A stretch of DNA of 64,000 nucleotides from a virus. Shown here in pieces: positions 1 to 64,000 of this stretch. The stretch covers positions 1 through 64,000 of IMG/VR virus record IMGVR_UViG_3300035687_000005; one strand, 5' to 3'. Within the stretch, counting starts at the first letter, position 1; the number at the start of each line of letters is the position of its first letter. A model generated the notes under the pieces. That model made no database searches and was not told where the DNA came from. It saw only the letters and a list, made by a program, of their open reading frames with translations. A program made the translations under genes and the position numbers.

Positions 1-43
1 GTCCTGGTGGGGTCCATGATCAGGGGTCATCCCCCCACCCTCG

Positions 44-229
44 TCACTCAAAGTGAGTGGCGGCCCATCGGTAGAGGCTCATGCCGAGATACTCGCCTGT
101 GCCGAGATACTCGCCCAGCACGACACCCGAAGACGACGCCTGCTCATGAGCCAGCGCTTCGACCTTCGCGCTCGGCTTGGACCTTGCACTGTCTGCGGCG
201 ACCACGATCTCAGTGGGTGTGCCAATCAT
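44..229 (-). CDS. Small hypothetical protein (61 aa)
   Basis: Starts at an ATG that overlaps the stop codon of the HNH gene (ATGA), which is the coupling used throughout this operon. The product is hydrophilic and ends with a short internal repeat (GEYLG twice). No family is recognised. It is the last gene before the left edge of the window; on a closed genome the next gene would be the small terminase subunit, so it sits at the packaging end. A longer in-frame reading from 298 is less likely because it would overlap the HNH gene by about 70 bases. Confidence 0.5.
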   Translation of the reverse strand: MIGTPTEIVVAADSARSKPSAKVEALAHEQASSSGVVLGEYLGTGEYLGMSLYRWAATHFE

Positions 230-615
230 CTGGGTGTCCTGCCTTCCGGATTGATCCGGTGCTGTGACGTCAGGCCGCGTCGCCACGCCCGGTTGCAACC
301 GGCGTGTTCGAGTCGATCGGCACGAGCGTTCGGGTCGGTGCGGAGGTCGACGCTGTGACCGGCATCGAGTGCCTGATCACGGGTCATAGGTTGCTGGCAT
401 CGAGGGCAAGGCGTGCCGGGCTTGAGGTTGCGCAACAGAGCGGCACGGATGCGCTCATGCTCACGGTCGTAGCCTCGCTGCTGCCTCGTGCCTCGTCGCC
501 GCTCAACCTCGGCACCGCAGGCCTGGCACCTACCCTGCTCCACCAGTTCGGGGCAGCTCTTCGGATGTGCGGGGCACCCCGTGCACGGGCACACCTTGAG
601 CGCGCGCCTACCCAT
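226..615 (-). CDS. HNH endonuclease
   Basis: A 129-residue protein with two CxxC knuckles (QACGAE and CPRCQQ), then the HNH core: an H in DAGHSVDL, and a C-terminal EHAGCNRAW segment carrying the second H and N. HNH proteins of this size are commonly encoded next to terminase in HK97-type phages and are required for packaging-site cleavage in several of them (family knowledge). Position supports that role: it is at the left window edge while terminase is cut by the right edge. The gene start overlaps the end of the next upstream gene by 8 bases. The packaging role is inferred. Confidence 0.85.
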   Translation of the reverse strand: MGRRALKVCPCTGCPAHPKSCPELVEQGRCQACGAEVERRRGTRQQRGYDREHERIRAALLRNLKPGTPCPRCQQPMTRDQALDAGHSVDLRTDPNARADRLEHAGCNRAWRRGLTSQHRINPEGRTPR

Positions 616-805
616 CGCTGGCTGCGTCCTCTGCTCGTGCGCCTTGCCACGCTCCGAAGTGCGAGGCGGCGTTAGCCCACACGCTGAGGATGATGACCCA
701 CAGGATGGAGTCCTTCCACCACAACACCGAGGGCAGGATCAGCAGGAACCACACGATGGTCGCCGCGGCGTGGAAGGGGCGCAGGTATCTGCCCGGGATG
801 CGCAC
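608..805 (-). CDS. Small two-segment membrane protein (65 aa)
   Basis: The GTG start lies one base after the stop of the upstream mini-gene. The sequence has two hydrophobic stretches, about residues 13-29 and 33-48, rich in Trp, Leu and Ile, and a charged C-terminal tail. It is predicted to sit in the cell membrane. No family is recognised. Small membrane proteins of this kind are frequent in actinophage early operons and their roles are mostly unknown. Confidence 0.7.
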   Translation of the reverse strand: MRIPGRYLRPFHAAATIVWFLLILPSVLWWKDSILWVIILSVWANAASHFGAWQGARAEDAASDG

Positions 806-806
806 G

Positions 807-896
807 TCAGCGGAACAGGTAGGCGATGGTGCACACGGACACCATCGCTGCGAGCAGCGTGCCGATGGCCAAGCCGATGACCATGTCCCTGGTCAT
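807..896 (-). CDS. Single-span membrane peptide (29 aa)
   Basis: A very short reading frame that starts with ATG overlapping the stop of the HTH gene (TGATG) and stops one base before the GTG of the next gene. The product is a single hydrophobic helix (VIGLAIGTLLAAMVSVCTIA) with charged ends. The only support is exact packing between neighbours and the clean helix; function unknown. Confidence 0.5.
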   Translation of the reverse strand: MTRDMVIGLAIGTLLAAMVSVCTIAYLFR

Positions 897-1192
897 CAGG
901 CCGCACGTCGGGACTGTGGTGAGTTCCGTGTGGCGCGCTCCACCTCGAGCACATCACCAGCCCTGAACGTCCACACCCCTGCGCGCAGCTCCCCGGCCAG
1001 GCGCCCCGAGGTGCGCCACCAGTTCACGAGCTGCTTGCTCACGCGGGCGAGTAGTGCGGCCTGGGTGACGGTGAGGCGGGCGTTAAGGTCCACGTCGCCT
1101 CCCGGGTACACGACGAAGCCCCGGGCCATCACGGCTCCGGGGCTCAGGTGGACAGGGTCATCCACGCGCAACGGTAAAGGCGGTTTGTTCAT
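896..1192 (-). CDS. Helix-turn-helix DNA-binding protein (98 aa)
   Basis: The middle of the protein (about residues 40-65) reads as a MerR/excisionase-type helix-turn-helix: LTVTQAALLARVSKQLVNWW, followed by a wing-like segment with the V-W-T-F-R-A-G-D-V pattern seen where such proteins read a binding-site choice. It is 4 bases from the upstream gene and coupled to the next. It probably acts as a small regulator or as a DNA-binding accessory of phage replication; the exact target is unknown. Confidence 0.75.
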   Translation of the reverse strand: MNKPPLPLRVDDPVHLSPGAVMARGFVVYPGGDVDLNARLTVTQAALLARVSKQLVNWWRTSGRLAGELRAGVWTFRAGDVLEVERATRNSPQSRRAA

Positions 1193-1195
1193 CGG

Positions 1196-1903
1196 TCAAG
1201 ACGCCTCGCTGTGCACGTCGGTGCTGGTCTCGGCGATGAGGACGACGGCGAGGCGCGCATACTCCTGCTCCGACCACATCCGCCCACACCCACCGCAGGA
1301 GATCCAGTCATCGGCGCCGGTGACCGGGTCGACCTGCCGGTGCAGCGCCACCAGATCGCACGACGGGCACGGTGCGGCGAGGCGCTGGGTGTAGCGGGCG
1401 AGGCGCAGGTGGCGACGCATCTGCCCGGTGATGGCGGTCATCTCCCGGGCGAACTCGTCGACGGCGGGGTGATACCGGCACGCCCACTCCAACCGGGGCC
1501 GCAACCACGCCACCAGGTTCGGCACGTACGGGGCCGGCCGTCCCTCGCCCTTGTTGCGTGTCTCCCGCCAGTCCTGCACCCACGAGTCGAGGGTCGCGGC
1601 GATGGCGGCCTGGCCGTCGCCGTGGTCCATCAGGTTGTGCCGGGCCTGCTCGGTGAGGTGCCCATTGCGGGCCGGTGCGACGAGGTCGTGCACGTCCACG
1701 TTGATCGGGATGGGGCGTTCGCGGCTGCCGGACACCTTCGGGCCGACGGTCTGCTGCGGGGTGAGGACGGCGGGCAGCAGGGCGTACAGGTCGGGAATGT
1801 CGGCGAGGGTCCGGTCGATGCGGGTCTCGCAGTTGAGGCAGGCGTAACCAGGGTCGGTCATGGGTCGGGTGCAGCAGACGCAGCTGCGGGCCGGCTCGGT
1901 CAC
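1196..1903 (-). CDS. Zinc-ribbon protein (235 aa)
   Basis: GTG start preceded by a good GAGGAG ribosome site six bases away. The N-terminus has a CxCC...CLNC metal-binding cluster (residues 8-24) and the C-terminus has a second pair, PCPSCDLVALH and SCGGCGRMW (about residues 180-210). The middle is helical and Arg-rich. Proteins with this two-ribbon layout are frequent in actinophage genomes without a known activity. Nucleic-acid binding is likely from the zinc ribbons; nothing more can be read from the sequence. Confidence 0.75.
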   Translation of the reverse strand: MTEPARSCVCCTRPMTDPGYACLNCETRIDRTLADIPDLYALLPAVLTPQQTVGPKVSGSRERPIPINVDVHDLVAPARNGHLTEQARHNLMDHGDGQAAIAATLDSWVQDWRETRNKGEGRPAPYVPNLVAWLRPRLEWACRYHPAVDEFAREMTAITGQMRRHLRLARYTQRLAAPCPSCDLVALHRQVDPVTGADDWISCGGCGRMWSEQEYARLAVVLIAETSTDVHSEAS

Positions 1904-1939
1904 GGGTCACTCCTCGTGCGGTCAGGTTGGTCAGCTAGG

Positions 1940-2134
1940 TCAGGCAGGGTCGTGGCACTCGCACAGACAGTTGGCTGGCTCTCCCTGGCAGCCGGCAGGG
2001 GCATGGTTGTCGTACTGGCCGCACCGGATCGATCGGCCGATCGATCTGGCTTCGCGGCGAGCTCTGTCCACGGCGAGGCGGAGGATCAGCTCCCGCTTCT
2101 GGACCCGATCGGCGGTGCTGGTCGGGTGGCTCAC
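1940..2134 (-). CDS. Small Cys-rich hypothetical protein (64 aa)
   Basis: GTG start overlapping the stop of the preceding gene (GTGA). The first half is a basic amphipathic helix (RVQKRELILRLAVDRARREA); the end carries four cysteines in a short span (CGQ, CQG, CLCEC), a possible metal site. Function unknown. Confidence 0.6.
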   Translation of the reverse strand: MSHPTSTADRVQKRELILRLAVDRARREARSIGRSIRCGQYDNHAPAGCQGEPANCLCECHDPA

Positions 2135-2289
2135 TTCGGGCTCCTCTGGTGGCGGATGAGGCACAGCTCGTAGTTGTCGTGGCGGATCAGCTGCCACCGG
2201 TCCACGGCGCGCAGCAGGCCGGTGTCTCGCACGTACGCCCGGGTCGCCCTGCGGGTGAACGCCGCACACACCCTGACCAGGGCGCTCAA
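2131..2289 (-). CDS. Small hypothetical protein (52 aa)
   Basis: TTG start overlapping the stop of the HTH gene (TTGA) and stop overlapping the next GTG. Basic, mostly helical product without a recognised domain. Called because it fills an otherwise empty 150-base gap in a fully packed operon and has the expected GC3 bias. Confidence 0.5.
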   Translation of the reverse strand: MSALVRVCAAFTRRATRAYVRDTGLLRAVDRWQLIRHDNYELCLIRHQRSPK

Positions 2290-2573
2290 TGCAAGATCCG
2301 AGGGCGGGATGGAGCGCTCTGGACGCAGGTGTACTGGTTCCCGCCGATAGGCAGAGTCGCCGGGATGCCGAGCCGTCGGCGAATCCGAAGAACGGATCTG
2401 CGATTGAAGCCCAGCTTCAGCGCGATCTGCCCGTCGTGGTAACCGTCCCGGACCAGCCGTCGGACCGCTTCGGCTGCGTCAGCTGCCGCGATCGGGCATC
2501 CGATCCGTGCGCCGGTCATGATGCGTTCGACGACCACCTCGTCGTAGTCGTCGTAGTCCACGGCCCGACTCAC
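2286..2573 (-). CDS. HTH domain protein (95 aa)
   Basis: Contains a clear resolvase-type helix-turn-helix at about residues 47-70: GYHDGQIALKLGFNRRSVLRI followed by RRRLGIP. The N-terminus is acidic (DYDDYDE). Such proteins occur in actinophage early regions and may recognise phage DNA sites. Its 5' end overlaps the upstream nuclease-like gene by 95 bases, unusually long for this operon (see the entry at 2479). Confidence 0.7.
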   Translation of the reverse strand: MSRAVDYDDYDEVVVERIMTGARIGCPIAAADAAEAVRRLVRDGYHDGQIALKLGFNRRSVLRIRRRLGIPATLPIGGNQYTCVQSAPSRPRILH

Positions 2574-2718
2574 GGTCGCCCGGGTCGCCGACCTCGGGGG
2601 CGTACACGTCGAGCAGGCGCAGCTCAGGCTCGTACCGCTGACCGAACATGGTGTCGGCCAAAACCCAGAAACTGTCGCCGTCGTACGGGCGGGTCACCTT
2701 GGCGCGGCAGTCCCACAT
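2479..2718 (-). CDS. Truncated thermonuclease (SNase)-like protein (79 aa)
   Basis: The first 45 residues read like the start of a staphylococcal-nuclease fold: VTRPYDGDSFWVLAD then ELRLLDVYAPEV, matching the DGD...R..GI-APE landmarks of that family (family knowledge). Full-length SNases need roughly another 70 residues with a second Arg/Glu set; here the frame continues as low-complexity Arg-rich sequence and overlaps the next gene. It is either a decayed nuclease or a minimal relict. Catalysis is unlikely as it stands. Confidence 0.5.
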   Translation of the reverse strand: MWDCRAKVTRPYDGDSFWVLADTMFGQRYEPELRLLDVYAPEVGDPGDRESGRGLRRLRRGGRRTHHDRRTDRMPDRGS

Positions 2719-2903
2719 CAGGCGTCGTACCTCTCTCGATGGTGGGCCGGCTGATGCCGGGGATACAGCAGCTGGGAGTACTGACCGGCCATCACGGCGT
2801 TGTGGAACTGCTGCCAGATGTGATCAGGAACGGTCAAGGTGTTGTCGCAGCCGTCCCGGTAGATGACGACGTGACCCTGGTCGGCGCGCGCCACCCGGAT
2901 CAC
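2718..2903 (-). CDS. Small hypothetical protein (61 aa)
   Basis: GTG start overlapping the stop of the DUF397-like gene. It has a short beta-rich start (GHVVIYRDGCDNTLTVP) followed by a helix (IWQQFHNAVMAGQYSQLL) and a His-rich tail. The composition is similar to a shortened DUF397 fold, but no catalytic or metal motif is evident. Function unknown. Confidence 0.55.
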   Translation of the reverse strand: MIRVARADQGHVVIYRDGCDNTLTVPDHIWQQFHNAVMAGQYSQLLYPRHQPAHHRERYDA

Positions 2904-3103
2904 GACGACACCGGCCTGGCCACCACGTCGTCCAGCGCGCCCGCCTTCACCGCGTCGAGGTGCTGCCACCACTCGGCGGCGGTCGCGTGCACCTCCTCGC
3001 CGGGCAGGGTCGACGCTGATCGGATCAGGACACCGCCGTCGGGGGCGGGGGCGACCTCGATACAGCTGCTACTGCCGCACTTACCGGTCCAAGTGGTGGT
3101 CAC
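2900..3103 (-). CDS. DUF397-like protein (67 aa)
   Basis: The layout is that of DUF397: a W-T-G-K-C...CIEVA start, a V-L-I-R-S strand, then the characteristic TAAEWWQHLDAVKAGALD helix at the C-terminus. DUF397 proteins are abundant in mycelial actinobacteria, often next to XRE regulators, where they are thought to act as small regulatory partners. Here no XRE gene is adjacent. The GTG start overlaps the upstream reading frame by 23 bases and was chosen because the homology-like region begins there. Confidence 0.7.
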   Translation of the reverse strand: MTTTWTGKCGSSSCIEVAPAPDGGVLIRSASTLPGEEVHATAAEWWQHLDAVKAGALDDVVARPVSS

Positions 3104-3470
3104 CGGAGTACTCCTCTCGTGCTCTGCGGATCTGGTCGGCGCTGATACGGCGTACGTGGTCGGACACGACATCGGGCACGCGGAACTCGCCGGTGGAGGG
3201 CTCGTCGACGTACGCCCGGAACTGCTCCGTGTCGATGCGACGGATCTCCCGGTCGTCCTCGTACGGCTCCACCTCGGCCGGTGCGGCGGGACCACGGACC
3301 CACACCCCGGCGGGGATGGGCGACAGGCAGCGGATGTGCAGCGGGTCGAGGTTGACCTCCCACCGGGTGCGGTAGTCGGCGTCGGCGAGCGGGTCGCCGC
3401 GGACGAACACCTCGAGGTGGCCTTCGATCAGCCACGTCCACTGGTCCAGCGGCACCATGACCAGCGCCAT
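3081..3470 (-). CDS. Hypothetical protein (129 aa)
   Basis: A soluble, mixed alpha/beta, acidic protein with no recognisable motif. The start could be the first Met or the internal MVPLDQ four residues later. It is coupled to its neighbours at both ends. Function unknown. Confidence 0.65.
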   Translation of the reverse strand: MALVMVPLDQWTWLIEGHLEVFVRGDPLADADYRTRWEVNLDPLHIRCLSPIPAGVWVRGPAAPAEVEPYEDDREIRRIDTEQFRAYVDEPSTGEFRVPDVVSDHVRRISADQIRRAREEYSGDHHLDR

Positions 3471-3634
3471 CAGGTCGCCTGCCCGCCGGTCGATGACGAT
3501 GCACCGATATCCGTAGACACCAGGCGGCGGATCACCAGGCGCCTGCCAACTATGCGCATCGCACCCCGGAAGTAGGCGGCGGCGAAGGTTCCGCCGGGGA
3601 CGACCGCGCGTCGGCGCCTACGCACGCTGCTCAC
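3470..3634 (-). CDS. Small basic hypothetical protein (54 aa)
   Basis: GTG start overlapping the upstream stop (GTGA). Starts with a run of five arginines and stays basic until a Ser/Thr-rich tail; probably nucleic-acid associated or unfolded. No family recognised. A longer in-frame extension to 3811 is antisense-like low-complexity sequence and was rejected. Confidence 0.5.
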   Translation of the reverse strand: MSSVRRRRRAVVPGGTFAAAYFRGAMRIVGRRLVIRRLVSTDIGASSSTGGQAT

Positions 3635-3933
3635 CGTCGGGCCTCCTGGTGCAGGCGGGTCGGGACCGGGAACCGCTCGGTGGGGACGTCGGCGAGCCAG
3701 TGCGCGTCCGACACCGGCGGCACGTCGGCCAGCGACGTCGGCCGGGTCGGGTCGCCCCAGTCGTGGGTGAACGTCACCACCGCCCCGGCACCGGGCACAC
3801 CACCGAGGCACGCCACGGTGTCACCGGGGATGTGGGCGCGGCGGGCGTCGGCGCAGAGCCGCTCCAGCTCGTCGAGGGTGGGCGGGCCGCTGCTGGTGAC
3901 CCGGACCTGGCGGGTGTGCTCCGTGCTCGGCAT
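3631..3933 (-). CDS. Hypothetical protein (100 aa)
   Basis: ATG start overlaps the DUF4326 stop (ATGA). There is a helix around TLDELERLCADARRAHIPG and a beta-rich second half (AVVTFTHDWGD). The pattern of a small, folded, accessory phage protein; no motif identified. Confidence 0.65.
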   Translation of the reverse strand: MPSTEHTRQVRVTSSGPPTLDELERLCADARRAHIPGDTVACLGGVPGAGAVVTFTHDWGDPTRPTSLADVPPVSDAHWLADVPTERFPVPTRLHQEARR

Positions 3934-4244
3934 CAGGACTCCCGGTTCGCGAGCTCGAGCAGCACGTCGGCGTGGCACGGCTGGTCGAGCGGGCACCAGC
4001 AGGCCAGGTCCCGGGTCGCCAATTCGACTACGCCGTCGAGCACCCTCCGGCGCATCTCGGACGCGTTGGTGTAGCCGAGGTGGTCAACGCCGGCGAGCCA
4101 TTCGCGGTAGAGCCGGACAGCTTCCTGTGGCCCGAAGTAGCTGGCGGGGAACGGGTTTCCGAACTTCGTCGGGCGGCTGACGACCGCCACGCCGTCCGGC
4201 TTGCGCCAGCCCTTCGTGCGTCGGAGCTGGATGCGCTGTGCCAT
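3933..4244 (-). CDS. DUF4326 domain protein (103 aa)
   Basis: Matches DUF4326 by its landmarks: the Q-L-R-R-T-K-G-W start, SRPTKFGNPF around residues 24-33, and the C-terminal LACWCPLDQPCHADVLLEL block with two Cys and a His. This family is widespread in phages and their hosts, and its activity is not established. It sits in the replication operon between a resolvase-like nuclease and small hypothetical genes. Confidence 0.85.
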   Translation of the reverse strand: MAQRIQLRRTKGWRKPDGVAVVSRPTKFGNPFPASYFGPQEAVRLYREWLAGVDHLGYTNASEMRRRVLDGVVELATRDLACWCPLDQPCHADVLLELANRES

Positions 4245-4717
4245 CAGATGCCTCCTGTCGTGGCGAACGCGGCGGCCGATGTGGGGCGCTCAGAGGCCGC
4301 CAGACCGTTCGGGGTGGACTCGCCCTCGAACGGGGCAGGATCTTGGCTCTCCGTGGACGCTGGGGCCGAAAGCGGCTGCCCGTAGCCAGCAGCCCGCAAC
4401 AACTGGACGAGCTGAGCGGCCGGCAGGGTGGCGTACCACTGCCCGGCGTCGGAGCGGCCGCGGCGCTTGTGCCACACCACGCCGTAGTCGGCCCGGTCGT
4501 TGGCCTGCTCCAAGGCAGCCTCGGCCAACCAGGCGGCCAGATTCGTCCGCTCGCAGTTCTTCACCTCGATCACCACGGCCGGGACACCAGCGATGTCACC
4601 CCGGTCCTTCGACGACCCGGCCAGGCGCCGCTCGGCGTGCGGGAAGCCGTTGGCGCGGAGGAACTCGACAACGGCGCGCTCGGCACCGGAGCCCTTGGCC
4701 TTCTGCGGGTTGGTCAT
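4244..4717 (-). CDS. PD-(D/E)XK nuclease, Holliday-junction resolvase-like (157 aa)
   Basis: The N-terminal 70 residues carry an archaeal Hjc-like nuclease signature: GSGAERAVVEFL (first acidic residue), AGSSKDRGDIAG (the D) and VIEVKNCER (the E-x-K). A helix ending DYGVVWHKRRGR follows. Resolvase-type nucleases trim branched phage DNA before packaging (family knowledge). The last 40 residues are Ser/Pro-rich and probably disordered. The ATG at 4717 overlaps the upstream stop (ATGA); in-frame sequence upstream is antisense-like. Confidence 0.8.
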   Translation of the reverse strand: MTNPQKAKGSGAERAVVEFLRANGFPHAERRLAGSSKDRGDIAGVPAVVIEVKNCERTNLAAWLAEAALEQANDRADYGVVWHKRRGRSDAGQWYATLPAAQLVQLLRAAGYGQPLSAPASTESQDPAPFEGESTPNGLAASERPTSAAAFATTGGI

Positions 4718-5028
4718 CGCTTTGCCTCCTGTGCTGGGCGGTAGTCGGCGGTGAAGTCGGCGGACGGCACGACGGTCAGTTCGGCGCCGACCCAGACGAG
4801 CCAGTCGCCGGGGTGGGCGCGCTGGACGGGCCCGTGCTCGAGGTCGACGGCGAGCCGGTTCTGCTCGAGCCAGTACGCGACGGGGCCGGCGGAGTCGAGG
4901 AACAGGCGGGCGCCGCCGTACATGTGCCCCTGCCACCGGTGGGCGCGCACCGGCCCGTCGGGTCCGATGTGGGTGTGCGGCGCCGGGACGGGGTTGGGCT
5001 GGATGGCCCAAACGGTGGTGGGCTTCAC
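4714..5028 (-). CDS. Hypothetical protein (104 aa)
   Basis: Directly follows the giant replicase gene with an ATGA overlap. Rich in His, Trp and Gly in the first half (HTHIGPDGPVRAHRWQGH), with a VDLEHG...DWLVWVGAEL beta-rich second half. No family recognised. Its place between replicase and resolvase suggests a replication accessory, by position only. Confidence 0.65.
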   Translation of the reverse strand: MKPTTVWAIQPNPVPAPHTHIGPDGPVRAHRWQGHMYGGARLFLDSAGPVAYWLEQNRLAVDLEHGPVQRAHPGDWLVWVGAELTVVPSADFTADYRPAQEAKR

Positions 5029-8000
5029 TTGGCGTACACGCTCCCCCAGTTAGTGCCGCGGCATTCGCCGAGGCCGGCTTCGATCTGGACGGTCTTCTCG
5101 GCGCCATTCGGCGCCCAGGCGAAACTCAGGGCGTCGAGGACCATGGCCTCGACGTCGTCGACCACGTCGAGCGGCACACTCAGCACGACCTCGTCGTGCA
5201 CGACCGCGCGGACCATCGGCAGAGTCTCGATGGGCAGCCGGAGCAAGCCCTCCATCATCAGGTCACGCGCACAGCCCTGACCCATGAGCGCCGGGGCCTG
5301 CGTCCAGCTCCGGTCCGGATCGCAGCGCATCAGCCGGCCGAATCCGTTGTCCAGCAGTTCGCCCTGCTCGGCCGCCCGACGGATGCCGTCGCGCCACGAG
5401 ACCAGCGTGGGGAACTGCTCGCGCATCCCGCGGTCGAACTCACGGGCGACGTCCTCGGTGACCTTGGCGTTGCGGGACAGGCCTGCGATACCCATGCCGT
5501 AGTTCCAGCCGTGGCCGAGGGCCTTCGCGTCCTCGCGGCGGCTGGGGTCGCCCCAGACGCGGGTTGCGACCTCCTTGTGCAGGTCGAGGTCGCCGACGAA
5601 CATCGCCAGGTAGGCCTCGTCCTGGCTGAGTGCCGCGATCGCCCGGGCGTCGACCTGGCTGAGGTCGGCCGAGATGATGACGTGACCCGGCTCCGGAAGG
5701 AACACCTCCCGCTCGGTGTACTTCCCGCCGCGCTTGCCCATGACCGTGAGGCCCGGCTTGGTCGTCGACCAGCGGCCGCTCGCCTGGAACATGCCGATCT
5801 CCGGGTGGACCCGGTCGCCGACGAGGTACTGCTGCACGGTCTCGAAGACCGTGCGGACGCCGTTCAGCGAGCTGACCGTGTCGACCAGGGCCAGAACCGC
5901 TTCATCGTCGGCGTACTGCTCGACGACCTTGCCGAGCGCCCCCTTGCCGAAGCTCGGCTGGCCGTTCGCGGTGGTGGGGAGCTCGACGCCCAGGTCGGCG
6001 AACGCCTGAACGATCGCCGCCTTGCCCTCCTTGGTGGCGTGCGGGCTCTTACTGACCTTCCCGTCCGCCTTGGTGCTGGGCAGCCCGTACTTCTCGGTCA
6101 AGGTGGCCAGGTGGCGTGCGCGCGCGGCCCGGTTGGCCTCAACCCGTCGGGTGAGTTCGGGGACGTCGACCCGGAAGCCGTTCATCCGGATCTGCGCCGC
6201 GATGGCCGCCACCCGGTGTTCGCGCTTCACGTAGGCCGACGTCCTCAGCTTTCCGGCGAGCCGGGAGGTGAGGTCGACGTCGCCGATGAGGTACCGCACG
6301 TAGCGTTCGTCGTCGGTGGGGATCTTGTCGAAGCCGCCGAACTCCTGGGCCAGGGCCTTCAGGTCGCCGGTCTTGGTGGTATCGAGCAGTCGGGCGCCGA
6401 GGTTGTCGAGGCTGTAGTCGCGCTGGATCTGCGACTGGCCGGAGCCGGGTGACGGCGGGTCGTTGAGGATCGCGGCGAGCTTGGTGTCGAAGACGCGGCC
6501 CTCGGCAGCGAGGGCGATCAGGTCCACCCCGTGATGTCGGGCCAGGGCCACGAGGTCGAAGGCCATCAGGTTGTGCCCGACGACCAGCCGCGCGTGCTGG
6601 ACCTGTTCGGCGAGTTCCGCCGCGTCGGCGGTGACGGTGATCAGGTTCCCGGTCTGGTAGCCAGCGAGCCGGACGAACTCGGGACCCTGCCGGAACATCT
6701 CTGCCTCGGAAGATGTCTCGACGTCGAGTGCCAGGACTCCTTCGGGGAGGGTGTCGGCACCAAAGGCCTCCAGGGTGTCGAGGTCGATGCGGGTGTAGGC
6801 GACCGGTCCGGGGGTTGGGGGGTCGAACAGCGCTCCGGAATCGGCCGCAGAAGGCGGTTTCTGGGGTAAAACGGCCGAAGTCGGCAGGGGAACGGGGGGA
6901 ACGGGGGGAAACCCACCCCCGTCTCCCTCACGTGGAAAACACGCGTGTTCCGCAGGTGTGTAATCACGCGGTGACGCGTCTCCCGTAAATACATTTTTTT
7001 CCGCATGTACGTAGGTGGTGGCGTTCCCCCCGTTCCCCCCCGACCCCCCTTCACTGGGGGGTGTAGCACTTTCTGCAATCGGTCCGTCACTGTCCGAAGG
7101 TTCAATGACCATCCAGGCGGAGACGTGGCCGTGCTTACCCCCCTCCGCCTTGACGAGCTTGATGCCGTCGAAGTACCGGTCCGCCTTGCCCGCATACGCC
7201 TGACCCAGCCGGCGGTTGTAGGCCCGCGGGTCCTCCGTCAGGTCCGTCAGCCCCGGGGGCGCCTCGGAGTGCGGGTCGCCGACCATCGCGGTGCGCGCCT
7301 GGGCGCAGGTGAACTCGACGGCGTGACCGAAGGTCCGCAGCAGCCATGCGATGTGGGCGTTCCAGTAGCCGGTCTCGAAGCTGGACTCCGACCTCCACTT
7401 GGCCATGTTGCCGAGGAAGTCGCCGAGCCCGGCGTGGGCGAGGATCCCGCCGACGATGCGCTCCCACTTCTCGAAGGAGCCGAAGCTGACCTCCTTGGGC
7501 GCTGCCGGCTGGCCGGCGGCGAACCAGGCCCGAATGATCGTCAGCAGTGCCGCGACCAGTTCCGGCCGGTGCTCGGTGGTCCACCCCCGAAGGTCCGGGT
7601 GCCGGAAGGACGATGCCGCACGGTTCTGCGGATCGGGTGCCGTTGGCTTGAGGGCGATCTGGTAGACGCGGCGGGTGATGTCGCCTTCGACCCGGACCTG
7701 GTTGCCGAGCGCCACCCAGGTGACCTGGTTGGGGAAGCCGAGCATCTGGCTGACGCCGAGTTGCCGGTCCCGCCAGGTCGACGATGTGAGCGCCCGGGCG
7801 AGCGCGGCCCCTTGGATGACGTGGGCCTCGTCGAAGACGAAGACGTCAGCGCCGCCCCGGAACGTGGAGGTGATGACCTTCCGGGTCTCCTCGTCGTCCT
7901 GGCTCCACGGCAGCGGCTCCAGCTTCTCGCCGGTGGCGGTGATGGCGAGCATGTCGGCGAGCAGGTTCTTGCCGACACCCATCTGCAGGCCGTCGACGAC

Positions 8001-9365
8001 GGCGAGCGGGACGACGTCCATGAGGCCGCGAACGAACGGGGTGAGAATCATCGCGAGGGCGTTGGTCTTGTCGGCCCTGGTCGGCATGATCGCGAGCAGG
8101 TCGACCAGCCAGTCGTCGGTGATGAGCTTGACGGCTGACGACAGTTCTTCGGCTGTCGGGTTGTCGGGGACGTCGATGCCGGTCATGGCCTCGTCCATCA
8201 CGACCATCGTCCGGCTGTCCTCGTCGTACCCGTTGACCTGGCAGATGGATCCGTCCTTGCGGACGAACGGGGTGCGGGCGACGCGGTCCAGCGGGGCGAA
8301 GCGGCTGGTGCGGCTCATCACCGAGTCGATGCTCTGTGCGTCCGGCCAGCAGTACACGACCTGGTCGCCGTCGTCTCCTGCCCTCCGGACGGTCGCGGTC
8401 GTCTCCTGCAGCAGGTCGAGGAACACACCCTTGGTGAGCGGCTTCATGTCGAGGACGGCTTGGCCGAGGCGTTGGCTGGGGGTGAGCTGACTGATCACTT
8501 CGCCGTGGTTGAACAGGCGGCGGGCGTTCCACCGCTCCAGCAGGACACGGGTGATGTCGTTGATGACTTCCAGCCGGTCACCGTCGACGTAGATCATTCC
8601 CCGGTCGGGGATGGCGGTGACCGCGGCGGCCGAGCTTCGGGACACCTTCTTGGCCTTCGGCTTCACGTCAGCCGGCTTGGTCTTCGCCCGCTGGATCAGC
8701 CTCGCGAGGTAGGCGGTCCGCTTGTCGGCGTCGCGCCTGGCCAGGACGTCGTCGAGGCCTGACGTTCCACCCGAAGGCAGCCGGAGGTACGAGACGGAGA
8801 TGGCGCCCTCGGCCAGCACGGCCTGACCGATCGCGAGTCCTGCGGTGTAGACGTCCAGGTTGGTGGCCGAGTCGGCGTCGAGCGCGATCACGACTTTCTT
8901 GTCTTCGCAGACATCGAGGTCGGTCAGCGGGATCCCGTCGCTCGACCAGTTCCGGCAGCCGCCGACCCCGTAGACGGCCGTGCCCTCCGGGGCCCAGCTC
9001 GCGGCGCAGAAGCTCTGCTTGGTGCCCTCCACGATCAGAATCGTCTCGGCGTCGGCGTCGGCTCTGGCGGTGTTGAGCATCGAGCTGGTCCCGCGCGGCC
9101 AGAGGTATTTGTGCAGCTCACGCTTGTACTCGATCGGGACGTCCGGCCGAACCTGGTCGACGACCTCGCCGGTCGGCGAGCGCCAGGGGAAGATGATCGC
9201 TGGCACGGCGGGTTCACCCCAGGACTGCGCGTGCTCGGGGAGCTCCTCGACGGTGCGCGCGGATCGGATGCCCGCGGCCTCCGCGACCTCCGGCGAGATG
9301 CCGGCCTTGTCGCGGAGGTAAGCCGCGTGCTCCTCGGTGAGAGGAAGCTCCGACCAGCTCGTCAT
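5025..9365 (-). CDS. Fused replicase: TOPRIM (DUF3854-like), AAA+ helicase, 3'-5' exonuclease and family A DNA polymerase (1446 aa)
   Basis: One uninterrupted frame holds a whole replisome core. Residues 105-200 are a TOPRIM fold of the DUF3854 type (IVEGTKQ with Glu113; ALDADS with Asp163 and Asp165). Residues 440-570 form a P-loop helicase: Walker A GLQMGVGKN (Lys466, Asn in place of Ser/Thr), Walker B VFVFDEAH, then GNQ...TRR as sensor/arginine-finger candidates. A palindromic linker spans about 766-850. The exonuclease has DVE at 881-883, GHNLMAFD at 930-937 and YVRYLIGDVD near 1022-1031. PolA motifs are DLSQVDAR (1234-1241), AKALGHGWNYG (1280-1290) and HDE (1390-1392). All catalytic residues looked for are present. 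No CHC2 zinc domain is seen, so priming by the TOPRIM part is uncertain. Start ATG 9365 was chosen because upstream in-frame sequence is antisense-like. Confidence 0.9.
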   Translation of the reverse strand: MTSWSELPLTEEHAAYLRDKAGISPEVAEAAGIRSARTVEELPEHAQSWGEPAVPAIIFPWRSPTGEVVDQVRPDVPIEYKRELHKYLWPRGTSSMLNTARADADAETILIVEGTKQSFCAASWAPEGTAVYGVGGCRNWSSDGIPLTDLDVCEDKKVVIALDADSATNLDVYTAGLAIGQAVLAEGAISVSYLRLPSGGTSGLDDVLARRDADKRTAYLARLIQRAKTKPADVKPKAKKVSRSSAAAVTAIPDRGMIYVDGDRLEVINDITRVLLERWNARRLFNHGEVISQLTPSQRLGQAVLDMKPLTKGVFLDLLQETTATVRRAGDDGDQVVYCWPDAQSIDSVMSRTSRFAPLDRVARTPFVRKDGSICQVNGYDEDSRTMVVMDEAMTGIDVPDNPTAEELSSAVKLITDDWLVDLLAIMPTRADKTNALAMILTPFVRGLMDVVPLAVVDGLQMGVGKNLLADMLAITATGEKLEPLPWSQDDEETRKVITSTFRGGADVFVFDEAHVIQGAALARALTSSTWRDRQLGVSQMLGFPNQVTWVALGNQVRVEGDITRRVYQIALKPTAPDPQNRAASSFRHPDLRGWTTEHRPELVAALLTIIRAWFAAGQPAAPKEVSFGSFEKWERIVGGILAHAGLGDFLGNMAKWRSESSFETGYWNAHIAWLLRTFGHAVEFTCAQARTAMVGDPHSEAPPGLTDLTEDPRAYNRRLGQAYAGKADRYFDGIKLVKAEGGKHGHVSAWMVIEPSDSDGPIAESATPPSEGGSGGNGGNATTYVHAEKNVFTGDASPRDYTPAEHACFPREGDGGGFPPVPPVPLPTSAVLPQKPPSAADSGALFDPPTPGPVAYTRIDLDTLEAFGADTLPEGVLALDVETSSEAEMFRQGPEFVRLAGYQTGNLITVTADAAELAEQVQHARLVVGHNLMAFDLVALARHHGVDLIALAAEGRVFDTKLAAILNDPPSPGSGQSQIQRDYSLDNLGARLLDTTKTGDLKALAQEFGGFDKIPTDDERYVRYLIGDVDLTSRLAGKLRTSAYVKREHRVAAIAAQIRMNGFRVDVPELTRRVEANRAARARHLATLTEKYGLPSTKADGKVSKSPHATKEGKAAIVQAFADLGVELPTTANGQPSFGKGALGKVVEQYADDEAVLALVDTVSSLNGVRTVFETVQQYLVGDRVHPEIGMFQASGRWSTTKPGLTVMGKRGGKYTEREVFLPEPGHVIISADLSQVDARAIAALSQDEAYLAMFVGDLDLHKEVATRVWGDPSRREDAKALGHGWNYGMGIAGLSRNAKVTEDVAREFDRGMREQFPTLVSWRDGIRRAAEQGELLDNGFGRLMRCDPDRSWTQAPALMGQGCARDLMMEGLLRLPIETLPMVRAVVHDEVVLSVPLDVVDDVEAMVLDALSFAWAPNGAEKTVQIEAGLGECRGTNWGSVYAK
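6887..7038. repeat. Palindromic in-frame insert in the replicase linker
   Basis: Two 17-base inverted arms (GGGGAACGGGGGGAACG at 6887-6903 and its exact complement at 7022-7038) enclose 118 bases that are markedly richer in A/T than the rest of the gene, including a 7-T run and small palindromes around ACGCGT and TACGTA. Read in the gene's frame the arms give GGNGGN on one side and PPVPPVP on the other, with a YVHAEKNVF core. The element therefore keeps the frame open while looking like an inserted palindromic repeat. Confidence 0.7.
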
Positions 9366-9388
9366 CAACGGTCCCGCTTTCTGGTGGA

Positions 9389-9425
9389 GGGGCGGGCTGG
9401 GTCGGGGAAGAACCCAGCCCGCCCC
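9389..9425 (-). promoter_or_regulatory. Strong hairpin between SSB-like gene and replicase gene
   Basis: A perfect 14-base-pair stem (GGGGCGGGCTGGGT and its complement) with a 9-base loop, in the 92-base gap just 5' of the replicase start. There is no U tract, so it is not a classical terminator. It could attenuate or process the transcript, or stabilise the upstream message. Role inferred from structure and position. Confidence 0.55.
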
Positions 9426-9457
9426 GGTTACTGGTGGACCTCTGGTGTGCGTCGGTC

Positions 9458-10234
9458 CTAGAAGGGCGGCTCTTCGTCGTAAGCCGGCCGGCTGATGCCG
9501 AGGGCTTTGGCGGCCGGGCTGGACGCCTGGGCCCGCTGGATGCGGTCGCGGGCCTCCTGCTGGCGCGCGGCCAGGTCCGGGTCGACGGCGGCCTGCGCTG
9601 CGTGCTGGCTGAGGTCGTACGGCTGGGCGGGCTGCTGTGCTGCGCCACCCGTAGTCCGGCTCGCCTCCCACTTCTCCAGCAGGGCGGCCTTGTCGTAGCG
9701 GGTGCCGTCGGTGAGCCAGGGCACCTCGTCGACGGCCTTCCCGGTTCCGGCCCCACCGGCGGGGGGTTCGTACTCCGCCGACCAGGTGTTGGTCGCCGGA
9801 CCGCTGCCGTCGCGGACCTTCTCACCGGAGATCAGGTAGAAGGTGCCGCCGATCTCCAGGCCGACCCGGTGGGCCTTGGCCTTCTTCAGCGCGGTGGCCA
9901 CCGCGTCGCCGCCCCGCTTGCCTTCCAGCAGGGTGTGCTTGCGTCCCTTGCGTGGGTCTACGAAGATCCGGCGCTCGGTGTCGCCGTTCTCGTCCTCGAC
10001 GCCGGTGTCGACGGTGATCTCCCACTGGCAGATCGGGTCGTTCGGCTTGCCGTCGGGGCCGTTGGCGGTGAAGACGCGGGCCCAGCTGCCGTCGGTGTTC
10101 TGCTGCAGGTACTGGGGGCGCTTGGTGTCGAAGTCGATGGTCTGCACGACGCGGAACTCGACGATCTTTCCGCCATGACGGTCGCCCGGCTTGACGAACT
10201 TCGCGTACGGGGCACTGCTGACGCCGATGGGCAT
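9458..10234 (-). CDS. SSB-like single-stranded DNA-binding protein (258 aa)
   Basis: Starts at ATG 10234 with an AAGGAGA ribosome site. The first 170 residues are a beta-rich domain (KFVKPGDRHGGKIVEFRVVQTIDFDTKRP, then WEITVDTGVEDENGDTERRIFVD), consistent with an OB-like ssDNA-binding fold seen in actinophages. The C-terminal 70 residues are Gln/Ala-rich and flexible, and the protein ends DEEPPF, close to the acidic DDIPF-type tip through which bacterial SSBs recruit partners. It lies immediately upstream of the fused replicase, the expected partner. The assignment is by layout and tail, not by a tested match. Written stretches here are excerpts of the domain. Confidence 0.7.
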   Translation of the reverse strand: MPIGVSSAPYAKFVKPGDRHGGKIVEFRVVQTIDFDTKRPQYLQQNTDGSWARVFTANGPDGKPNDPICQWEITVDTGVEDENGDTERRIFVDPRKGRKHTLLEGKRGGDAVATALKKAKAHRVGLEIGGTFYLISGEKVRDGSGPATNTWSAEYEPPAGGAGTGKAVDEVPWLTDGTRYDKAALLEKWEASRTTGGAAQQPAQPYDLSQHAAQAAVDPDLAARQQEARDRIQRAQASSPAAKALGISRPAYDEEPPF

Positions 10235-10314
10235 CGGGGTTCTCCTTGGGTCAGAGGATGGGTGTGTCGGTGGTGCACCCCTGCCGCTACCTACAGCGGT
10301 GGGGAGTTCTGGAT

Positions 10315-11379
10315 TCAGGTGCCGGACGCCAGCTGCGCCTTGCGGGCGGCAGCGGTCTGGGTGTGCAGTTCCGACCAGCACCCGCGCGCTGACAGGTCGC
10401 GCCAGAGCGCGACGAGTGCGTCGGGGTGAGTGGCGCTGCGAATGAGGTAGAGGTCCTGGTCGACTGTCGTGTTGCCGGTGTCGACGGCCTGCGGAGCGGG
10501 CCGGGCGGCCGGGATGAACGGCCTGCCCATCGCTTTCGAGGCCTTGCGTTGCTGCTGGACGTCGTAGGCCGTTTGGGCGGCCTCCCACCCGGCGACGAGG
10601 TCGAGCTCGTAGAGGGTGCAGATGCCTTGTTCGACGGGCAGGTGCATGACGATCCCGACGGTCCTGTCGAGGTCTTCGGGCAGCGGGACGAGGCCGCCGG
10701 TGTCGGGGTCGAGCATCGCGTCGGCGTAGGCGTATTCGGCGAGCTGGATGGCGATCTCGAGGAAGCCGAAGTCCACCGTCTTCTGCGTCTTCAGGTCACC
10801 GACGACGAGCCGCCCGTCGGCCAGCCGCAGCAGCCGGTCCAGGGTGCCGCCGGACTCGACGGTGGTGTTGACGACGATCCGCTCGATGAACTCGGTGGGT
10901 CGCAGGATGCCGGCAGCGTCCATGCACCGCCGATACGCCTCGACGTCGAGCAGCAGCACCGCTGGGACCTGGTCGGCGATTTCGGCGAAGCGGCCGGCGT
11001 CGTCGTACTCAGTGATGGTGTGCAGCAGCGTGCCGAGCTTCGACCCGTCCTCCGCTCCGGCAGCGCGCGCCGCGTCGTCGCAGAGTTCGTTTATCCGCTC
11101 TTTGGCGGCCTTGGCGGCACGCCAGTCGTCGGCCATGGCGAGGTCCTCGGCGGCCACGCTGACCGCTGTGAGCAACTCTGGTCGTTTGGTCAGGCCCTCG
11201 GCGACCATCCGGCGCTTCCACTGGGTGATCTGGTAGTCGTCGGTCGGGATGTGCGCCAGGGTCGTCGCCCGGGTCCAGGACTGCTCTACTCCCGTGCGCG
11301 GGTCCGGCAGCAGGTACCGGCCGTACGCGTCCCGCTTGGCTTCGGGGCGCATCGAGTCGATGTGGACGATCTCGGTCAC
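10315..11379 (-). CDS. RecB/Cas4-like PD-(D/E)XK exonuclease (354 aa)
   Basis: GTG start at 11379, overlapping the upstream stop by four bases. The core (about residues 190-250) has the RecB-family nuclease pattern: GTLDRLL (the D), GRLVVGDLKTQK (D-x-K), then a helix with AIQLAEYAYA matching motif QhxxY of RecB-like nucleases (family knowledge). The N-terminal third is helical. Such enzymes act as 5'-3' exonucleases in phage recombination or DNA processing, usually with an annealing protein; none is evident here. A Gln/Ala-rich linker precedes the C-terminal 50 residues. Confidence 0.8.
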   Translation of the reverse strand: MTEIVHIDSMRPEAKRDAYGRYLLPDPRTGVEQSWTRATTLAHIPTDDYQITQWKRRMVAEGLTKRPELLTAVSVAAEDLAMADDWRAAKAAKERINELCDDAARAAGAEDGSKLGTLLHTITEYDDAGRFAEIADQVPAVLLLDVEAYRRCMDAAGILRPTEFIERIVVNTTVESGGTLDRLLRLADGRLVVGDLKTQKTVDFGFLEIAIQLAEYAYADAMLDPDTGGLVPLPEDLDRTVGIVMHLPVEQGICTLYELDLVAGWEAAQTAYDVQQQRKASKAMGRPFIPAARPAPQAVDTGNTTVDQDLYLIRSATHPDALVALWRDLSARGCWSELHTQTAAARKAQLASGT

Positions 11380-11507
11380 TGTTCCGCCTTCTCGTCGTGG
11401 GACCACTCGGCCTCCTGTTGGGACCACTCGGCGTAGTTCAGGCCGCACGAGGTGCACGGGGTATCGGGCTCCAGCTCGTCGGGCCAGATGTGCGCGCATG
11501 TGTTCAT
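11376..11507 (-). CDS. Mini zinc-knuckle protein (43 aa)
   Basis: Overlaps its upstream neighbour (ATGA) and downstream neighbour (GTGA). Contains C-x-H near the start and CTSC in the middle, a possible one-zinc knuckle, followed by two imperfect copies of an AEWS segment. Function unknown; supported by exact coupling on both sides. Confidence 0.6.
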   Translation of the reverse strand: MNTCAHIWPDELEPDTPCTSCGLNYAEWSQQEAEWSHDEKAEQ

Positions 11508-11986
11508 CGATTCGCCATCCCGCGTTCTTTCCACGCCCGGGAGGCACGGCCGCCGGGGCCGTAGAGCGGTGGGAGGCCTTGCCGGTCACGGCTCTTCTGC
11601 ACGGTCTTGCGGTTACCGCCGATGCAGAGGCCGATCATCTCGTCGCTGTGGCCGAGGGCGTACAGCTCGGCCACCTTGGCGTCGAAGGCAACCTGCGGAT
11701 CGGCGGTGGGTTCCTCGGGCTCGTCGAGGAGGTATTGCAGGTCGGCGGCGTTGCGGCGAACCCGTTGGGCGACCTGCCTGAGGCTGAGGCCGTGGTCGCG
11801 GCCGACGCGGATCACTTCGGCCTTCTCGTCTCGGCTCATGGCGGCGAACGCGACGCGTGCGGTGCCGCCACCGGCCAGTGCCCGGTCGATGGCGACGTGG
11901 TCGTAGGGGTAGTCGGCGGGGAGTTTGTTGAGGCAGGAAGGGCAGAGGTTGGTCACCACCAACGGCTGCTCGGCGACGGCGGTCAT
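11504..11986 (-). CDS. Zinc-finger and HTH regulatory protein (160 aa)
   Basis: ATG at 11986 overlaps the stop of the kinase fusion. N-terminal CPSC knuckle (about residues 14-17), then two helix-turn-helix-like segments: SRDEKAEVIRVGRDHGLSLR (about 50-75) and GHSDEMIGLCIGGNRKTVQ (about 115-135), each of the sigma-region-4/resolvase type. Tandem HTH proteins like this are typical of actinophage early operons and probably bind phage DNA. Target unknown. Confidence 0.7.
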   Translation of the reverse strand: MTAVAEQPLVVTNLCPSCLNKLPADYPYDHVAIDRALAGGGTARVAFAAMSRDEKAEVIRVGRDHGLSLRQVAQRVRRNAADLQYLLDEPEEPTADPQVAFDAKVAELYALGHSDEMIGLCIGGNRKTVQKSRDRQGLPPLYGPGGRASRAWKERGMANR

Positions 11987-12867
11987 CGGGTGCTCCCGGT
12001 GGTGGTCGTGGACGTGGCGCGCTGCGCCGCGCCGTATGGGGCGGCGGGCAGCGGGAGCAGGAGCAGCGGGTCGACCCGCAGCGCGTCGGCGAGCTGGACG
12101 AGGACGGACACCCTGTCGAGGCCGCAGATGCCGCTCTCGACCTTCTCCACCCACGACTTGGTGCGGCCGGTGAGGTCGCCGAGTTCCTGCTGGGAGAGGC
12201 CGCGCCAGAGCCGTAGGTGGGTGACGCGGATCCGTACGGGCATCCGGTTAAGTGCGGCGGTGGCGTGTTCGCAGAGGACATGTCGGCTGGTGTTGAGGCC
12301 GCAGACGCCGCGGGGTGTGCCTTCGCCGCAGATCCAGGGGCCTTGGGGGTGGCGGATCTGCCGTTGGCCGTACACGGTGCGGACGTGGTTGTTGCGGGTG
12401 GTGGGCAGTTTCTGGGTGCCGATGCGGTGCCGGCGCCGCATCGCTCGGATGCGTCGACCGCCGACCATCCGCCCGCCGTCGAGCCCGCGCGCCTCGTCCC
12501 GTTCGATGCACGTCTCGACGTCGACGTCCGTCATGTCCCAGACCTCGAAGTCGGCCCGGCAGTCGTTCGCTACGGCGCGAAGCCCGTTGATGTGGCTGGG
12601 TAGCAGGTTGGTGTCATCGCAGACCACGTCCACCCCGGCCCGCAGGAGTGCCCGGATGGCGCCCTGGAGCGCAACCGTGGTGTGCAGCTCGGCGTAGGTG
12701 GCGTTGACGTCGTCCTCGTCGCCGCCGGTTTCGTCGTGCAGCATGTCCGCGATCTGGTCGGTGCCAACCCGAGCCCGACCGGCCGGATACTCGGCGACCC
12801 ACCGCATAGCCCGGGTCGTCTTGCCGCACCCTGGGAGGCCACGCGTGGCGATCAAAGTGTTCGTCAC
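11983..12867 (-). CDS. Polynucleotide-kinase-like P-loop protein fused to an XRE HTH domain (294 aa)
   Basis: Residues 1-150 are a PNK/zeta-toxin-type kinase: Walker A GLPGCGKTT (10-18), the D-D-T-N motif VVCDDTNLLP (81-90) and a DVDVETCIERDEARG lid region typical of phage polynucleotide 5'-kinases. Residues 175-202 hold three Cys and a His (possible zinc site). Residues 212-270 are a standard XRE-type helix-turn-helix (LWRGLSQQELGDLTGRTKSW). Kinase and DNA-binding domain are in one frame with no internal stop. End repair of nicked DNA or RNA is the usual role of such kinases; the XRE domain could target or autoregulate it. This is unusual. Confidence 0.75.
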   Translation of the reverse strand: MTNTLIATRGLPGCGKTTRAMRWVAEYPAGRARVGTDQIADMLHDETGGDEDDVNATYAELHTTVALQGAIRALLRAGVDVVCDDTNLLPSHINGLRAVANDCRADFEVWDMTDVDVETCIERDEARGLDGGRMVGGRRIRAMRRRHRIGTQKLPTTRNNHVRTVYGQRQIRHPQGPWICGEGTPRGVCGLNTSRHVLCEHATAALNRMPVRIRVTHLRLWRGLSQQELGDLTGRTKSWVEKVESGICGLDRVSVLVQLADALRVDPLLLLPLPAAPYGAAQRATSTTTTGSTR

Positions 12868-13244
12868 GGCTGCCCACCGCCCTGCTCATACGTAGCAGTA
12901 GTTCTGACCTGCTGGTCGTCTGCGTGTTCGGGGCAGTCGGGGTGTGTTCCGGTCCGGACCGGGCCCTTGCCCATGTCCACCCCGTAGAGCCGTCCGTAGC
13001 TCATCCGCTCGGCGGGGCAGGGGCAGGACTTTGGTTCGGCGGCGACCCCGTCCTGCGCGGCGATGGCCTCCAGGACGACGTCCGGCAGGTAGCAGCCGGG
13101 CTCGTCGCCCTCCTGGGCCAGGCTCTCATCGCCGTAGCCAATGTTGTGCTGGTCGCGGTCGTGGCCGCATTCGCCGCACACATCGCCCGTGGCTCGCACG
13201 AACCAGTCGCAGTCGCACCTGGTGTAGCCGGAGATCGACGTCAT
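12864..13244 (-). CDS. Cys-rich zinc-binding protein (126 aa)
   Basis: N-terminal CDCDW...CGECGHDRDQH cluster (about residues 10-33) and a second CPCP...CPEH cluster near the end, giving two candidate zinc sites. ATGA-coupled to the kinase-HTH gene. No known family; one of about ten small Cys-rich proteins in this operon. Confidence 0.65.
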   Translation of the reverse strand: MTSISGYTRCDCDWFVRATGDVCGECGHDRDQHNIGYGDESLAQEGDEPGCYLPDVVLEAIAAQDGVAAEPKSCPCPAERMSYGRLYGVDMGKGPVRTGTHPDCPEHADDQQVRTTATYEQGGGQP

Positions 13245-13381
13245 CGGACGTCACCGCCCGCCGGCTTGTGCACGGGGTCGTGGTCCAGGCCCAGCACGCT
13301 GCCGTCGTCCTTGACGTGGATCAGGCGCCCGCGGAACCCCTCGATCAGGTTGCCGCAGACGGCACAGCACGGCCTACGCAT
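13241..13381 (-). CDS. Small Cys-containing protein (46 aa)
   Basis: ATG 13381 lies 8 bases inside the upstream gene. Begins with a CCAVC knuckle, then a beta-hairpin-like stretch (RLIHVKDDGSVLGLDHD). Too small to assign; kept because of coupling and coding bias. Confidence 0.55.
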   Translation of the reverse strand: MRRPCCAVCGNLIEGFRGRLIHVKDDGSVLGLDHDPVHKPAGGDVR

Positions 13382-13763
13382 CGGGCACCGCCGAGTGATT
13401 CGAACCGGTAGCCATCGTGTCCTCGTCGAGGTAGCCGAACTGCGCCTCCTGCTGGCCGTCGGCCGCGGTGCTCTGCGCCTCGATACGTCCATTGGCGGTG
13501 ATCTCGATAGACAGCCACGCACCGCCCTTGACGTGCCATTCGAGGCTGACTCCGCCGTCCTCGGTCGGGACGATGCCGCCTGGGGCCGTGACCTCGGGGA
13601 TGGCGAGAGACGCGACAGCCAGCGAGCAGAGGAGGTTGCGGGCCCCCTCGATGGCGGCGGATGTGATGGCGCGGCCGTGTCCGTCGAGCCATCCGGGTTC
13701 GAGGGAGTTGAGATCCGACAAGCGGCGGTCGATCCGCTCCTGCCACGGGTGCGAGTCAGCCAC
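13374..13763 (-). CDS. Conserved-type hypothetical protein (129 aa)
   Basis: The first half is helical and begins with RRLSDLNSLEPGWLDGHG; the second half is a beta-meander (GGVSLEWHVKGGAWLSIEITANGRI shortened here). This combination of a 'length-and-load' helix with an E-W-x-x-x-x-x-L-x-I-E-I strand occurs in many small bacterial proteins of unknown role that are often linked to toxin-antitoxin or regulatory loci. No catalytic residues evident. Confidence 0.65.
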   Translation of the reverse strand: MADSHPWQERIDRRLSDLNSLEPGWLDGHGRAITSAAIEGARNLLCSLAVASLAIPEVTAPGGIVPTEDGGVSLEWHVKGGAWLSIEITANGRIEAQSTAADGQQEAQFGYLDEDTMATGSNHSAVPDA

Positions 13764-14238
13764 GGTCCACCGCCGCCGGGGGCTGCGGCGCGGTAACCGC
13801 GGATGGCCAGATCAGCCCGGTACGGCTTCGGTGATCTCCAGCGTGTCCGGCCGTGATGTCGCAGCCGTGGCACACGCATAGCGAACGATCGCCACAGTGG
13901 GCGTCACCGCCCGACGTCTCTGGCTGCGGACGGGTAGCCCCGGTGTCGAGCGAGGTTGGGCCGTCCGCGGGGTCGTCGTCGCCGTTCTCCCAGTCCGGGC
14001 CGTCAGCGATCTCGTACGTGCAGCCGGACAGGTGGTGGCCGTTATCGCAGCCGATCGGCTGGCACGGCGCGGGCATCTCGACGGAGTCGTCCCACTCATT
14101 GATGATCCGCTGGAAGACGCCCCGAACCTGATGCGCCGGGCATCCCGGCACGACGCGCGGACGAGGGTCCGGCGGGTCGAACAGGTCCGTCGGGTCGCAG
14201 ATGCACGGGAACTGCGGACGGTCGTCAGAGTTAGGCAC
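13756..14238 (-). CDS. Cys/Asp-rich hypothetical protein (160 aa)
   Basis: Three separated cysteine groups (CICD near the start, CDNGHHLSGC in the middle, CGDRSLCVCHGCD toward the end) separated by acidic, probably disordered linkers. Likely a multi-zinc protein. It overlaps the next gene by 8 bases. Function unknown. Confidence 0.6.
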   Translation of the reverse strand: MPNSDDRPQFPCICDPTDLFDPPDPRPRVVPGCPAHQVRGVFQRIINEWDDSVEMPAPCQPIGCDNGHHLSGCTYEIADGPDWENGDDDPADGPTSLDTGATRPQPETSGGDAHCGDRSLCVCHGCDITAGHAGDHRSRTGLIWPSAVTAPQPPAAVDRG

Positions 14239-14241
14239 GGG

Positions 14242-14652
14242 TCAGCCTCTTTCGCTGGTCGGGGCGGGCTTGATGTAGTCCGTGCAGTTCGGGCACCAGA
14301 GCAGCCCGTGGCCGCGGTCCTCAAGCTGCGGGTGGCCGTCGGCGGCACACTCGGCGCGGCGCTGCTGGAGCTGGACATGTTGGTGCATGGCGACGTGCGA
14401 GTCGTGATCGTCGGCGGCGCCGGTGTAGCCGTACACGGCGTCCCAGTCGTATCGACTGGTCTGCTCGGACGGAGCGATGCCGGTGACCCAGCCGTCGACG
14501 GGGTCGCCGCCACCGCGCCCGTAGTCGTAGCTGCCGGGGTACTCGGAGAACTTCTTGGCGGCGGCCTCGGGGCTGTCGGCCTCGACCCAGATCATTCGGA
14601 CGACGGTCTCCTCGACGAAGACCGGGTAGCTCTGTGAGTCACCCACGAGCAC
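14242..14652 (-). CDS. Hypothetical protein with C-terminal zinc ribbon (136 aa)
   Basis: The GTG at 14652 was chosen because AGGAGG lies six bases upstream; the GTG at 14646 is an alternative. The N-terminus (SQSYPVFVEETVVRMIWVEA) is a beta-strand pair that resembles small DUF4224-like adaptor domains. The C-terminus has H...CAADGH...LLWCPNCTDY, a zinc ribbon. The middle is rich in Asp, Tyr and His. Unassigned. Confidence 0.6.
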   Translation of the reverse strand: MLVGDSQSYPVFVEETVVRMIWVEADSPEAAAKKFSEYPGSYDYGRGGGDPVDGWVTGIAPSEQTSRYDWDAVYGYTGAADDHDSHVAMHQHVQLQQRRAECAADGHPQLEDRGHGLLWCPNCTDYIKPAPTSERG

Positions 14653-15046
14653 CCACCGCCTCCTGGTCGGACAGCTGGTGAGCGAGGAGTTCCAGGTGCT
14701 CCCAGAGGGCTTCTTCGCCGTGCTGGTCGAGGATGCCCGCGGCGATCCCGGCGGCGCTGACACCGACGCGAGGGTCGCGGGCGCTCAGCCAGCTGGCGTC
14801 GAGCACCTCGACGTACGGGTCGTAGGTCAGCGACCCGGCTCCGACCCCTTCGCGGAGGACGCGGTAGCGGTTGTCGTCCGTGCGGATCCGCTCCAGTCGA
14901 GGCGCGGCCGACTTCTGGGTGGCCTTCAGCTGGTCGACCTCAGCCTGCAACTGGGCGCGTTCGGCTTGGACCTTGGCGAGGTGGTCGGCGAGGACGTCGC
15001 GGTTGGCGTACCGCAGTTCCTCGGGGGTCAGATCACGGGTACTCAT
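14639..15046 (-). CDS. Coiled-coil hypothetical protein (135 aa)
   Basis: Residues 10-45 form a strong coiled coil (VLADHLAKVQAERAQLQAEV). The remainder is mixed alpha/beta with a DRYRVLREG and a DPYVEVLDASWL strand. No catalytic motif. Probably an oligomeric accessory protein. Confidence 0.65.
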   Translation of the reverse strand: MSTRDLTPEELRYANRDVLADHLAKVQAERAQLQAEVDQLKATQKSAAPRLERIRTDDNRYRVLREGVGAGSLTYDPYVEVLDASWLSARDPRVGVSAAGIAAGILDQHGEEALWEHLELLAHQLSDQEAVGARG

Positions 15047-15056
15047 CGGTGTTCCC

Positions 15057-15272
15057 CTATGCCTGGTCGTCGTCGTTCGCGGGGAAGGGCTTGGCGAGCA
15101 GTTCCTCGAGGCGGCCGGTGTCGGCGGCGAGGTGCCGGTAGGTGGCGAGGCGGCGGCGCAGGACCCGGTTGGTGCGGCGTCCGGCGTGCCACCGCCAGCT
15201 GGTGAGTCCGGCGATGCCGGATGACACGAGGGCGACGATGGTCGCGGCGACGGCGATCCCGATGGGGTTCAT
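15057..15272 (-). CDS. Single-span membrane protein (71 aa)
   Basis: N-terminal hydrophobic helix (IGIAVAATIVALVSSGIAGL) followed by a basic region (RRTNRVLRRRLATYR) and an acidic tail (NDDDQA). Predicted N-out/C-in by the positive-inside rule. Coupled to the ParB-like gene by overlap. Role unknown. Confidence 0.65.
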   Translation of the reverse strand: MNPIGIAVAATIVALVSSGIAGLTSWRWHAGRRTNRVLRRRLATYRHLAADTGRLEELLAKPFPANDDDQA

Positions 15273-15913
15273 GCGGTACCGACCACGTGGCAGCGGCAGG
15301 TGGTGCAGTGCTTGCCGGTCCGGACGGCCGCGGCGGTGGCGGCCTTCGTGGCCTTCCTCCGCTCCCTGGGGGTGGTGTAGCCGGCGCGGCGGGCGGCGAG
15401 GATCCCCAGGGCGGTGTCGATGCTCGTTTCGCCGTTGGCGACGCGTTCCTGCTCTTCCTCGTTGAGGTGGACGAGTAGGACCCGGTTGCGGACCCAGATG
15501 GGTGAGCGGCCGACGGCGCGGGCGATCTGCTCGCGGGTCATGTTGTGCTCGAACATCAGGGTGTGCAGGGCCTTGGCTTCGGCGATGGGGTCGAATGCCC
15601 GGGCGTGGGTGTGCATGGCGAGTTGCTGCTGGATTCGGGCGGCAGGGCCGTGGTCGCGGCGTAGGACGGCGTCGACGTGGGTGAGGCCGATCATCCGGGC
15701 GGCGGTGTGGCGGCGGTGTCCGTCGAGGATTTGGTACTGGTCGGCGGCCAACTCGCAGACGATGAGGGGTTTCTGCAGGCCGAGGGCCTGGATGGACTTG
15801 GCGAGGTCGCCGAGTTCGCCGAGGTTGCCGCGGGCATTGGGGCCGGGTTGGACGTGGTCGATGGGGATGCGCAGGAGCGCACCGTTGAGGGCGATGGCGT
15901 GGTCGATGTCCAT
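15269..15913 (-). CDS. ParB-like protein (214 aa)
   Basis: N-terminal ParB/sulfiredoxin fold: IPIDHVQPGPNARGN (residues 17-30), SIQALGLQKPLIV, then the GHRRHTAARMIGLTHVDAV signature (about 70-90) that binds CTP in ParB proteins. A KorB/ParB-type HTH follows (MTREQIARAVGRSPIWVRNR, about 128-147). The C-terminus has CTTCRC. No ParA gene is nearby. It could be a phage regulator, a partition-type DNA clamp, or a ParB-fold nuclease as annotated in some plasmids and phages. ATG 15913 overlaps the upstream stop (TGATG). Confidence 0.85.
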   Translation of the reverse strand: MDIDHAIALNGALLRIPIDHVQPGPNARGNLGELGDLAKSIQALGLQKPLIVCELAADQYQILDGHRRHTAARMIGLTHVDAVLRRDHGPAARIQQQLAMHTHARAFDPIAEAKALHTLMFEHNMTREQIARAVGRSPIWVRNRVLLVHLNEEEQERVANGETSIDTALGILAARRAGYTTPRERRKATKAATAAAVRTGKHCTTCRCHVVGTA

Positions 15914-16026
15914 CACGACCGGGCCTCCTTGGCGAGGCGGGCTTTCTTCTGGGTGTGGGTCATGCGGGCCCAGTCGGCGGGGGTGACCTTGGCGCGGATG
16001 CGGTTGGCTTCGTCGCGGGCGGCCAT
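15913..16026 (-). CDS. Mini basic helical protein (37 aa)
   Basis: Very short frame with good GC3, coupled to the ParB-like start. The product is a single Arg/Lys/Ala-rich helix (RDEANRIRAKVTPADWARMT and on). Function unknown; call rests on coupling and codon bias. Confidence 0.5.
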   Translation of the reverse strand: MAARDEANRIRAKVTPADWARMTHTQKKARLAKEARS

Positions 16027-16056
16027 GCGGCGCAGGACGCGGGGACTGGCGGTCGC

Positions 16057-16257
16057 TCATGCTGGGCCTCCGTCGTCGAAGCGGGCGCGGAACTCGACGA
16101 GGCGGGCTTCGCGGTACCGCTCGTATGCGGTGTTGAGGCGGTCGCGTTCGGGCAGGCTGCCGAGGCAGCGGCTGGCGGCCTCTTCGAGTTCGAGGGCGGC
16201 GAGGGCCAGCCGTTTGGCGGCGTGTTCGTGGGGCGTGTGCTCGCGGGTGGTCCTCAT
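16057..16257 (-). CDS. Small helical hypothetical protein (66 aa)
   Basis: Charged helix (EHAAKRLALAALELEEAASR) then a second helix (LNTAYERYREARLVEFRARF). Overlaps the upstream stop (ATGA). No family recognised. Confidence 0.6.
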   Translation of the reverse strand: MRTTREHTPHEHAAKRLALAALELEEAASRCLGSLPERDRLNTAYERYREARLVEFRARFDDGGPA

Positions 16258-16568
16258 GCCGCACCTGCCTCGGGTTGCATTCCGGCTCCGGGGCAGTCCT
16301 GATCGGAGGGCACGACGAGGGACCGGCCGTCTTCGGCGGGGCGGACCACCCAGATCGGGTGGTCTTGGACGACGTTGTTGAGGACGGGGGCGGGGCCGCC
16401 GCAGTTGGGGCATTCGCCGATGCGGGTTATGCCTTGGTTGCGCAGGTGGGATGGGTGGTCTTCGCCGCAGGTGTGTTGCAGGCCGTGGGCGACGTGCCAG
16501 ACGTGGCAGCCGCGGCTGGGGCATGCGTCGAGGCCGTTGGGCGGGAGTCGGCGACGGTGCGAGATCAC
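16254..16568 (-). CDS. Zinc-binding hypothetical protein (104 aa)
   Basis: GTG start overlapping the upstream stop. Metal-binding candidates: CPSRGCHVWH, HTCGEDHPSH and CPNCGG, consistent with one or two zinc sites in the first 65 residues. Ends with a strand-rich segment (HPIWVVRPAEDGRSLVVPS). Probably nucleic-acid binding; unassigned. Confidence 0.6.
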   Translation of the reverse strand: MISHRRRLPPNGLDACPSRGCHVWHVAHGLQHTCGEDHPSHLRNQGITRIGECPNCGGPAPVLNNVVQDHPIWVVRPAEDGRSLVVPSDQDCPGAGMQPEAGAA

Positions 16569-16801
16569 GGCGCACCTCCGTCGAGATGGCCTCGGAGGTC
16601 GCGGAGCAGGACGCACATCTGGCATCCGGCCTCGTGTTGGGGGTGGATTCCGGCGTGGCGTGCCTGGTGGGCCCAGACGTCGGCGTGGATGCGGCCGAGG
16701 GTGCGGGCGTCGTCGAGGGCGGCCCGGTGGGCGCGTGCGGGGTGGTCGAGGTCGGCGGTGAGCCTGCGCAGCTGGTGCGCCTCCGCGTGGCCGGCGGTCA
16801 T
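16565..16801 (-). CDS. Small hypothetical protein (78 aa)
   Basis: His-rich helical product, with H residues spaced through the chain (HAEAH, HPARAHRAAL, HADVWAHQARHAGIHPQH) and CQMC near the end; may bind a metal. Coupled at both ends. Function unknown. Confidence 0.6.
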   Translation of the reverse strand: MTAGHAEAHQLRRLTADLDHPARAHRAALDDARTLGRIHADVWAHQARHAGIHPQHEAGCQMCVLLRDLRGHLDGGAP

Positions 16802-17046
16802 CGGGTGCCCTCGACGTCCGGCGAGGATGACGGCTCGGCATCCAGGATCGGCGGCTCAGCTCGCCTGCTCTGCGGCATGCTGGTGAGGTGCCAGTACGGG
16901 CAGACTGGGCATTTGTAGTAGTCGATCTCAGTTTTGACGTGCCGGCGCTGGGCGGTGTTGCTTGTCGCCGCCCTCGCCAAGGCAGCGAGCGCTGCCGTTT
17001 CGCTGCGGTGATTCACCTTCCCAGAGCGGCGGCATACCTTAGCCAT
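16798..17046 (-). CDS. Zinc-finger-like protein (82 aa)
   Basis: Reads as a small phage zinc protein: R-S-G-K-V-x-H-R-S-E-x-A-A helix, then YYKCPVCPYWHLTS, which fits the 'Y-x-C-x-x-C-x-x-W-H-L-T' pattern of small zinc-finger proteins common in actinophages. ATG 17046 selected; upstream in-frame sequence is antisense low complexity. Confidence 0.65.
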   Translation of the reverse strand: MAKVCRRSGKVNHRSETAALAALARAATSNTAQRRHVKTEIDYYKCPVCPYWHLTSMPQSRRAEPPILDAEPSSSPDVEGTR

Positions 17047-17395
17047 GGTCTGCACCGCCCTCCGGCGTACGGGCGCCGGCGGTGGTGTGCTGGTTGGCGA
17101 GGCGCCATTCCTGCTCTTCGTCGATGACGTGCCGGTGGTGGGCGGCGAGGTTCCCGGGGCGGCAGCACCAGCGGCGCGCCTCGTGCTGGATCTGCTCGTC
17201 GGTGGCGTCGGCGAGCCGGGCGCGGAAGGTGGCCAGCTCGTCGGCCTGCTCGCGGTGGAGCAGTTCGACGTCGATGGCGTGGACGTAGATCGGTTCACCG
17301 CCGCGGGTGTCGTGCAGGAGGTCGCGGAGTTCGGCGGTGGTGAGACCGGCCAGGGCGCGGGTGAACGCGTCGAGGTGCAGCGTCGAGGTGCTCAT
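17039..17395 (-). CDS. Helical hypothetical protein (118 aa)
   Basis: Mostly helical with a HxxH-rich second half (AAHHRHVIDEEQEWRLANQH). Overlaps its neighbours. No motif of known function. Confidence 0.6.
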   Translation of the reverse strand: MSTSTLHLDAFTRALAGLTTAELRDLLHDTRGGEPIYVHAIDVELLHREQADELATFRARLADATDEQIQHEARRWCCRPGNLAAHHRHVIDEEQEWRLANQHTTAGARTPEGGADHG

Positions 17396-17685
17396 CGCGC
17401 ACCTCGCTGGATGAGCTGCGGGTACGTCTCGTCGTCGAACTCGGCGATGAAGTCGGCGACCGGATTGGCTACAGGCACAGACCCCCACGAGTCGACCTCG
17501 ACGCGCAGGCAGGTGACGAGGTTGACCGGGATGTCGCGCGTCTGCAGGTAGTTCGCGACGGGGCACCGGGTCGGGTCGCCCACCACGCCGGTGATCCCGG
17601 CGGCGCGCAGGCTGAACGCGACCTTCTCGGGGGTGTTGCCGAGCGCTCCCAGCAGCTCGGTGACCCGGTCCGTGGGTGTCGTCAT
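17392..17685 (-). CDS. Hypothetical protein (97 aa)
   Basis: Residues 8-40 resemble the start of a small helix bundle (VTELLGALGNTPEKVAFSLR) followed by CPVANYLQTRDIPV. The 'G-T-P-x-x-V-A-x-S-L-R-x-x-G-I-x-G-x-x-x-x-x-x-x-C-P-V-A-x-Y' pattern is frequent in actinophages and actinobacterial mobile elements without a known function. Confidence 0.65.
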   Translation of the reverse strand: MTTPTDRVTELLGALGNTPEKVAFSLRAAGITGVVGDPTRCPVANYLQTRDIPVNLVTCLRVEVDSWGSVPVANPVADFIAEFDDETYPQLIQRGAR

Positions 17686-17885
17686 CGGGCACCTCCCCGG
17701 GGTGTGCGGGGGCGGCGCGGGTTGTACTGCTTGTCGGTGGGCAGCCCGGCGAAGTCGGCCTTCGCCCAGGCGTCGATGCGTGCGGCCTGCGTGGGGGTGG
17801 GGCCGTGTTCGGCGGCGACCTGCCGGTACATGGGCGGGTCGGTGGGCGCGGCGGCGAGGAGCTCTTCGACCTGCTGGCGGCTCAC
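17682..17885 (-). CDS. Small hypothetical protein (67 aa)
   Basis: Short helical protein with a basic Pro/Arg tail. Coupled at both ends (ATGA). No family recognised. Confidence 0.55.
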   Translation of the reverse strand: MSRQQVEELLAAAPTDPPMYRQVAAEHGPTPTQAARIDAWAKADFAGLPTDKQYNPRRPRTPRGGAR

Positions 17886-18232
17886 GACTGCTCACCGCCC
17901 TCGGCCTGGAAGCCCTCGTAGCAGGCGGACCAGATGTCGATGCGGCCGAAGCCCAGCCACAGCGGCTCGTCGCGCCCGTCCCACCGCTCCGCTCGAACGC
18001 TGACGAATCCACTGGACGGGACCGACATGTCGTGGACGGGGCCACCGCCGAGGACCTCGGACCAGGCGGAGACGCCGGGGCGGTCCTCGTTCTCCAACCG
18101 GATCGAGATGCCCGCTCCGCTTCCGAAGGTGATGCTCATCGGGGCGGGGAGGGCGTGCTGCTCGACGAGGTCGGCCAGGGTGCGGAGTGCGGTGATGCGC
18201 AGCCGGTCAGCAGCGCGTCCTTCGGGGTTCAT
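17882..18232 (-). CDS. Hypothetical protein (116 aa)
   Basis: The N-terminal helix (RLRITALRTLADLVEQHALP) is followed by beta strands (SITFGSGAGISIRLEN, then SGFVSVRAERW). Looks like a small folded accessory protein. It is separated from the promoter-proximal HTH gene by a 161-base gap without a convincing gene, so it may be the first gene of a secondary transcript or simply follow a leader region. Confidence 0.6.
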   Translation of the reverse strand: MNPEGRAADRLRITALRTLADLVEQHALPAPMSITFGSGAGISIRLENEDRPGVSAWSEVLGGGPVHDMSVPSSGFVSVRAERWDGRDEPLWLGFGRIDIWSACYEGFQAEGGEQS

Positions 18233-18393
18233 GGGATAATCCCTTCGTCGGCGTCACCGGGCTGTGCTGGCAAGCGGGTCCGGTGGCGCTGTTCTGTCTG
18301 GTGTGGTGCGCTTGGAGCGGGCCCGAGCCGGTGGCGCAGCCCCGGCGGCTTCGGAAGGTGTCGGGCGGCTCAGCCGGCCCGGGCCCGTGCTTT

Positions 18394-18672
18394 TCAGGCC
18401 GCCGTGCCTGCGGCGATGGGGGCGGTTGCGGGGTCGGGCTCCTCGTCGAGGGAGTCCTCATCGGTGGCCGACGGCAGCGCGGCGATGTACGCGTCGATGG
18501 CTTCCTGACTGACGTAGACGCGGGCGCCCTGCCTCTTGGTGGTGAGCGCCTTGCTGGCGGTCAGCGCCCGGAACGTCCGCTCGGAGATGCCACCGAGCAG
18601 CGCGCGGGCTTCCTTCGAGTTGTAGAGCCGGTTACCGTGCACCGGGGTGCTTGCGGATGCTTTACCGTGCAT
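18394..18672 (-). CDS. Excisionase/Cro-like helix-turn-helix protein (92 aa)
   Basis: Residues 15-70 are a MerR/AlpA-like winged HTH of the excisionase class (RLYNSKEARALLGGISERTF, then TTKRQGARVYVSQEAIDAYI). The acidic C-terminus is probably flexible. It is the first gene of the leftward early operon and is divergent from the XRE-type repressor, so it is either a Cro-like switch protein or the recombination directionality factor. ATG 18672 is preferred over the GTG at 18708: it sits six bases after a TACGTT -10 element and keeps the operator outside the gene, implying a leaderless message. Confidence 0.75.
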   Translation of the reverse strand: MHGKASASTPVHGNRLYNSKEARALLGGISERTFRALTASKALTTKRQGARVYVSQEAIDAYIAALPSATDEDSLDEEPDPATAPIAAGTAA

Positions 18673-18706
18673 AGGAACAACGTACGCTCTTCCTACGCAT
18701 AGGAAC
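18669..18706 (-). promoter_or_regulatory. Early leftward promoter and operator
   Basis: A perfect palindrome TTCCTACGCATAGGAA (18690-18705) lies just upstream of the -10 element TACGTT (18679-18684 on the minus strand), and the half-site TAGGAAC recurs at 18672-18678 across the start codon. The 10-mer GCATAGGAAC therefore occurs twice, 28 bases apart. This is the arrangement expected for a repressor that blocks the early promoter. The likely binder is the XRE protein encoded divergently at 18866. Confidence 0.6.
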
Positions 18707-18865
18707 ACTCATACGTTCGGCTAATTACGCGAAGACAGACGGACGACCCAAAATGGGTGCATGCACCCCCAGGCACGCGAGGTCACGCCCGCGCACCCGT
18801 ACGCATCCGCCCACGGCCCGCCTTCCCGCGCACGGGAAGATCATCACGGATGGGAAGGGACTCCC

Positions 18866-19324
18866 ATGGACGGGATTTACCGTTTCCTCATGCCCGCGAA
18901 TCCGGAAGCGCGCCTGGCCGCGTTCTCGGCTTTCGTGCGCCGTGCACTCGACGAGGCGCGCGTCTCGCGGGGCCTCAGCGTCGAAGGCGTCGCCCGTCTG
19001 GCGGGCATCGGCGTCAACACCGTCTACCTGTGGCGTAACGGCACGTTCAAGCAGTACCCGCTGGGTGAGAGCGTCGAGGCGTTCTGCGACGCGTTGAACA
19101 TCCCCACGTCGGCCGCGTTCAACATCCTGTGGCCGGGGAAGTCGGGCAAGGCTGCAAGCCCAGAGCCCATCCCGCCCGACCCGGACTTCGAGCTGCTGCT
19201 GCGCAAGCTTCGCGACCCGGCGGTTTCGGAGCGGGAGAGGTACCTGATCCGGGAGACGATCCGAGGTCTCGCCTTGCGCCCCAGCGCGTCCCCTGACGTC
19301 CGCAAGCGCCGCGACGCGGGCTAA
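18866..19324 (+). CDS. XRE-family repressor, candidate immunity repressor (152 aa)
   Basis: ATG 18866 follows a GGAAGGGA ribosome site. Residues 20-75 are an XRE helix-turn-helix: VRRALDEARVSRGLSVEGVA then LAGIGVNTVYLWRNGTFKQY, with the FCDALNI-P continuation usual for cI-like proteins. The C-terminal part is Pro/acidic then helical (FELLLRKLRDPAVSERERYL), with no LexA-type Ser/Lys protease motif, so induction would not be by self-cleavage. Divergent from the early operon across a palindromic operator, and just upstream of the integrase, it is the best candidate for the lysogeny repressor. Confidence 0.75.
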   Translation: MDGIYRFLMPANPEARLAAFSAFVRRALDEARVSRGLSVEGVARLAGIGVNTVYLWRNGTFKQYPLGESVEAFCDALNIPTSAAFNILWPGKSGKAASPEPIPPDPDFELLLRKLRDPAVSERERYLIRETIRGLALRPSASPDVRKRRDAG

Positions 19325-19369
19325 TGCCCGTTCCCCCGTCCGTTGCGCAGCGATGGCCGTCCATAGGAC

Positions 19370-19398
19370 TTAACAGACTGAGATTGATTAGTTACCCT
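19370..19398 (+). promoter_or_regulatory. Candidate promoter for the membrane protein and integrase genes
   Basis: TTAACA (-35, 19370-19375) and TACCCT (-10, 19393-19398) are separated by 17 bases in a locally A/T-rich stretch within the 156-base gap after the repressor gene. A CATAGGA half-site resembling the early operator lies immediately upstream (19362-19368), so the same repressor might touch this promoter. Confidence 0.5.
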
Positions 19399-19480
19399 AC
19401 GATTTCATGCCGCCGTCCGGGGTCCAGTCGGCCGGGGGTCAGCCTCACCGTCGCGCCCAGCGAGAGGAAGACCGCCCCCC

Positions 19481-20053
19481 ATGACGACTACCACCACCGA
19501 CGCCCCAGCCGAAGAGGCTGAGAAGGTCGCCGCCACCCTCGAGCGGATCCAGCGGCGTATCACCGCCATCAACGTCGCGATGGCCTTGACCGCCGTGCTG
19601 TGGACAGTTCCGATCACCCTGGTCTTCGACTCCCACCCCTCCCATGGCGCCGTCCTCATCCTCACGATGTTCGCTGCGGCCGCCTCCATCGTCAGCGTGT
19701 GTCTGGGCCTGGCGTTGCGGCTCCAGCGCGGCGCCATCTTGGCCCGCGAGCGCGAGCGGCAGTGCATGGAGCGGGTCACCGAACTGGCCGCGGCACTGCA
19801 CGAGGACACGTCCAGGCAGATCATCGAGAACCGCCGGGTCGCCGTCGAGGCGGTCGCCGCCTGCGCGGGCCTGCTCCAGCAGATCTCGGCGAAGATGGAC
19901 CGCTCCCACTGGGAGGCGTACGCCGCCGCGCTCGAGGACCTGCAGGCCGGCGTCACCCAAGGGCTCACCACGAAGGACATCAACATCGGCCACGTAGCCG
20001 GCGCCAAGGCCAACGGCAGCCACGTGGTGCCGCTGATGCGCCCGGGGCGTTGA
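19481..20053 (+). CDS. Two-span membrane protein with coiled-coil tail (190 aa)
   Basis: Two hydrophobic helices (about residues 30-50, AMALTAVLWTVPITLVF; and 57-80, AVLILTMFAAAASIVSVCLG) are flanked by charged helices that can form coiled coils. Encoded between the repressor and the integrase and likely co-transcribed with the latter (one base between stop and GTG). A lysogenic-conversion or superinfection-exclusion role would fit this position in a prophage, but that is inference; no family is recognised. Confidence 0.7.
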   Translation: MTTTTTDAPAEEAEKVAATLERIQRRITAINVAMALTAVLWTVPITLVFDSHPSHGAVLILTMFAAAASIVSVCLGLALRLQRGAILARERERQCMERVTELAAALHEDTSRQIIENRRVAVEAVAACAGLLQQISAKMDRSHWEAYAAALEDLQAGVTQGLTTKDINIGHVAGAKANGSHVVPLMRPGR

Positions 20054-20054
20054 G

Positions 20055-21500
20055 GTGACCAGGCAGCCGAACGGCCGGCCCTCGATCTCGCAGAGCACCG
20101 ACGGGTGGTGGCACTGCTACGTCACCGTCGGCCGCAAGACCGACGGCAGCCTCGACCGTAAGCACATCCGCCGCCGCACCGCCGGCGCTGTCGCGACGGC
20201 CGTCGACGAGCTGCAGGAACGCATCAGTCGGGGGACCGGCCTGGCGCAGAAGGTCGAGACGGTCGAGCAGTGGCTGCTTCACTGGTTGGAGCATGTGGTG
20301 GAGCCGTCGAAGGCGTGGAAGACCCACGCCGGGTACCGGTCGTTGGTCACGAGGCATGTCATACCGGCGCTGGGGCAGTGGAAGCTGGACGGCACCCGGA
20401 ACCGGCTCGAGCCGGAGTACGTCGAGGCGATGTACGCGAAGCTGCGCAAGCAGGGGTTGGCGCCGTCGTACGTGTTGCAGGTGCACCGGGTGCTGCGGAA
20501 GGCGCTGAAGGACGCGGTCAGGCGGGGGAAGGCGGCGCGGAACGTCTGCGACATGATCGACCCGCCGCGTGCCCGCCGGGGGCGGGTCGACGCGCACTCG
20601 CTCGTCGACACGCAGGCGATCCTCGGTGCTGCCATGTCGGACCCGCTCGCCGGGCGTTGGCTGATCGGGATGCTGCTGGGTCCGCGGCAGGGTGAGGCGT
20701 TGAGCCTGCGGTGGCACCGCATCCACTTGGACGCCGACTCGCCGTATCTGGCGGTGGCCACGCAGCTGCAGCGGCGGACGTGGCGGCACGGGTGTAAGTC
20801 GCCGGTGGAGTGCGCGACGCCGCGGTGCCGGACGAAGGCGTGCCCGCCGCGGTACGAGCACGGCTGCGACGGGTGCGGGATGAAGCTGGCGCACTTCTGC
20901 CCGGCGCGTCGGGTGGTGGCGGGGTGCTCCCGGCACCAGCGGCCGTGTCCGCCGGTGTGCCGGCCGGGTTGCACCGACCACGCGCGTGGGTGCCCGGACC
21001 GGGTCGACGGTGGTCTGCTCGAGGTGGACGTGAAGTCGGAGAAGGGTGAGCGGGACATCCCGTTGCCGCCGGTGGTGGAGGAGGTCCTGCGGCAGGCCCG
21101 GGAGCGTCAGATCGTGGCGTGCCGGGAGAGGGGCGTCGACTGGGACCGCGAGGGCCTGGTCTTCACGAACGAGCTGGGCGGTCCGATCGACCCGCGCGCG
21201 GATCACGCGGCGTGGGAGCGGTTGTTGGTGCGGGCGGGCGTGGCGGACACGCGGCTGCACGCGGCTCGGCATACGGCGGCGACGTTCATGGTGGCGTCGG
21301 GGACCGACATCCGGGTGGTGCAGGAGATCCTCGGTCATTCGCACATCAACGTGACGGCCGGTTACGCGGACGCGGGCCAGGAGGTGAAGCGTCAGGCGGT
21401 GGATCGGATCGCGAGCGCGTTGATGGATGGTCAGTTGACGGCGCTGTTGCAGGGGACTCCGAAGGGCTCTCTGCGACCTGAAAGTTCCTCGCATACGTAG
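20055..21500 (+). CDS. int: Tyrosine integrase with a zinc-rich insert (481 aa)
   Basis: N-terminal arm-binding domain (about 1-65), core-binding SAM-like domain (68-170) and catalytic domain. Catalytic residues are visible: Arg211 (LLGPRQGEALSL), a Lys in VKSEKGERDIPL (327 or 330), His402-x-x-Arg405 (LHAARHT), His428 (LGHSH) and nucleophile Tyr437 (TAGYA). Between Arg211 and the Lys, residues 240-315 insert a segment with 12 Cys and several His, likely binding two or three zincs; related inserts occur in other actinobacterial integrases. It catalyses phage integration into, and with a directionality factor excision from, the tRNA-Phe site that lies 85 bases downstream. Confidence 0.95.
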   Translation: MTRQPNGRPSISQSTDGWWHCYVTVGRKTDGSLDRKHIRRRTAGAVATAVDELQERISRGTGLAQKVETVEQWLLHWLEHVVEPSKAWKTHAGYRSLVTRHVIPALGQWKLDGTRNRLEPEYVEAMYAKLRKQGLAPSYVLQVHRVLRKALKDAVRRGKAARNVCDMIDPPRARRGRVDAHSLVDTQAILGAAMSDPLAGRWLIGMLLGPRQGEALSLRWHRIHLDADSPYLAVATQLQRRTWRHGCKSPVECATPRCRTKACPPRYEHGCDGCGMKLAHFCPARRVVAGCSRHQRPCPPVCRPGCTDHARGCPDRVDGGLLEVDVKSEKGERDIPLPPVVEEVLRQARERQIVACRERGVDWDREGLVFTNELGGPIDPRADHAAWERLLVRAGVADTRLHAARHTAATFMVASGTDIRVVQEILGHSHINVTAGYADAGQEVKRQAVDRIASALMDGQLTALLQGTPKGSLRPESSSHT

Positions 21501-21540
21501 ATCAATAAGGGTTAGTGCAACACGCTGGTGCAACAGTGAA

Positions 21541-21571
21541 GGCCCGGAGATCATCTCCGGGCCTTCGTTTT
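21541..21571 (+). terminator. Intrinsic terminator after the integrase gene
   Basis: Stem GGCCCGGAGA / TCTCCGGGCC (10 bp) with a 3-base loop, followed by TTCGTTTT. It lies 40 bases after the integrase stop and just before the attachment core, insulating attP from rightward transcription. Confidence 0.85.
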
Positions 21572-21584
21572 CCCTGCTCATCTG

Positions 21585-21629
21585 TGGTGGCCAGGGGCGG
21601 GGTCGAACCGCCGACCTTCCGATTTTCAG
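21585..21629 (-). other. attP core: 3' half of a tRNA-Phe gene
   Basis: On the minus strand these bases read as the anticodon loop (CTGAAAATC, anticodon GAA), variable loop, complete T arm (GGCGG-TTCGACC-CCGCC), 3' acceptor strand CCTGGCC and ACCA of tRNA-Phe. The 5' half (acceptor, D arm, 5' anticodon stem) is absent: the preceding bases do not pair. Both flanks are phage genes, so this is an attP-type identity segment that would restore the host tRNA on integration, not an intact tRNA gene. About 45 bases of identity are expected with attB. Confidence 0.85.
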
Positions 21630-21835
21630 ATCGTTGGAGTTGGATGCGTGGTAGTGCACGGGGGTGCAATGGAGATCAATACCGCCTGGTCAGACTACAT
21701 GCGTGCACCCCCACGCACCTTTGCGCACGCGTGTGCATGTGCAGATTTGCGTGATCTAGTGCAACCCTTTTACGCACAGTCCGGAACTCCCGTTGCGGCG
21801 CCGTTGTGAGCGGTGTTGGCATGTTGGGCAAGTGA

Positions 21836-21982
21836 CCGCCGGCCGCCGAGCCGGTCCAGGACCCAGCGGCCGGCGGCACCCACCCGGAGAACCGGGGGGA
21901 CCTGTCGCCGCGCCTCGACACCTTACGTTGAGGCCGCCCGCGCCTGTCTATCCGCGATGCGCGATCTTTGATCCTGATCGCG
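21836..21982. terminator. Two hairpins 3' of the XRE-TPR gene
   Basis: A perfect 11-bp stem (CCGCCGGCCGC 21836-21846 with 21866-21876) and a 7-bp stem (CGCGATC 21960-21966 with 21976-21982) lie just beyond the stop codon of the leftward regulator gene. Neither has a U tract. They may end the leftward transcript before it crosses attP. Confidence 0.4.
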
Positions 21983-21989
21983 TGGCGCG

Positions 21990-23093
21990 TCAGGCCGCTT
22001 CTTCGGCCGCCCTGATCGCCTCGACGGCCCACCGTGGTGCCCGGCCCCGCTCGGCCGCTCGGACCGCGCCGCGCAGGATCTTCGGCACCCGCGCCGACCC
22101 CACCACCGGCGCCTTCGCCATCAGATCCTCGGCGACCCGCTCGGCGTCACGCCACCCGCGCACGTTCACGAGGTCGTGCAGCAGCCACGCCCGGTACAGC
22201 GCCTGATCCCGGCCCTGCCGGTCGGGCAGCGCGGCGACCGCCAGCTGCGACGCGCGAACCGCGCCACGCCCGTCATCCGTCGCGGCGAGCAGCCGGGCCT
22301 CGTGCACCGCCAGCTCCGCCTCGTGCAGCCACCACGTCCACGCCGGATCGTTCGGGCCGATCCCGCCGGCGAGCTCACCACGGGCACGCTCGAGCTCGGC
22401 CAGGGCTTCGGTCCGGTCGCCGAGCTCACCGAGGGCCCGGGCGCGGCGGACGCGGAGCATCCCGACGACCCGGCCGGACTTGGGCGCTTCGGCGAGGACC
22501 CGGTCGGCGATCTGCAACCCTTCCGCACCGCGGCCGAGGTAGACGGCCTGCATGGACAGGTGGGAGAGGAGGAAGCGTTCCATGCTGCGGTCCCCGGCCA
22601 GCTGCGCGACGAGCAGGGCCTCGGTGGCGACCTGCCGCGATTCCTGCTGGTGCTCGGAGTCGTAGGCCAGCCAAGCGGCGACCTCGCCGACTTCGGCGAT
22701 GGCCGCGTGTAGGTCTGATGCGGTGCCCGGTGCGGCGCCGGCGGTGGCGAGCTGGCGGTGGGCGTTGCGGAACGCGCGGGCGGCGACGGTGTGCAGGCCT
22801 TCGGAGCCGTGCATGGTGTCGAGGCTGACGAGCTGCTGCACGGTGTCGTGGAGGCGGCCGATGTCGGTGTCGTCCATAGGGCGCCGCAGGTCTGCGGGGG
22901 CGGCGGCGGTGCGCTGCCCGGCGAGCGCGGACAGTTCGCCGGCGGCGTTGAGCGCGTTGTCGATCCGGTCGGCCATCTCCGGGGTGGGGTGGACGACGCC
23001 GTTGGCGAGGCGGGAGACGTGCGCCTTGTCGGTGAACAGGGTGGCGGCGAGCGCGGCCTGGGTGATGCGGGCGAGGGCGATGCGGCGCTTCAT
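21990..23093 (-). CDS. XRE-family regulator with TPR-like C-terminal domain (367 aa)
   Basis: N-terminal HTH (residues 1-45: RIALARITQAALAATLFTDK, then AHVSRLANGVVHPTPEMADR) and about 270 residues of degenerate TPR-like helices (for example LGELGDRTEALAELERARGE). This architecture is common in Streptomyces-type bacteria and on their integrative elements and resembles peptide-sensing RRNPP regulators in layout. ATG 23093 was chosen because the HTH begins there; the in-frame extension to 23234 would read through a palindromic operator. It probably controls its own promoter and possibly the transfer-type module to its right. Confidence 0.8.
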   Translation of the reverse strand: MKRRIALARITQAALAATLFTDKAHVSRLANGVVHPTPEMADRIDNALNAAGELSALAGQRTAAAPADLRRPMDDTDIGRLHDTVQQLVSLDTMHGSEGLHTVAARAFRNAHRQLATAGAAPGTASDLHAAIAEVGEVAAWLAYDSEHQQESRQVATEALLVAQLAGDRSMERFLLSHLSMQAVYLGRGAEGLQIADRVLAEAPKSGRVVGMLRVRRARALGELGDRTEALAELERARGELAGGIGPNDPAWTWWLHEAELAVHEARLLAATDDGRGAVRASQLAVAALPDRQGRDQALYRAWLLHDLVNVRGWRDAERVAEDLMAKAPVVGSARVPKILRGAVRAAERGRAPRWAVEAIRAAEEAA

Positions 23094-23132
23094 GTCCTCT
23101 GAGAACCTGCTGATCGCGCACCTCCTTGCCGG

Positions 23133-23166
23133 GTCAACGTTGACTGCGTCGAGAGTCAACGCCGTT
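23133..23166 (-). promoter_or_regulatory. Palindromic operator upstream of the XRE-TPR gene
   Basis: A perfect 12-base palindrome GTCAACGTTGAC (23133-23144) is followed 10 bases later by a second half-site with an imperfect partner (GTCAACGCCGTT, 23155-23166). It lies 40 bases upstream of the regulator's start and is a likely autoregulatory site. Confidence 0.55.
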
Positions 23167-23275
23167 CTATGTCGCCTGGCCTGTGTGGCGTTCGAAGCTG
23201 GTGGTGCGGCGCGGTGCTCGGGTGCTGGACCCACCGGGGTGCCGTGCCGCTCTTCTCAGGAGGTGCGGCATGCGA

Positions 23276-23587
23276 TCACTCGGATGGTGCGGGTCTGCGG
23301 CGGCGGGCGATGAGGGCTTCGACGGCGGCGGGTTTGACGTACCGGTAACCGGATTCGGAGATGTGCCAGTCCTCGCCCTGTTGACCGTAGTGGCCTGCGT
23401 CGATACCGCGGCGGACCTTGTCGCGGCTGTCGGTGTAGCCGGCGGCGTGGAGTCGGGCGACGACGTCTTTGATCGTCCACCACGGCTTTTCCTCCACGCC
23501 GGCCTCCCTCGTCTGTAGCAACTCGTGCAACCGGGTCAATGATCGCAGGCTGCGCACGCGGAGGCGAGTGGCGGGCTGGTGCGTCAT
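23276..23587 (-). CDS. Winged-HTH DNA-binding protein (103 aa)
   Basis: Residues 35-95 read as a MerR/excisionase-type winged helix: WWTIKDVVARLHAAGYTDSR, then RGIDAGHYGQQGEDWHISES and YRYVKPAAVEALIARR. Divergent from the transfer-type operon. The start is ATG 23587, six bases after a TACTGT -10 element, so its message is probably leaderless. It may repress the divergent operon (compare Kor-type regulators of actinomycete plasmids) or serve as excisionase; the sequence does not decide between these. Confidence 0.75.
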   Translation of the reverse strand: MTHQPATRLRVRSLRSLTRLHELLQTREAGVEEKPWWTIKDVVARLHAAGYTDSRDKVRRGIDAGHYGQQGEDWHISESGYRYVKPAAVEALIARRRRPAPSE

Positions 23588-23593
23588 CTCGTA

Positions 23594-23625
23594 ACAGTAG
23601 CAAGGTTGGCAAGTGTCGCAACCTT
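23594..23625. promoter_or_regulatory. Divergent promoter/operator region
   Basis: On the minus strand TTGCGA and TACTGT are 16 bases apart and end six bases before the HTH start codon. An inverted repeat AAGGTTG (23602-23608) / CAACCTT (23619-23625) lies over the -35 and spacer. It sits between the leftward HTH gene and the rightward module, so a single bound regulator could control both. Confidence 0.6.
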
Positions 23626-23680
23626 ATGAGAGAGTGGACCCATCACCCCCGCCGTCAGACTTCCCTAGGAGTTGATCCCC

Positions 23681-24184
23681 ATGGCGATCGTTGAGGCCAT
23701 CCACCTCCGTAAGTCGTTCACGCGCGGCATCGCCTGCGGCATTACGGGCAGCGTCCGGATCACCGAACGGCTGAGCGAGGCGACATGCCAGCGGTGTTAC
23801 TACGAGGGCGACCCGGTTGCGCGGACCCGCGCCTTGATGGTCGAGGCTGCGCACGCTGAGGCGCTGGAGATGCACACCGAGATCACCGGCGAGGTTCCGG
23901 TTCGTAGGACCACCGCCGAGCGCAACCGTCAGGCGTACATCGATGCGATTGACGCGCAGATCGCCGAGCTGCTGGCCCGCCGCGCGGCCCTGGTCGGTCC
24001 ACCATTCCGTGTGGGCGACCTGGTTCACCGCACGGACGACGAGGGGTTCGACCGCTGGCAGGTGTGGGTCGTGACCCGCGTGGACGCTGTCGACCCGCGC
24101 AAGGTGAGCCTCGGCCAGCGCGGTGACGACTGGCGCATGGCCATGAACGTCAGTGCCGCCACCTTGGTCGAGGCGCAGGTCTGA
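23681..24184 (+). CDS. Hypothetical protein, first gene of the transfer-type module (167 aa)
   Basis: ATG 23681 has AGGAG upstream. The N-terminal 50 residues include a CQRCYYEGDP knuckle; a helix follows (RNRQAYIDAIDAQIAELLARR); the C-terminus is an SH3-like beta barrel (FRVGDLVHRTDDEGFDRWQV). No known family. It leads the rightward operon and may be a regulator or a DNA-binding accessory of transfer. Confidence 0.7.
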   Translation: MAIVEAIHLRKSFTRGIACGITGSVRITERLSEATCQRCYYEGDPVARTRALMVEAAHAEALEMHTEITGEVPVRRTTAERNRQAYIDAIDAQIAELLARRAALVGPPFRVGDLVHRTDDEGFDRWQVWVVTRVDAVDPRKVSLGQRGDDWRMAMNVSAATLVEAQV

Positions 24185-24255
24185 TGCGCGACGTTGGCAT
24201 GACGGCGGACGCGGCGCTGCTGGCCGCGGTGGACCTCGCAGACCTGGAGGCATGA
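24184..24255 (+). CDS. Micro-protein (23 aa)
   Basis: TGATG-coupled to the preceding gene and ending four bases before the next start. Ala/Leu-rich helix. Supported only by coupling; could be a translational relay. Confidence 0.35.
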   Translation: MRDVGMTADAALLAAVDLADLEA

Positions 24256-24259
24256 CCCC

Positions 24260-25366
24260 ATGACCGCCTCTGAATTTCTCGCCGCCGCCTCCGCCTTCCT
24301 CGCCGAGCACCGCGGCGCCCTGATGGTCGGCGCCCTCGCATTCGTCGTCGTGGCGCTGCTACTGACCATCCGCCGCGCCGTGAAGGGCGGCCGGCCGGAT
24401 CGCTGGGTCGACGCGATCGCGTTCCTCGGCGCCCTCAGCTTCTCCGCCGAGGGCATGTGGGAGGTCGCGACCCAGAAGCTGGGCCTGCCGGCCACGTTCG
24501 CCGCGCTGGTGTTCTTCCTGTTCGAGGCGCAGTTGGTCTCGGCGATGTTCCGGGCCAACCGGTACCAGAAGCTCAACGGCAACCCCGGTCGGCACGGTCG
24601 AGCGGTGTGGCTCATCGCCGGGGTGATGGGCCTGATCGTGGCGTTCGCGGCCGACAGCTTCGTCGAGGCGCCGCTACGTCTGGCCATCCCGCTGCTCGCC
24701 GCGTACCAGTGGTGGCTCGGTCTGACCGCCGACGGTGTCACCGAGGACAAGGGTGCGACGTCGTGGCGGTGGACGCCGCGTCGGCTGCTGCTGTGGCTCG
24801 GCGCGATCGAGCCGGGTGAGCGCGACGTCGTGGCGGTCGACCGGGAGCGCCGCGTCGCACAGATGACCAACCTGGAGTACCGGCGCCGGCACGGTTGGGT
24901 GCGTCTGGCCGGCCGCCGCGGTGCGCGCCTGGCGCGTCTGAGTCTCGTCGCCGACGACGAGATGATCGCGGAGGTGCAGCGCCGGGTCGACCGCGCCGGC
25001 TGGTTCGACGCGACGCACGCCGACGCCCCGGCGGAGCACGCTCGCCGGTCCAAGTCGCTAGGCGTGGCTGCGTCGGAGAAGCGGCGCCGGGTGCGTCATC
25101 ACCGCCTGGTTCGGACCGTGCGGGTGACGCACCCGGCACCGAAGATCGCTCCTGCTCAGGACGTGCGTCAGGACGATCGGACGACGCAGGAGATCGACCT
25201 TGCGATCTGCGTCATGAAGGCGGGCGACCCGGACCTGGCTCAGCGACGGATCGCTCATCTGGTCGGCACGTCCGAGGCCACTGTCCGACGCGCTCTGCGT
25301 CGCAGGCAGTACACCTCGCCGCCGCCCATCAACGGCAAGATTCCCGAGCTTGAAGGAGCCACCTGA
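24260..25366 (+). CDS. Polytopic membrane protein with C-terminal HTH, Spd/DUF2637-like (368 aa)
   Basis: Five hydrophobic segments in the first 160 residues (around 20-37, 48-60, 74-95, 115-135 and 137-152), then a long basic cytoplasmic region, and a C-terminal helix-turn-helix (DLAQRRIAHLVGTSEATVRR, about 328-347). Membrane N-half plus DNA-binding C-half is the layout of spread/transfer proteins on actinomycete conjugative elements, where such proteins assist TraB in moving double-stranded DNA across cross-walls. Assignment is by topology and neighbourhood; sequence identity to a named Spd protein could not be tested. Confidence 0.65.
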   Translation: MTASEFLAAASAFLAEHRGALMVGALAFVVVALLLTIRRAVKGGRPDRWVDAIAFLGALSFSAEGMWEVATQKLGLPATFAALVFFLFEAQLVSAMFRANRYQKLNGNPGRHGRAVWLIAGVMGLIVAFAADSFVEAPLRLAIPLLAAYQWWLGLTADGVTEDKGATSWRWTPRRLLLWLGAIEPGERDVVAVDRERRVAQMTNLEYRRRHGWVRLAGRRGARLARLSLVADDEMIAEVQRRVDRAGWFDATHADAPAEHARRSKSLGVAASEKRRRVRHHRLVRTVRVTHPAPKIAPAQDVRQDDRTTQEIDLAICVMKAGDPDLAQRRIAHLVGTSEATVRRALRRRQYTSPPPINGKIPELEGAT

Positions 25367-25467
25367 TGATCCACGTCCTGTCCGTGTGGGTGCTGCTGAA
25401 GTGTGGCTGCCAGGTGCAGTGCCACGGCAACGCCCCGCGACCCACCACCTGCCCCGACCACCCGTAG
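25366..25467 (+). CDS. Mini Cys-rich protein (33 aa)
   Basis: TGATG-coupled to the membrane protein gene. The sequence has four Cys in 17 residues (KCGCQVQC, then TCPDH), a likely zinc or disulfide knuckle. Function unknown. Confidence 0.5.
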   Translation: MIHVLSVWVLLKCGCQVQCHGNAPRPTTCPDHP

Positions 25468-25483
25468 ATCAAGGAGAACTGAG

Positions 25484-25567
25484 ATGGCGAAGGACAGCAA
25501 GGCGTCGAAGGAACTGCAGGGTTCCGAGGACGACATCAAGACCATCAAGACGTTCGGACTGCGCTGA
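25484..25567 (+). CDS. Mini hydrophilic protein (27 aa)
   Basis: AAGGAGA ribosome site five bases upstream. Lys/Asp-rich peptide, TGATG-coupled to the next gene. No function known; the ribosome site makes translation plausible. Confidence 0.5.
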   Translation: MAKDSKASKELQGSEDDIKTIKTFGLR

Positions 25568-25719
25568 TGGCCATTCCGAAGAAGTGGTTCGTGCAAGAGG
25601 AGCGCGCCCGGATGGACCGCAACCAGGCGGACGCGGTCGGGGACCGGGCGGCTGCCAAGAGGCATCAGGCGGCGATGGACGAGGCACTGGCCAAGCAGGA
25701 CCAGCACAAGAAGAAGTAG
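25567..25719 (+). CDS. Small basic helical protein (50 aa)
   Basis: A single charged helix (EERARMDRNQADAVGDRAAA) ending in KKK. Possibly a DNA- or RNA-binding accessory. TGATG-coupled to the preceding mini-gene and followed by a strong hairpin. Confidence 0.55.
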   Translation: MAIPKKWFVQEERARMDRNQADAVGDRAAAKRHQAAMDEALAKQDQHKKK

Positions 25720-25725
25720 CTCCGC

Positions 25726-25770
25726 GCGGGGCGCGACCTCAGCCCTCGACAAGCACCGGTCGCGCCCCGC
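25726..25770 (+). terminator. Strong hairpin inside the transfer-type operon
   Basis: Perfect 13-bp stem (GCGGGGCGCGACC with its complement) and a 19-base loop, between two rightward genes. No U tract follows, so it is more likely an attenuator or RNA-processing/stability element than a full terminator. Confidence 0.5.
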
Positions 25771-25796
25771 TCCCCCACGAAGGAGGAACACCCATC

Positions 25797-26225
25797 ATGC
25801 GCGTCCCCCTCGATCGAATCGACGACCTGCGGGCAGCGAACCGCTGGGAAACGATCTGCTCCATCGTCGGCTGGTTGTTCGCCGCGACGTTCGCCCTGAT
25901 GGCGGGGTTCTACTTCGCCGGTATGGACTACGCCAAGCACATCATGGTCATCCCGTCCCTGGTGCTGTTCGCGGCCTGGGTCGGGGCCACGATCCGGGAG
26001 CGTGTACTCCGCGACCGGGCCCATGTGCCGTCCCCGTCGGACGGTTGCTGCGACTGCGGGGTCGCCGAGTGCGACGTCATCGTCGCCCCCGACGACCGCG
26101 GTCGCGGCGAGGGCTACTGCTGGGGCTGCATCGACACCTGGCCGGCCGACGCTCCGGCGACGGTGGACGAGCTCGGGATCTACGTCTTCCCTGGTCGCGA
26201 GCGGGCCGAGGGGGTGCAGCCGTGA
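25797..26225 (+). CDS. Two-span membrane protein with zinc-ribbon tail (142 aa)
   Basis: AAGGAGGAAC ribosome site before ATG 25797. Two hydrophobic segments (about 21-42 and 47-66), then a cytoplasmic domain with CCDCGVAEC and CWGC, four to five Cys that could hold one zinc. Part of the rightward module; predicted membrane partner of the translocase by position. No family recognised. Confidence 0.7.
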   Translation: MRVPLDRIDDLRAANRWETICSIVGWLFAATFALMAGFYFAGMDYAKHIMVIPSLVLFAAWVGATIRERVLRDRAHVPSPSDGCCDCGVAECDVIVAPDDRGRGEGYCWGCIDTWPADAPATVDELGIYVFPGRERAEGVQP

Positions 26226-26410
26226 GCCGACTGCCCGCGCACGTCGCCGACCGCAGCCCCGCCGTCGTCGTCGACGGCACCGTCGTCCAGCCCGCCCCTG
26301 GATATCGCCCGGCGGTCCGCGGCGGTCCGAGCCTCGCGTTTGTCCTGGTCCTGATCCTGGTCCTGTTCGGCAGCGCCTTCGCTGTCGGCCTCGGCCTGTC
26401 TCTGCTCTGA
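26222..26410 (+). CDS. Single-span membrane protein (62 aa)
   Basis: GTG start overlapping the upstream stop. The C-terminal 25 residues form one hydrophobic helix (LAFVLVLILVLFGSAFAVGL). The N-terminal half is hydrophilic. Small Spd-type membrane proteins are typical beside traB genes of actinomycete elements. Confidence 0.65.
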   Translation: MSRLPAHVADRSPAVVVDGTVVQPAPGYRPAVRGGPSLAFVLVLILVLFGSAFAVGLGLSLL

Positions 26411-26419
26411 GGAGTTCCG

Positions 26420-26677
26420 TTGCCCGCCGACCGCTACCGCGTCCAGCTCTACCGCAACGGCGTCCACCGGCGCCGACAGGAGGTGCTCACGAACCTCGAC
26501 CCGCACGACGACACGATCCTGCGCGAGTGGCTGGAACGCCTCGTCAAGGCAGACCGGGGCACCCTGCGCCTGAATTTGGCAGACGGCTGGGAGCTGAAGG
26601 TCCGCATCCCGGACGGGATCCGGGTCGTCGCGACGGCCACCGTCGACAAGTCCGGCCGCACGGTGGTGAAGCGGTGA
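26420..26677 (+). CDS. Small hypothetical protein (85 aa)
   Basis: TTG start with GAGGAG five bases upstream. Beta-rich, basic (YRVQLYRNGVHRRRQEVLTN, then LRLNLADGWELKVRIPDG). No family recognised. It overlaps the next GTG. Confidence 0.6.
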   Translation: MPADRYRVQLYRNGVHRRRQEVLTNLDPHDDTILREWLERLVKADRGTLRLNLADGWELKVRIPDGIRVVATATVDKSGRTVVKR

Positions 26678-26940
26678 GCCGCCGACAGAAGGTCAGCGCC
26701 GCGCGGCGGGCGGCGTACTGGGCGGCTCGCACGAGCCCTTCTCAGCCGCCGGAGGACCGGACGGCGGCGGCCTGGGACTGGCTCAGGACGACCATCGCCG
26801 ACCTGCCGTCCACCCACCAGCGTGAGGCCTGGGCAGCAGCATTCGACCAGATCAACGGGGTACGGCGGGCCATCACGGACGGTGAGTTCACACCGGGTGT
26901 TCACACCGGGTCTGCGAACCGTTCGGAGCTCCACACGTAG
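26674..26940 (+). CDS. Small basic hypothetical protein (88 aa)
   Basis: GTG start overlapping the preceding stop (GTGA). Arg/Ala-rich N-terminus (SRRQKVSAARRAAYWAA), then helices with conserved-looking Trp residues (AAAWDWL, REAWAAAF). Possibly DNA-binding. Unassigned. Confidence 0.6.
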   Translation: MSRRQKVSAARRAAYWAARTSPSQPPEDRTAAAWDWLRTTIADLPSTHQREAWAAAFDQINGVRRAITDGEFTPGVHTGSANRSELHT

Positions 26941-26975
26941 ACACGCGTGAACGCGCGCGAGGCCATCGTACACAT

Positions 26976-26988
26976 CGGTCACTGACCG
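26976..26988. promoter_or_regulatory. Palindrome CGGTCACTGACCG
   Basis: A perfect 13-base palindrome in the 73-base gap before the next gene, where a new promoter or operator would be expected. No clear -35/-10 pair was recognised around it. Confidence 0.35.
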
Positions 26989-27013
26989 TCACAACAAGGA
27001 AGGGAGAAAGGCT

Positions 27014-27448
27014 GTGCAAGCAGGAGTTTCAGCCGGCGTCGGCATCGTGTGTCTCGTCGCCGCCGGGGTGCTCATCGTGGCCGGCCGGTGGCAGTGGCCG
27101 CGCCTGATCGTGGCGCTCGTCATCACCGGTGTGGCCGGGCTGCTGACGTCCACGATCGGTTCGTGGATGCATGCGAGTGTGACCCGCCTGGACCGGCGGG
27201 CGTCCGCGTTCGTCGGTCAGTGGACCGGCGCCGCGGTGTCGGGGATCTTGGCGGTGGTGCTGCTCGGGTTCCTGGCGTTCTGGATCTGGCACAACCAGGT
27301 CGACGCGAAGACCATCGGGGTGGCGGCCGCCGTGCCGGTGACCGTGACGCTGATCCCGGGTCCGCTCGGCGCGTTCGCCGTCGCCGCGGTGTCCGTGGTC
27401 CCTGCGGTGCTGGGCGGCGTCGTCGCCTGGCTGTTCGGGCTCGGGTGA
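27014..27448 (+). CDS. Polytopic membrane protein (144 aa)
   Basis: GTG start after an AAGGGAGAAAGG ribosome region. Almost entirely hydrophobic with about five helices (for example VGIVCLVAAGVLIVAG and AVSGILAVVLLGFLAFWIW). Four bases from the next gene. The topology and place next to the translocase are those of small spread proteins of actinomycete conjugative elements; the specific role is unknown. Confidence 0.7.
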   Translation: MQAGVSAGVGIVCLVAAGVLIVAGRWQWPRLIVALVITGVAGLLTSTIGSWMHASVTRLDRRASAFVGQWTGAAVSGILAVVLLGFLAFWIWHNQVDAKTIGVAAAVPVTVTLIPGPLGAFAVAAVSVVPAVLGGVVAWLFGLG

Positions 27449-27452
27449 TCTC

Positions 27453-28454
27453 GTGGAGATCTTCGGTATCGCGATCCTCGCCGCCGGGCTGATGGGTGTC
27501 TGGCACGTCACCAGGTACGCCGTCCCGCGGACCATGCGCGCGGTCGGCAAGAAGAGGTCGGCCAGCATCCAGGCGTGGAAGGCCCAGCACCCGAACGCCC
27601 CGGCGGTCACCCGCTGGCCGGCGGCGATCGCGCGGGCCATCGCGGCGTTTCGGTGGGGGCCGCGGTTCCTCATCGAGGAGACCCGCACCGCGTGGCGGGA
27701 GGGCATGGAGCTGGGCCGTCACAAGTACGGGCAGGTCGTCACCGACCCACCCACACCTGCCGGCGCAACGGACCCGGTCGGCACCGAGTCTGCCGTCAGT
27801 GACCGGTGTGCCCGGTGCGGCCGCACCGGCAGCGATAACCACCCCCTCATACCGAGATCCGACGGCACGAGCGCGTGCGCACCCTGCCATTACAGCCGCT
27901 GCGTGAAATGCGAGAAGAACTTCGCCGCCGATGGCGACGTCGCCTGCCCGGAGTGCCGGGCATGGCAGGACGAGCGCAACAAGCAGGCACCGCCGCTCCC
28001 CCGGCCCCGGCCGCACCTCGTATCCGTTCCCAACCCGATCCCCAACCTCATCGGCCCACCGGCCACACGTCAGAAGGAGAACACCATGACGATCCAGACC
28101 ATCACCGGCGGCGAAGTCAACAGCCCCGAGCAGCTCGTCGCCGAACTGCAGGCCATCACCGCCGAGGCGGCAGCCGACCTCGAGGACGCCCGCGGCGACG
28201 CCGTCCGGGCCGAGGAGGACGCCGCCCGGATCGAGAAGATGGTCGGCTGCCTGACCAACCTGAAGCTCCCCCCGGAGGACATCAGCTCGGTGCAGGGCCT
28301 GCTCGAGCCGGCCATGGCGCGTAAGGCGGCCGCTGAGCAGCGCGCCGCGGCGGCGGAGAAGCGGGCGTCGCAGGCGCAGTCGGCGCTGGTGATGGCGCAG
28401 CGGCACGTCGAGCTGCAGGGCCAGGGCGCGGCGGGTGACTTCTACCGTTCCTGA
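27453..28454 (+). CDS. Membrane-anchored zinc-ribbon and coiled-coil protein (333 aa)
   Basis: One frame with three parts: an N-terminal hydrophobic helix (IFGIAILAAGLMGVWHV), a zinc region around residues 118-172 (CARCGRTG, CAPCHYSRCVKC, ACPEC), and after residue 211 an Ala/Glu-rich coiled coil. An in-frame ATG at 28086 follows an excellent AGAAGGAGAACACC ribosome site, so the last 122 residues are probably also made as a separate protein. Roles unknown; the coiled coil directly precedes the TraB-like gene. Confidence 0.7.
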   Translation: MEIFGIAILAAGLMGVWHVTRYAVPRTMRAVGKKRSASIQAWKAQHPNAPAVTRWPAAIARAIAAFRWGPRFLIEETRTAWREGMELGRHKYGQVVTDPPTPAGATDPVGTESAVSDRCARCGRTGSDNHPLIPRSDGTSACAPCHYSRCVKCEKNFAADGDVACPECRAWQDERNKQAPPLPRPRPHLVSVPNPIPNLIGPPATRQKENTMTIQTITGGEVNSPEQLVAELQAITAEAAADLEDARGDAVRAEEDAARIEKMVGCLTNLKLPPEDISSVQGLLEPAMARKAAAEQRAAAAEKRASQAQSALVMAQRHVELQGQGAAGDFYRS

Positions 28455-28464
28455 CCGTTTCCGT

Positions 28465-28491
28465 GCAGGCCCCGCCGCTGGTGGGGCCTGC
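28465..28491 (+). terminator. Hairpin upstream of the TraB-like gene
   Basis: GCAGGCCCC / GGGGCCTGC stem of 9 bp with a 9-base loop, 10 bases after the preceding stop and 43 bases before the TraB-like start. No U tract; it could reduce read-through and so set the translocase level. Confidence 0.45.
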
Positions 28492-28534
28492 GCTGTGACA
28501 GGCAGGCACAAGCCGACCAGGAAGGAGCACCGCG

Positions 28535-30532
28535 ATGGGCCTCGGCCAGTTCATCGGCGCGTTCGCCGAGGCGGCCGCCCCGGCGCCGATCGTCGTGGCG
28601 CCGCCGTCGTGGCAGCGCCGGTTGCGCCGTTGGGCGCTGCGGAAGGCGTGGCGGATGGTGTGCCGCATCTTCCGCCGCGCGCTGTCGTGGGGTCGCGCCC
28701 TCGCGCCCTGGTATCTGGCGCTGACGGTGTGGCTCGCCGCGGCGATCGCCGGGCAGGTCGAGAACGGGTGGCGCACCCTGGTCGCCCTCGCCCTGGTCGG
28801 TGCCGCGCCCATGTACCGGTGGTTGGGTCTGCCGCTGGGCCGGCTAACGAAGCGGCGGAAGGTGAAGCCGACGGAGCAGCGCTGCTGGTACGCCGGCTTC
28901 TACGTCCTGCTGTCGGTGTGGTCGGCGGTAGGTGCGGCGTGGACGGTGCTGCCACCCTGGGCCGGGGTGCTGTGGCTGGGGACGTTCGCGACGTGGGTGC
29001 GGTGGATGTGGCACCGCCGCACCCGCCGGGTCGAGGTCCTCGTCGGTGAGATCGTCGACGACCGGCTGACCCGGTGGGCGCGGATCGCCGGCGAGGGCAA
29101 GCCGTTGAAGGGCGCCGAGCTGGAGAACCTGAACGCCCTCGAGGAGCCGCGCCGGTGGACGGCCGACGTCGTGCTGCCGTCCGGTGACCTGACGGTGGAG
29201 AACGTGCAGTCCGCGCACCGGCGGATCTGCTCGGCGTTCTCGACCCGCCGGGACAACATCATCATCGACGAGTCGCCGGGCGGGGCGGAGGACGCCGCGG
29301 TGCTGACGGTCGTCGAGGAGAACCCGACGCACACGGCGATCGAGTACGACGAGGGCTGGCAGAAGGAGTTCGCCCCGGGCTGCTTCGGGTTCCACACCTA
29401 CGGCGACGGGTTCCGCGGCGGCCTGCGACTGTGGCAGCCGATGTCCGGTACGGCGAACACCCTGTTCTCCGGTGACACCCGGGCGGGGAAGTCCGCGGGC
29501 ATGGAAGCCGGGCTGATCCAGGCGGTGGACACCGGCCTGGTGTGGCCGATGGCCGGCGACCCGCAGGGCGGCCAATCCATGCCGGCCGTCGTCGGCGAGG
29601 CGGGCTGGGCGAAGCACAAGGCCACCGATCCGGAGTCCGTTTACAACCAGCTGCTGGCGCTGAAGGAGGCGATGTACGCGCGGTCCCGGCTGCTGCAGCG
29701 GATGAAGTGGTCGGACGCTGACGGCGAGCACGTCGGCATCGGGTTCTACGACCCGCAGGTCACCGGCCTGCCGATGATCCTCTACATCTTCGACGAGGCG
29801 CACATCGCGATGAAGGACCCGGACTGGGGCCCGTTCATCGTGCTGCTCGTCGAGGAGCTCGTGCGGATGGTCGGTAAGACCGGGATCGCGTTGTGGTTGG
29901 CCACCCAGTACCCGGGGATCGAGGACCTGGGTAACAAGATGTCGATCCGGCAGAACCTGATCGCCGGGAACGTGGTGTCGTACAAGAACTCGGCGGCTGT
30001 GGCGAAGGGCATGATCCTGCCGGCGTCAATGCCGTCGCCGTACCAGATCCCGAAGGAGACGCCGGACGGCGGCCACACGAAGGGCACGGCGGTGATCTAC
30101 TCGGCGGCGCCTCGGTCGTCGCGGTCGGCGTACTCCCGGTCGGTGTGGGTGAAGCGGGCGCACCACTTCGGCGCGTTGGCGGCGGCGAAGATCCCGGTGC
30201 TGGACGAGGTGACCGGCAACGCGATGTCCCGGTACATCGACCTGCCCGGGTCGGCGCCCGCGGCGAAGGCGGTGGAGCCGCAGCGGGAGCGCATCGTCGT
30301 GGCGGCCGCGCCCGCGAGGAAGGAGCGGGCGATCGACCGGATCGTGGCGTACCTCGACGGCCGGGAGGACGGCCGGGCGCACACCGGTGTGATCGCCGAG
30401 GCGCTAGACATGCCGAAGGGCACGGTCGGGATGACGCTGCGGCGGGCGGAGGCGTCCGGTGCGGTGCACAAGGTCCGCGACGGGGTGTGGGCGCTGGGCC
30501 GGGCGACCGCCGAGGCCGGTGTCGCCGCGTAG
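28535..30532 (+). CDS. TraB-like FtsK/SpoIIIE DNA translocase (665 aa)
   Basis: AAGGAGCACC ribosome site before the ATG. Residues 1-50 are basic; four hydrophobic helices lie around 55-160. The motor domain has Walker A GDTRAGKS (313-320) and Walker B ILYIFDEA (415-422), and the RecA-fold tail (LWLATQYPG). Residues 595-655 form a C-terminal winged helix (VIAEALDMPKGTVGMTLRRA), corresponding to the domain with which Streptomyces TraB recognises clt repeats. The order and length fit TraB of actinomycete conjugative elements, which moves double-stranded DNA between mycelial cells as a hexamer. It is not a terminase; phage packaging is covered at 62.3 kb. Last gene of the rightward module. Confidence 0.9.
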   Translation: MGLGQFIGAFAEAAAPAPIVVAPPSWQRRLRRWALRKAWRMVCRIFRRALSWGRALAPWYLALTVWLAAAIAGQVENGWRTLVALALVGAAPMYRWLGLPLGRLTKRRKVKPTEQRCWYAGFYVLLSVWSAVGAAWTVLPPWAGVLWLGTFATWVRWMWHRRTRRVEVLVGEIVDDRLTRWARIAGEGKPLKGAELENLNALEEPRRWTADVVLPSGDLTVENVQSAHRRICSAFSTRRDNIIIDESPGGAEDAAVLTVVEENPTHTAIEYDEGWQKEFAPGCFGFHTYGDGFRGGLRLWQPMSGTANTLFSGDTRAGKSAGMEAGLIQAVDTGLVWPMAGDPQGGQSMPAVVGEAGWAKHKATDPESVYNQLLALKEAMYARSRLLQRMKWSDADGEHVGIGFYDPQVTGLPMILYIFDEAHIAMKDPDWGPFIVLLVEELVRMVGKTGIALWLATQYPGIEDLGNKMSIRQNLIAGNVVSYKNSAAVAKGMILPASMPSPYQIPKETPDGGHTKGTAVIYSAAPRSSRSAYSRSVWVKRAHHFGALAAAKIPVLDEVTGNAMSRYIDLPGSAPAAKAVEPQRERIVVAAAPARKERAIDRIVAYLDGREDGRAHTGVIAEALDMPKGTVGMTLRRAEASGAVHKVRDGVWALGRATAEAGVAA

Positions 30533-30547
30533 GACCTCGAGCACGAC

Positions 30548-30591
30548 AAAGAGCCGCCCACCACCTCGCGAGAGGCAGTGGGCGGCTCTTT
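30548..30591. terminator. Bidirectional terminator between transfer-type module and late operon
   Basis: A 14-bp perfect stem (AAAGAGCCGCCCAC with its complement) around a 16-base loop that can itself pair (CCTCGCGAGAGG). Read rightward the stem ends in CTTT; read leftward it also ends in CTTT. It lies between convergent genes and can stop both transcripts. Confidence 0.85.
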
Positions 30592-30665
30592 GATGTTGCG
30601 CTGACCTGCGCTTACGGTCTGTACGGCCCGCTGACGGCTTTGGATCTCGCGCCGAGGGTGCCGGG

Positions 30666-31241
30666 CTACGCCTGCCAGCGTTTGTGCTGGATGAAGTCCG
30701 TCCAATCGTCCGGATCCGTGAACCGGGTCTTCGTGTTGCCGCCGGGCGACGCCCAGTGCAGTTCCTCGTAGATCCAGTCCAAGGCGGACGAGCAGACGAC
30801 GTGCGACGGTGGCTTCCCGTCCGGGTACTCGCGGCCGCGCTCGATGAGGTCGACGACGCGGCGGTCGAGGACCTCGGCGGCGAACAGCAGGATGGCCCGC
30901 CAGTCGTACGGGCGGGCCATCATTGCGGTGGCGATCCGGACGGCGTCGGCGCGTTCGCTGTCGACCCGGCCGGGCTGGTCGGCGTTGGTGATGGTGTCGG
31001 GGTGGTTCAGGTAGCGGGTGAGGTCGGCCCAGCCGAAGCCGCCCGGTCGACCCTCGACGCCGCGGGCGACGCCGGCGGAGTCGTAGTGGGTGAACATGGC
31101 GACGTGGTTGTGCAGCGACGGCCGGCCTTGCAGGCGGGACCGGAGGCGGATCCACCAGCCGCCCAGGTCGTGGGTGGCGGTGACGATGACGTCGCCGGGC
31201 CGCAGGATCTGCCCGGTGGCGGCGACCTCGGCGGCGGGCAC
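30666..31241 (-). CDS. Permuted NlpC/P60 (YiiX/C92-like) cysteine hydrolase (191 aa)
   Basis: Opens with ILRPGDVIVTAT, then LHNHVAMFTHYD (catalytic His candidate), EGRPGGFGWADL, and SHVVCSSALDWIYEEL, where the Cys would be the nucleophile. His before Cys is the circularly permuted order of the YiiX branch of the NlpC/P60 fold (family knowledge). GTG 31241 chosen because the conserved region begins at residue 12. Last gene of the late operon, after the holin candidate; may add a second cell-wall activity or modify a lipid or peptide substrate. Substrate unknown. Confidence 0.7.
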   Translation of the reverse strand: MPAAEVAATGQILRPGDVIVTATHDLGGWWIRLRSRLQGRPSLHNHVAMFTHYDSAGVARGVEGRPGGFGWADLTRYLNHPDTITNADQPGRVDSERADAVRIATAMMARPYDWRAILLFAAEVLDRRVVDLIERGREYPDGKPPSHVVCSSALDWIYEELHWASPGGNTKTRFTDPDDWTDFIQHKRWQA

Positions 31242-31245
31242 CCGG

Positions 31246-31605
31246 CTACACCACGTCGCCGTCGATGACCGCTGATGCCGGGACCCTGGCCACGACCTGG
31301 GTGCGGACGAACATGGCCACGACACCGCCGACGAGGCTCATGATGACGGCCTGGTGCTCGGCGTCGATGTGCAGGCCGAAGCCGACGGCGAGCGCGAGGA
31401 GGGCCTGGGCGACGCCGAGGATTCCGGCGACGAGGCCGTCGCCGACGACGTTCGCGACGATGAGGCCGGCGGCGGCGGTCGCTGCGGCGTTGAGGAGGGC
31501 CTGCTGGCCGTCGGTGAGGTCGAGGACGAACGCGGCGAGGAACCGGACGGCGGTGGCGAAGAGGGTCAGGAAGACTGCGGGCTCCCTGCCGAAGAACTTG
31601 GGCAT
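31246..31605 (-). CDS. Membrane protein, holin candidate (119 aa)
   Basis: Three to four hydrophobic stretches (AVFLTLFATAVRFLAAFVLD; AAATAAAGLIVANVVG; ILGVAQALLALAVGFGLHI; VIMSLVGGVVAMFV), a charged N-terminus and no signal peptide. The layout is that of actinophage holins that lie downstream of the endolysin. It is one of several membrane proteins in this region, so which is the true holin is undecided. Confidence 0.6.
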   Translation of the reverse strand: MPKFFGREPAVFLTLFATAVRFLAAFVLDLTDGQQALLNAAATAAAGLIVANVVGDGLVAGILGVAQALLALAVGFGLHIDAEHQAVIMSLVGGVVAMFVRTQVVARVPASAVIDGDVV

Positions 31606-31635
31606 GACGACTCCCTGATCGGTGAGGATGTGCGG

Positions 31636-31944
31636 ATGGATCGGGTGGTGTTGCACCTCGAGCACGGCGTGGGCCGGGTCAAGGCGTGGCAGTGCGCGCC
31701 GCCGGAGTCGTACCGGTGCCGCACGATCTCGATCGGCACCCTGGCCGGCGGCCGGTGGTGGGCGAACCACACCGGTGTGCACGGCGGGGCGTTCCTATGC
31801 CGGGACCGGGCGCACGCGCAGGAGGTCGCCGACGGGTGGATGGACGGCGGCGAGTGGTGGGAGGTGCCGGCGGAGTTCGGCCCAGACGGTCAGCCGACGG
31901 AGCCGGGGTGGGTGCGACGCGGCGGCAGCTGGTTCCCGGCGTGA
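31636..31944 (+). CDS. Small hypothetical protein on the opposite strand (102 aa)
   Basis: First of four rightward genes inserted at the end of the leftward late operon. Trp-, His- and Gly-rich (TLAGGRWWANHTGVHGGAFL) and ending in GSWFPA. Coding bias is good. No family recognised. A GAGGAT element six bases before the ATG resembles the -10 boxes of other leaderless genes here, but less exactly. Confidence 0.55.
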   Translation: MDRVVLHLEHGVGRVKAWQCAPPESYRCRTISIGTLAGGRWWANHTGVHGGAFLCRDRAHAQEVADGWMDGGEWWEVPAEFGPDGQPTEPGWVRRGGSWFPA

Positions 31945-32015
31945 CCGATACGGTGGCTCGGATCGCTGCTCAGGAGGCCCGGCAGCCTGGCTGATCTCGG
32001 CGTAGCGTCGCCGGG

Positions 32016-32243
32016 GTGGAGGTCGAAGCGGCCATGCGGACACCCGACGGGCAGTGGCGCGTCGAGATCGTCCGGCGTGGTCGTAGCCGCTGGTATCGGG
32101 TGGTGCACGGCGACAACGAGATCGACTGGCTGTCGATCGCCGCAGTGCAGCGGATCCTCACCGAGGCCGGGGTCGACATGGCCACGCTGATCGACGTGAC
32201 TGACGAGCCGTCGGCGGACGACGGGCACCACGGCGCAGCGTGA
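32016..32243 (+). CDS. Small hypothetical protein (75 aa)
   Basis: GTG start seven bases after TAGCGT. The sequence is a beta sheet then helix (QWRVEIVRRGRSRWYRVVHG, then LSIAAVQRILTEAGVD), a fold often seen in small phage proteins of the DUF-type 'moron' class. Leaderless expression is likely. Function unknown. Confidence 0.6.
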   Translation: MEVEAAMRTPDGQWRVEIVRRGRSRWYRVVHGDNEIDWLSIAAVQRILTEAGVDMATLIDVTDEPSADDGHHGAA

Positions 32244-32341
32244 GCGTCAGCTGCCTCGAATCCCGTCCGCATCTGGTCACCCGTCCGGGGTGGGCCGTCT
32301 GCCCGGTTCCCGGCGCATCGACACCTAGCTACCTTGGCCTG

Positions 32342-32536
32342 ATGTCTCTCGTGAAAAAGATCGAGTCGGAGTTGAACAAGGTCGTCGATGCTTTGGCGGA
32401 CGGCATCCCCCCGGCGGAAGGTCAGCAGCGCGGCGCCGGGTCGGGTACGCCGTCCGGGGACCGGGTTGTCCTGCCTATCGAGATGGTCGCCCGAATCGCT
32501 GCTGAGGTCGCCGAGGAGGACTTCCGGCAACGCTGA
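32342..32536 (+). CDS. Small hypothetical protein (64 aa)
   Basis: ATG exactly six bases after TACCTT, implying a leaderless message. Starts with a charged helix (MSLVKKIESELNKVVDALAD), then a Gly/Ser-rich linker and a second helix. A longer frame from 32240 would discard this promoter arrangement. Unassigned. Confidence 0.55.
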   Translation: MSLVKKIESELNKVVDALADGIPPAEGQQRGAGSGTPSGDRVVLPIEMVARIAAEVAEEDFRQR

Positions 32537-32575
32537 CAGTTGCGGTGTCGAAACCCGTGCCGAGCAGGTGAGACG

Positions 32576-32794
32576 ATGGACGGCATGGACGTTGAGGATC
32601 CGTTTGGCCCGGTCATGCGGCACGTCGGCGGGTGCGGACGCCTGCACGCGTACGGCTCGGCCTGCCCCGACGGCGATCCGGCAGGGCATGAGGTGAGAGA
32701 CCTCGAGCACGACATCACGACCCTCGGAGACCTCGCCCGGGGGGTGCGCGTGTTCCTGCGTCACGACAGCTCTAGGCGCGAAGAGCCCGCGTAG
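32576..32794 (+). CDS. Small hypothetical protein (72 aa)
   Basis: His/Asp/Gly-rich start (MRHVGGCGRLHAYGSACPDG) with two Cys, then a C-terminal helix. Start may be ATG 32576 or 32585. Last of the rightward mini-genes; converges with the AT-hook regulator gene 20 bases away. Confidence 0.5.
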   Translation: MDGMDVEDPFGPVMRHVGGCGRLHAYGSACPDGDPAGHEVRDLEHDITTLGDLARGVRVFLRHDSSRREEPA

Positions 32795-32814
32795 AGCTAC
32801 GGTGTCGTACCGGA

Positions 32815-33345
32815 CTACTCCTGCGCCTGCTCCCATTCGGCCAGGGCGGCCTTGCCCTTCTCGGTGAGGCTGTACGGCGTGTAGGTGATCCCGAGGACTC
32901 GGAGCACCCCGAACTCAGGATCGCGGGGCTCGGGGCTCACCATCTCTGCCTCGAGCAGCTTGTCCAGCATCAGGTCTTCGCCCTGGGTCAGGTCGTGCGG
33001 CCGGGCGTTCCCGTCGAACCGCCGGCGGGCCCCGTCATTGAGGTGGCTCATCCAGCCGCGGCGTACCTTCACCAGCACGTGGGCCTGGTCGCTGTTCAGC
33101 TCCGTCGTCACCGGCATGGCGGCGGCGCGAGCGGCCCGCTCAGCCTCAGCGCGCTGCTGTGCCAGCACCCGCTCGACTCGGGCGTTCTCCCGGATCAGGG
33201 CACGCTCGACGTAGGCCGTCTCGGTGATGCCTAGCTGCGTCGCCAGCTCGGCGGCCCGGTCCCACGTCGCGCCGATCCGCACATTCCGCTTCGTCGTCTG
33301 CCCAGTCGCGGGCCTGCCTGGCTTCTTCTTCGGCTGCTGCTCCAT
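32815..33345 (-). CDS. AT-hook/RHH-like regulator (176 aa)
   Basis: N-terminal KKKPGRPATG is an AT-hook; residues 20-50 (RNVRIGATWDRAAELATQLG and ITETAYVERALIRE) fit a ribbon-helix-helix DNA-binding unit. A coiled-coil segment of Ala/Glu/Arg and a C-terminal winged-helix-like part (ITYTPYSLTEKGKAALAEWE) follow. Its start is seven bases after TACATT and overlaps one arm of a divergent operator, so it probably represses itself and the divergent gene at 33451. Confidence 0.65.
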   Translation of the reverse strand: MEQQPKKKPGRPATGQTTKRNVRIGATWDRAAELATQLGITETAYVERALIRENARVERVLAQQRAEAERAARAAAMPVTTELNSDQAHVLVKVRRGWMSHLNDGARRRFDGNARPHDLTQGEDLMLDKLLEAEMVSPEPRDPEFGVLRVLGITYTPYSLTEKGKAALAEWEQAQE

Positions 33346-33354
33346 GCGGGTAAA

Positions 33355-33421
33355 TGTACCACAAGAATCTTGGCGCAGCCTCTTGCGGACCGTCGCCTGG
33401 CCTGCCTATTATTGTGGTACA
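33355..33421. promoter_or_regulatory. Divergent promoters with paired operators
   Basis: The 10-mer TGTACCACAA (33355-33364) and its exact complement (33412-33421) bracket the intergenic region. Rightward, TTGCGG (33383-33388) and TATTAT (33407-33412) are 18 bases apart. Leftward, TACATT (33353-33358) lies seven bases before the regulator start. Each operator arm overlaps one -10 element, the arrangement for a protein that shuts both promoters. Confidence 0.7.
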
Positions 33422-33450
33422 GAAACAAGCAGCGAACAGGGGAGACGGAA

Positions 33451-33624
33451 ATGGCTTGGAAGATTGAACTCAGCTCGGCGGCCACGAAGGTCCTGCGGGA
33501 AGCCACCAAGACCGGATGGGTCGACTCGGACCACGAGCTCGAAGTCGCCGAGCTGGTCCGGGCACGCCTTGTGTACGACGGAGCGGTCACCGGCGCCGGC
33601 TACGAGCGAGCCAACCAGCGCTGA
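33451..33624 (+). CDS. Small hypothetical protein (57 aa)
   Basis: AGGGGAGACGG ribosome site. Charged helical product (SSAATKVLREATKTGWVDSD, then LEVAELVRARLVYDGAV). Divergent from and probably controlled by the AT-hook regulator. Could be the effector of a two-gene cassette; no family recognised. Confidence 0.65.
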   Translation: MAWKIELSSAATKVLREATKTGWVDSDHELEVAELVRARLVYDGAVTGAGYERANQR

Positions 33625-33632
33625 ACACAGGC

Positions 33633-33668
33633 AAGCGCCTCATCTTCCGGAAGGGAGGTGGGGCGCTT
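33633..33668. terminator. Hairpin between convergent genes
   Basis: AAGCGCC / GGCGCTT stem of 7 bp, followed rightward by TCCTTTG. It lies between the rightward small gene and the leftward MazF-type toxin gene and could end both transcripts. Confidence 0.5.
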
Positions 33669-33736
33669 TCCTTTGCCACGATTACGCTGACGTGTCTCTG
33701 GCCCCCCGGCAGAGCCGCGCGGACGAAGCCGTGCTT

Positions 33737-34132
33737 TCAGAGCTGCAGTCCGACCGCCAAGGCCTCAGAGATCTCTCTCATGATGTGGTCGGGTAGCTGG
33801 GGATGCTTCGCTATCCGCAAGTGACGCTGCTGAACGGTGAAGATCCACCGACAGTCGATGACCGTCAGGTGATCGAAGCCATGATTCTCGTCGACGAAAA
33901 CCTCGAACGGTCTCGCCATTGGATTGGCCAGGCGCGACGACGGGAGGGTGCTGGCGACGACGATGGCGACCTCACTAGTGTTCGCGAAGTCCTGTCCGCC
34001 CTGCAGGGTCACGACATACTTCAGCTTCGGAACGGTACCGGGAGGATCCGCTCCAGCGGGGCTCCGGTCTGGCAGCTGGAGCATGCACGGACGCACTTCA
34101 CCTCGGTCCACCGGCGCTTCAGTCCTGCGCAT
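33737..34132 (-). CDS. MazF/PemK-family toxin (131 aa)
   Basis: Matches the PemK/MazF fold along its length: VDRGEVRPCMLQLPD at the start (the RGE...D/L-P strand), KLKYVVTLQGG and VAIVVASTLPSS as core strands, LTVIDCRWIFTVQQRHL, and the typical LPDHIMREISEALAVGLQL end. MazF toxins are mRNA interferases (family knowledge). The gene overlaps the upstream one by 14 bases and is third in a three-gene operon, so it is translationally coupled to its likely antitoxin. The conserved N-terminal Arg-Gly-Glu suggests an active enzyme. Confidence 0.85.
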   Translation of the reverse strand: MRRTEAPVDRGEVRPCMLQLPDRSPAGADPPGTVPKLKYVVTLQGGQDFANTSEVAIVVASTLPSSRLANPMARPFEVFVDENHGFDHLTVIDCRWIFTVQQRHLRIAKHPQLPDHIMREISEALAVGLQL

Positions 34133-34451
34133 TCCAGGGACTGGTGCTCGCCTGCAGCTCCTGGAACGCGGCGACGAGGCAGGCGCGTTCCGCAACCTCG
34201 TCCGGTGAATCGTCGAACATGGGCATGGTCCGACGGCGCCGTGCCGCAGCCTCCCGAAGGGCCGCAAGGCGGTCGCGGGGGCCTCCGTCGAGATCCCGCC
34301 TGGCGCGTTCAACAACGGCGGCCGCGGCCGAAGTAGTGGATATCCACGAGCCTGCGAAAAGGAAGCCGCTCTGGGTAGATGGCATATCGATCACAAGCTC
34401 GGCGGATGAAGACCCACCGAGATCCGGCACGAAGAGGAGCTGTCCCGTCAT
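34119..34451 (-). CDS. Putative antitoxin-side protein of the MazF operon (110 aa)
   Basis: Middle gene of the toxin operon, ATGA-coupled upstream and overlapping the toxin. The first 45 residues are beta-rich (MTGQLLFVPDLGGSSSAELV); the rest is an Arg/Ala-rich helical region (VVERARRDLDGGPRDRLAAL) ending in a helix (DEVAERACLVAAFQEL). It lacks a classical MazE AbrB fold or RHH motif. Antitoxin role is inferred from position only. Confidence 0.6.
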   Translation of the reverse strand: MTGQLLFVPDLGGSSSAELVIDMPSTQSGFLFAGSWISTTSAAAAVVERARRDLDGGPRDRLAALREAAARRRRTMPMFDDSPDEVAERACLVAAFQELQASTSPWNAQD

Positions 34452-34840
34452 GACTGCCTCCCATGCTTCTGCTCTTCAATCTTGGCGAGTGTCTGGACGA
34501 GCAGCGCCGACCACTCCTTGAGTCGGCCGACCGAGATGCTCAACCGAACCACCGGCTCCACGGCGACGTTTTTGATCTCCGCGTAGTGAGCCCTCTGCTG
34601 TTCGTCCGAACCAACTACGACCGGCGGGCTCACGTGTCCGACCGTCAGCAACACCATGTCGGGTTCTAGCCCGAGCGAGTCGACCTGTGCCAGCAGTTGA
34701 TTCGCCGCCAGGACTGGCAGCGTCTCAAGCTTGCTCCAGATGACGGGCACCGCGAAGACTCTCGCGTCCTCGTCGCCCCCAGGCTCAGCGCTGATCTTGC
34801 ACCTCCGACATCCCCACTCCTGCAATGGTCCCACAGTCAA
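34448..34840 (-). CDS. First gene of the three-gene MazF operon, weakly DUF3467-like (130 aa)
   Basis: The segment AHYAEIKNVAVEPVVRLSIS followed by VGRLKEWSALLVQTLAKIEE resembles DUF3467 in strand-then-helix layout. Other features are an N-terminal CRRC and a central ETLPVLAANQLLAQVDSLGL helix. Start is uncertain: TTG 34840 is the longest reading and has no clear ribosome site. The 3-gene layout with two partners ahead of MazF is not the usual two-gene mazEF; its role may be antitoxin or sensing. Confidence 0.55.
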   Translation of the reverse strand: MTVGPLQEWGCRRCKISAEPGGDEDARVFAVPVIWSKLETLPVLAANQLLAQVDSLGLEPDMVLLTVGHVSPPVVVGSDEQQRAHYAEIKNVAVEPVVRLSISVGRLKEWSALLVQTLAKIEEQKHGRQS

Positions 34841-34971
34841 TCACGGCCGCATCGGCCGCGCGGGGCAGATAGAAGAGGATGGGAAAGTTCTAAAGACCGT
34901 CAAAAGGCCCATACCCGCCCACTGAAATGGGGGTGCGTCATGAGGGCGCACCGAGGGTTACGTGGTGGTAT

Positions 34972-35017
34972 GGCGCGCGCCGGGCCCGGGGAGGTCGGGC
35001 CAGACCCGGCGCGCGGC
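34972..35017 (-). terminator. GC-rich hairpin after the 35018 gene
   Basis: Arms 34972-34984 and 35005-35017 pair at 12 of 13 positions (GCGCGCCGGG core) directly after the stop of the leftward membrane-protein gene. No U tract. The remaining 130 bases up to the toxin operon hold no gene, are A/T-richer, and are where a toxin-operon promoter should lie. Confidence 0.5.
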
Positions 35018-35344
35018 TCACGGGCGGCGCCGCATCCGGAGCAGGATGAACACCCGCCCCCAGACGAAGAACCCGATCGACGCCCATGCCGCGAACCGGA
35101 TCACGTCCCGGTGCGGCCAGTCGGTACCGAAGATGATCGCCGCGACCGCCAGCGCTGACACCACCGTTATGGCTGCCATCAACCCCATGACGTTGCGGCC
35201 CACACCACTGTCGCGCCACGCCCCCCGCGTCGACCACGCGTACGAGCAGACGAACACCAGCGCACCGAGCCACGTCGCGACGACGACCGCGTTCACCCAC
35301 CACGGCGACGACACCTGCTGGCACGAATTCACCGGTGCCCCCAA
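35018..35344 (-). CDS. Membrane protein, holin candidate (108 aa)
   Basis: Three hydrophobic helices (VNAVVVATWLGALVFVCSYA; VMGLMAAITVVSALAVAAII; VIRFAAWASIGFFVWGRVFI) and a basic C-terminal RMRRRP. Three-span small proteins downstream of the endolysin are commonly holins. Overlaps the upstream gene by 16 bases. Confidence 0.6.
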   Translation of the reverse strand: MGAPVNSCQQVSSPWWVNAVVVATWLGALVFVCSYAWSTRGAWRDSGVGRNVMGLMAAITVVSALAVAAIIFGTDWPHRDVIRFAAWASIGFFVWGRVFILLRMRRRP

Positions 35345-35544
35345 AACGTGTCACTGATCAGCTCAGCGAAATGGTTGACCCGGCCGTTGCGGCGCAGGTC
35401 CGCGGCGGCCTGGCGCACCTCACCTGTCCGCCCCTTCGCCTGCTCCAACGCCCGCTCCGCATGCCTGCGGGCCCTCGTGGCCTCTTCGATGTCATCGACC
35501 ACCGGCTCCGCCTTCGGCTGCTTCCTGCTCCATGGCCACCTCAT
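35329..35544 (-). CDS. Small charged helical protein (71 aa)
   Basis: Starts MRWPWSRKQPKAEPVV, then a coiled-coil-like helix (ATRARRHAERALEQAKGRTG) and a C-terminal FAELISDTFWGHR. This type of small protein is often found in actinophage lysis cassettes. No known activity. Confidence 0.65.
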   Translation of the reverse strand: MRWPWSRKQPKAEPVVDDIEEATRARRHAERALEQAKGRTGEVRQAAADLRRNGRVNHFAELISDTFWGHR

Positions 35545-35855
35545 CGTCGCTTCTCCTGAGAGGCCTGCCTGAGGCCTTCGATGAGTGCGTTGGTGGTGCG
35601 GTTCGCGTTGAGCAACTCGGTCAGCTGGCGGGCCAATACGTCGTTGCGTTCGTCCTGCGCATGCGCCGCGGCCCGCCACTCGTCACCGCGGGCCTGCGAC
35701 TCGGCGAGGCGGGCGTCGCGGTCCGTGCGGACATCCTCGAGGGACTTCCGGGGCACCAGACGGCCGGTGAGGATCCCCAGGACGAACAGGGCGAGGACCC
35801 CGACCGCGCCGCCCTGGATGACGATCGACGCGGGCAGGCCGAGCAGTGCCTCCAC
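35541..35855 (-). CDS. Single-span membrane protein with coiled coil, lysis-cassette type (104 aa)
   Basis: One N-terminal hydrophobic helix (SIVIQGGAVGVLALFVLGIL) followed by a long charged coiled coil (RTDRDARLAESQARGDEWRA). This pattern immediately downstream of the endolysin is recurrent in actinophages and is often annotated as holin-like or spanin-like. ATGA-coupled to the next gene. Confidence 0.7.
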   Translation of the reverse strand: MEALLGLPASIVIQGGAVGVLALFVLGILTGRLVPRKSLEDVRTDRDARLAESQARGDEWRAAAHAQDERNDVLARQLTELLNANRTTNALIEGLRQASQEKRR

Positions 35856-35858
35856 AGG

Positions 35859-36863
35859 TCAGGAGGCCAGCCGCGTCGACATCAGGTTCAGCAGCGCCTC
35901 GGCGTCGGGCTTCCCCAGCTTCGCCTCCAGCGCGATGGCGAGCGCCTCGACGTCGACGGGCGCGTCGTCCGCCGCGCCGATCGCGGCGGTCAGGGTGAGC
36001 GTGCTCGCGCCGATCGCGGCCTTCACCGGGTCCACGATGACGGTACGCAGCGCCGCCGCGAGCTGCCTGGCGGTCGGCGTGGTCGGTGCCGCGGCCTGGG
36101 TGAACACCTCGTGCAGGCCCTGGACGATGGCCGGCTCCAGGGCGTCACGCCCCTCGCCGGACTTCAGGAACGCGATCATCTCCGTCTTGTTCATGTCGTC
36201 CCTTCCCGGCGCGACGAGCGCCTTCAGTTCGTCGATCGTTCCCCGGTACGCGTTGGCGTCGCAGCTGCCCTGGCCTGCGATGCGGGCCTGGCTGCCGTAC
36301 TGCAGGATGGTCGGCACCTGACCTGAGTAGGCCGCCCACCGCCCGGATGTGTCGCCCGGGTACAGGGCCCGGTAGTCGCCCGCAGGGTTCGTGCCGTACG
36401 AGCTGGCCCACAGCGGATAACCCAGCCCGGCGAGCCGGTCCCCGTACACCCACTTCGGGGCGTACACCACCGGCCGGAAGCCGGGCGCCCGGGCGGCCAG
36501 GCGGGCACAGAACGCCTTCACCTCCGCCGGTGACGGCTCCGGGGACGTGCCCCAGGACTCGCAGTCGGCCTGCAGGATGAACGGTTCGTCGCGCCACCCG
36601 GGCGCCTTCGCGTCCAGCAGGACCAGGAACCGGTCGGCCTGCGCCACCTCGTCACCGGGGCGCAGCACGTAGTAGGCGCCCAGCAGCGGGATGCCGGCGC
36701 GCTGCGCCTTGGCGTAGAAATCGTCGAACCTCGTGTCGGTGTAGCCCCACCCCTCGCCGATCTTGTGGGTGGCGAAGGTGATGCCTCCGGCCTTCGCCGC
36801 GGCGAGGTCCATCGACCCGCGGTCCCAGTCGTAGTGGCTGGCATCCCACCCGAAGACCGTCAT
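35859..36863 (-). CDS. Endolysin, GH25 muramidase (334 aa)
   Basis: Residues 3-200 are a GH25 lysozyme: GWDASHYDWD (5-14), ATHKIGEGWGYTDTRFDDF (31-49), YYVLRPGD (64-71), and the catalytic D-x-E in LQADCESWG (Asp100, Glu102), with GRWAAYSGQVPTILQYGSQA near the end of the domain. Residues 225-334 are an Ala-rich helical tail that probably binds the wall. It cleaves the glycan of peptidoglycan to release progeny. Signal peptide absent, so it needs a holin; candidates are downstream. Confidence 0.9.
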   Translation of the reverse strand: MTVFGWDASHYDWDRGSMDLAAAKAGGITFATHKIGEGWGYTDTRFDDFYAKAQRAGIPLLGAYYVLRPGDEVAQADRFLVLLDAKAPGWRDEPFILQADCESWGTSPEPSPAEVKAFCARLAARAPGFRPVVYAPKWVYGDRLAGLGYPLWASSYGTNPAGDYRALYPGDTSGRWAAYSGQVPTILQYGSQARIAGQGSCDANAYRGTIDELKALVAPGRDDMNKTEMIAFLKSGEGRDALEPAIVQGLHEVFTQAAAPTTPTARQLAAALRTVIVDPVKAAIGASTLTLTAAIGAADDAPVDVEALAIALEAKLGKPDAEALLNLMSTRLAS

Positions 36864-36873
36864 GGTTCCCTCC

Positions 36874-37134
36874 TCAGCCCTGCGTCGGGGGTTGCAGCGG
36901 CGTCGGCGGCCACGGCTCGGTCGCCGCAGCGTTCAGCGCCGCCTGGAACTCCGCGTCGGTCGCGAGGCCCTTGTCGACGATCACCTTGATCACGACGCCG
37001 AGGAGCGCGAACATCACCGTCATCAACGCCCGGGTCTCGACACCGGTGTACCGGAAGTCGACGCCGAGGTACGGCCCTGCGACGTTCACCGTCCAGTTCC
37101 GTAGCGCGGTGTGGTAGGCGATCACGGTCGTCAT
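36874..37134 (-). CDS. Small membrane-associated protein (86 aa)
   Basis: One central hydrophobic helix (ALMTVMFALLGVVIKVIVDK) between a beta-like N-terminus and a Pro-rich tail. Sits just upstream of the endolysin gene. It may be another lysis or tail-tip accessory; no family recognised. Confidence 0.6.
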   Translation of the reverse strand: MTTVIAYHTALRNWTVNVAGPYLGVDFRYTGVETRALMTVMFALLGVVIKVIVDKGLATDAEFQAALNAAATEPWPPTPLQPPTQG

Positions 37135-37150
37135 CGGTCTCCTCGGTCGG

Positions 37151-37690
37151 TCAGAGCGCCATCACGGCGATGTGCCGGATGCCGAACGTGGACGTGCCGG
37201 TCGAGCAGTTGTACTTCAGGGTGAACACGTTCGACCCGGAGGTCAGGCCCGTGGCGTAGTTGCTGGTGCCGATCCGGGCCAGGTCGCCGGCGTTACCGGA
37301 CTCGAGGATCGTCGACCAGTTGTCCGCCGCGGCGATCGCGCTCGCACCGGACACCGCGTACGACATGCGGGAGAAGCCGCCGAGGACCGAGTTGTTCATC
37401 TTGGCCTGCTGCCAGACCAACGCCTGCGTGCCCGTCGTCAACGTCACCGCCGGGCCTCCCGTGGCGAGGTCGGCGTACGTCGTCGACGTCGTGGTCTCAT
37501 CGGTGCCGACGTACGCCCCGGCGATCGCCCGCTCGGCGATCGCGTTGGCGCCGGTCGCGACGAAGATCCGCCCGGCGGTCGTCGCCTTCGCCGGGGCCGT
37601 CTCGTTCAGGTTGTCCCGCACTGAGGCGTTCCACTGCGCGGCCGTCAGTGCGGCGTTGCTGACCGCGGTCAGCGGCGAACTCCACGCCAC
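37151..37690 (-). CDS. Minor tail/receptor-type protein (179 aa)
   Basis: Starts with the motif common to small actinophage tail-tip proteins: WSSPLTAVSNAALTAAQWNA then VRDNLNETAPAKA. The rest is Thr/Ser/Ala/Gly-rich beta structure. Encoded between tail-hub proteins and the endolysin. Likely a tail-tip or host-contact component. Confidence 0.65.
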   Translation of the reverse strand: MAWSSPLTAVSNAALTAAQWNASVRDNLNETAPAKATTAGRIFVATGANAIAERAIAGAYVGTDETTTSTTYADLATGGPAVTLTTGTQALVWQQAKMNNSVLGGFSRMSYAVSGASAIAAADNWSTILESGNAGDLARIGTSNYATGLTSGSNVFTLKYNCSTGTSTFGIRHIAVMAL

Positions 37691-37693
37691 GGT

Positions 37694-38119
37694 TCAGCCT
37701 CCGATCGCTACGAGTTCGGAGGTGTCGATGACCGCCACCTCGTCGAGCAGCCGCAGCCTGGGGGTCCCGGCGTCCGCCAGGTCGAGCACCAGCCGGGACG
37801 CGGAAGCCCCGACCTCGGGGTGCACGACCGAGGAGATCCCGTGGGCCACGTTCTCCAGCAGCAGGTCCGTCGTGGACTCCCCCGGCTCCCAGTTCCGGGT
37901 GGTCACGTCGGGACGCAGCATCAGCAGGTGCTCGATCAGAGCCATGGTCTGCGGGGCCGGCCAGAGGATGTCAGCGCGGACACCGCACGACGGGCACACG
38001 AACCCCACCCCCGGCGGCAGGGTCAGCGCATCGAGGCACAACGGGGTGGGGCAGTCGATCACCCACCTGCCCCAGTTGGCCCGCACGTACGCCACGCCCG
38101 GTACGGCGAGAAGCTGCAC
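37694..38119 (-). CDS. Zinc-containing tail-region protein (141 aa)
   Basis: CPTPLCLDALTLPPGVGFVCPSCG in the first third holds four Cys for one zinc (excerpt split: CPTPLC and CPSCG). The remainder is helical then beta-rich. A protein with this zinc knuckle accompanies tail genes in many actinophages. Function unknown. Confidence 0.6.
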   Translation of the reverse strand: MQLLAVPGVAYVRANWGRWVIDCPTPLCLDALTLPPGVGFVCPSCGVRADILWPAPQTMALIEHLLMLRPDVTTRNWEPGESTTDLLLENVAHGISSVVHPEVGASASRLVLDLADAGTPRLRLLDEVAVIDTSELVAIGG

Positions 38120-38131
38120 GGCGTCTCCCTT

Positions 38132-39682
38132 CTAATTGGCGAAGACGCCCTGGTCGAAGCCCTGACCGACGGTGTCGAACAGGAACATGGTGGTGGGGTC
38201 GTCGGCGCCGGTCCCCACGAATTTGCCGTCGTTGAAACCGCGACCGGCCACGTCGAACGTGAACGGCGACGCGACGGTGTCCGGGACCTTCTCGAGGCCG
38301 AACGTGGTGCTGTGATTCAGGCCGCCGTCGGTGATCGCATGGGAGATCTGCTCGATCCAGCAGTCCGCGTCCAGCCCGGTGTGAGACTCGGCGACGTGGA
38401 CCCGATCGGAGAGGTTCCGTGACAGCTGCTGCAGCAGCCGGGTGGTGTTCCCGCCGACCATCGTCACGGTGATCGTCGGCAGGCGTTCGGCCCGCTTGCC
38501 GACGATCAGGTCGGCGATGGCCTTCGCGTCGTGCACGCCGGCCCAGATCGGCGTCCGGGTCGCCTGCGGCGAGCGGCGTCCGTACTTGCCGATGCTGACC
38601 GAGTCCTCGACGGACACCACCACGGTGGTGACGGTCGCCAGCGCGTAGCCGCGTACCTGCAGGTCGTCGACGACCGCTGTGCCGCCGACTGCCTTGACGG
38701 ACACGGTGGTGGATTCGCCGGAGGTGTTGAACAGCGCCACCTCGATGGTGCCGGAGACCAGCTGATAGTCGGTTCCGACCTCGGGGACCACGGCCTCGAG
38801 GAAGGGCGACGAGCCCCGTGCGGAGATCAGGATCGTCTCCCCGGCCGAGATCGTGGTACGGCCGGGAGAGGACCACACCACCGACAGCTCGCCTGATGGG
38901 ACCCGCACCGGCACGTCGAAGGAGACCGAGTTGATGATCTCCTTCCAGCCGTGGTTGTAGTCGGCCGGCGCGGAGATCAACGGCTCGACCGCGCCGCTGC
39001 TGCGCCACGTCGACTGCACCGTCCGGGACGCGGTACGCAGCAGCCGGTGGTGCCGGTCCCGGAACACGATCTGCCCGGCCGAGTCGACGGTCACCAGCGC
39101 CGCCGGGCCCTCGGAGTCGACGATCTGCATCAGGGCGTCGTAGGCGTCGGAGTTGTCCGCCCACCACCACGGCATGACCGTGGCGCCGGCGTCCAGATCC
39201 CGCAGGGTGGCGGACCACCCGACCGCGTCGAGGAGGAGCCCGATCGCGGCGCCGGTCCGCAGCCCCGAGTAGATCGGGGTGCTGACCTGCACGCCCTTGA
39301 GGCGGGCCAGCGGATCGAGGCAGGTCACGTCGATGGAACGCTGGTCGCGCCCCGGCTTGACCTTGAAGTCGTCCAGGTGCCCGCTGAAGATCGTGTAGGT
39401 GGTGGCGGACAGGACGGCCTGGATCATGGCCGACCGGCCCGGCTGGACCAGGCCGACCAGCGGCGACGAGGTGTTCTCCGGGCTGAAGTCGCGGGACTGG
39501 TTGTTCAGCTCGAACCCGGCCTCACCGACAGCCGTCGGCGACAGCGCCCGTGCCTGGTCGCGGCCGTACCGGACGGTGATCGGGGTACGCCCGTCCAGGG
39601 TGCGGCTGGTGACGTTCTCCCGGGTGTCGCTGAAGTCCCCGTCGTTGTTCCAGTCGATGTAGACGAAATACTCCGCCGGCAT
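38132..39682 (-). CDS. Tail hub / minor tail protein (516 aa)
   Basis: Starts EYFVYIDWNNDGDFSDTREN (a distal-tail-like opening) and has long beta-rich segments with LLDAVGWSATLRDLDAGATV and VDSEGPAALVTVDSAGQIVF in the middle, resembling hub/tail-associated proteins that follow the tape measure. Overlaps the tape-measure stop (TGATG). The expected role is in the tail tip, joining tail tube to baseplate. Confidence 0.7.
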   Translation of the reverse strand: MPAEYFVYIDWNNDGDFSDTRENVTSRTLDGRTPITVRYGRDQARALSPTAVGEAGFELNNQSRDFSPENTSSPLVGLVQPGRSAMIQAVLSATTYTIFSGHLDDFKVKPGRDQRSIDVTCLDPLARLKGVQVSTPIYSGLRTGAAIGLLLDAVGWSATLRDLDAGATVMPWWWADNSDAYDALMQIVDSEGPAALVTVDSAGQIVFRDRHHRLLRTASRTVQSTWRSSGAVEPLISAPADYNHGWKEIINSVSFDVPVRVPSGELSVVWSSPGRTTISAGETILISARGSSPFLEAVVPEVGTDYQLVSGTIEVALFNTSGESTTVSVKAVGGTAVVDDLQVRGYALATVTTVVVSVEDSVSIGKYGRRSPQATRTPIWAGVHDAKAIADLIVGKRAERLPTITVTMVGGNTTRLLQQLSRNLSDRVHVAESHTGLDADCWIEQISHAITDGGLNHSTTFGLEKVPDTVASPFTFDVAGRGFNDGKFVGTGADDPTTMFLFDTVGQGFDQGVFAN

Positions 39683-42600
39683 CAGACCCGGCCCTTGCGC
39701 TTCAGGTCATCGATCGTGCCGACGATCCACTTCTCGAGCTCGTACCGGCTCCCGACCGGGCCGGAGAACTGCAGGACCACCGTGGTGTTCCCGCCGCCGC
39801 GCCCACCCGTGTCCGACATCCAGTTGCCCTGCACACCGGGCACCACGGTCTCCGGGCCGCGCTCGGCGAACGAGTAGCTACGCCCCGACGCGCCGACACC
39901 CACCACCGGCTCGCGGATGACACCGCCGCCCGCCATCGCGACGTGCAGGTGGTTACGGTGCAACGGCCACTGGTGCGGCATCGCGCTGTAGTGACCGCGG
40001 GTGATGCCGTAGTCCGCCGACCGGGTCCGGTGGATCAGCTCCAGCACCCGGCCCTGCATGCCCATGAAGAACCGGGCCAGCCGGTCCTGGTTGAACCCCA
40101 TGAAGTCCACAGCCCGACCCGACCCGTGCCACAGCGGGTCGCCCGGCCGGTAGCCGTTGCCGAACTCGTACGGGATCCCGGAGTTCTTCACCAGCTGCAC
40201 GATGCGGCGCCACACACCACTGTCGCCGCGCTGCGCGCCCGGCGACGACGGCCAGCGCCCCATCGACCCGACCGCCGGGGTGACCGCCGACGTGGCCTCC
40301 GCCTTCGACGGCACCCGGGTACCCGCCGCCGTGGTCGGGAACGGCCACGCCACCGACCCACCGCCGGCGTACCCGGGGACATCGCCGTGGACGTTCATGT
40401 GGTCGAGCAGGCCGGGGTTTCTGCGCTCGATCTTCCTGCGGGAACTCTTCTGGATCACGAACTCGTCGGCGTGCACCACGCCCGCCGGCTGATACTTCGA
40501 ACCCGGGCCCGTCCAACCGCCGTCGGCGAACAGGCCCCGGTCGCGGGCAGCCGCCTCGTCGCCGGCGAGGGCCCGGGCCGCCGACATCGACACGCCCTTC
40601 TTCAACGCCTTCTGCATGACGACCAGCTGCGCCAGGGTGCCCATCACCGGGCCGGCACCGGTCACGAAAAGCCTGGTGCTGGCACTACGGTTGATCGAGT
40701 CGACGGCGAAGTTGAAGCTGTCGACCTGCTTCTTCGCCGCTGGTGCGCCAGGCGCCCCGACCTTCGTATCCGCAGCCTTCGGGACCTTGCGGTACGACAC
40801 GGTCAGCTCGTCGATCTGCGCCTTGGTGAACCCGGCCTGCCGCAGCGTCTTGCGGAGCCCGTCGATGTCCTGGACGTACTTCGCGTTCACCGAGTCCAAC
40901 GACTGCCCCTCGGCGTACCGGGCGTCCCGCATGTCCTTGATGACCTTGATCTGGGCGAGGACCGCCTCACGGTTCTTCAGCCCCTCCTCGCTGTTCAGCG
41001 ACAACGTCCGGGCGCCGCTGGTCAGCTCCTGCCGCAGGGACCGCACCCCCGCCGCGTACTTGATCTGCGCCTCGTCGGCGGTCATCTGCACGCCGAACAG
41101 GGCATTGAACTGGTCGTTGAGCGCCTTCACGTCCCGGGCCGCGGCGGCGGCTGAACCGCCCATCGACTTGATGTCCGCCGCAGCCTTCCCCGATGCGCTG
41201 CCGGCCACCTCCAAAGCCGCCGCGTACTGCGGGAACTTGGCCTTGACCTCGTCGACGGACACACCGTTGACAGCCAGGATCTTGGTCAGCTGCGCGAACG
41301 TCGTCGCCGCGTTGGTGGCCGACCCGCCCTGCACCAGCCCGGCCAGGGCGGCGTCCATCGACGTGATGCGTTCCTGCGTCTTGGCCAGGGACGTGCTCGT
41401 GCCGTCAAGGCCGGGAATGACGGACTCGAGGCCCTTCTGCAGGTTCCGGGTCCACGCGCTGCGGGTGCTGTCGGTGTCCGCGAGGAACTTGAAACCCACG
41501 TTCAGGTCGTGGAAGTCGGCGCCCAGGACACGGGCCGCCTCACCGGCCAGCGCGCCGCCCTCGGCCCACTTCACGAGGCCCTGACCGAGGGCTTCGACCT
41601 GCGGGTTCAGGTCCTGCTGCACGGCATGGATCGCAGCCGACGCGATCTCGAGGGCGACGAACGCGGCCGCGGCCCGGCCCGCGTACTTCGTGGCCCGTTC
41701 CAGCCCGTTCGCCGCGGTCACCCCGGACGGGCCGACCGCCCGCAGCTCCGTGAGCATGTCCGCGGTACTGCGCCGCATCTTCACCCAGCCCGCACCGGCC
41801 AGCAGCGCGGCACCGGACAGCCCGGCCAGGACGGTGATGGTTCCGCCCACCATCGGGTTCAGGCTGCCGAACTGATCGATCAGCTCGTTAGCGGCCTTCG
41901 CCATGATCCGTAGGCCGCTGTTCGCGCCGGACCCGGACTGGATCGCTAAAGTCTCCAGCGACCCCTTGAGCCGCTCGACGTCACCCAGCAGGTTGTCGGT
42001 CTTCTTCGCCGCGGTCTCAGCCGCGTACCCGGCGTCGTTCGTCTTGTTGATCCAGCCCTGGATGCCGGCCTCGCCGTTCTGGTACAGCACGCTCGCCGCG
42101 CGAATCGCGTCCGACCCGAAGATCGTGGCCAGGGCCGAGTTCCGCTGCTCCTGGGTCAGACCGCCGAGCTGCTTCTGGAGCTGCCCGGCGAGCTTCGCCA
42201 TGCCGACGAAGTTGCCCTGGGCGTCGTACGCGTTGATGCCCAGGTCTTTCATCAGACCCTTGGCCTTTTCGGTGGGGTTGGCCAGCATCAGCAGGGACTG
42301 CTTGAAGGAGGTGCCGGCGTCGGAACCGAGCAGGCCGGCGGACGCGAACGCCGTCAGGGTGCCGGTGGCCTCCTCGACGGACAGCCCCATCTGCGACGCG
42401 ACCAGGCCCGACTGGTTGAGGGCCGCGCCCATGTCGTGGACGGACCCCTGGGCCTTGCCGGCGCCGGCGGCGAGCAGGTCCGCGATGTGCGGAACCTCGG
42501 ACCCCTTCAGCTTGAACTGGGTCATCGCCGACGCGGCGGTCTCCGCGGCCTCGGCGACGTCGAGACCACCAGCGGCCGCGAGACTCAGCGCACCCTTCAG

Positions 42601-42990
42601 GCCACCGTTGAGGATGTCGGCGGTGTTCACACCCGCCTTGGACAACTCCTCGATGCCCTGGGCCGCCTGCGTCGCCGAGTACTGAGTGTCAGCGCCGGCC
42701 TTCAACGCCGCCGTGCGCAGCAGGTCCATGTCCTTCGCGCTGGCGTGCGTCGCGGCCGACACGGCGGACATCTGCTTGTCGAACTTCGCCGCCGCCCCGA
42801 CCGCGTACGCGAACGCCCCACCGAGGGCGATACCCATGACGCCGGCCCGGTCGGCGACCGCCTCGAGCTTGCCCGCCCTTGCCGCCTTGTCGAGGTCGCC
42901 GACGAACCCGCGGGTGCTCGCCGACGCGGTCCGCATATTCGAGACGTATCCGGACACGTCGGCCATGAGCTTCACACCAATGGTGCGCAC
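39682..42990 (-). CDS. Tape measure protein with C-terminal peptidase-like domain (1102 aa)
   Basis: Residues 1-330 are the tape-measure core (LMADVSGYVSNMRTASASTR; KAGADTQYSATQAAQGIEEL; MGLSVEEATGTLTAF; EQRNSALATIFGSDAIRAAS). Long Ala-rich helices and a hydrophobic region follow. Near 930-1020 a Zn-peptidase/M15-like patch appears, with GSGRAVDFMG and RNHLHVAMAGG supplying His/Asp/His candidates, suggesting a wall-degrading tail activity. Length implies a tail of roughly 160 nm by the usual ~0.15 nm per residue rule (inference). Starts 6 bases after the tail chaperone stop. Confidence 0.9.
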   Translation of the reverse strand: MRTIGVKLMADVSGYVSNMRTASASTRGFVGDLDKAARAGKLEAVADRAGVMGIALGGAFAYAVGAAAKFDKQMSAVSAATHASAKDMDLLRTAALKAGADTQYSATQAAQGIEELSKAGVNTADILNGGLKGALSLAAAGGLDVAEAAETAASAMTQFKLKGSEVPHIADLLAAGAGKAQGSVHDMGAALNQSGLVASQMGLSVEEATGTLTAFASAGLLGSDAGTSFKQSLLMLANPTEKAKGLMKDLGINAYDAQGNFVGMAKLAGQLQKQLGGLTQEQRNSALATIFGSDAIRAASVLYQNGEAGIQGWINKTNDAGYAAETAAKKTDNLLGDVERLKGSLETLAIQSGSGANSGLRIMAKAANELIDQFGSLNPMVGGTITVLAGLSGAALLAGAGWVKMRRSTADMLTELRAVGPSGVTAANGLERATKYAGRAAAAFVALEIASAAIHAVQQDLNPQVEALGQGLVKWAEGGALAGEAARVLGADFHDLNVGFKFLADTDSTRSAWTRNLQKGLESVIPGLDGTSTSLAKTQERITSMDAALAGLVQGGSATNAATTFAQLTKILAVNGVSVDEVKAKFPQYAAALEVAGSASGKAAADIKSMGGSAAAAARDVKALNDQFNALFGVQMTADEAQIKYAAGVRSLRQELTSGARTLSLNSEEGLKNREAVLAQIKVIKDMRDARYAEGQSLDSVNAKYVQDIDGLRKTLRQAGFTKAQIDELTVSYRKVPKAADTKVGAPGAPAAKKQVDSFNFAVDSINRSASTRLFVTGAGPVMGTLAQLVVMQKALKKGVSMSAARALAGDEAAARDRGLFADGGWTGPGSKYQPAGVVHADEFVIQKSSRRKIERRNPGLLDHMNVHGDVPGYAGGGSVAWPFPTTAAGTRVPSKAEATSAVTPAVGSMGRWPSSPGAQRGDSGVWRRIVQLVKNSGIPYEFGNGYRPGDPLWHGSGRAVDFMGFNQDRLARFFMGMQGRVLELIHRTRSADYGITRGHYSAMPHQWPLHRNHLHVAMAGGGVIREPVVGVGASGRSYSFAERGPETVVPGVQGNWMSDTGGRGGGNTTVVLQFSGPVGSRYELEKWIVGTIDDLKRKGRV

Positions 42991-42995
42991 TCAGC

Positions 42996-43966
42996 TCACC
43001 TCTTCTCGATTCGCCAGAGGCGGGCCCCGGTGTGGCGGGAGTTCTCGGTGGTCACCGCCGCCTGCGTCTCCAGCAGGGTCAGGCGCGCGCGGCACGTCAC
43101 CCGGGACGCCACGAACCGTGGGCCGGTGGCCTCAGGGCTCGTGGTGTCGGCGTAGCGGTGGCCGCACCCACACGGGCACAGACCGGCCCGGTACACGGCC
43201 AGGGCCAACAGTTCGGCCCGGTCCTGCTCGGTCCACTCGGCCTCCCGGGTGGTCACCGACCGGACCACCCTGCCGGCGTCGTCGTACTCGTACACGGTGG
43301 TCTCGGCGGGCTCACGGCCGTCGAGCTTGGAGCCCGGGACACCGGCGCGTTCGGCGGCCTCTACTCGGTCTCGGAACTCCGGCTCATCCGCGAGGCGGCG
43401 GGCGAGAAAGGGATATTCACGTCACCCCGGTTGAGATACCAGGCGACGTCGGACAGGGTGTCGAACTGCTTATCGGTCAGCTTGCCGTCCTCGACGGGCT
43501 CGCCTTCGGCCTCGATGCGTGCCTGCTCGTCCTCGTCGTCGCCGAGGAGGACACGCCAGTCTTCGTCGTCGAGGACCGGCTCAACGACACTGGCACGGAT
43601 CAGGGCGTCGAAGAACGTCTCCGTGTTGACGCCGATGAACTTGTCCCGCTCGTCGACGTCCTGCCCGTCGTCAGTGCGGCGCGGCGGGTGCGCGGCGACG
43701 AGCGCCCGGAACTTGGCCTTCGGCATGGCGCGCAGCCGGAAGATCTCCGTGTCGTCGCGCATCTGCTCCTGGAGCTGGCTCATCCGGTCGAGGATGTCGC
43801 CGGTGCCGTCACCCGCGAGAGAGTTGGTGTTCTTGCGCTGGGCGTCGACCAGTGCCCGCTCGGCGGCCTCGAACTCGGCGACCAGGTCACCGCTGAGGCA
43901 GATCGGCACGGTGCGCTCGGCGAGTTTCGCCCGGCGCAGCCTGTCCTTGATGAAGTCGCTGCTCAC
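42996..43966 (-). CDS. Tail assembly chaperone GT, -1 frameshift product (323 aa)
   Basis: Ribosomes that slip back one base at CCCTTTC (43406-43412) leave the short chaperone frame and continue in a frame with strong coding character: after the shift come YPFLARRLADEPEFRDRVEA and AAERAGVPGSKLDGREPAET, then a CPCGCGHR zinc knuckle. The product ends just before the tape-measure gene. A G/GT pair made this way is a general feature of long-tailed phages. The second frame has an in-frame GTG at 43295 that could be misread as a separate gene, but the open frame extends back to the slippery site. Confidence 0.8.
43361..43966 (-). CDS. Tail assembly chaperone G, unshifted (201 aa)
   Basis: GTG start after a CCAGGAGGG ribosome site. 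Charged helical protein (AEFEAAERALVDAQRKNTNS, EPVLDDEDWRVLLGDDEDEQ, then LTDKQFDTLSDVAWYLNRG) with the acidic composition of gpG-like chaperones. Followed by the slippery site and a stop 15 codons later. It binds the tape-measure protein during tail assembly (family knowledge). Confidence 0.85.
   Translation of the reverse strand: MSSDFIKDRLRRAKLAERTVPICLSGDLVAEFEAAERALVDAQRKNTNSLAGDGTGDILDRMSQLQEQMRDDTEIFRLRAMPKAKFRALVAAHPPRRTDDGQDVDERDKFIGVNTETFFDALIRASVVEPVLDDEDWRVLLGDDEDEQARIEAEGEPVEDGKLTDKQFDTLSDVAWYLNRGDVNIPFSPAASRMSRSSETE
43406..43412 (-). other. Programmed -1 ribosomal frameshift site CCCTTTC
   Basis: The heptamer has the X-XXY-YYZ form in the chaperone frame (ATC CCT TTC read as CCC TTT C after slipping). 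It is 15 codons before the stop of the G frame, and the -1 frame is open from the site to the tape-measure gene. Confidence 0.8.
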
Positions 43967-44054
43967 GATGGTGCCCTCCTGGCTCCTGGCGGGCCTGGCG
44001 TAGAAGTGCGGGGCCGGTCCCGCCAGGAAGCCCGACCCCGCACGCTCAGAAGGA

Positions 44055-44534
44055 TCAGGCGACCGCAGCGCGCAGCGACGGCGACGCCGTCACCTTGATC
44101 GGGACCTCGTACCGCTCGACCGTGTTCGGCTCCGGGTCCACCCGGGCCACCTCGCCGCACAGCGCCGGATACACCTCGATGGCCTGCGCCGACGCCCACG
44201 CCGTGCTCGCGGTGATCGACCTACGGATCACCACGTAGCCGGCGGTGTCACGCACCAGGGTCGTGAAGATGGTGTCGGTGCCCGATTGCTTCTTCAGCCG
44301 GAACATCGTGCCGGAGAAGTTGGTCCGACCGTTGACGTTGGTGTTGAACGTCGAGTCCAGGGCGCTGGTGTCGACGTCGGCGGTCTCCGGCTTGAAGCCG
44401 ATCAGACCGTCCGCCGTCAGCGTGGAGTGCAGCAGCATGCCCGCGTTGAGCTCGGTCGTGGTCGGGGCGTTGATGTTGGCGATGGTGGGGACCCAGGAGA
44501 CCCGGGTCTTGCCATCAGCGGTGATGTCGGGCAT
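44055..44534 (-). CDS. Major tail tube protein (159 aa)
   Basis: Size and position (before the chaperone pair) are those of the tube subunit. Sequence features: VSWVPTIANINAPTTTELNA and GMLLHSTLTADGLIGFKPET at the start, which is the 'I-x-x-P-T-x-x-E-L-x-x-G' opening of many actinophage major tail proteins, then TIFTTLVRDTAGYVVIRRSI. Expected to form the hexameric rings of the tail tube. Confidence 0.85.
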   Translation of the reverse strand: MPDITADGKTRVSWVPTIANINAPTTTELNAGMLLHSTLTADGLIGFKPETADVDTSALDSTFNTNVNGRTNFSGTMFRLKKQSGTDTIFTTLVRDTAGYVVIRRSITASTAWASAQAIEVYPALCGEVARVDPEPNTVERYEVPIKVTASPSLRAAVA

Positions 44535-44538
44535 CTAC

Positions 44539-44943
44539 CTACTCCTTCTCGTCGCCGCTGGCGGCACGGGTCTTCTGGCTGGCCTTCTGCGCGCCCTGGC
44601 TGTAGGCCGCGCCCGTCTCTGGGTCGACGGTGGCCAGGGTCACGGTGACCGGCCGGGGACCACCTGCGGCCTGGTCGACGAGCTGCGGGTCCTTCGTCAG
44701 GTCCACCGGCTCCGGCGGCGCCGACGGGCGCCAACCCAGCCCCGCCCACTGCTCCGCGGCGGCCGCGGCGAACAGCTGGCGGCCGCCGTGCACGTCGTGC
44801 TGCAGCCACACCAGGTCGCCCGCGACCGGGGCGTCGGTCTCTGCCCAGCCGTGTGGCCGCCACCGGTCGCGCTCGTCGGCGCCCTCGACGAGGGCCTTCG
44901 CCCCCGAGGTGTCGGTCAGCCAGTACTTCTGCTTCTCGGTCAT
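44539..44943 (-). CDS. Hypothetical tail-region protein (134 aa)
   Basis: Trp-rich beta-like N-terminus (KYWLTDTSGAKALVEGADER, then VWLQHDVHGGRQLFAAAAAE) and a charged tail ending SGDEKE. Typical of small proteins next to the tail-tube gene in actinophages. Unassigned. Confidence 0.65.
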   Translation of the reverse strand: MTEKQKYWLTDTSGAKALVEGADERDRWRPHGWAETDAPVAGDLVWLQHDVHGGRQLFAAAAAEQWAGLGWRPSAPPEPVDLTKDPQLVDQAAGGPRPVTVTLATVDPETGAAYSQGAQKASQKTRAASGDEKE

Positions 44944-44957
44944 CGGGTCAGGGCCTC

Positions 44958-45293
44958 TCAGCAGCGGATCAGCTTGTAGGTGACGGACGTGGCCGACGAG
45001 AACGCCACCGTGGCGACGCCGGTCGACGAGTTGACGTGGCCGGGCGACAGCCGGAACCAGCGGTCCACACCCGCGCCGACGGCCTGCGCCACGGCGGTCC
45101 CGGCGTTGCCGATCGCGGTCGTGTTCGGGTCGGAGATCGTCACGTTGATCGAGCCGCCGGACGCGTTGATCACGTTGAGGAGCGCGCCGTTCGTGCCGAT
45201 GTCGGACGACAGGACGGTGTCCGAAGTGGTCACGGCGGCCGCGGTGACGGTGGTCGCCGCGGAGGTGACCGATGTGGCGGTTAGCTGCGCCAT
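44958..45293 (-). CDS. Structural-type protein (111 aa)
   Basis: Ser/Thr/Ala/Val-rich beta protein (LTATSVTSAATTVTAAAVTT, then GSINVTISDPNTTAIGNAGT). Start ATG 45293 lies eight bases after GAAGGGGG; the GTG at 45302 would leave no spacer. Similar in composition to other decoration-like proteins of this genome (49474, 57873), suggesting a surface location. Confidence 0.65.
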   Translation of the reverse strand: MAQLTATSVTSAATTVTAAAVTTSDTVLSSDIGTNGALLNVINASGGSINVTISDPNTTAIGNAGTAVAQAVGAGVDRWFRLSPGHVNSSTGVATVAFSSATSVTYKLIRC

Positions 45294-45352
45294 CCGGCGC
45301 ACCCCCTTCTTGGTGGATGTGGCGTTGAGCAGGGCACCGGTACGGTCACGGC

Positions 45353-45517
45353 ATGGAGCGCAGAGAAGGTCCAGGGCTGGCCAGCACCGGCAACCGCGTA
45401 CTCCTGGCGGTCGTCATCGGGCTGGTGGTGTTCGTGCCGACCCGCAGCGTCGTGCTGGGCGCGGTCGTCGGCGTGGTGGTCTACCTGCTCGCGACGCTGG
45501 CCGGGAGTCGGCGGTGA
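45353..45517 (+). CDS. Two-span membrane protein on the opposite strand (54 aa)
   Basis: ATG exactly six bases after TACGGT, so probably leaderless. Two hydrophobic helices separated by PTRS (VLLAVVIGLVVFVP and VVLGAVVGVVVYLLATLAG). Rightward inside the leftward late operon, therefore expressed separately, possibly in the lysogen. Function unknown; exclusion-type membrane proteins have this size. Confidence 0.6.
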   Translation: MERREGPGLASTGNRVLLAVVIGLVVFVPTRSVVLGAVVGVVVYLLATLAGSRR

Positions 45518-45720
45518 GCATCACGTGCTGGTGGTGCGGCATTGAGCCTGAGCAGCTGTTCGAGATCACGCAGCTCAATGAGGCCCAGCGGCGCTATCTG
45601 CCGAACTGGCCAGCGGGCGACCACGAGCACGCCGAGAACCCGCCGACGCCGTACGAGCTGCTCGACGCCGGGCACCGCACACTGATGCGTATGCGCGACT
45701 CGGCGACCGGATTACGCTGA
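45514..45720 (+). CDS. Small hypothetical protein with CxxC (68 aa)
   Basis: GTG start overlapping the preceding stop (GTGA). CWWCG near the N-terminus, then helices (QLFEITQLNEAQRRYLPNWP; PYELLDAGHRTLMRM). Second gene of a two-gene rightward unit with the membrane mini-protein. Confidence 0.6.
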   Translation: MSITCWWCGIEPEQLFEITQLNEAQRRYLPNWPAGDHEHAENPPTPYELLDAGHRTLMRMRDSATGLR

Positions 45721-45728
45721 CTCATCCA

Positions 45729-46109
45729 TCAGAGCCACGTCACGGCCGCCGCGTTGATGAGCAGGTGCAGCGTGTTGTCGGCAATGATCATCAGCCAGAC
45801 CGCGAGCCATGGCGGGGTGCCGTCGGGGTATCCGGTCGCAGTGTGGCCAGCCCGGAACGCCTTCGGGGCTGCGAGGTTCTTGAGCCAGACGACGTGGCGG
45901 GCGAGCCGGTACCGGTCGATGACGATGTGCGTGCCGCCGATGACCAGCAGCGCCCACGGCGACCGCGTCACCAGCAGGTACGGCAGCGTGTACGTCAGCC
46001 CGTGCGCGACCGCCGGCCACCACCGCTTCGTCTTCTCGCACGCCATCCAGTGCGACTGGAATAGGTAGTCACCGACCAGGTGGGCCAGCACGATGCCGAG
46101 CGCGGTCAT
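45729..46109 (-). CDS. DUF3307-family membrane protein (126 aa)
   Basis: The landmarks of DUF3307 are present: LAHLVGDYLFQSHWMACEKT at the start, AVAHGLTYTLPYLLVTRSPW, and HIVIDRYRLARHVVW, with conserved His and Asp residues inside helices. Family members occur in bacteria and phages, with no settled function. ATG 46109 is preferred because GGGAG lies five bases upstream. It sits next to the rightward mini-genes as part of the same inserted cassette. Confidence 0.75.
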   Translation of the reverse strand: MTALGIVLAHLVGDYLFQSHWMACEKTKRWWPAVAHGLTYTLPYLLVTRSPWALLVIGGTHIVIDRYRLARHVVWLKNLAAPKAFRAGHTATGYPDGTPPWLAVWLMIIADNTLHLLINAAAVTWL

Positions 46110-46192
46110 GCTGACTCCCATTTAGTCCGATGGCTAAATCTGGCGTTGGTAGCCGCGGATTAGCCGCACAGAGTTACGTGGTGGGTGATTGC

Positions 46193-46615
46193 CTAGCCCG
46201 GCACGCTCGTGAAGCCGTACACGTCGACCTGGTCCACGATCAACGGACCCGTCAACTCGTCCCGGCCCGCCGGTTGCCCCTCACGCCACCGAATCGGGAA
46301 ACACGACCGGCCCGACACCACCGGAGTCACATCCAGCAAAGCCGTCCGAACCCGGGTCGCGACCGCCCGGGCCGCGACCGCGTTACCGCCGACGCTGTGG
46401 CAGTACGCCCACAGATCCACCACGCTGGAATCGAAGTTCAACGACACCTTGTCCGGCGCCGTCAGACCGTCCGGTGTGGCCACGTAGAAGTACACGAGGA
46501 CGTACGGCGGCTCCTGGCCGGCCGGGACGAACCCGTCGAGCACCACCAGCGCCGGCGCCGTGTTGTCCGCGTCGAGCAGATCCAGCACAGCCCTGGCGTG
46601 CGCCTGGATCGTCAC
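46193..46615 (-). CDS. Tail terminator-type protein (140 aa)
   Basis: Alpha/beta protein of the tail-completion class: helix HARAVLDLLDADN, strands VLVYFYVATPDG and SLNFDSSVVDLWAYCHSVGG, helix AAARAVATRVRTALLD. Position after the HK97 gp10-like gene is the canonical one for the tail terminator. Expected to cap the tail tube and join it to the head. Confidence 0.75.
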   Translation of the reverse strand: MTIQAHARAVLDLLDADNTAPALVVLDGFVPAGQEPPYVLVYFYVATPDGLTAPDKVSLNFDSSVVDLWAYCHSVGGNAVAARAVATRVRTALLDVTPVVSGRSCFPIRWREGQPAGRDELTGPLIVDQVDVYGFTSVPG

Positions 46616-47004
46616 GAAAGACCCGCCTGCTTCACGGCCAAGTCCTCCATGGCCCGCTCGAAGCGCGGCTTCTCCGTGGCACCAGCCGGGCCCATGTGCG
46701 GGTGCGGTCGGTTGTTCACCGACCCGTACTCGAACAGATTGCCCAGGGCGCCCTGACGTTTCGCCTTGTCCGGGCCGATCTCAGCGATCGCGCCGCCCGG
46801 GGTTTCCCGCGTGTCGTACGTGATGGCACTCGGATACGCCGGAGCGTGCGCCGGGCTCCCGACCAGGCGACGGGCCTCCGTCTTGATGTTCACGGCGCCC
46901 TTGGCGACAACCTTGCGAGCCTCCGCCGGAGCCACCCCCGCCGCGTCGACGAGAATCCGCTCCAACCCCCGGACGTCGTCGACGCCCGTCACCGTGACCT
47001 TCAT
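46612..47004 (-). CDS. HK97 gp10-family neck/tail-completion protein (130 aa)
   Basis: N-terminal VTGVDDVRGLERILVDAAGV, a helix with ARKVVAKGAVNIKTEARRLV, then PGGAIAEIGPDKAKRQGALG-NLFEYGSVNN and PHMGPA, matching the gp10/HK97 neck-protein pattern (the 'A-x-x-E-x-G-x-x-x-x-P-x-x-P-x-x-x-x-A' end). ATGA-type coupled with neighbours. Part of the head-tail joining set. Confidence 0.85.
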   Translation of the reverse strand: MKVTVTGVDDVRGLERILVDAAGVAPAEARKVVAKGAVNIKTEARRLVGSPAHAPAYPSAITYDTRETPGGAIAEIGPDKAKRQGALGNLFEYGSVNNRPHPHMGPAGATEKPRFERAMEDLAVKQAGLS

Positions 47005-49451
47005 CAGCTGGTCCTCTCGGTGACCTGGACACGCCGGGCGGTCGCATCCGTCTTGTGCGCCAGATCGCGCACCAGGAACACCCGGCCGGGCAGGTCCGCG
47101 TCGTACGCGGCCGCGGTGATGGTCACCTCGTCGCCGACCTGCAGCCCCGTCACCGACATGGGCAACTGCACCTCGAGACGCAGCAGCAGCAGGTGCGCCT
47201 CACCGGCGTCACGGGGCTCCGCCTGGGCCTGCGCCTGCTGCACCCGACACTTCCCGGCGTACAAGCTCGCCCAGGTCGGCGTGATCGTGCCATTGGCCTC
47301 ATCGGTGGTCTCACCGGTGCGGCGGCGGATCGTGCACGTGTCCGCCATGCCCGCCTCGGCGACGACCCGGGCGCGGGCCAGTACGGCGGCGCGGGGACCC
47401 GAGGTGACGGCCCCTGCGGTGACGCCGGCCGTAGCGGACGCGGCGGCCACCGCCGGGGCGAGAACGCTCGCCGCCGCACCGGCGGCCGTGCTCGTGGCCG
47501 CGGCCACGCTGGTCACGGCGGGCAGGGTGACGGCGGTACCGCCAGCCACCACCGTGTCGAACACGGTCGACATCGACACGCGGGTGGTGGCGTCCAACGA
47601 CGTGATGCCCGAATAAGCGACCGTGATCAGGTCACCGTCGTCGGTGACGTCGAGCCACCCGTACGCCTGCACCGTGCTCGGGCTGTTCGTGTACGACCCG
47701 GCCGACCAGGTGTCGGTCACGGCGACGGACGCCTGCTGGAACGGGGCGCCACCGGCCTGCGGGATACCCCGGGTGCCGGTTCCTGTGCCGTCGTCGGCGG
47801 CGAGGAAGTGTCGGTCGCCGAAGATCGCGTAGACCTGGCCGGGAACGTGGGCGTCGATGTAGTCGGACAGCTCGGTGAACTCGTTGAGGTACGAACCCCA
47901 CCGCCCCGACCCGGCACCATCGTCGCGCCACGGGTAGTTCCCGCAGATCACCTTGACCGGTTCGGCGTCGAGAAGTCGAGCCTTGAACCAGGCCTTCTGC
48001 TCCGTGCCCAGCATGGACTTGCTGGAGTTGTCAGGGTCGGCCTGCGCGTTGCGGTACGACCTGACGTCGAGCTCGATGAACCGCACCCGGCCGATCACCC
48101 AGGTGTGGTAGCCGCCACGGCCGTCCGTCGCAGGCAGCGGGTACGCCGGGAACACCTTGCGGTAGCCGGCGGCCACGACCGTGCCGGCAACGGCGTCCTT
48201 GTCGGACGTGTCGCCGCCCCAGTCGTGGTTGTCCCACAGGTAGTTCAGTGGAATCTTGGCCAGCGCCCCGGCCATGCTGACCGAACCGAGGGAGACCATG
48301 TGCTGGGCGAAAACCTGTCCGGCTGTGGCGGCCCCACTCCAGTCGGAGTAGCTCATGTCACCCATGTGCACGATCTGCAGGGCCCTACCGCCGGCCGCCC
48401 CCGTCTTGGCGAGTATCGCCGCGAAGGTGGAGTCCGAGGGGACGGTGAACTGGCACGACCCGAAGGCCAGGCTGAACGACGCCGCCGCCCCCGCGGTCGG
48501 GAACGTTTTCACCTCGCCGCGGCCGGTCGCGAGCAACACCCCGTCGCACTCGACGCCGAGGTAGTACTGGGTGGCCGCGGACAGCGACCCGACCGTCAGC
48601 TTCACCACCCCGTCTGCGTCCGGGGCCACCGACGACGAGTACACGGGCGATGTCAACGCGGCGCTGGTCGAAACGACCATCCGGGCCAGTGCGGTGCCCG
48701 CGACGACGAACGCCGCGGTGAAACCGGCATCGGTCACCGCCCCCGACCAGGGCCCGTAGAGCAGAGTCGGGGCGACCGGGGTGGTCGGGTAGCCGGTCGT
48801 CGACCAGGCGAGGTCGTCGATGTCGACAGCGAACGAAGTCACCCCAGACCGGATCATTCCCGCCTGGAACTTATTCGACCCGCCGGCGCCGAGGGTGTTG
48901 ACCGTCGCCGCGCTCGTCAACGTCTCCGACACGTTGCCGTTGGCATCGTAAATCTTGATCTCGGACTGGCCCACCGTCGCCGAGAACGTCAGGACCGCCA
49001 CGCCGACGTCCAGCCACGCCCCGGCCACGTACGTCGTGGTGGAGATGGCCAGCTGGGTGCCGGCGGAGTTCCGAAGCCGAATCTTCCCTGCGTTGTTGAT
49101 GCTGAAGTCGCCGACGAACGCCCCAGTCGAGTCCGTGATCACGGCGAAGCGAACCCCGGTGGCGTCCGGCGGCAGGACCGGCAACCGGACCCGCATCCGC
49201 CCGTACACGCTGCCCGTCGACGACGTACCCATCGCCGTCGTGATCTCGCCGTAAACCAGGCCCGCAGTGCCCCCGGACGCGAACCGGCCACACAGCGACC
49301 CCCGGTAGGGGGTCGTCGCGTAGAAGGTCGCGGACCCGGTCGCCGCGATGTTCACGAAGTTGAACGCGGTACCCGACGCGCCACCGGAGTTGCCGGTCGT
49401 GATGGTCGATCCGCCGGTGCCGCCCTCGAACGTGTTCAGCGTGCTAGTCAC
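47004..49451 (-). CDS. PhoD-like phosphatase fused to the head-closure protein (815 aa)
   Basis: Three parts in one frame. Residues 1-220: a LamG/concanavalin-like beta sandwich. Residues 228-640: a PhoD-type metallophosphoesterase with its N-terminal Ig-like part and the metal motifs FGSCQ (330-334), MGDMSYSDW (363-371), WDNHDWGGD (406-414), GNYPW and FGDRHFL. Residues ~690-815: a head-closure (DUF6093-type) protein beginning PRAAVLARARVVAEAGMADT and CTIRRRTGET, then SLYAGKCRVQ, LLLLRLEVQLPMSV and FLVRDLAHKTDATARRVQV. The join is an Ala/Thr/Val-rich linker. Head-closure proteins are normally separate 120-160 residue proteins. The enzyme would be fixed at the neck of the virion (inference). 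Confidence 0.85.
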   Translation of the reverse strand: MTSTLNTFEGGTGGSTITTGNSGGASGTAFNFVNIAATGSATFYATTPYRGSLCGRFASGGTAGLVYGEITTAMGTSSTGSVYGRMRVRLPVLPPDATGVRFAVITDSTGAFVGDFSINNAGKIRLRNSAGTQLAISTTTYVAGAWLDVGVAVLTFSATVGQSEIKIYDANGNVSETLTSAATVNTLGAGGSNKFQAGMIRSGVTSFAVDIDDLAWSTTGYPTTPVAPTLLYGPWSGAVTDAGFTAAFVVAGTALARMVVSTSAALTSPVYSSSVAPDADGVVKLTVGSLSAATQYYLGVECDGVLLATGRGEVKTFPTAGAAASFSLAFGSCQFTVPSDSTFAAILAKTGAAGGRALQIVHMGDMSYSDWSGAATAGQVFAQHMVSLGSVSMAGALAKIPLNYLWDNHDWGGDTSDKDAVAGTVVAAGYRKVFPAYPLPATDGRGGYHTWVIGRVRFIELDVRSYRNAQADPDNSSKSMLGTEQKAWFKARLLDAEPVKVICGNYPWRDDGAGSGRWGSYLNEFTELSDYIDAHVPGQVYAIFGDRHFLAADDGTGTGTRGIPQAGGAPFQQASVAVTDTWSAGSYTNSPSTVQAYGWLDVTDDGDLITVAYSGITSLDATTRVSMSTVFDTVVAGGTAVTLPAVTSVAAATSTAAGAAASVLAPAVAAASATAGVTAGAVTSGPRAAVLARARVVAEAGMADTCTIRRRTGETTDEANGTITPTWASLYAGKCRVQQAQAQAEPRDAGEAHLLLLRLEVQLPMSVTGLQVGDEVTITAAAYDADLPGRVFLVRDLAHKTDATARRVQVTERTS

Positions 49452-49473
49452 GGGCGGGCTCCATCGTCCGGGT

Positions 49474-49902
49474 TCAGCTGGCCGGCATGGTGACAGTCGC
49501 CGACGTGATGTCGACGGTGAGACCGATCGAGACGGTCGTCGTCGCCAACGTCAGGTCACCGCCGCCGCCGGTCGCCGTGACACTGCCGTCATAGACGCCC
49601 AGCCCGGTCGCCGCAGCCTCAGTGCTGTCGAGGACCCGGAACCATCCCGCGGTGCCGGCGGCGACACCGGTGGCGGTAACCGCGGGGGTTACATCCAGCG
49701 TCGCTACACCAGCCGCAACGGAGAACGCCGGGTCGGACAGGGTTAACTCGGCCAGCAAGGTGCCGGACGGGGCCGTGCCCGGCCCGGCCGGCTGCGCGCC
49801 GCTGTAAATGCGGATCTTGCCCGCTGACGAGCCGCCGTCGACCAGGTTGGCGATCGCCTGGGCCGCAGCCGTACGCGCCGCGGTAGAGATACGGGTGGCC
49901 AT
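49474..49902 (-). CDS. Structural-type protein (142 aa)
   Basis: Starts ATRISTAARTAAAQAIANLV then KIRIYSGAQPAGPGTAPSGT and LLAELTLSDPAFSVAAGVAT: the opening seen in many phage-structural beta proteins. Gly/Thr/Ala-rich. Lies between the fiber-like repeat protein and the PhoD/head-closure gene. Probably a minor virion protein. Confidence 0.65.
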   Translation of the reverse strand: MATRISTAARTAAAQAIANLVDGGSSAGKIRIYSGAQPAGPGTAPSGTLLAELTLSDPAFSVAAGVATLDVTPAVTATGVAAGTAGWFRVLDSTEAAATGLGVYDGSVTATGGGGDLTLATTTVSIGLTVDITSATVTMPAS

Positions 49903-50039
49903 CAGAGGGCTCCTTCAACGACACGGGGCCGGCTCGTGCGGGCGCCGGACTGGTCACCAGCACGCCAGGTCATCGAACGGTCATGCCCGCGTAGGGACGC
50001 ATGGTCGTCGCAGCTGATCAGCGCTCGCACCGTTGCCCC

Positions 50040-52823
50040 CTAGGGTCTGCTCGTGACGCCGGTGTCGGGACGGACGGTGATGCCGCCGCCTGGACGTGGG
50101 GTCGTCGCGCCGGCGCCGGGACGGACGGTCACACCGGACGCCGGGCGGACGGTCACACCCGAGGCGGGGCGGACCGTGATGCGCCCAGGTGTCGCCGTCG
50201 TCGCGTCGTACGCGGCACCGGTCGCCTCCGCCGCCTGCGCGGCGACGGTGGAGCTGATGGTCGCGAGCCACGCTGCCGCGACGGCCTCGGCCTGGTCGGC
50301 GAGCGCCTCCACGGACGGGGTTACCTGGCCGACCGCACCCGTGCCCGCCGCGGCCGTCGCCCCGACGGTGATGGCCACGGTGGCGTCGGACGCCGACCCG
50401 GTCGCCGCCGCAAAACCTGCAGGGGCGGCCGTTGAGGCGCTGGTGCTGACCGTCGCATCGGCCGCCGAACCGGCAGCGGTCGCGACACCGGACTGCGAGG
50501 TGACCGCGGCACTCGCGTCAGCCGCAGCGCCGGTGCCCAGGGCGGCATCAGCCGGCGCGTTGGTCGTGCCGGAGATCGCGACCGTCGCGTCAGCCGCGGA
50601 CCCGGTCGCGGCCGGAGCCTGCGCCTGAGTAGCCAGACCTGAGACCGCGTCGGAAGCCGTACCCGCCGCGGCAGGGGCGTCGGCGGAAGCTGCGACCGCG
50701 ACAGCCGCATCCGCTGCGGTGCCGACCGCGTCGGCCTGCGCAGCCGCGACACCGACAGCCGCCGAGCCGTCAGCCGCAGCGGCCGCACCCGTGGCCGACG
50801 CGGCGTCGACCGTGGCCGACACCGCGGCGTCGGCTGCGACACCGGCCCCGGATGCCGTCGCGGCATTGGAGGCGGCAGCCGCAGTCGCGGCGTACGCCGT
50901 ACCGACGCCGAGCGTCGCCTCGGCGTTGATTGCTACACCGGTGGTGGCGTCCGCCGACGAACCGACACCCGAGGGCGCCTCGGCGTTGACCGCGACGGCG
51001 GCGACGGCATCAGCTGCCGAGCCGGTACCGGTGGTTGCTTCGGCCGGGGCGTTCGTCGACGACGCCGTCGAAACGGTGGCGTCGTAGGCCGCGCCGGCGG
51101 CCAGAGCGGACTCGGCGTTAGGCGCCACCGACGATGTGGCATCGGCCGCCGCACCGGTGCCGGTCGGGCTTTCCGCAGCTGCGGTAACGGCCACTGTGGC
51201 GTCTGCTGCGCTGCCGACACCCTGCGTCGCCTCAGCGCCGGCACCCACGGCCGGTGTCGCGTCTGCTGCCGCTCCGGCGCCGCCTGGCGCCTCGGCGTTG
51301 GCGGCCAGGGACACGGCAGCGTCAGCCGCAGAACCGGCGGCCAGGGTGCTCTCAGCGGGCGCGTTGGTGGTGCCGCCGCCGGGAATCGTCGGCAGGATCT
51401 CCGCGAGACTGATCCGGTTGTTGCCACCCGGCGGGTTGTCCAGACCGATGACGATGCCGACCAGCGACTTCGACACCCCGGACGCCGCGAACAGGGCGGC
51501 GGTGTCCCCGGCGGTGCCGTTGACGTACCCGAACAGGGTCGTGTTCGCGTTCGCGGTGACGGCCTGCGCGTCGAACGCCCGGCCGAGCGCACCGGCGATG
51601 AGACTGCCCGGGGTGGTCGGGGCGATCGCACCGGCGTAGGCGATGTCGCCGCCGCCGGCCAGGGTCGCGCCGGGTTGCGACGCCACCGGGGCCGCGTTGC
51701 TGTACCACTTGCAGATCAGGGCCAGGCCGGACGCCGCCGCGCCGCCCGGGTCGTACGTGACGGTCATCGCGGCACCCGTGGTGATGTCCCGGGCCCAGAT
51801 TTCGGCGACACCACCGGTGCCCGACGCGTCGCCGGGGCCGAGCCGGGACCAGGTCCCGCCGAGGGAGTCGGTGACCGCGCCCAGGGAACTGGCCGAGCCG
51901 ACCCCGTTACCCATCGCGCAGTACGCGACCAGCAGGGTCCCGTTCGCCGGGGTGAACGACGCCGACGTGATCGTGGCGGTGTTCGCGCTTGCGAACGCGG
52001 TGGTGCCGACCTCGGTCACGACCGTGTCCGGGGTCAGGTTCTCGACGACGCGCGGATCTTCGACGAACCGCTGCGACGGATTCGGGCCGTCACCGGGCCA
52101 ATACGACCACGGCGTCGATCCGACCTCGGGCGTCGAACTGACCGGGGTGACCTCGATGGCGATCCAGCGCGCGTTCTGCGTCGACGGGGTCGTCAGGTTC
52201 ATCGTGATCGGCGAACCCACCACGCCGTCGTTCGCGGTCCGCAGGATCACGGCATGCGACAACAGGCCGGCCTCGTTGGCCGCATCACCACCGGTGGTCG
52301 TACAGCCGGCCCCGGCGGACGGGGCGCCCGTACCCGCGTCCCAGTCGGCCCAGCCCATGACACCGCGGCTGCCGGTGACGGTCGCGGTGATGTTCTGCGC
52401 AACGGACGTGATGGGCGTCAGGGTCGCGTTCTCGATGGGCGTTCCGACACCTGGGGCGACGCCCGAGCTGTCGGTCCACACCTGGACCTTCAGTGCCCGG
52501 CCGGAACCGGCCGGGTTGTCGTCCGACGTGGTGACCGTCATCGCTGCCGACGTCGCCACCACGGCCGTGAACAGCGACATCGACCCGTTGGCCGCGTTGA
52601 TGTCAGGGTTCCGGTTGTGCGCCTGCAGCGTGTAGGTGAGATGAACGCCGAGGTTGTCCGTGATCGTCGGGTCCGCCGGGGTCGCGGCCGCGTTGCCGTT
52701 GTTCCGCAGCCAGATCAGCAGCAGCGACCCGGCGGGCGGAGTGAACGACGCCGTCGTCGCGGTGACGGTGGCGGTTGTCCAAACAGTCGCCGGCGAGGAC
52801 GCGTCGAGGGAGAGCGCGCCCAT
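50040..52823 (-). CDS. Long Ala-rich repeat protein, candidate virion fiber (927 aa)
   Basis: Residues 1-480 hold two related beta-rich domains, each of the type TATITSASFTPANGTLLVAY / FTPPAGSLLLIWLRNNG with GVAEIWARDITTGAAMTV. Residues ~485-845 are about 17 tandem 20-residue units of the form A-x-A-E-A-P-x-G-x-G-S-A-A-D-A-T-V-A-V-x. The last 45 residues are six 8-residue units around ITVRPASG. No coiled-coil heptad; regular small-residue repeats suggest a beta-solenoid or extended rod. Two head domains plus rod suggests a fiber or head decoration. No enzyme motif is visible. Confidence 0.75.
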   Translation of the reverse strand: MGALSLDASSPATVWTTATVTATTASFTPPAGSLLLIWLRNNGNAAATPADPTITDNLGVHLTYTLQAHNRNPDINAANGSMSLFTAVVATSAAMTVTTSDDNPAGSGRALKVQVWTDSSGVAPGVGTPIENATLTPITSVAQNITATVTGSRGVMGWADWDAGTGAPSAGAGCTTTGGDAANEAGLLSHAVILRTANDGVVGSPITMNLTTPSTQNARWIAIEVTPVSSTPEVGSTPWSYWPGDGPNPSQRFVEDPRVVENLTPDTVVTEVGTTAFASANTATITSASFTPANGTLLVAYCAMGNGVGSASSLGAVTDSLGGTWSRLGPGDASGTGGVAEIWARDITTGAAMTVTYDPGGAAASGLALICKWYSNAAPVASQPGATLAGGGDIAYAGAIAPTTPGSLIAGALGRAFDAQAVTANANTTLFGYVNGTAGDTAALFAASGVSKSLVGIVIGLDNPPGGNNRISLAEILPTIPGGGTTNAPAESTLAAGSAADAAVSLAANAEAPGGAGAAADATPAVGAGAEATQGVGSAADATVAVTAAAESPTGTGAAADATSSVAPNAESALAAGAAYDATVSTASSTNAPAEATTGTGSAADAVAAVAVNAEAPSGVGSSADATTGVAINAEATLGVGTAYAATAAAASNAATASGAGVAADAAVSATVDAASATGAAAAADGSAAVGVAAAQADAVGTAADAAVAVAASADAPAAAGTASDAVSGLATQAQAPAATGSAADATVAISGTTNAPADAALGTGAAADASAAVTSQSGVATAAGSAADATVSTSASTAAPAGFAAATGSASDATVAITVGATAAAGTGAVGQVTPSVEALADQAEAVAAAWLATISSTVAAQAAEATGAAYDATTATPGRITVRPASGVTVRPASGVTVRPGAGATTPRPGGGITVRPDTGVTSRP
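50290..51355 (-). repeat. Tandem 60-base coding repeats (20-residue units)
   Basis: The segment encodes a run of 20-residue units sharing GxGSAADATVAV and NAEAP elements; two units carry a 4-residue insertion (SSTNAPAE, GTTNAPAD). DNA copies are imperfect, so the array is old or under selection for protein shape. The unit count (about 17) was made by eye. Confidence 0.7.
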
Positions 52824-52835
52824 CGGCGGGCCTCC

Positions 52836-53156
52836 CTATCGTCCGGCGGTGATCTGGAGTCCGAGGACGTCCTCGATCGTGGCCAGGCCCCGGCTGGCGA
52901 GCTGGTTGAGCCGCTGTTGGGTGAGGACCGTCGTACCGTCCGGGACGTCGACCGCGCGGGGCGTCGTATCCGGGCTGCCGTCCGCCCCGAGGCCGATCAG
53001 GATCTTGGTGTACTGGCAGCCCGGGTCTTTGAACGTCGTGATCCCGGTGATCGCCCGGGTCGCGCTGTCGAACGTCACCGTGATCCTGATGACCTTGCCG
53101 ACGTAGTCGTCGAAGGACTGCACCCAGGGCGACGTGACCGGCTGACCGACGCCCAC
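52836..53156 (-). CDS. Small structural-type protein (106 aa)
   Basis: Beta-rich first half (FDDYVGKVIRITVTFDSATR and AITGITTFKDPGCQYTKILI), then a short helix (TQQRLNQLASRGLATIEDVL). It precedes the repeat protein in transcription order. No family recognised; probably virion-associated by position. Confidence 0.6.
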   Translation of the reverse strand: MGVGQPVTSPWVQSFDDYVGKVIRITVTFDSATRAITGITTFKDPGCQYTKILIGLGADGSPDTTPRAVDVPDGTTVLTQQRLNQLASRGLATIEDVLGLQITAGR

Positions 53157-53157
53157 G

Positions 53158-53733
53158 TCAGTTCAGGCTCTCGAGCTTGAAGCTGTGCGTTTGTATGCTA
53201 TTGGCCGCATTGGACACCGACCACTGCGCCGTGAGGTCGATCAGGTTCGTGACGGTCGAGTCGAAACCGGTGCCGACCGCCGGGGCCGACGCCGGGAAGA
53301 TGTGCGCCGCCGCACCACCCGCGCCGGCAGCCGGGGAGCCGATGACGGACTCGGACTGCCACGCCCCGGAGTGCATGACCGTCGCCGTGGTGCTACCGCC
53401 GACGGTGCGGACGACCAGGTCCCAGTCCAGGATCCACGTCACGTTGGTCTTGGCCGCGACGTTGAGGGCCAGCGCGCCGGACGACGCGACCGCGATCGTC
53501 GCCGTCGGCCCCATCTTGACCCGGAACGTGAGCGTGCCCGGCGTGGTCACGATGTTGGAGACCCGCCCCATCGCCCGGATACGCAGGGTCTGCCCGGCGT
53601 ACGTCAGGAAGTTCGCGGGCAGGGTCAGCTTGGCCTGCGGCGCCAGGATCGTCGTCTCGGTGGTCGACGTGTTAAGGGCGGTGCCGTCGACCTGCTGACT
53701 GATCAGGAGGCTCTGCCAACTCTGGAACGGCAT
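53158..53733 (-). CDS. Structural-type beta protein (191 aa)
   Basis: Starts MPFQSWQSLLISQQVDGTAL then NTSTTETTILAPQAKLTLPA and LTYAGQTLRIRAMGRVSNIV. This 'L-P-A-N-x-x-x-x-x-G-K-x-L-R-I-x-A-x-G' pattern recurs in minor structural proteins of actinophages. The rest is Thr/Ser/Val-rich with hydrophobic strands. ATG 53733 chosen; the upstream in-frame extension runs antisense-like across the endonuclease gene. Confidence 0.7.
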   Translation of the reverse strand: MPFQSWQSLLISQQVDGTALNTSTTETTILAPQAKLTLPANFLTYAGQTLRIRAMGRVSNIVTTPGTLTFRVKMGPTATIAVASSGALALNVAAKTNVTWILDWDLVVRTVGGSTTATVMHSGAWQSESVIGSPAAGAGGAAAHIFPASAPAVGTGFDSTVTNLIDLTAQWSVSNAANSIQTHSFKLESLN

Positions 53734-53749
53734 ACGGCCGCCTTCCCGC

Positions 53750-54523
53750 TCAGGAGGCGTGCGCCTCCAGGTAGGTAATCGCCGCTCGCAGGCGAGACGG
53801 CTCGTCCTTGAAGTTGCCGAGGCCGAGGTTGCAGTGGTGGCAGAGCAGGCCGCGCACCCTGCCCGTGGCGTGGTCGTGGTCGACGTGCCATGCGCCCTTG
53901 CCGCCGGGCTCGGCGGCGGGGCAGATCCCGCAGCTGCCGCCCTGCTCGGCCAGCATCTCGGCGAACCGATCGGGGGTGACCCCGTACAGGTACATCCGGT
54001 TGTACGCAATGGTGGTCTTGCGGCGGGTCGGATTACTGATCCGCTGAGCGAGCGTCTTGCATTCCGGGGAGCAGTACAGGGCGTTAATCGGCCTGTTGGG
54101 TGAAATCTGCTCGTCACACTCGGCGCACGGACGATCTACAGCCTTCTTCGCGCGGAGGGTACGTAGCCGGACCTGCTCGTTACTCCAGGCGTCGCCACAC
54201 TTGCGGGAGCAGAACCGCTGCGTAATGGTTTTCTGCTCGATTGCCTGCTCACACCAGGCGCAGTTGGTGCGACGAGTCGCCCTGCGGTGCACAACGGCCT
54301 CATGCTTCCGGGCATCCATCTCATCGTCCTTGCAGGACTTAGAGCAGAACTTCGCCCCGAACCGACGCTCCAAGGGAATTACGCCCCCGCAACGCTGACA
54401 CGGACCGTGGACCTTGGGGGCCACCTCGTCGAGGCGTCCTTGGGTCTTGATCCGCTGATAGTCGTTGCTACACAGCCCCCGCGCAACTGGCTTGCTTTCG
54501 CAGCCGTCCATGATGCATGTCAT
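53750..54523 (-). CDS. Endonuclease VII-family protein with zinc-finger array (257 aa)
   Basis: The last 85 residues are a recombination-endonuclease-VII/HNH core: YLYGVTPDRFAEMLAEQGGS, CGIC, WHVDHDHATGRVRGLLCHHC and NLGLGNFKDEPSRLR. The N-terminal 170 residues contain a chain of Cys knuckles (CQRCGG, FCSKSC, CAWC, FCSRKC, CAEC, YCSPEC), giving about five zinc fingers. The gene is A/T-richer than its neighbours and starts six bases after TAGAGT, so it has its own promoter. This resembles a free-standing homing endonuclease set between structural genes. Confidence 0.85.
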   Translation of the reverse strand: MTCIMDGCESKPVARGLCSNDYQRIKTQGRLDEVAPKVHGPCQRCGGVIPLERRFGAKFCSKSCKDDEMDARKHEAVVHRRATRRTNCAWCEQAIEQKTITQRFCSRKCGDAWSNEQVRLRTLRAKKAVDRPCAECDEQISPNRPINALYCSPECKTLAQRISNPTRRKTTIAYNRMYLYGVTPDRFAEMLAEQGGSCGICPAAEPGGKGAWHVDHDHATGRVRGLLCHHCNLGLGNFKDEPSRLRAAITYLEAHAS

Positions 54524-54565
54524 TTACTGACTCTACACCACTGAAGTTTGTGCTTTTTGGGCAGC

Positions 54566-55054
54566 TCAGACAGTGAATCTGGCGATGCCATTAGCGTTGA
54601 AGATCACCGTGAAAGTGCCCGCCGTCACCGATTGGGATCCGCCGTAGTACAGGTAGCAAACACCCTGGTCAGCGACGGTCCCTGCCGTGATCGTGTCGTC
54701 GTACACGAGGCCTCCGAAAACGGCCGCCAACGTGACGTTGCCGGTGCCGGCGCGGTCAGCGGCGTCGAACATGGATACGCCGGTGCTCGGGGTCGTGAAC
54801 GTCTTCGACGCCAACGCCAAGCCACCCGCCGGCCAGTTCGTGGCGTCGACGACTTCATTGCCGGTCACCCATGCCGACGCCGCCGCCGCATACCCGGTCA
54901 GGCCGACCGCAGCGTCTTTGTCGGGCGTGCCCGTGTTTCCGAAGTTCGCCAACTTGACAGTGTCGGAGTCCAGGCCGGTGTAACCAGTTCCCGACGCCTG
55001 GAACATCGGACCGGTAACCCACTCGCGGAAGATCGCGCTTGCGGTGAACGCCAC
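54566..55054 (-). CDS. Structural-type protein (162 aa)
   Basis: Opens MAFTASAIFREWVTGPMFQA and continues VKLANFGNTGTPDKDAAVGL; then strands such as TVADQGVCYLYYGGSQSVTA and TVIFNANGIARFTV. It has the composition of a phage head or tail decoration protein. Downstream of it is the inserted endonuclease gene, with 42 intervening bases of low GC. Confidence 0.65.
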   Translation of the reverse strand: MAFTASAIFREWVTGPMFQASGTGYTGLDSDTVKLANFGNTGTPDKDAAVGLTGYAAAASAWVTGNEVVDATNWPAGGLALASKTFTTPSTGVSMFDAADRAGTGNVTLAAVFGGLVYDDTITAGTVADQGVCYLYYGGSQSVTAGTFTVIFNANGIARFTV

Positions 55055-55056
55055 GG

Positions 55057-55287
55057 CTACTGCCCTCCCGCACTCTTGCGCGCTTCGTCAGCCTCGGCGC
55101 GGGCGCGCTTGGCGTTGGTCTTGGCGTCGGCGAGGCTGGTCTTGATCCCGGCCAGCTTCTCCTCGATCACGGTGACTGCCCGCTCGCAGTCGGCGGCGTA
55201 GGCCTCGAGGTGCGCGACCTGATCGGTCGCCGCGTACGTCTCGACCAGGGCGTCGTTGGCGGCCCCGCCGCCGTTGCTGGTACTCAC
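55057..55287 (-). CDS. Coiled-coil protein (76 aa)
   Basis: A long charged helix (VIEEKLAGIKTSLADAKTNA and KRARAEADEARKSAGG). Overlap-free spacing to the neighbours. Possibly an oligomeric linker in the virion or an assembly helper. Confidence 0.6.
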   Translation of the reverse strand: MSTSNGGGAANDALVETYAATDQVAHLEAYAADCERAVTVIEEKLAGIKTSLADAKTNAKRARAEADEARKSAGGQ

Positions 55288-55296
55288 GTGTTCTCC

Positions 55297-55635
55297 TCAG
55301 CCCAGGCGGGCGTGTGCGGTGGGGGCGTACACGGCCACGTCGTTACCGTCGTCGCGAGTGGTCACCACGGCCATGATCGGGCGGCCGTTCCCGTCGTACT
55401 GCACGTCCTCGGCGCCGACGTAGTCCTCACGCTCGACGGCCTCGACCTTGCAGCTGCTACCGGCCGGGACCATCGGCGCCGTCAGCCCCGCCAGCCCCGC
55501 GCACGCGTGGAAACGGCTGTGCGGCTGCGCTTCCCGGGTCACGTCGGTGAACGTGCAGTTCGGGCACGACCACGGGCGCTCCGGGACGGCCAGCAGCGGA
55601 ACCCGCACAGAGACCTCCATGGCCGGAGTCGTCAT
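55297..55635 (-). CDS. Small zinc-containing structural-region protein (112 aa)
   Basis: Contains PERPWSCPNCTFTDVTREAQ and HSRFHACAGLAGLTAPMVPA, then CKVEAVEREDY: a CxxC..H..C site of the type found in small actinophage proteins coded near head genes. Start uncertain: ATG 55635 begins the conserved-looking part; ATG 55719 would overlap the PhoD gene by 8 bases. Confidence 0.6.
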   Translation of the reverse strand: MTTPAMEVSVRVPLLAVPERPWSCPNCTFTDVTREAQPHSRFHACAGLAGLTAPMVPAGSSCKVEAVEREDYVGAEDVQYDGNGRPIMAVVTTRDDGNDVAVYAPTAHARLG

Positions 55636-55711
55636 GGGCGATGGGTGGAGGCGATCAGTGGTAATCGCCGCTGTTCCGGAGACCGGTGCGATAGCCATCG
55701 ACCGACCGCCC

Positions 55712-56923
55712 TCAGCCATCGGTGGCGAAGACCGTCTTCATGGCGACCCGGGTCGTACCGTCCACCGACGTCACGCCCTCATAGCTGATCGTGATGTCAT
55801 CGCCGGAATCAGTGACGTCGAGCCACCCGTACGCCTGCACAGTCGTCGACGACGGACCGTACGTGCCCTGCGACCAGGACTCACCCGGCGACGTGGTGCC
55901 CCGCTGGAACGGCGACCCACCGGCCTGCGGCACCCCACGACCGGACTTCGACACGCCACTGTCGGCCGCCAGATGATGCCGGTCCCCGAAGATGACATAC
56001 AGGTGACCCACCATGTCCGCGACCGAAACGTTCAGCTCCTCGAACTCGTGGACGTAGGAGCCCCAGCGGCCACCGGACGCCGACCCCGCCCGCCACGGAT
56101 AATTCCCACACAGAACCTTCACCGGCTCCGGCTCGAGCAGCTGCGCCTTCAGCCACGCCTTCTGCTCCACGCCCAACATCGTCTTCGCCGGACCCGCCGG
56201 ACAGGACTGCGGATCCCGGTACGAACGAGTGTCGATCTGCACGAACCGCACCCGACCGATCACCCACGACCGGTAGGCGCCGCGCCCGTCACCCGCGGGC
56301 AGCGGATACGTCGGGAACACCCGCCGGTACACGGCCGCCACCACATCACCGGCCGGCGCCGTCCGGTCGCTCGTGTCGCCGCCCCAGTCGTGGTTGTCCC
56401 ACGTGTACTCGAACGGGATCCTCGCGAGGGTCGGGGCCATGGACGCCGACCCCAACGACACCATGTGCTGGCCGAACACCTGCGCGGCCGTCGTACCCGC
56501 CGACCAGTCCCGATAGTTCAGATCCCCCATGTGGATGATCTGCAACGCCCGGCCGGTGGGCCCCGACCGGGCCAGGATCGCCGCGTACGTGACGTCCGTC
56601 GGTACCGTCTTCTGACACGAACCGAACGCCACCGAGAACGACGCTGGACGACCCTGCACCGGGAACGTCCGCACCTCACCACGGCCCGCCGACAGCAGCC
56701 TGCCATCAGCCTCGACACCGAAGTGGTACCGCGACCCCGCCTGCAGACAATCCACCGACAGCAACACCGCGCCGTCGGCATCCGGCGACACCGACGGCGA
56801 ATGGACCGGCGAACCCAGGTCAGGCGACCTGGACACCACCAGCCGCGCACTCCCCACCCCGGCGAGGGTGTAACCGGCGATGAAACCCGACGCGGTGACC
56901 CCACCGGACCAGGGACCCTTCAT
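55712..56923 (-). CDS. PhoD-like metallophosphatase, stand-alone copy (403 aa)
   Basis: Residues 1-85 are the PhoD N-terminal Ig-like domain and 90-400 the phosphoesterase domain, with FGSCQ, HMGDLNYRDW, WDNHDWGGD, GNYPW and FGDRHHL in the same order as in the fused protein at 47004. The two share about half of their residues by eye and a 30-base stretch of identical DNA over the WDNHDWGGD motif. It lacks the LamG-like N-terminus and the head-closure tail. Such enzymes hydrolyse phosphodiesters (teichoic acid or phospholipid); a virion location would suit attack on host wall polymers. Substrate is not known. Confidence 0.85.
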   Translation of the reverse strand: MKGPWSGGVTASGFIAGYTLAGVGSARLVVSRSPDLGSPVHSPSVSPDADGAVLLSVDCLQAGSRYHFGVEADGRLLSAGRGEVRTFPVQGRPASFSVAFGSCQKTVPTDVTYAAILARSGPTGRALQIIHMGDLNYRDWSAGTTAAQVFGQHMVSLGSASMAPTLARIPFEYTWDNHDWGGDTSDRTAPAGDVVAAVYRRVFPTYPLPAGDGRGAYRSWVIGRVRFVQIDTRSYRDPQSCPAGPAKTMLGVEQKAWLKAQLLEPEPVKVLCGNYPWRAGSASGGRWGSYVHEFEELNVSVADMVGHLYVIFGDRHHLAADSGVSKSGRGVPQAGGSPFQRGTTSPGESWSQGTYGPSSTTVQAYGWLDVTDSGDDITISYEGVTSVDGTTRVAMKTVFATDG

Positions 56924-56947
56924 GCTGCGCCCCTCCAGGCAGGGAAA

Positions 56948-57550
56948 TCAGGCGCGATGAGTGGAAGCGATCAGCGGCACAGAGCCGGCCGGCCGGCCGT
57001 ACTGACGCCGCAGCAACCGCTGCAGCGACTCCGACGCCTCGAGCTGCGTCGACATCGCCGCGTACGTGGCGGCGTAGTCGTCGATCCGGACCTGAACAGC
57101 ACCATCCGGAACCTCGTACGGGCCCCTCGCCAGCGACAACACCGTCGACCGGGCCAGCTGCAGACGCTGATGCCCGGTCGCGTACCCGTGGGTGTACGTC
57201 ACCGTGACCGTGGACGGCTGATCGGCGTAGGCGACCAGGGTCGACCGCCACCCGTAAGCCCGCCACAAACGCCCACGCCGAAGCTGTGGGGTGAAGTCGG
57301 TGACCGTGGTCGCACCGACCAGGACCGCGCCGACCGCTGTCACCGGGCGCTCCGGCAGGTCGAGGTACAACCCGCCGCACCCGTCCAGGTCAAACGTCAC
57401 CGTGTCGTTGACGACCTGGACGATCCGCTGACCGACCACCGCCTGCACAACCGCAGTCGCGCACTCCAGCAGGAGCGTGGCGGTGGCCGTGTCGACGTCC
57501 TGCTGCAACAGGGAGGCGAGGTCCGAAGGCGTCGCGAGTTGATCAGCCAT
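56948..57550 (-). CDS. Head-tail connector (gp6-like adaptor) (200 aa)
   Basis: Matches the adaptor pattern: ATPSDLASLLQQDVDTATAT at the start, a helix LLLECATAVVQAVVGQRI, strands VVNDTVTFDLDGCGGLYLDL and LPERPVTAVGAVLVGATTVT, then VTYTHGYATGHQRLQLARST. The expected position is after the capsid gene. The helical C-terminus (LQRLLRRQYGR) may contact the portal ring. Confidence 0.8.
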   Translation of the reverse strand: MADQLATPSDLASLLQQDVDTATATLLLECATAVVQAVVGQRIVQVVNDTVTFDLDGCGGLYLDLPERPVTAVGAVLVGATTVTDFTPQLRRGRLWRAYGWRSTLVAYADQPSTVTVTYTHGYATGHQRLQLARSTVLSLARGPYEVPDGAVQVRIDDYAATYAAMSTQLEASESLQRLLRRQYGRPAGSVPLIASTHRA

Positions 57551-57573
57551 GACCCCACCTCCCTAGCGAGCAG

Positions 57574-57864
57574 TCAGCGCGGGCCGGGGCCGTTGCCCGG
57601 GCCCATGAGCCCCCGCATGTGCGCGGCGACCTCGTCGGCGTGGTCGGCGTCCGTCTCCGGCGTCGGCGCCCCGCCGGTCACACCGGCGACGGTGTAGTTC
57701 TCGTTCGGGGTGCTGTCGATCTCGACACCGCGGAAGCCCTGCTCCGTCTCGGTGTCGACGTTCTCCTGCACCTTGGCGGCGACGTCCTCAACGCCCGCCG
57801 CGGCGTTCGCCTCGGCCTGCGAATCGGACTGGCTCTCCGGGGTGCCCTTCCGGCTGGTGGCCAC
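57574..57864 (-). CDS. Acidic hypothetical protein (96 aa)
   Basis: GTG with AGGAGG four bases upstream. Glu/Asp/Ser/Thr-rich, low hydrophobicity and Gly/Pro-rich tail, so probably disordered. Between decoration and connector genes; may be a structural linker or head accessory. Confidence 0.6.
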   Translation of the reverse strand: MATSRKGTPESQSDSQAEANAAAGVEDVAAKVQENVDTETEQGFRGVEIDSTPNENYTVAGVTGGAPTPETDADHADEVAAHMRGLMGPGNGPGPR

Positions 57865-57872
57865 GATGCCTC

Positions 57873-58280
57873 CTAGGCGTAGTTCGCGGTGGTGGTGATG
57901 GACACGAGACCGCCCGGGTCGGCGATACCGGTGCCGACCGCAGCGGACTGCCACTGCAGGACGTCACCGGCGGCCACCACCAGGTCCGACGCGGTCGCCG
58001 ACAGGGTGATCGTCTTCTCGTCCGCGGCGACGGTGTTGACGCCCGAGTTGAACTGCAGGGTCGCGATCACCGTGGTGCCGGCGCCGGCCTGGCCCTTGTT
58101 GACCAGCGACACCGACCGGGTGTTCGTGTTCGCGCCGGTGATCGCGGTGACGGTCGTGTACGTCACGGCCGACACGGTGCACGCCTGCGGCGCCACCCAC
58201 GTGATGGTGTTGAGGTTGCTGCCCGCGGTGGCCTGCGGCTGAACCGGGACCTGCCGGGACGCTCCGAATGGTGCGGTCAT
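57873..58280 (-). CDS. Capsid-decoration-type protein (135 aa)
   Basis: Beta-rich protein (NLNTITWVAPQACTVSAVTY, SVSLVNKGQAGAGTTVIATL, LVVAAGDVLQWQSAAVGTGI). Encoded directly downstream of the capsid gene, where decoration proteins usually lie. The fold type is suggested by composition and position only. Confidence 0.65.
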   Translation of the reverse strand: MTAPFGASRQVPVQPQATAGSNLNTITWVAPQACTVSAVTYTTVTAITGANTNTRSVSLVNKGQAGAGTTVIATLQFNSGVNTVAADEKTITLSATASDLVVAAGDVLQWQSAAVGTGIADPGGLVSITTTANYA

Positions 58281-58312
58281 GATTCCTCTTCCGAGCTACT
58301 GAAGTCGGGCAC

Positions 58313-58344
58313 AGAAAAGCCCGACCAGCGAACCGCTGTCGGGC
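58313..58344 (-). terminator. Intrinsic terminator after the capsid gene
   Basis: On the minus strand GCCCGAC(AGCG)GTT(CGCT)GGTCGGGC forms a stem of about ten pairs followed by TTTTCT. It lies 28 bases after the capsid stop and would reduce transcription of the downstream genes relative to capsid. Confidence 0.8.
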
Positions 58345-58371
58345 GATGGGTGCTGCTCAAGCAGCCGGGAA

Positions 58372-59325
58372 TTACGGGATCAGCAGGCTGCCGACGGGGT
58401 ACCGGCTGGCCTCGGTCGGCTGGTCGTTGTTGATGGTGTTGGCGACCTGCCATCCGACGCGGAACGTCAGCCGGATCGCGGTCATGTCCTGCTGTGCCAA
58501 ATTGTAAACAATTGCCCCGGTGTTGTCCTGGATGACCGCCTCGGTCAGGATCTTCAGGGTGATGTCCTGCCGAACACCCACCACGAACTGCGACCAGTCG
58601 CCGCCGAACAGCCGCGGCGAACCCGACGCGGTCGGCCACAGGCCACGCATCGGGTAGACGATCGGGAAGCCGTCGAGGGTGGTGATCCCGCCATCCGCCC
58701 GCCCGGCGTCGAGCTTGCGGCCCTGCGAGTCCCGCGCGGTGCGGATCTTCGCCTTCGCCGACGTTGACGCAGCCCAGCCGCTGATGTCGAAGCCGTCCGC
58801 TTCGACCTTCCCGTACAGGGTGTCAACGTCGCCGTAGTAGCCGCCCGCCGCGGCAGCCGCGCCCTCGGTGGTGTTGTTGCCGGCCGCGGTCACCGCGGCG
58901 TTGATGTTCGTCGGCCACGAGCTGGGGGCGTTGGTGCCGAAGTACACGGCGGCGTCCAGGGTCCGGCCGACAGCCTCGGTGAGCAGCGGCATCGCCTCGT
59001 CCCAGATGTTCGCGTCGACGTCGGCGATCACGTTGTCCGGCACCGGCATGATCGTGGCGATCTCCTCGATGTTGAGGAACTTGTTCGCCCAGTTCACCTC
59101 GGTGGTCTGCTTCAGACCGGTGTCACCGTTGACGAAGTACGCCACCGGCAGCGCCGACAGGACCGGGAACCGGACCTGCGCCCGGCCGACCGGGACCCTG
59201 CGGAACAGGCTGAGGACCGCCGACTGCTCGGTGGCCTTGCCGAACATCTCCCGAGACACTTCCTCGGGGATCAGCGCGCCCGAGTCAGTGCGGCTGGTCA
59301 GGTTGTTGTACGCGATGGGACTCAC
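58372..59325 (-). CDS. Major capsid protein, HK97 fold (317 aa)
   Basis: Size, position after the scaffold gene and sequence layout fit an HK97-type capsid protein: LIPEEVSREMFGKATEQSAV, LFRRVPVGRAQVRFPVLSAL, VNWANKFLNIEEIATIMPVP, the E-loop/P-domain region with LLTEAVGRTLDAAVYFG, and the C-terminal RLFGGDWSQFVVGVRQDITL and TAIRLTFRVGWQVANTINND. GTG start with AAGGAG close upstream. A terminator follows, consistent with high capsid expression relative to distal genes. Confidence 0.9.
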   Translation of the reverse strand: MSPIAYNNLTSRTDSGALIPEEVSREMFGKATEQSAVLSLFRRVPVGRAQVRFPVLSALPVAYFVNGDTGLKQTTEVNWANKFLNIEEIATIMPVPDNVIADVDANIWDEAMPLLTEAVGRTLDAAVYFGTNAPSSWPTNINAAVTAAGNNTTEGAAAAAGGYYGDVDTLYGKVEADGFDISGWAASTSAKAKIRTARDSQGRKLDAGRADGGITTLDGFPIVYPMRGLWPTASGSPRLFGGDWSQFVVGVRQDITLKILTEAVIQDNTGAIVYNLAQQDMTAIRLTFRVGWQVANTINNDQPTEASRYPVGSLLIP

Positions 59326-59366
59326 CTTCTCCTTGCTAGGTAGGCCCCATCCGGGGTCCCTACGTG

Positions 59367-59897
59367 TCAGCCAAGCCCGGCCCGTTGCCGGATCAGCTGG
59401 TTCATGTCAGTGGGTTTGGCGGCCGAGGATCGGGCGCCTCCGTCGAAGTCGGTGCGCCGCTCGCCGCCGCCGAGACGCTTGATCCGAGCCTCGATGGCCT
59501 TCGTGTCGGGCTCGCCGTCCGCGCCGACGAACTTGGACAGGTCGGCGTCCTCGAGATAGGCGTCGAGGGTGTCCTTGTCGACCAGCCCGGCGGCCGCGGC
59601 CCGGAACTCTGCACGAGCCAGGCGGCCCGCGGTCTTGCTGAGCGCGGCGGTTTCTCCGCGCTGCTCCGCCTCGGCGACCGCCCGTTCCTGCTCGGTCATG
59701 CTGGCGGCCTTGAACTTCTCCAGTTCGGCGTTTGCGGCCTTGAGCTGGCCAGCGAGCTCTTTTGCCTTGCGGCGCTCCTCTTGGATTGCTCTTTTGCCCG
59801 CCTCGCCGAGTTCGTTCGCGGCGGAGTTGGCCTGCTGGTCAGTCGCCGTCGCGGCATCCCCATCAGCACTCGTATCGGTTTCAACTTCTTCAGCCAT
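59367..59897 (-). CDS. Scaffolding protein (176 aa)
   Basis: Acidic Asp/Thr/Ala-rich start, a long charged coiled coil (ELGEAGKRAIQEERRKAKEL and AGQLKAANAELEKFKAASMT) and a C-terminal basic region (RIKRLGGGERRTDFDGGARS). Encoded immediately before the capsid gene. This is the usual form of a phage scaffold, removed or expelled during head maturation. Confidence 0.85.
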   Translation of the reverse strand: MAEEVETDTSADGDAATATDQQANSAANELGEAGKRAIQEERRKAKELAGQLKAANAELEKFKAASMTEQERAVAEAEQRGETAALSKTAGRLARAEFRAAAAGLVDKDTLDAYLEDADLSKFVGADGEPDTKAIEARIKRLGGGERRTDFDGGARSSAAKPTDMNQLIRQRAGLG

Positions 59898-59941
59898 CGC
59901 GGCTGTCTCCTTGCTTCGCCCGCCCTCGCGGCGGGGAGGTT

Positions 59942-60850
59942 TCAGATCAAATACCCGTGCAGCCGGAGCAGGCGCAGCGCCTCGTCGCGGTTGCCCTTCG
60001 CCTCGAGGTAGACCTGCTCGGGCATGAGCCGAACCGGCCGGTTGATGCCGCGCCGGGTCGTCGCCTCGGTGGTGAACTTCCGGCCGCCGGCGGTGTACGT
60101 CCCGCGGCTGGCGTTCACCACCCGGGAGATGTCCGCGCCGTCGCGGATCGCCTGCGCCCCGGCCGCCGTGAACAGCTTGTCCTGCTCCTCGCGGGGCAGG
60201 CTCTTGAAGTACGCCTTCGGGTCCGTGCGCAGGTCACCGGCGGCGTCCTCAGAAGTGGGAATGTGCCGGCAGTCGCACCGAAAATGTCGTTTGAAGCCCG
60301 CGTTCCAGCGGTAGCGCTTGCCCGCCAGGACCACGCACCGGGCGCAGGACGGCAGCGACAACATCCGCACGTACCCCGTGAACCGGGGACGAGCGACCAG
60401 GGCGACCTGGTCCGCGACCCGACCCGCGTCCGCGACCTGCGTCCGGACGATCAGATCGACCGCGAAACGGCCCGCCGCCATCGCCTGCCGCTCATTGCGG
60501 CCCGCCTTCAGCGCGGTCAGCGCCGCAATGGCGGGCTGGAACATCAACGTGTCCAAGGCGCGCCCGTCCGACGCCACCCCGGCGAACGCCGCCGCCCTCA
60601 CCAGCCCCTGCGACGCATCCGGCAGCCCGTACTCGGCCGCCAGGTCGTCCAGGTACGGGCCCGCACCTGCGGCCGCGATCGCCTGCGCCGACGACACCAC
60701 CGTCAGCACCGCCGGCAGCGCGTGCCGCCACGACAAGGCGATCGACTGCCGGTCCACCCTGGCCCACAAACCGACCACCTCGGAGGCCGCGCGCCGCGCC
60801 AACGCCTGCTGGCGACGCAGCCGGGCGCCCGCCAGCTGCAACGCTGACAC
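59942..60850 (-). CDS. MuF-like minor capsid / head morphogenesis protein (302 aa)
   Basis: Contains the MuF-type zinc/Cys region: LPSCARCVVLAGKRYRWNAG, FKRHFRCDCRHIPTSEDAAG (residues about 170-210). The N-terminus is helical (LAGARLRRQQALARRAASEV). Placed between portal and scaffold genes, as in many siphophages, where it joins the procapsid near the portal and may be injected with DNA. The C-terminal 80 residues are basic, possibly DNA-binding. Confidence 0.85.
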   Translation of the reverse strand: MSALQLAGARLRRQQALARRAASEVVGLWARVDRQSIALSWRHALPAVLTVVSSAQAIAAAGAGPYLDDLAAEYGLPDASQGLVRAAAFAGVASDGRALDTLMFQPAIAALTALKAGRNERQAMAAGRFAVDLIVRTQVADAGRVADQVALVARPRFTGYVRMLSLPSCARCVVLAGKRYRWNAGFKRHFRCDCRHIPTSEDAAGDLRTDPKAYFKSLPREEQDKLFTAAGAQAIRDGADISRVVNASRGTYTAGGRKFTTEATTRRGINRPVRLMPEQVYLEAKGNRDEALRLLRLHGYLI

Positions 60851-60859
60851 CGGTTACCC

Positions 60860-62245
60860 CTACGGTCCGGGCGGCTGCTGCTGCCCGAAGGCACTGGTCA
60901 TAGCGCCCAGCGGGTCCAGCAGGTTCTGCGCGGCGCGCAACGTCTTCCACCGCTCGATCTCCGTCTGCGACGCACCCCACCGCTCCCACAGCGCCTCGTG
61001 GGGAACGCCGAGGGTGGCCATCTTCGTCAGCGCGTCGACCAGCTCACCCTCGGTCCTGAACTCGGGGTTGCGCCAGATCGTCTCCATGGCCTCGTCGCCG
61101 CCGCCGAGCCTCGCGGCCCTGCGCGCGACCCGGGCCGTCTCCTCCAGGCCCTCACCTGAGGTGCGGTGCCGCTGCCGAACCTTCGACACCAGGCCCGACT
61201 CGGACGCCTTCAACGTCGACCCGTTCACGTTCGACATCTCACCCAGCAGATACTGCGCCGGCGTGCGAGTGCGGCTCGCGATGTCCTTGACGTCCTCGCG
61301 TTTCGCCGCGCTGTACGGATCCAAGGGGGCGGCGTCCCACTGCCCGAACCGGGCCTCGGCCACATCGGTCGTGACCATGCGGTCGCGGCCGATGTCCACC
61401 TGGTTCCTGTTGCCGTCGGCGTCCTGGTCCGGGAAACCGATCGCCCACTTCTGCGGGAACGCCCCGAAGTCCTGCGTCATCAACCGGTCCGCGATGGTCT
61501 TCGAGATCCGGTCCTGGATCGACACCACGTCGGCGATCTCACTGACGCCACCGGTCAACATCCGCGGGTTGTTGGTCACCTCGATCAGGGGCACCTCGCC
61601 GAGCGGATTCGGCGCCGGCCAACGCTCGCCGCGCACCTCCCGGGGCTCCCACCGCGGCTTACCACCGGTACCGGGGGTGATCTTCTCGGCGCTGAATTTG
61701 TACAGCACATCCGGCAGGTACAGGGTGGCCATAGTCTGACCGGTCCAGTCGTCCCGCCACACCTTCAGCCCGGCGGCCCGTGCCCGGCGGCCCGTGCCCG
61801 ACTCGTACGCCACCGTCGCCTGCGTCGGGTGCTCCGGGTAGATCAGCGGCCGTGCAGGCACATCCAGGTTGGGCGCGACCAGGAAGAACGAGCAGCCGCC
61901 GATCGCGGACTCCAGCAGCACCTGATCGGAACCCGAGTCCAAGTTGTTGGCCTGCCAGATCTCCCACGTCGGCTGATCGGCGGCCGGGTCGTCACCAACC
62001 CGGAAACCCTCCACCTGCATGCGCTCGACCATCGAATCGATGACCAGACCCATGTAGTTCGACTTCGTCAGGCGCAGGAGCCGACGGAACTCACTCTGCG
62101 CCTGTGCCGGCAGCCACGGCATCCGCGGCGGCTCACCGCGGTAGTAGGCGTCCATCAGCTCGAAGTGCTCGCGCTGGACCTGCAACTGGTCGTAGAGCCG
62201 CTTCACCCACCACAGCGGGGAACCCGGGGGGTCAGACTGCGTCAC
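60860..62245 (-). CDS. Portal protein (461 aa)
   Basis: SPP1 gp6-like portal signatures: LLRLTKSNYMGLVIDSMVER near residue 55-75, then the wing and stem regions with VIEVTNNPRMLTGGVSEIAD (about 220) and SIQDRISKTIADRLMTQDFG, KVRQRHRTSGEGLEE in the crown. Length is typical. Forms the dodecameric ring at the unique vertex through which the terminase packages DNA. Confidence 0.9.
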   Translation of the reverse strand: MTQSDPPGSPLWWVKRLYDQLQVQREHFELMDAYYRGEPPRMPWLPAQAQSEFRRLLRLTKSNYMGLVIDSMVERMQVEGFRVGDDPAADQPTWEIWQANNLDSGSDQVLLESAIGGCSFFLVAPNLDVPARPLIYPEHPTQATVAYESGTGRRARAAGLKVWRDDWTGQTMATLYLPDVLYKFSAEKITPGTGGKPRWEPREVRGERWPAPNPLGEVPLIEVTNNPRMLTGGVSEIADVVSIQDRISKTIADRLMTQDFGAFPQKWAIGFPDQDADGNRNQVDIGRDRMVTTDVAEARFGQWDAAPLDPYSAAKREDVKDIASRTRTPAQYLLGEMSNVNGSTLKASESGLVSKVRQRHRTSGEGLEETARVARRAARLGGGDEAMETIWRNPEFRTEGELVDALTKMATLGVPHEALWERWGASQTEIERWKTLRAAQNLLDPLGAMTSAFGQQQPPGP

Positions 62246-62258
62246 CGGGCCCCCTTCG

Positions 62259-63899
62259 TCAGTAGCTGCGGGCCCGGCCGGTCACTCGGGTCAAGCCGGG
62301 CCTGGTGGGGCCGGCGGCGATGATGTCGAGACGGGCTTGCCACGAGAGGCCACCGGCCATAGCGCAGTCGATCTTCTTTGGTGAGTCGTGGCGCTCCTTG
62401 GCCATGACCCACAGCGGCTTGCCCTCGTCGTCGAGCTGCCGGATGTCGCGTTTCTGCGCCGCGCCGATGTGCTGGGCGAACACGTCGTCGCCGTCGTTGG
62501 TTACCTCGCCGCCCTTGATCGCGTCGGCGTAGGCCTTGCACATCGTGGCGGTCTTCCGCAGGTTGCGGGAGTCGGTGTAGAACTCGGCGACGACCTTCGG
62601 GCCATGCCGACCGGACCACTCGGCGAGCTTCACGTCCCAGCCCTGCGCCGGGTCGCCGTACAAGCGCAGCACCTTCCACCGACCGAACATGTCCGCGACG
62701 ACCTCGTCGACGTCGGCGACCGGCACCTCACCGCCCGGCAGCTCCTCGGGAATCCACAGACCGAACCGGTGCTGAAACCCCGTCTCGACGTCCGTAACGA
62801 TCAGTGCGGTGGTGTCCTTCCACCGCGACCCGTCGAAACCCCCGGTGACGGCTCGACCGCGAGCGATGGCGAAATCCGGGCGAGTCAGGTCCTCACGCCA
62901 CCGCTTGACGTCGAACGCCTGCGCCTCCGACTGTGTCCACCGGTTCAGCCAGACCCGCTCCAGGTAGGAGTGATCGGCACCGGTCCGGTCCCACTGCTTC
63001 GCGATGCCCCGCAAGTCCGACCACTCGGCGGCCGGTCCGGAGGCCTCACGGACCGCCTCGACCCGCCCCGCGAGCGTCTTCAGGTCATGCCCGGCAGACG
63101 CCTCGCGGTGGAAGTAGAACAGCTCGGGCTCCTCCACCTCGCCACGCGAGATGGCCTCCGCCTCGTCCTTGTCCTGCTCGGCGACCGACCCGCCTCCGGG
63201 CTCCCCCGCAGTGGTGATGCCCATCGACCAGGGGTCGTCGAGCGGCCGCTTCGGGAGGTTCGCCTCCATCGTCTCGTAGGCCGACAGGTGCCTGGCCAGG
63301 TTCAGCCGGTGCGTCTCGTCGTACCCCTGGAACGTGGTCCGGGCGCCGTCCCGGGCGGACGGCGACTGCGCCAGCGGCACCGCCTTGCCGTCCGCGCGGC
63401 CGCGGTCGTCGAGCCGGATGATGCGCTCGATGCCGGAGTCGAACAGGTCGGCGTCCGGGCCCTCCGTACAGACGACGTACAGGACGTTGTAGGCCAGTTC
63501 CTCGACCTGCTCGGCTGTGTACGCCAGCAGCGGGATGTAGGGGTCGTTCACCGGGCGGCCGACGGGGTTGCCGTAGGCGTCCCACCCGTCGAAGCGGACC
63601 TCCGCCTCGGGGTGCAGCTCCGCGAACGCGACCCAGCCGAGCAGCTCCGTCTTCGCTGTGCCCTTGCGCCAGGAGATCCGCACGCGGCGGAACCGTCGGC
63701 GGCCGGCCAGCTCGTGGCCGCGCGGGTAGACCTCGTACGCCTTGTAGATCACGGCACGTTTCTCGGCGTCGAGCCGGGCTGGCTGGCCCTTCAGTGAGCC
63801 GGGCCCGAAGACGGCCTTGCTCTCGATGAGCTGACTCACCTGCCGACCCAGCGTCGGCCACGGCTCCTCATCGAGCGGCGGAGTGACGAACGTGCTCAC
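62259..63899 (-). CDS. terL: Terminase large subunit (546 aa)
   Basis: N-terminal ATPase with a deviant Walker A (RISWRKGTAKTE, about 74-85), LAYTAEQVEELAYNVLYVVC and FQGYDETHRLN with the acidic coupling residues, then a RNase H-like nuclease: VTGGFDGSRWKDTTALIVTD (first Asp), VLRLYGDPAQGWDVKLAEWS, and SPKKIDCAMAGGLSW (final Asp). Walker A sequence GTAKTE is the TerL form. It cuts concatemers and pumps DNA into the portal. GTG start overlaps the stop of the upstream small-subunit gene (GTGA). Confidence 0.95.
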   Translation of the reverse strand: MSTFVTPPLDEEPWPTLGRQVSQLIESKAVFGPGSLKGQPARLDAEKRAVIYKAYEVYPRGHELAGRRRFRRVRISWRKGTAKTELLGWVAFAELHPEAEVRFDGWDAYGNPVGRPVNDPYIPLLAYTAEQVEELAYNVLYVVCTEGPDADLFDSGIERIIRLDDRGRADGKAVPLAQSPSARDGARTTFQGYDETHRLNLARHLSAYETMEANLPKRPLDDPWSMGITTAGEPGGGSVAEQDKDEAEAISRGEVEEPELFYFHREASAGHDLKTLAGRVEAVREASGPAAEWSDLRGIAKQWDRTGADHSYLERVWLNRWTQSEAQAFDVKRWREDLTRPDFAIARGRAVTGGFDGSRWKDTTALIVTDVETGFQHRFGLWIPEELPGGEVPVADVDEVVADMFGRWKVLRLYGDPAQGWDVKLAEWSGRHGPKVVAEFYTDSRNLRKTATMCKAYADAIKGGEVTNDGDDVFAQHIGAAQKRDIRQLDDEGKPLWVMAKERHDSPKKIDCAMAGGLSWQARLDIIAAGPTRPGLTRVTGRARSY

Positions 63900-64000
63900 A
63901 CCACACGCAGCACGGCGCGAGGATCAGTGGCCTCCGGCTCCGGCGACGGTGTGGAGCCGCGGCGCTTGCGGCCCCGGTCCTGGGCCTCGTCGACCTTCTC
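63896..64000 (-). CDS. Terminase small subunit, 3' end only
   Basis: The last 34 codons of a leftward gene end with TGA overlapping the TerL start. The visible part is basic (QDRGRKRRGSTPSPEPEATD, then PRAVLRVV), like the disordered C-terminus of small terminase proteins. The start lies beyond the right edge. Identification rests on position. Confidence 0.6.
   Translation of the reverse strand, partial: EKVDEAQDRGRKRRGSTPSPEPEATDPRAVLRVV

Follow-up and report, generated by a model that had tools for sequence, protein, structure and literature searches.

A temperate siphophage of an actinomycete seems, on balance, to have acquired a complete plasmid-type cassette for the transfer of double-stranded DNA, which would give it a second, non-lytic route of spread. 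The likely function of the cassette would be to move the excised phage DNA between hyphal compartments or mating hyphae. The window analysed here comprises 64,000 nt of a 64,407-nt IMG/VR virus record. The cassette, a rightward operon of membrane proteins and mini-genes with an FtsK/TraB-type ATPase as its final gene, occupies positions 23681-30532, as the first-pass annotation had proposed, and lies, also as proposed there, between attP (21587-21629) and a complete siphophage late operon (Table 1).

Table 1. Features of the cassette and of the surrounding phage genome (positions in the window)
Feature	Position	Strand	Evidence
HTH_17 protein, first early gene, Cro/excisionase-like position	18394..18642	-	Pfam HTH_17 8e-7; divergent from 18866
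Phage-type HTH regulator	18866..19324	+	phrog_8 transcriptional regulator 1.4e-5; divergent from early operon
Tyrosine integrase	20055..21500	+	PF00589 4e-17, phrog_1 7e-52
attP core, 43 bp identical to Micromonospora tRNA-Phe(GAA) 3' end	21587..21629	-	
NsdA-family HTH/TPR regulator, divergent from module	21990..23093	-	NF053720 5e-45
Small HTH-like protein, divergent from module	23276..23587	-	Equally placed gene in L109
First gene of rightward operon	23681..24184	+	No trustworthy family match
3-TM protein, C-terminal HTH-like segment, DUF2637 position	24260..25366	+	TM prediction; G003 equivalent
Mini-gene, 33 aa, TGATG-coupled	25366..25467	+	
Mini-ORF, 54 aa, GTG start, stop TGATG-coupled to 25567	25403..25567	+	
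Mini-gene, 50 aa	25567..25719	+	
2-TM protein	25797..26225	+	TM prediction
1-TM mini-protein, translationally coupled (GTGA)	26222..26410	+	TM prediction
85-aa protein conserved in phage modules	26420..26677	+	39-40% over 85 aa in contigs G009/G010
4-TM protein, Spd-like, core trio	27014..27448	+	TM prediction; HMM matches in plasmids
N-terminally anchored protein (1 TM), coiled-coil-rich C-terminus, core trio	27453..28454	+	HMM matches in plasmids
TraB-like FtsK/HerA-type DNA translocase, C-terminal winged helix	28535..30532	+	Profiles, tree, predicted fold
Bidirectional terminator-like hairpin, module/late-gene boundary	30547..30592	.	Inverted repeat
Holin-like membrane protein, first conserved phage gene past module	31246..31665	-	37% to equally placed PhiNon1 gene
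GH25 endolysin	35859..36863	-	PF01183 6e-13
Siphophage late operon: tail, capsid, protease, portal, terminase	39682..63899	-	

The window carries all the genes expected of a temperate siphophage: an integrase with its attP, and late genes for terminase, SPP1-type portal, maturation protease, HK97 capsid, major tail protein, tape measure and GH25 endolysin. The capsid gene is closest to those of Arthrobacter phages, and the terminase, among named genomes, to that of an Isoptericola prophage. Judged from the attachment site, the host is probably a Micromonospora-like mycelial actinomycete, since the attP core is identical to a Micromonospora tRNA-Phe. Eight GTGCA motifs lie within about 250 bp around this core and are possible arm sites for the integrase. 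The product of 18866..19324 is likely to be the phage's own repressor, while the NsdA-family regulator, which has similar proteins encoded on actinomycete plasmids, is the probable kor-like repressor of the module; plasmid modules likewise have a divergent regulator upstream. The smaller 23276 product is 47% identical over 62 aa to the product of a gene equally placed beside an FtsK module in a prophage contig (L109). The two divergent regulators at 21990-23587 are plausibly part of the transfer unit.

All genes of the module are open. Five products encoded between 24260 and 28454 have predicted transmembrane segments, in agreement with the polytopic membrane proteins described earlier, and the TGATG couplings of the mini-genes are found at 25366 and 25567, with a GTGA coupling at 26222 besides. 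The bidirectional terminator is also confirmed; its arms (30547-30567 and 30572-30592) are 21 nt long and 90% complementary, with runs of T and A on the two sides. The 24260 product and its counterpart in a phage contig (G003) are 32% identical over 214 aa. The gene in this position is DUF2637 in the modules of several relatives, but the DUF2637 profile check of the 23681-30532 proteins that had been suggested leaves the 24260 product undetected: it has no match to Pfam PF10935, and its hhalign comparison with the plasmid set is not significant and does not support membership of the family. The suggested search for clt-like octamer repeats gave no array in 21.4-31.0 kb, where octamer clusters are at chance level. 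At 25082-25141, within the 24260 gene, three copies of GTGCGTCA accompany an inverted repeat, a grouping no commoner than expected. No clt has been described for the AICE pSAM2 either.

The 28535-30532 product has 665 residues, with hydrophobic segments at 55-73, 81-99 and 121-139, a P-loop (GDTRAGKS) and a Walker-B-like motif (LYIFDEAH); GDTRAGKS and DEAH align with the plasmid family. Its C-terminal winged helix (residues ~592-656) folds confidently in the prediction, with a pLDDT of ~85, and residues 602-649 match MarR_2, a MarR-type winged helix, weakly (9.7e-4); the AlphaFold model is usable for this domain alone, the motor core being poorly modelled. The protein has no match to the PF01580 profile, and its match to NCBIfam plasmid_TraB (NF041214, 5e-7) scores 28.5 bits, far under the equivalog cut-off of 800, of which the plasmid relatives tested likewise fall short. 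The motor motifs and the winged helix agree with the first-pass description of a TraB-like FtsK translocase. In hhalign, the 28535 family aligns with pIJ101 Tra over 237 columns (E 1.6e-12); its HerA-type matches are weak. A tblastn search with the TraB-like protein found 46 actinomycete plasmids, and in the tree the protein clusters with plasmid transfer-type translocases rather than with non-transfer FtsK proteins.

Streptomyces, Kitasatospora and Micromonospora plasmids have a common gene plan: divergent regulator, mini-genes, DUF2637-type protein, 4-TM protein, ~300-aa protein and TraB-like protein. The window has the corresponding ordered set, with a divergent regulator, small membrane proteins and the TraB-like gene last. 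The core trio (4-TM, ~300-aa and TraB-like) is homologous gene by gene, with its order kept, in several plasmids. The HMM of the 4-TM protein matches the equivalent plasmid genes of S. microflavus (3e-60), NBC_01707 (2e-24), K. indigofera (4e-23) and M. zamorensis (7e-15), and that of the 27453 protein matches the modules of M. zamorensis (1e-10) and S. microflavus (4e-10); the 27453 protein is also 37-39% identical to its counterparts in phage contigs G009/G010. The large plasmids with the gene order and core trio of the window (pSV2, NZ_CP109321, NZ_CP109191 and NZ_CP107937) have Par genes nearby and, in the stretches examined, no virion genes. The TraB/Spd systems of pIJ101, pSVH1 and AICEs also share an FtsK-type motor with N-terminal helices and winged helix, small Spd-like membrane proteins and a divergent kor-like repressor with the window; their similarity is remote, however, and the window differs in having virion genes and no clt found. 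An AICE has an integrase, TraB and a replication protein of its own class but no virion genes, whereas a full siphophage late operon is present here. Of the earlier reading, a TraB/Spd-like transfer cassette that moves as a unit is supported, but its closest relatives are large, often linear Streptomyces/Micromonospora plasmids and not AICEs. Going by gene order and homology, the module is a plasmid transfer cassette of the large-plasmid type rather than a typical AICE one.

Comparable modules are found in other phages, namely PhiNon1, pZL12 (gp071) and contigs G009/G010, G003, G019 and L109-L111, in which they lie near lysis or packaging genes. The order of the genes and their place between integrase and lysis genes are preserved in differing modules, and comparison with actinophage and plasmid genomes indicates that the module travels as a unit. 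A related phage contig (G001) has no TraB match. PhiNon1 (Nonomuraea gerenzanensis plasmid III, NZ_LT559120) is a complete circular siphophage that integrates into a tRNA gene. Its module runs from DUF2637 through a 4-TM protein to a TraB-like protein, between regulators/integrase and lysis genes; the TraB-like protein is 28% identical to that of the window and nearer to those of Streptomyces plasmids. Both the circle and the prophage of PhiNon1 were shown by PCR, with 17 copies as an episome, according to passages of its publication, which do not mention a transfer module. pZL12/PhiZL12 (NC_013420), a Streptomyces plasmid-phage, is a more remote relative. Its gp071, an FtsK-type protein with two TM segments and a P-loop, belongs to a branch other than that of the window, as sister of contig G003, and lies beside structural genes together with large and membrane proteins, mini-genes and a divergent GntR regulator. 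It is a 90-kb replicating plasmid with ParAB, whereas an integrase and a tRNA attP are present in the window phage, in which no ParA was seen. The idea that a Streptomyces phage has a conjugal transfer locus is not new: pZL12 has already been published, as cited in PMC3583192 and PMC5431353, and secondary literature reports its transfer by conjugation, for which a tra gene and two neighbours are required.

The isolated phages P1312, Hiyaa, Keanu, Galactica and Spocter have an FtsK-like translocase that matches the pZL12/G003 type; the gene is near the integrase in P1312, and in Hiyaa a membrane protein with a weak DUF2637 match is encoded upstream. None of the five is found in a search with the window TraB, which, as sole query, finds no INPHARED phage and nothing closely related in the genomes of IMG/VR or GTDB; related phage contigs were located with terminase as bait. 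A survey of actinobacterial genomes, limited to two scored candidates per genome, gave a match at E<=1e-40 in one of 396, in a plasmid-like context. The recurrence of transfer modules across actinophages appears undescribed in the literature searched. A single phage clade is rejected in the TraB tree (AU p 4e-5), and exchange of the module with plasmids has therefore been repeated. Between the sister phages G009 and G010, dN/dS is 0.12 for TraB, 0.05 for the 4-TM protein, 0.05 for the DUF2637-like protein and 0.04 for the regulator; purifying selection acts across the whole module.

Instead of transfer between cells, the FtsK-like protein might serve, during septation, the segregation or partition of the DNA of the phage itself, episomal or replicating, and the membrane proteins would then place it at the septum. 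Its FtsK/SpoIIIE ancestry, the interpretation of FtsK-like genes of phages P1312 and Geonosis as serving segregation and replication, the episomal persistence of PhiNon1 and pZL12, and a ParB-like gene of the window at 15269-15913 favour this function. It is nevertheless unlikely: each partner gene has its match in plasmid modules of the transfer type, such plasmids have separate Par genes, and a prophage with an integrase and a tRNA attP, as here, needs no partition. Protection of the lysogen, with the membrane proteins and the FtsK/HerA-like ATPase acting in superinfection exclusion or defence, is very improbable. HerA-family ATPases do occur in defence systems, the 28535 family has its weak matches of this type, and the operon, divergent from the regulators, may be expressed in the prophage; but no nuclease or effector partner was recognised, and the homologues sit in plasmid modules beside Spd-like genes and DUF2637 proteins.

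If the module were a non-essential piece captured from a plasmid, merely hitch-hiking and useless to the phage, this would accord with repeated plasmid/phage exchange and with the seemingly interrupted TraB frame of contig L111. The open genes of the window module, the selection on the G009/G010 module and the preserved order and integrase-to-lysis place make this improbable. An AICE or plasmid misjoined to a phage during assembly is scarcely credible, even though the record is a contig and read data are absent. Both junctions recur in independent phages, where relatives of the 23276 and 31246 genes likewise stand next to modules in unchanged position, and the finished circular PhiNon1, together with several contigs, has its module in the matching place; a chimeric assembly is rejected on these conserved junctions, and the module truly belongs to the phage.

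If the cassette serves transfer, it would start from phage DNA that is excised or replicating. With its N-terminal helices as membrane anchor, the TraB-like ATPase would assemble as a ring, and its winged helix would recognise a site on the phage DNA. The ATPase would then pump the double-stranded genome across septal walls, or from one hypha into another in contact with it, by a passage that the Spd-like 4-TM and N-terminally anchored partners may form or open. In the compartment reached, the DNA would integrate again at tRNA-Phe. Non-lytic spread would thus add a second route to that by lytic virions.

Because a complete plasmid-type transfer gene set lies beside the integration site, spread through a colony without killing may be possible. 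Virions may reach inner compartments poorly, since mycelial hosts are multicellular. Tentatively, temperate phages that infect mycelial actinomycetes may widely carry exchangeable plasmid-type transfer cassettes at a set place by the integrase and lysis genes. If so, conjugative prophages would spread through hyphal networks without lysis, and pZL12 would be the first example seen, an episomal one. A phage that also passes septa or hyphal contacts would make the distinction between phages and conjugative elements less sharp, and might offer host DNA a second route of mobilisation.

The rightward operon of the module ends in a gene for a TraB-like protein of 665 aa, whose family is present on 46 actinomycete plasmids and has a profile that aligns to pIJ101 Tra across the motor. 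Plasmid modules share the gene plan of the window: a divergent regulator, mini-genes, a DUF2637-type gene, the 4-TM and ~300-aa proteins, and the TraB-like gene last. HMMs of the 4-TM protein (one plasmid-like member, G202, among its sequences) and the ~300-aa protein match equivalently placed plasmid genes. By these matches and the common gene plan, the module travels as a unit, and the reading of it as TraB/Spd-like in the first-pass annotation is supported. Its description as an actinomycete transfer region holds for the plasmid-type plan, but its kin are large plasmids more than AICEs.

The window covers nearly all of the virus record, which is 64,407 nt long. The extreme right of the window can be read as the beginning of a small terminase gene similar to those of the phage contigs G001 and G003, and this makes the contig resemble a complete virion-type genome that was opened near cos. 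The attP is unbroken and lies mid-contig, the same state as in excised or packaged DNA. No ParA partner for the ParB-like protein was seen in the window, and a simple gene finder called no convincing leftward gene in the GC-rich segment of the late operon.

Features of the window
Feature	Position	Direction	Remarks
Early genes	0.6-18.7 kb	leftward	
Primase-like and family A DNA polymerase domains, fused	5025-9365	-	1,446 aa
ParB-like protein	15269-15913	-	ParB_N + HTH_ParB; early operon
Phage-type HTH regulator, tyrosine integrase	18.9-21.5 kb	rightward	
Eight GTGCA motifs	21515-21764		flank attP core; possible integrase arm-binding sites
attP core	21587-21629		43 bp
Two regulators	22.0-23.6 kb	leftward	
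Transfer module	23.7-30.5 kb	rightward	
Inverted repeat around GTGCGTCA	25082-25141		3' part of 24260 gene; third copy at 25163
4-TM protein	27014-27448	rightward	
~300-aa protein	27453-28454	rightward	
TraB-like protein	28535-30532	rightward	
Lysis, tail, head, packaging genes	30.7-64 kb	leftward	
GC-rich segment	49451-52836		GC up to 0.76; clustered octamers

The tRNA-Phe(GAA) of Micromonospora sp. CB01531 has the attP core, base for base, at its 3' end; with up to 3 mismatches allowed, the core was not found in the Isoptericola, the Nocardia or the Mycolicibacterium genome tested. The nearest TraB relative is likewise carried by a Micromonospora plasmid, and together these findings favour a mycelial host. 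Counterweights are the capsid, at 71.5% to Arthrobacter phages, and the terminase, whose match at about 70% is an Isoptericola prophage.

A chimeric join of module and phage is rejected, and the module is supported as truly part of the phage, by matching modules in other phage contigs and in PhiNon1, a finished circular Nonomuraea element that is itself a complete phage and has the module at the matching place. A terminase-bait search found G009 and G010 (TraB E about 1e-145), where the module is flanked by the integrase on one side and lysis genes on the other, G019, and G003, in which several late proteins are 47-84% identical to those of the window. The G003 FtsK differs, being pZL12-type, while its DUF2637-position protein is related to that of the window. 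IMG/VR scans with other TraB-like family members added L109 and L110, where a G003-type FtsK adjoins lysis and tail genes, and L111, which has a capsid and, a short distance upstream of its terminase and portal genes, a TraB of the Streptomyces-plasmid type. The L111 TraB-like frame (10001-12045) is apparently interrupted; the module genes next to it share 77-79% identity with a plasmid-like module. In the published plasmid-phage pZL12, the FtsK gene gp071 is homologous to that of G003 and similarly set. The authors of the PhiNon1 study showed it by PCR both as a circle and as an integrated prophage.

The main rival explanation of function is that the FtsK-like protein serves segregation. Isolated phages P1312, Hiyaa and relatives carry the G003-type FtsK. 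For P1312 and for Geonosis, the authors suggested that the FtsK-like gene of their phage has a role in segregation or replication. In Streptomyces plasmids, TraB forms a hexameric pump of the FtsK type whose winged helix binds 8-bp clt repeats, and intramycelial spreading requires spd genes (PMC4170104; PMC3583192). Because the window module has parts corresponding to these systems, its best-supported putative function is to move the phage dsDNA, once excised, through septa or from one hypha to another. No clt repeat array was found in the module region searched; the GTGCGTCA repeat, not above chance, is a candidate protein-binding site.

In a tree of 17 proteins, whose long branches call for care, the TraB-like protein of the window is sister to an M. 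zamorensis plasmid protein (100/99), that of PhiNon1 groups with Streptomyces-type plasmids (84/92), and G003 FtsK groups with pZL12 (100/99). The grouping of the window, G009, G010 and PhiNon1 proteins in one clade is rejected (AU p 4e-5). Repeated plasmid-phage exchange is the simplest reading. The FtsK proteins of G003 (L073; 4756-6789) and the window belong to two different branches though the terminases are 83% identical, which suggests module or gene swapping. The 6.4-kb modules of G009 and G010 are 94% identical over their whole length, with dN/dS of 0.04-0.24 (TraB 0.12), as in other phage genes, so the module has been kept working in phages.

A phage with a transfer module has a precedent in pZL12. 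For PhiNon1, also a published plasmid-phage, the available part of the description mentions no such module. In the main text of a survey of actinobacterial prophages from 2023, neither FtsK nor TraB nor conjugation comes up, and an AICE survey depended on PF01580, which does not detect the TraB-like protein of the window. Given this precedent and these surveys, the novelty lies in the form: a temperate phage that integrates and carries a transfer module of the plasmid type. It stands among several independent cases.

What the first reader, a model, noticed from the sequence alone, without database searches (positions are those of the whole stretch)
47004..49451. Head-closure protein fused to a PhoD-like phosphatase and a LamG-like domain
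The C-terminal ~125 residues read as a normal head-closure (DUF6093-type) protein, but they are preceded in the same frame by a full phosphoesterase with intact metal ligands and a beta-sandwich. The order of neighbours (gp10-like, tail terminator) shows this is the only head-closure candidate. Every virion would then display an enzyme at the neck. That suggests a virion-borne activity on teichoic acids, phospholipids or nucleic acid, or a novel neck appendage ('whiskers') with enzymatic heads.
Basis: partly seen in the sequence, partly recalled or inferred. Interest (0 to 1): 0.87.

Follow-up and report, generated by a model that had tools for sequence, protein, structure and literature searches.

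The report
Phage neck protein carrying a phosphodiesterase
An uncultured phage appears to encode the small protein that seals its head as the tail end of a much larger protein that also carries a sugar-binding-like domain and an intact phosphate-cutting enzyme, which would put the enzyme on the neck of every particle; relatives show related enzymes attached to other virion parts.

Summary
ORF 47004-49451(-) is one 815-codon frame: a concanavalin/LamG-like sandwich, a PhoD-type phosphodiesterase with conserved motifs, a ~50-residue Ala-rich disordered stalk, and an intact DUF6093 domain whose predicted fold matches solved phage stoppers/head-closure proteins. It is the only DUF6093 copy found in the window. 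47 of 49 distinct relatives have a start codon at the head of the closure domain; the window has none there. ATG702, with a moderate ribosome site, would give a closure lacking its N-terminal helix.

The closure fusion is unique among loci examined, but not isolated. The adaptor-to-closure gap is an insertion slot: 16 of 17 loci with an insertion carry a protein ending in an 'RPxTGxTxRP' tail. A Micromonosporaceae prophage has LamG-PhoD-stalk fused to a different head-tail-region protein, separate in a relative. Other loci fuse PhoD to a DUF5047 tail protein, and the LamG-like head to Dit.

Best reading: a virion-borne phosphodiesterase anchored at the neck through the closure ring. Production of the fusion, its presence in virions and its substrate are untested; some free closure by internal initiation is not excluded. 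New variant of a known kind.

The parts
47004..49451 (-). Fusion ORF, 815 aa, GTG start: LamG/ConA-like sandwich, PhoD phosphodiesterase, Ala-rich stalk, DUF6093 head-closure
48768..49451 (-). Residues 1-228: concanavalin/LamG-like beta-sandwich
   Evidence: phrog_25497; predicted model moderately confident here, matches lyase/lectin-like sandwiches such as 2zzj
48477..48767 (-). Residues 229-325: N-terminal Ig-like domain of the PhoD unit
   Evidence: secondary structure of model m0c54b3d81101, inside the 2yeq match; boundaries read from the model by eye
47547..48476 (-). Residues 326-635: PhoD metallophosphoesterase; motifs GSC333, GD365..Y368.D370, WDN408HD410, GD546RH548 conserved
   Evidence: PF09423; alignments A1, A4; 2yeq match by sequence E 7e-19 and fold E 5e-23
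47394..47546 (-). Residues 636-686: Ala/Val/Thr/Ser-rich stalk, predicted disordered
   Evidence: pLDDT about 30-36 from residue 641 on; composition
47004..47393 (-). Residues 687-815: DUF6093 head-closure/stopper domain
   Evidence: model m03fb66843b0f matches stoppers of Chi, SPP1, lambda, Douge
47406..47408 (-). Codon 682 GTC where relatives start the closure gene; AGGGG lies at 47411-47415. Possible relic start, suggestive only
   Evidence: ribosome-site score -3.1
46612..47004 (-). Neck1/HK97-gp10-like protein
   Evidence: phrog_5, phrog_19109
46193..46615 (-). Tail completion/terminator-like protein
   Evidence: PF11367 E 2.6e-4, below its cut-off; position
49474..49902 (-). 142-aa virion structural protein of the insertion slot
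   Evidence: phrog_3758
50040..52823 (-). 927-aa stalked protein with RP-repeat C-terminal tail; the same tail occurs in the same slot of relatives
55712..56923 (-). Second PhoD gene, 403 aa, no sandwich and no stalk, directly after the adaptor
56948..57550 (-). Head-tail adaptor
   Evidence: phrog_442 E 6.7e-18
58372..59325 (-). Major capsid protein
   Evidence: phrog_10 E 7.9e-51
60860..62245 (-). Portal protein
   Evidence: phrog_104

Best explanation
The ORF encodes a real fusion protein. Its DUF6093 end builds the head-closure (stopper) ring between adaptor and tail terminator. Its N-terminal arm, a carbohydrate-binding-type sandwich plus a PhoD-type metal-dependent phosphodiesterase on a ~50-residue flexible stalk, hangs outside the neck. 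If the ring is a hexamer, as the equivalent ring is in phages A-1(L) and Milano, up to six enzyme arms would surround the neck. During adsorption they would bind and clip phosphodiester-containing surface polymers of the actinobacterial host (teichoic-acid-like glycopolymers most likely), helping the particle approach or detach. Shown here: the fused frame, intact domains, fold and position of the closure domain, and lack of a normal separate start. Inferred: expression, assembly, copy number, display, substrate.
For: Continuous frame with coding-type composition through the linker. Closure domain keeps the invariant residues of 16 aligned relatives, folds with mean pLDDT 84.7 and matches solved neck/stopper proteins: phage Chi 8vhx_F Z 10.7, SPP1 7z4w_1 Z 9.1, lambda 8k37_M and Douge 8zdj_M Z 8.8. 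PhoD part matches B. subtilis PhoD 2yeq by sequence (E 7e-19) and fold (E 5e-23); motif residues invariant or nearly so in A4. Only DUF6093 copy found in the window, in the normal closure position. 47 of 49 distinct relatives have a start within -12..+6 codons of the closure HMM start, the window none; internal GTG 646, 649, 668 score +0.7, -2.4, +0.6 against a median of -9.25 for 16 aligned relatives' starts and -6.75 for 24 window genes. The slot before the closure normally holds RP-tailed proteins: 16 of 17 loci with a >=900-bp adaptor-closure gap. Parallel fusion: L101, 877 aa, LamG-PhoD-stalk joined to a protein that is a separate gene between capsid and Neck1 in L115, 74% identical. Other fusions: PhoD to a DUF5047 tail protein (L107), LamG head to Dit-type protein (L109).
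Against: No second example of a PhoD-DUF6093 fusion: 0 of 54 other loci with a closure hit, and no GenBank phage record covers 80% of the query, 0 of 119. ATG702 has a ribosome-site score of -5.9, near the gene median, though 7 of 48 internal ATG/GTG codons in this ORF (itself included) score as well or better. In L101 a strong internal start (GTG731, -11.6, best of 63) sits just before the neck-protein part, so there at least free protein is likely made. In phage A-1(L) the N-terminal helix of the hexameric neck ring hooks the ring above (passages read); a 690-residue arm on that end must find a way out. One metagenomic sequence only; no protein data.
Confidence: 0.58

Rival explanations
1. 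Dual output: the fused frame is read through, but most closure subunits come from internal initiation (ATG702, or a weak codon such as GTC682), so the ring is a mixture of bare and enzyme-bearing subunits.
For: ATG702 has GAGG upstream and scores -5.9; several solved stoppers start at model residues 14-18, that is without most of the N-terminal helix, and ATG702 is model residue 20; parallel fusion L101 has a strong internal start, -11.6, before its neck-protein part.
Against: All 16 aligned relatives start upstream of the helix, and so do the annotated stopper of Arthrobacter phage Hum25 and its homologue in Brevibacterium phage AGM16, 17 and 19 codons upstream of the ATG702 position; 7 of 48 internal codons score as well as or better than ATG702, itself included.
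Confidence: 0.22
2. Recent accidental fusion: stop and start between a LamG-PhoD-stalk gene and the closure gene were lost, and the genome is a passing or defective variant with no selected neck enzyme.
For: Unique among the loci examined; a possible relic AGGGG + GTC where a start would lie.
Against: Closure and phosphodiesterase motifs intact; no other decay seen in the head-tail genes examined; a parallel fusion exists in another lineage.
Confidence: 0.12
3. Sequence or assembly error joining two separate genes.
For: Single metagenomic record; codon 682 would be a start with one substitution.
Against: From codon 647 to 701 no stop exists in any of the three frames and from 669 to 701 no ATG/GTG/TTG in any frame, so one insertion or deletion error there cannot restore two genes; at least one stop-creating and one start-creating change would be needed.
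Confidence: 0.05
4. Fusion precursor cut in the linker during capsid maturation, freeing the enzyme.
For: The phage encodes a head maturation protease (phrog_1522, 59942-60850) and the linker is predicted disordered.
Against: No cleavage site tested; closure rings join after packaging in well-studied phages (general knowledge), when the protease is usually gone.
Confidence: 0.03

Closest known systems
Head-closure/stopper proteins (SPP1 gp16, lambda FII; Pfam DUF6093)
   Same: Fold, gene position between adaptor and Neck1/terminator, conserved residues
   Different: Here the domain has no start codon of its own at the usual place and sits behind 686 residues of sandwich, enzyme and stalk
PhoD-type phosphodiesterases (B. 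subtilis PhoD 2yeq; PF09423; phrog_25497, phrog_13624, phrog_24476)
   Same: Sequence, fold and conserved motifs
   Different: Phage versions examined are mostly stand-alone or in tail-end gene clusters (L003, L008); here joined to a neck ring protein
phi29 pre-neck appendages and T4/XM1/A-1(L) collar fibres
   Same: Proposed place (neck) and, for phi29-type appendages, proposed action on cell-surface polymer (phi29 activity recalled; collar structures from passages of PMC10491603 and PMC10966104)
   Different: Those are separate fibre/appendage proteins that dock on the neck; this would be covalently part of the ring
PhoD-DUF5047 (L107) and LamG-Dit (L109) proteins
   Same: Related heads fused to virion structural proteins
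   Different: Tail-tip proteins, not the neck
LamG-PhoD-stalk fusion L101 (Micromonosporaceae prophage)
   Same: Same heads and stalk type joined to a protein of the capsid-Neck1 interval
   Different: Other neck protein (adaptor position by synteny only), strong internal start kept

Membership tests
Head-closure/stopper (DUF6093) | Match to the curated family over its cut-off | tested here: met
   110.7 bits against 27.9
Head-closure/stopper (DUF6093) | Stopper fold | tested here: met
   Top VIA-align rows are mostly phage neck/stopper chains, Z up to 10.7
Head-closure/stopper (DUF6093) | Gene between adaptor and Neck1/terminator | tested here: met
Head-closure/stopper (DUF6093) | Independent small gene of ~130 aa | tested here: not met
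   No start at the domain head; 47 of 49 relatives have one
Head-closure/stopper (DUF6093) | Forms the ring in virions | not testable with these tools
   needs protein work
PhoD phosphodiesterase | PF09423 match over cut-off and PhoD fold | tested here: met
   28.1 bits against 27 (narrow); 2yeq E 7e-19 and 5e-23
PhoD phosphodiesterase | Metal-binding motif residues | tested here: met
   SC, GD..Y.D and WDNHD invariant, GD.H nearly invariant in A4, aligned to 2yeq; ligand roles recalled
PhoD phosphodiesterase | Phosphodiesterase activity | not testable with these tools
   needs an assay
LamG/ConA-like domain | Jelly-roll sandwich fold | tested here: met
   sandwich-type PDB matches for the N-terminal part, model moderately confident; no Pfam LamG match
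Neck appendage/whisker | Physically projects from the neck | not testable with these tools
   cryo-EM needed
Adaptor (for the C-terminus of L101) | Profile similarity to the adaptor family phrog_442 | tested here: inconclusive
   hhalign A5 v A6 found nothing, 3 rows only; no Pfam or PHROG match; identity rests on synteny

The most novel reading that the evidence does not exclude
Many actinobacterial siphophages use the neck as a modular display platform. The adaptor-to-closure gene slot encodes stalked 'whiskers' with swappable heads that dock by an RP-repeat tail on the neck. In some lineages the enzyme head is covalently built into a ring protein: the closure in this window, an adaptor-position protein in the G288 prophage, where an internal start would tune how many subunits carry the enzyme. 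The fusion is then a Rosetta stone saying where the RP-tailed proteins sit.
Probability: 0.33. Interest if true: 0.78.

Novelty: new variant of a known kind. Interest (0 to 1): 0.62.

Why it matters
It would put a catalytic activity on the one neck ring that DNA must pass, covalently and in every particle, and would show how phages move enzyme heads between tail tip and neck. It also points to a cargo slot between adaptor and closure genes with a recurrent RP-repeat tail, giving a testable address for a set of otherwise unnamed virion proteins.

Tried and rejected
Considered a normal separate closure gene inside the ORF: rejected for the normal start region, kept as a rival for ATG702/GTC682. 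Considered long open frames at other DUF6093 loci as further fusions (up to 494 aa; up to 543 aa, among over-cut-off matches). In the inspected loci with long upstream frames the peptides are Arg/Gly/His-rich, with third-position bias mostly near zero or negative. L022/L065 (0.27), L091 (0.24), L027 (0.17), L035 (0.14) and L061 (0.12) show positive bias over 62-198 codons; for L022, L027, L035 and L061 the peptide is non-protein-like and a separate small gene fills the stretch; L091 is a weak hit that I did not inspect. Not fetched: 3 of 25 over-cut-off matches and 4 of 25.

Alignment A3 mixed PhoD and closure rows, aligned wrongly and was not used. hhalign of the L101 C-terminus against the adaptor profile gave nothing; PHROG, Pfam, PDB and GenBank-phage searches with it or with its L115 relative gave no adaptor match. 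Two IMG/VR scans found no relative; one search found three loci matching only around the closure part, not analysed further. The p927 stalk protein has no GenBank phage match. The search listings showed nothing on a closure-enzyme fusion; I read no paper from them, and the library lacks most subscription journals. The Fisher value (4.5e-10) for the RP tail is inflated, since loci with a gap of 5-131 bases have no room for the gene; I rely on 16 of 17 instead.

Full report
Observation. The finding's ORF is real: 815 codons on the minus strand, GTG at 49451, stop at 47004, no internal stop, third-position G+C 0.81-0.97 in 40-codon blocks including the linker. Pfam finds DUF6093 at 695-811 (E 6.7e-32) and PhoD at 393-554 (E 1.5e-6, 28.1 bits against a cut-off of 27). 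PHROG finds phrog_25497 over 5-633 (E 2e-117) and phrog_13779 over 690-813. The window belongs to an IMG/VR record of 64,407 bases.

Setting. On the minus strand: terminase, portal, head maturation protease, scaffold, capsid, adaptor, a second PhoD gene (55712-56923, 62% identical), small genes, an endonuclease VII-type gene, the 927-aa stalked protein, a 142-aa virion protein, the fusion, Neck1-like, tail completion-like, tail genes. Only one DUF6093 domain was found in the window.

Domains. The closure domain was modelled with 17 aligned sequences (mean pLDDT 84.7). The best VIA-align rows are mostly neck/stopper chains: phage Chi Z 10.7, SPP1 Z 9.1, lambda and Douge Z 8.8. Residues 1-690 were modelled with 13 sequences (mean pLDDT 77.9; about 30-36 from residue 641 on). 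The best PDB match is B. subtilis PhoD 2yeq (E 5e-23), with sandwich-type lyases and lectin-like domains for the N-terminus; a profile search also finds 2yeq (E 7e-19). The motifs SC, GD..Y.D and WDNHD are invariant, and GD.H nearly so, among 13 sequences. That these are metal ligands is recalled from the PhoD structure.

Is there a separate closure start? No ATG/GTG/TTG lies between codons 669 and 701 in any frame, and no stop in any frame from 647 to 701. In 49 distinct relatives (54 loci with a hit of 59 examined; 5 gave no or a weak hit), 47 have a start within -12..+6 codons of the HMM start; the 2 without are weak hits. Ribosome-site scores: 24 window genes median -6.75; 16 relatives' closure starts median -9.25; internal GTG 646, 649 and 668 +0.7, -2.4 and +0.6; ATG702 -5.9, one of 7 of 48 internal codons at that score or better. 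Codon 682 (GTC) with AGGGG upstream is where a start would be expected; this may be a relic or chance.

How common is the fusion? GenBank phages: 119 records match the protein, 0 cover 80% of it; 73 match the closure part. In the 2 records opened, the matching gene is separate: an annotated head-to-tail stopper in Arthrobacter phage Hum25 and a hypothetical protein in Brevibacterium phage AGM16. Among 300 Micromonosporaceae and 394 class-level genomes the longest frame around an over-cut-off DUF6093 match is 494 and 543 aa, against 848 stop-to-stop here. So the PhoD-closure fusion is unique in what I could search.

The slot. Of 39 distinct relatives in which the adaptor was also found, 22 have 5-131 bases between adaptor and closure, and 17 have about 1.5-5 kb. 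In 16 of these 17 the insertion contains a protein with a C-terminal RP-repeat tail; those read in full have a variable sandwich-like head and Ala-rich repeats before it. The window's 927-aa protein has the same tail. The tail was seen only in this slot among the loci held, apart from opposite-strand Arg-rich noise.

Parallel fusions. L101 (877 aa, Micromonosporaceae genome G288) is LamG-PhoD-stalk followed by a protein that stands alone in L115 (74% identical) between capsid and Neck1-like genes; in L112 the fusion lies between capsid and Neck1-like, terminator-like and major tail genes. It is the only copy found in that genome. I call it adaptor-position by synteny only. It has a strong internal start just before the neck-protein part (-11.6, best of 63). 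L107 joins PhoD to a DUF5047 tail protein, and L109 joins the LamG-like head to a Dit-type protein. Stand-alone PhoD relatives lie in tail-end clusters (L003, L008) or after the capsid genes (L001, cut by the contig end).

Mechanism. I commit to a neck-anchored phosphodiesterase carried on the closure ring. Hexameric rings at the equivalent place are described for Milano and A-1(L) (passages of PMC10491603 and PMC10966104), giving up to six arms; the count for this phage is inferred. The A-1(L) ring uses its N-terminal helix to hook the ring above, a constraint that the ~50-residue stalk would have to meet. Teichoic-acid-like polymers are the likeliest substrate, from recalled work on B. subtilis PhoD and from the lectin-like sandwich; this is the weakest step.

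Verdict. Observation confirmed, interpretation partly supported, new variant of a known kind. The strongest open doubt is whether the fusion or a shorter internal product supplies the ring.

Noticed in passing
window 55712-56923 (-): Second PhoD gene, 403 aa, 62% identical to the fusion's enzyme, ending right where the stalk begins in the fusion, directly after the adaptor gene.
   Followed up: partly
window 50040-52823 (-); L018, L021-L024, L027, L029, L031, L034, L035, L057, L061, L067, L069, L070, L076, L096: Insertion slot between adaptor and closure genes carrying proteins with an RP-repeat C-terminal tail and, where read in full, Ala-rich repeats; 16 of 17 loci with an insertion.
   Followed up: yes
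L101:763-3396 (-), L112:8277-10910 (-): LamG-PhoD-stalk fused to an adaptor-position protein, with a strong internal start just before that part.
   Followed up: yes
L107:1486-3879 (+); L109:403-2133 (-): PhoD fused to a DUF5047 tail protein, and LamG-like head fused to a Dit-type tail protein.
   Followed up: partly
L112:13359-15965 (-): 868-aa ORF matching head maturation protease at both ends with an RNA-ligase-family match between.
   Followed up: no
window 53750-54523 (-): Recombination endonuclease VII-type gene inside the adaptor-closure slot, perhaps a homing-type passenger.
   Followed up: no
L104:1414-4116 (-): PhoD domain at the C-terminal end of a long frame with a membrane-protein-like N-terminus.
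   Followed up: no
window 45729-46121 (-): DUF3307 membrane-protein gene between tail completion and tail genes.
   Followed up: no
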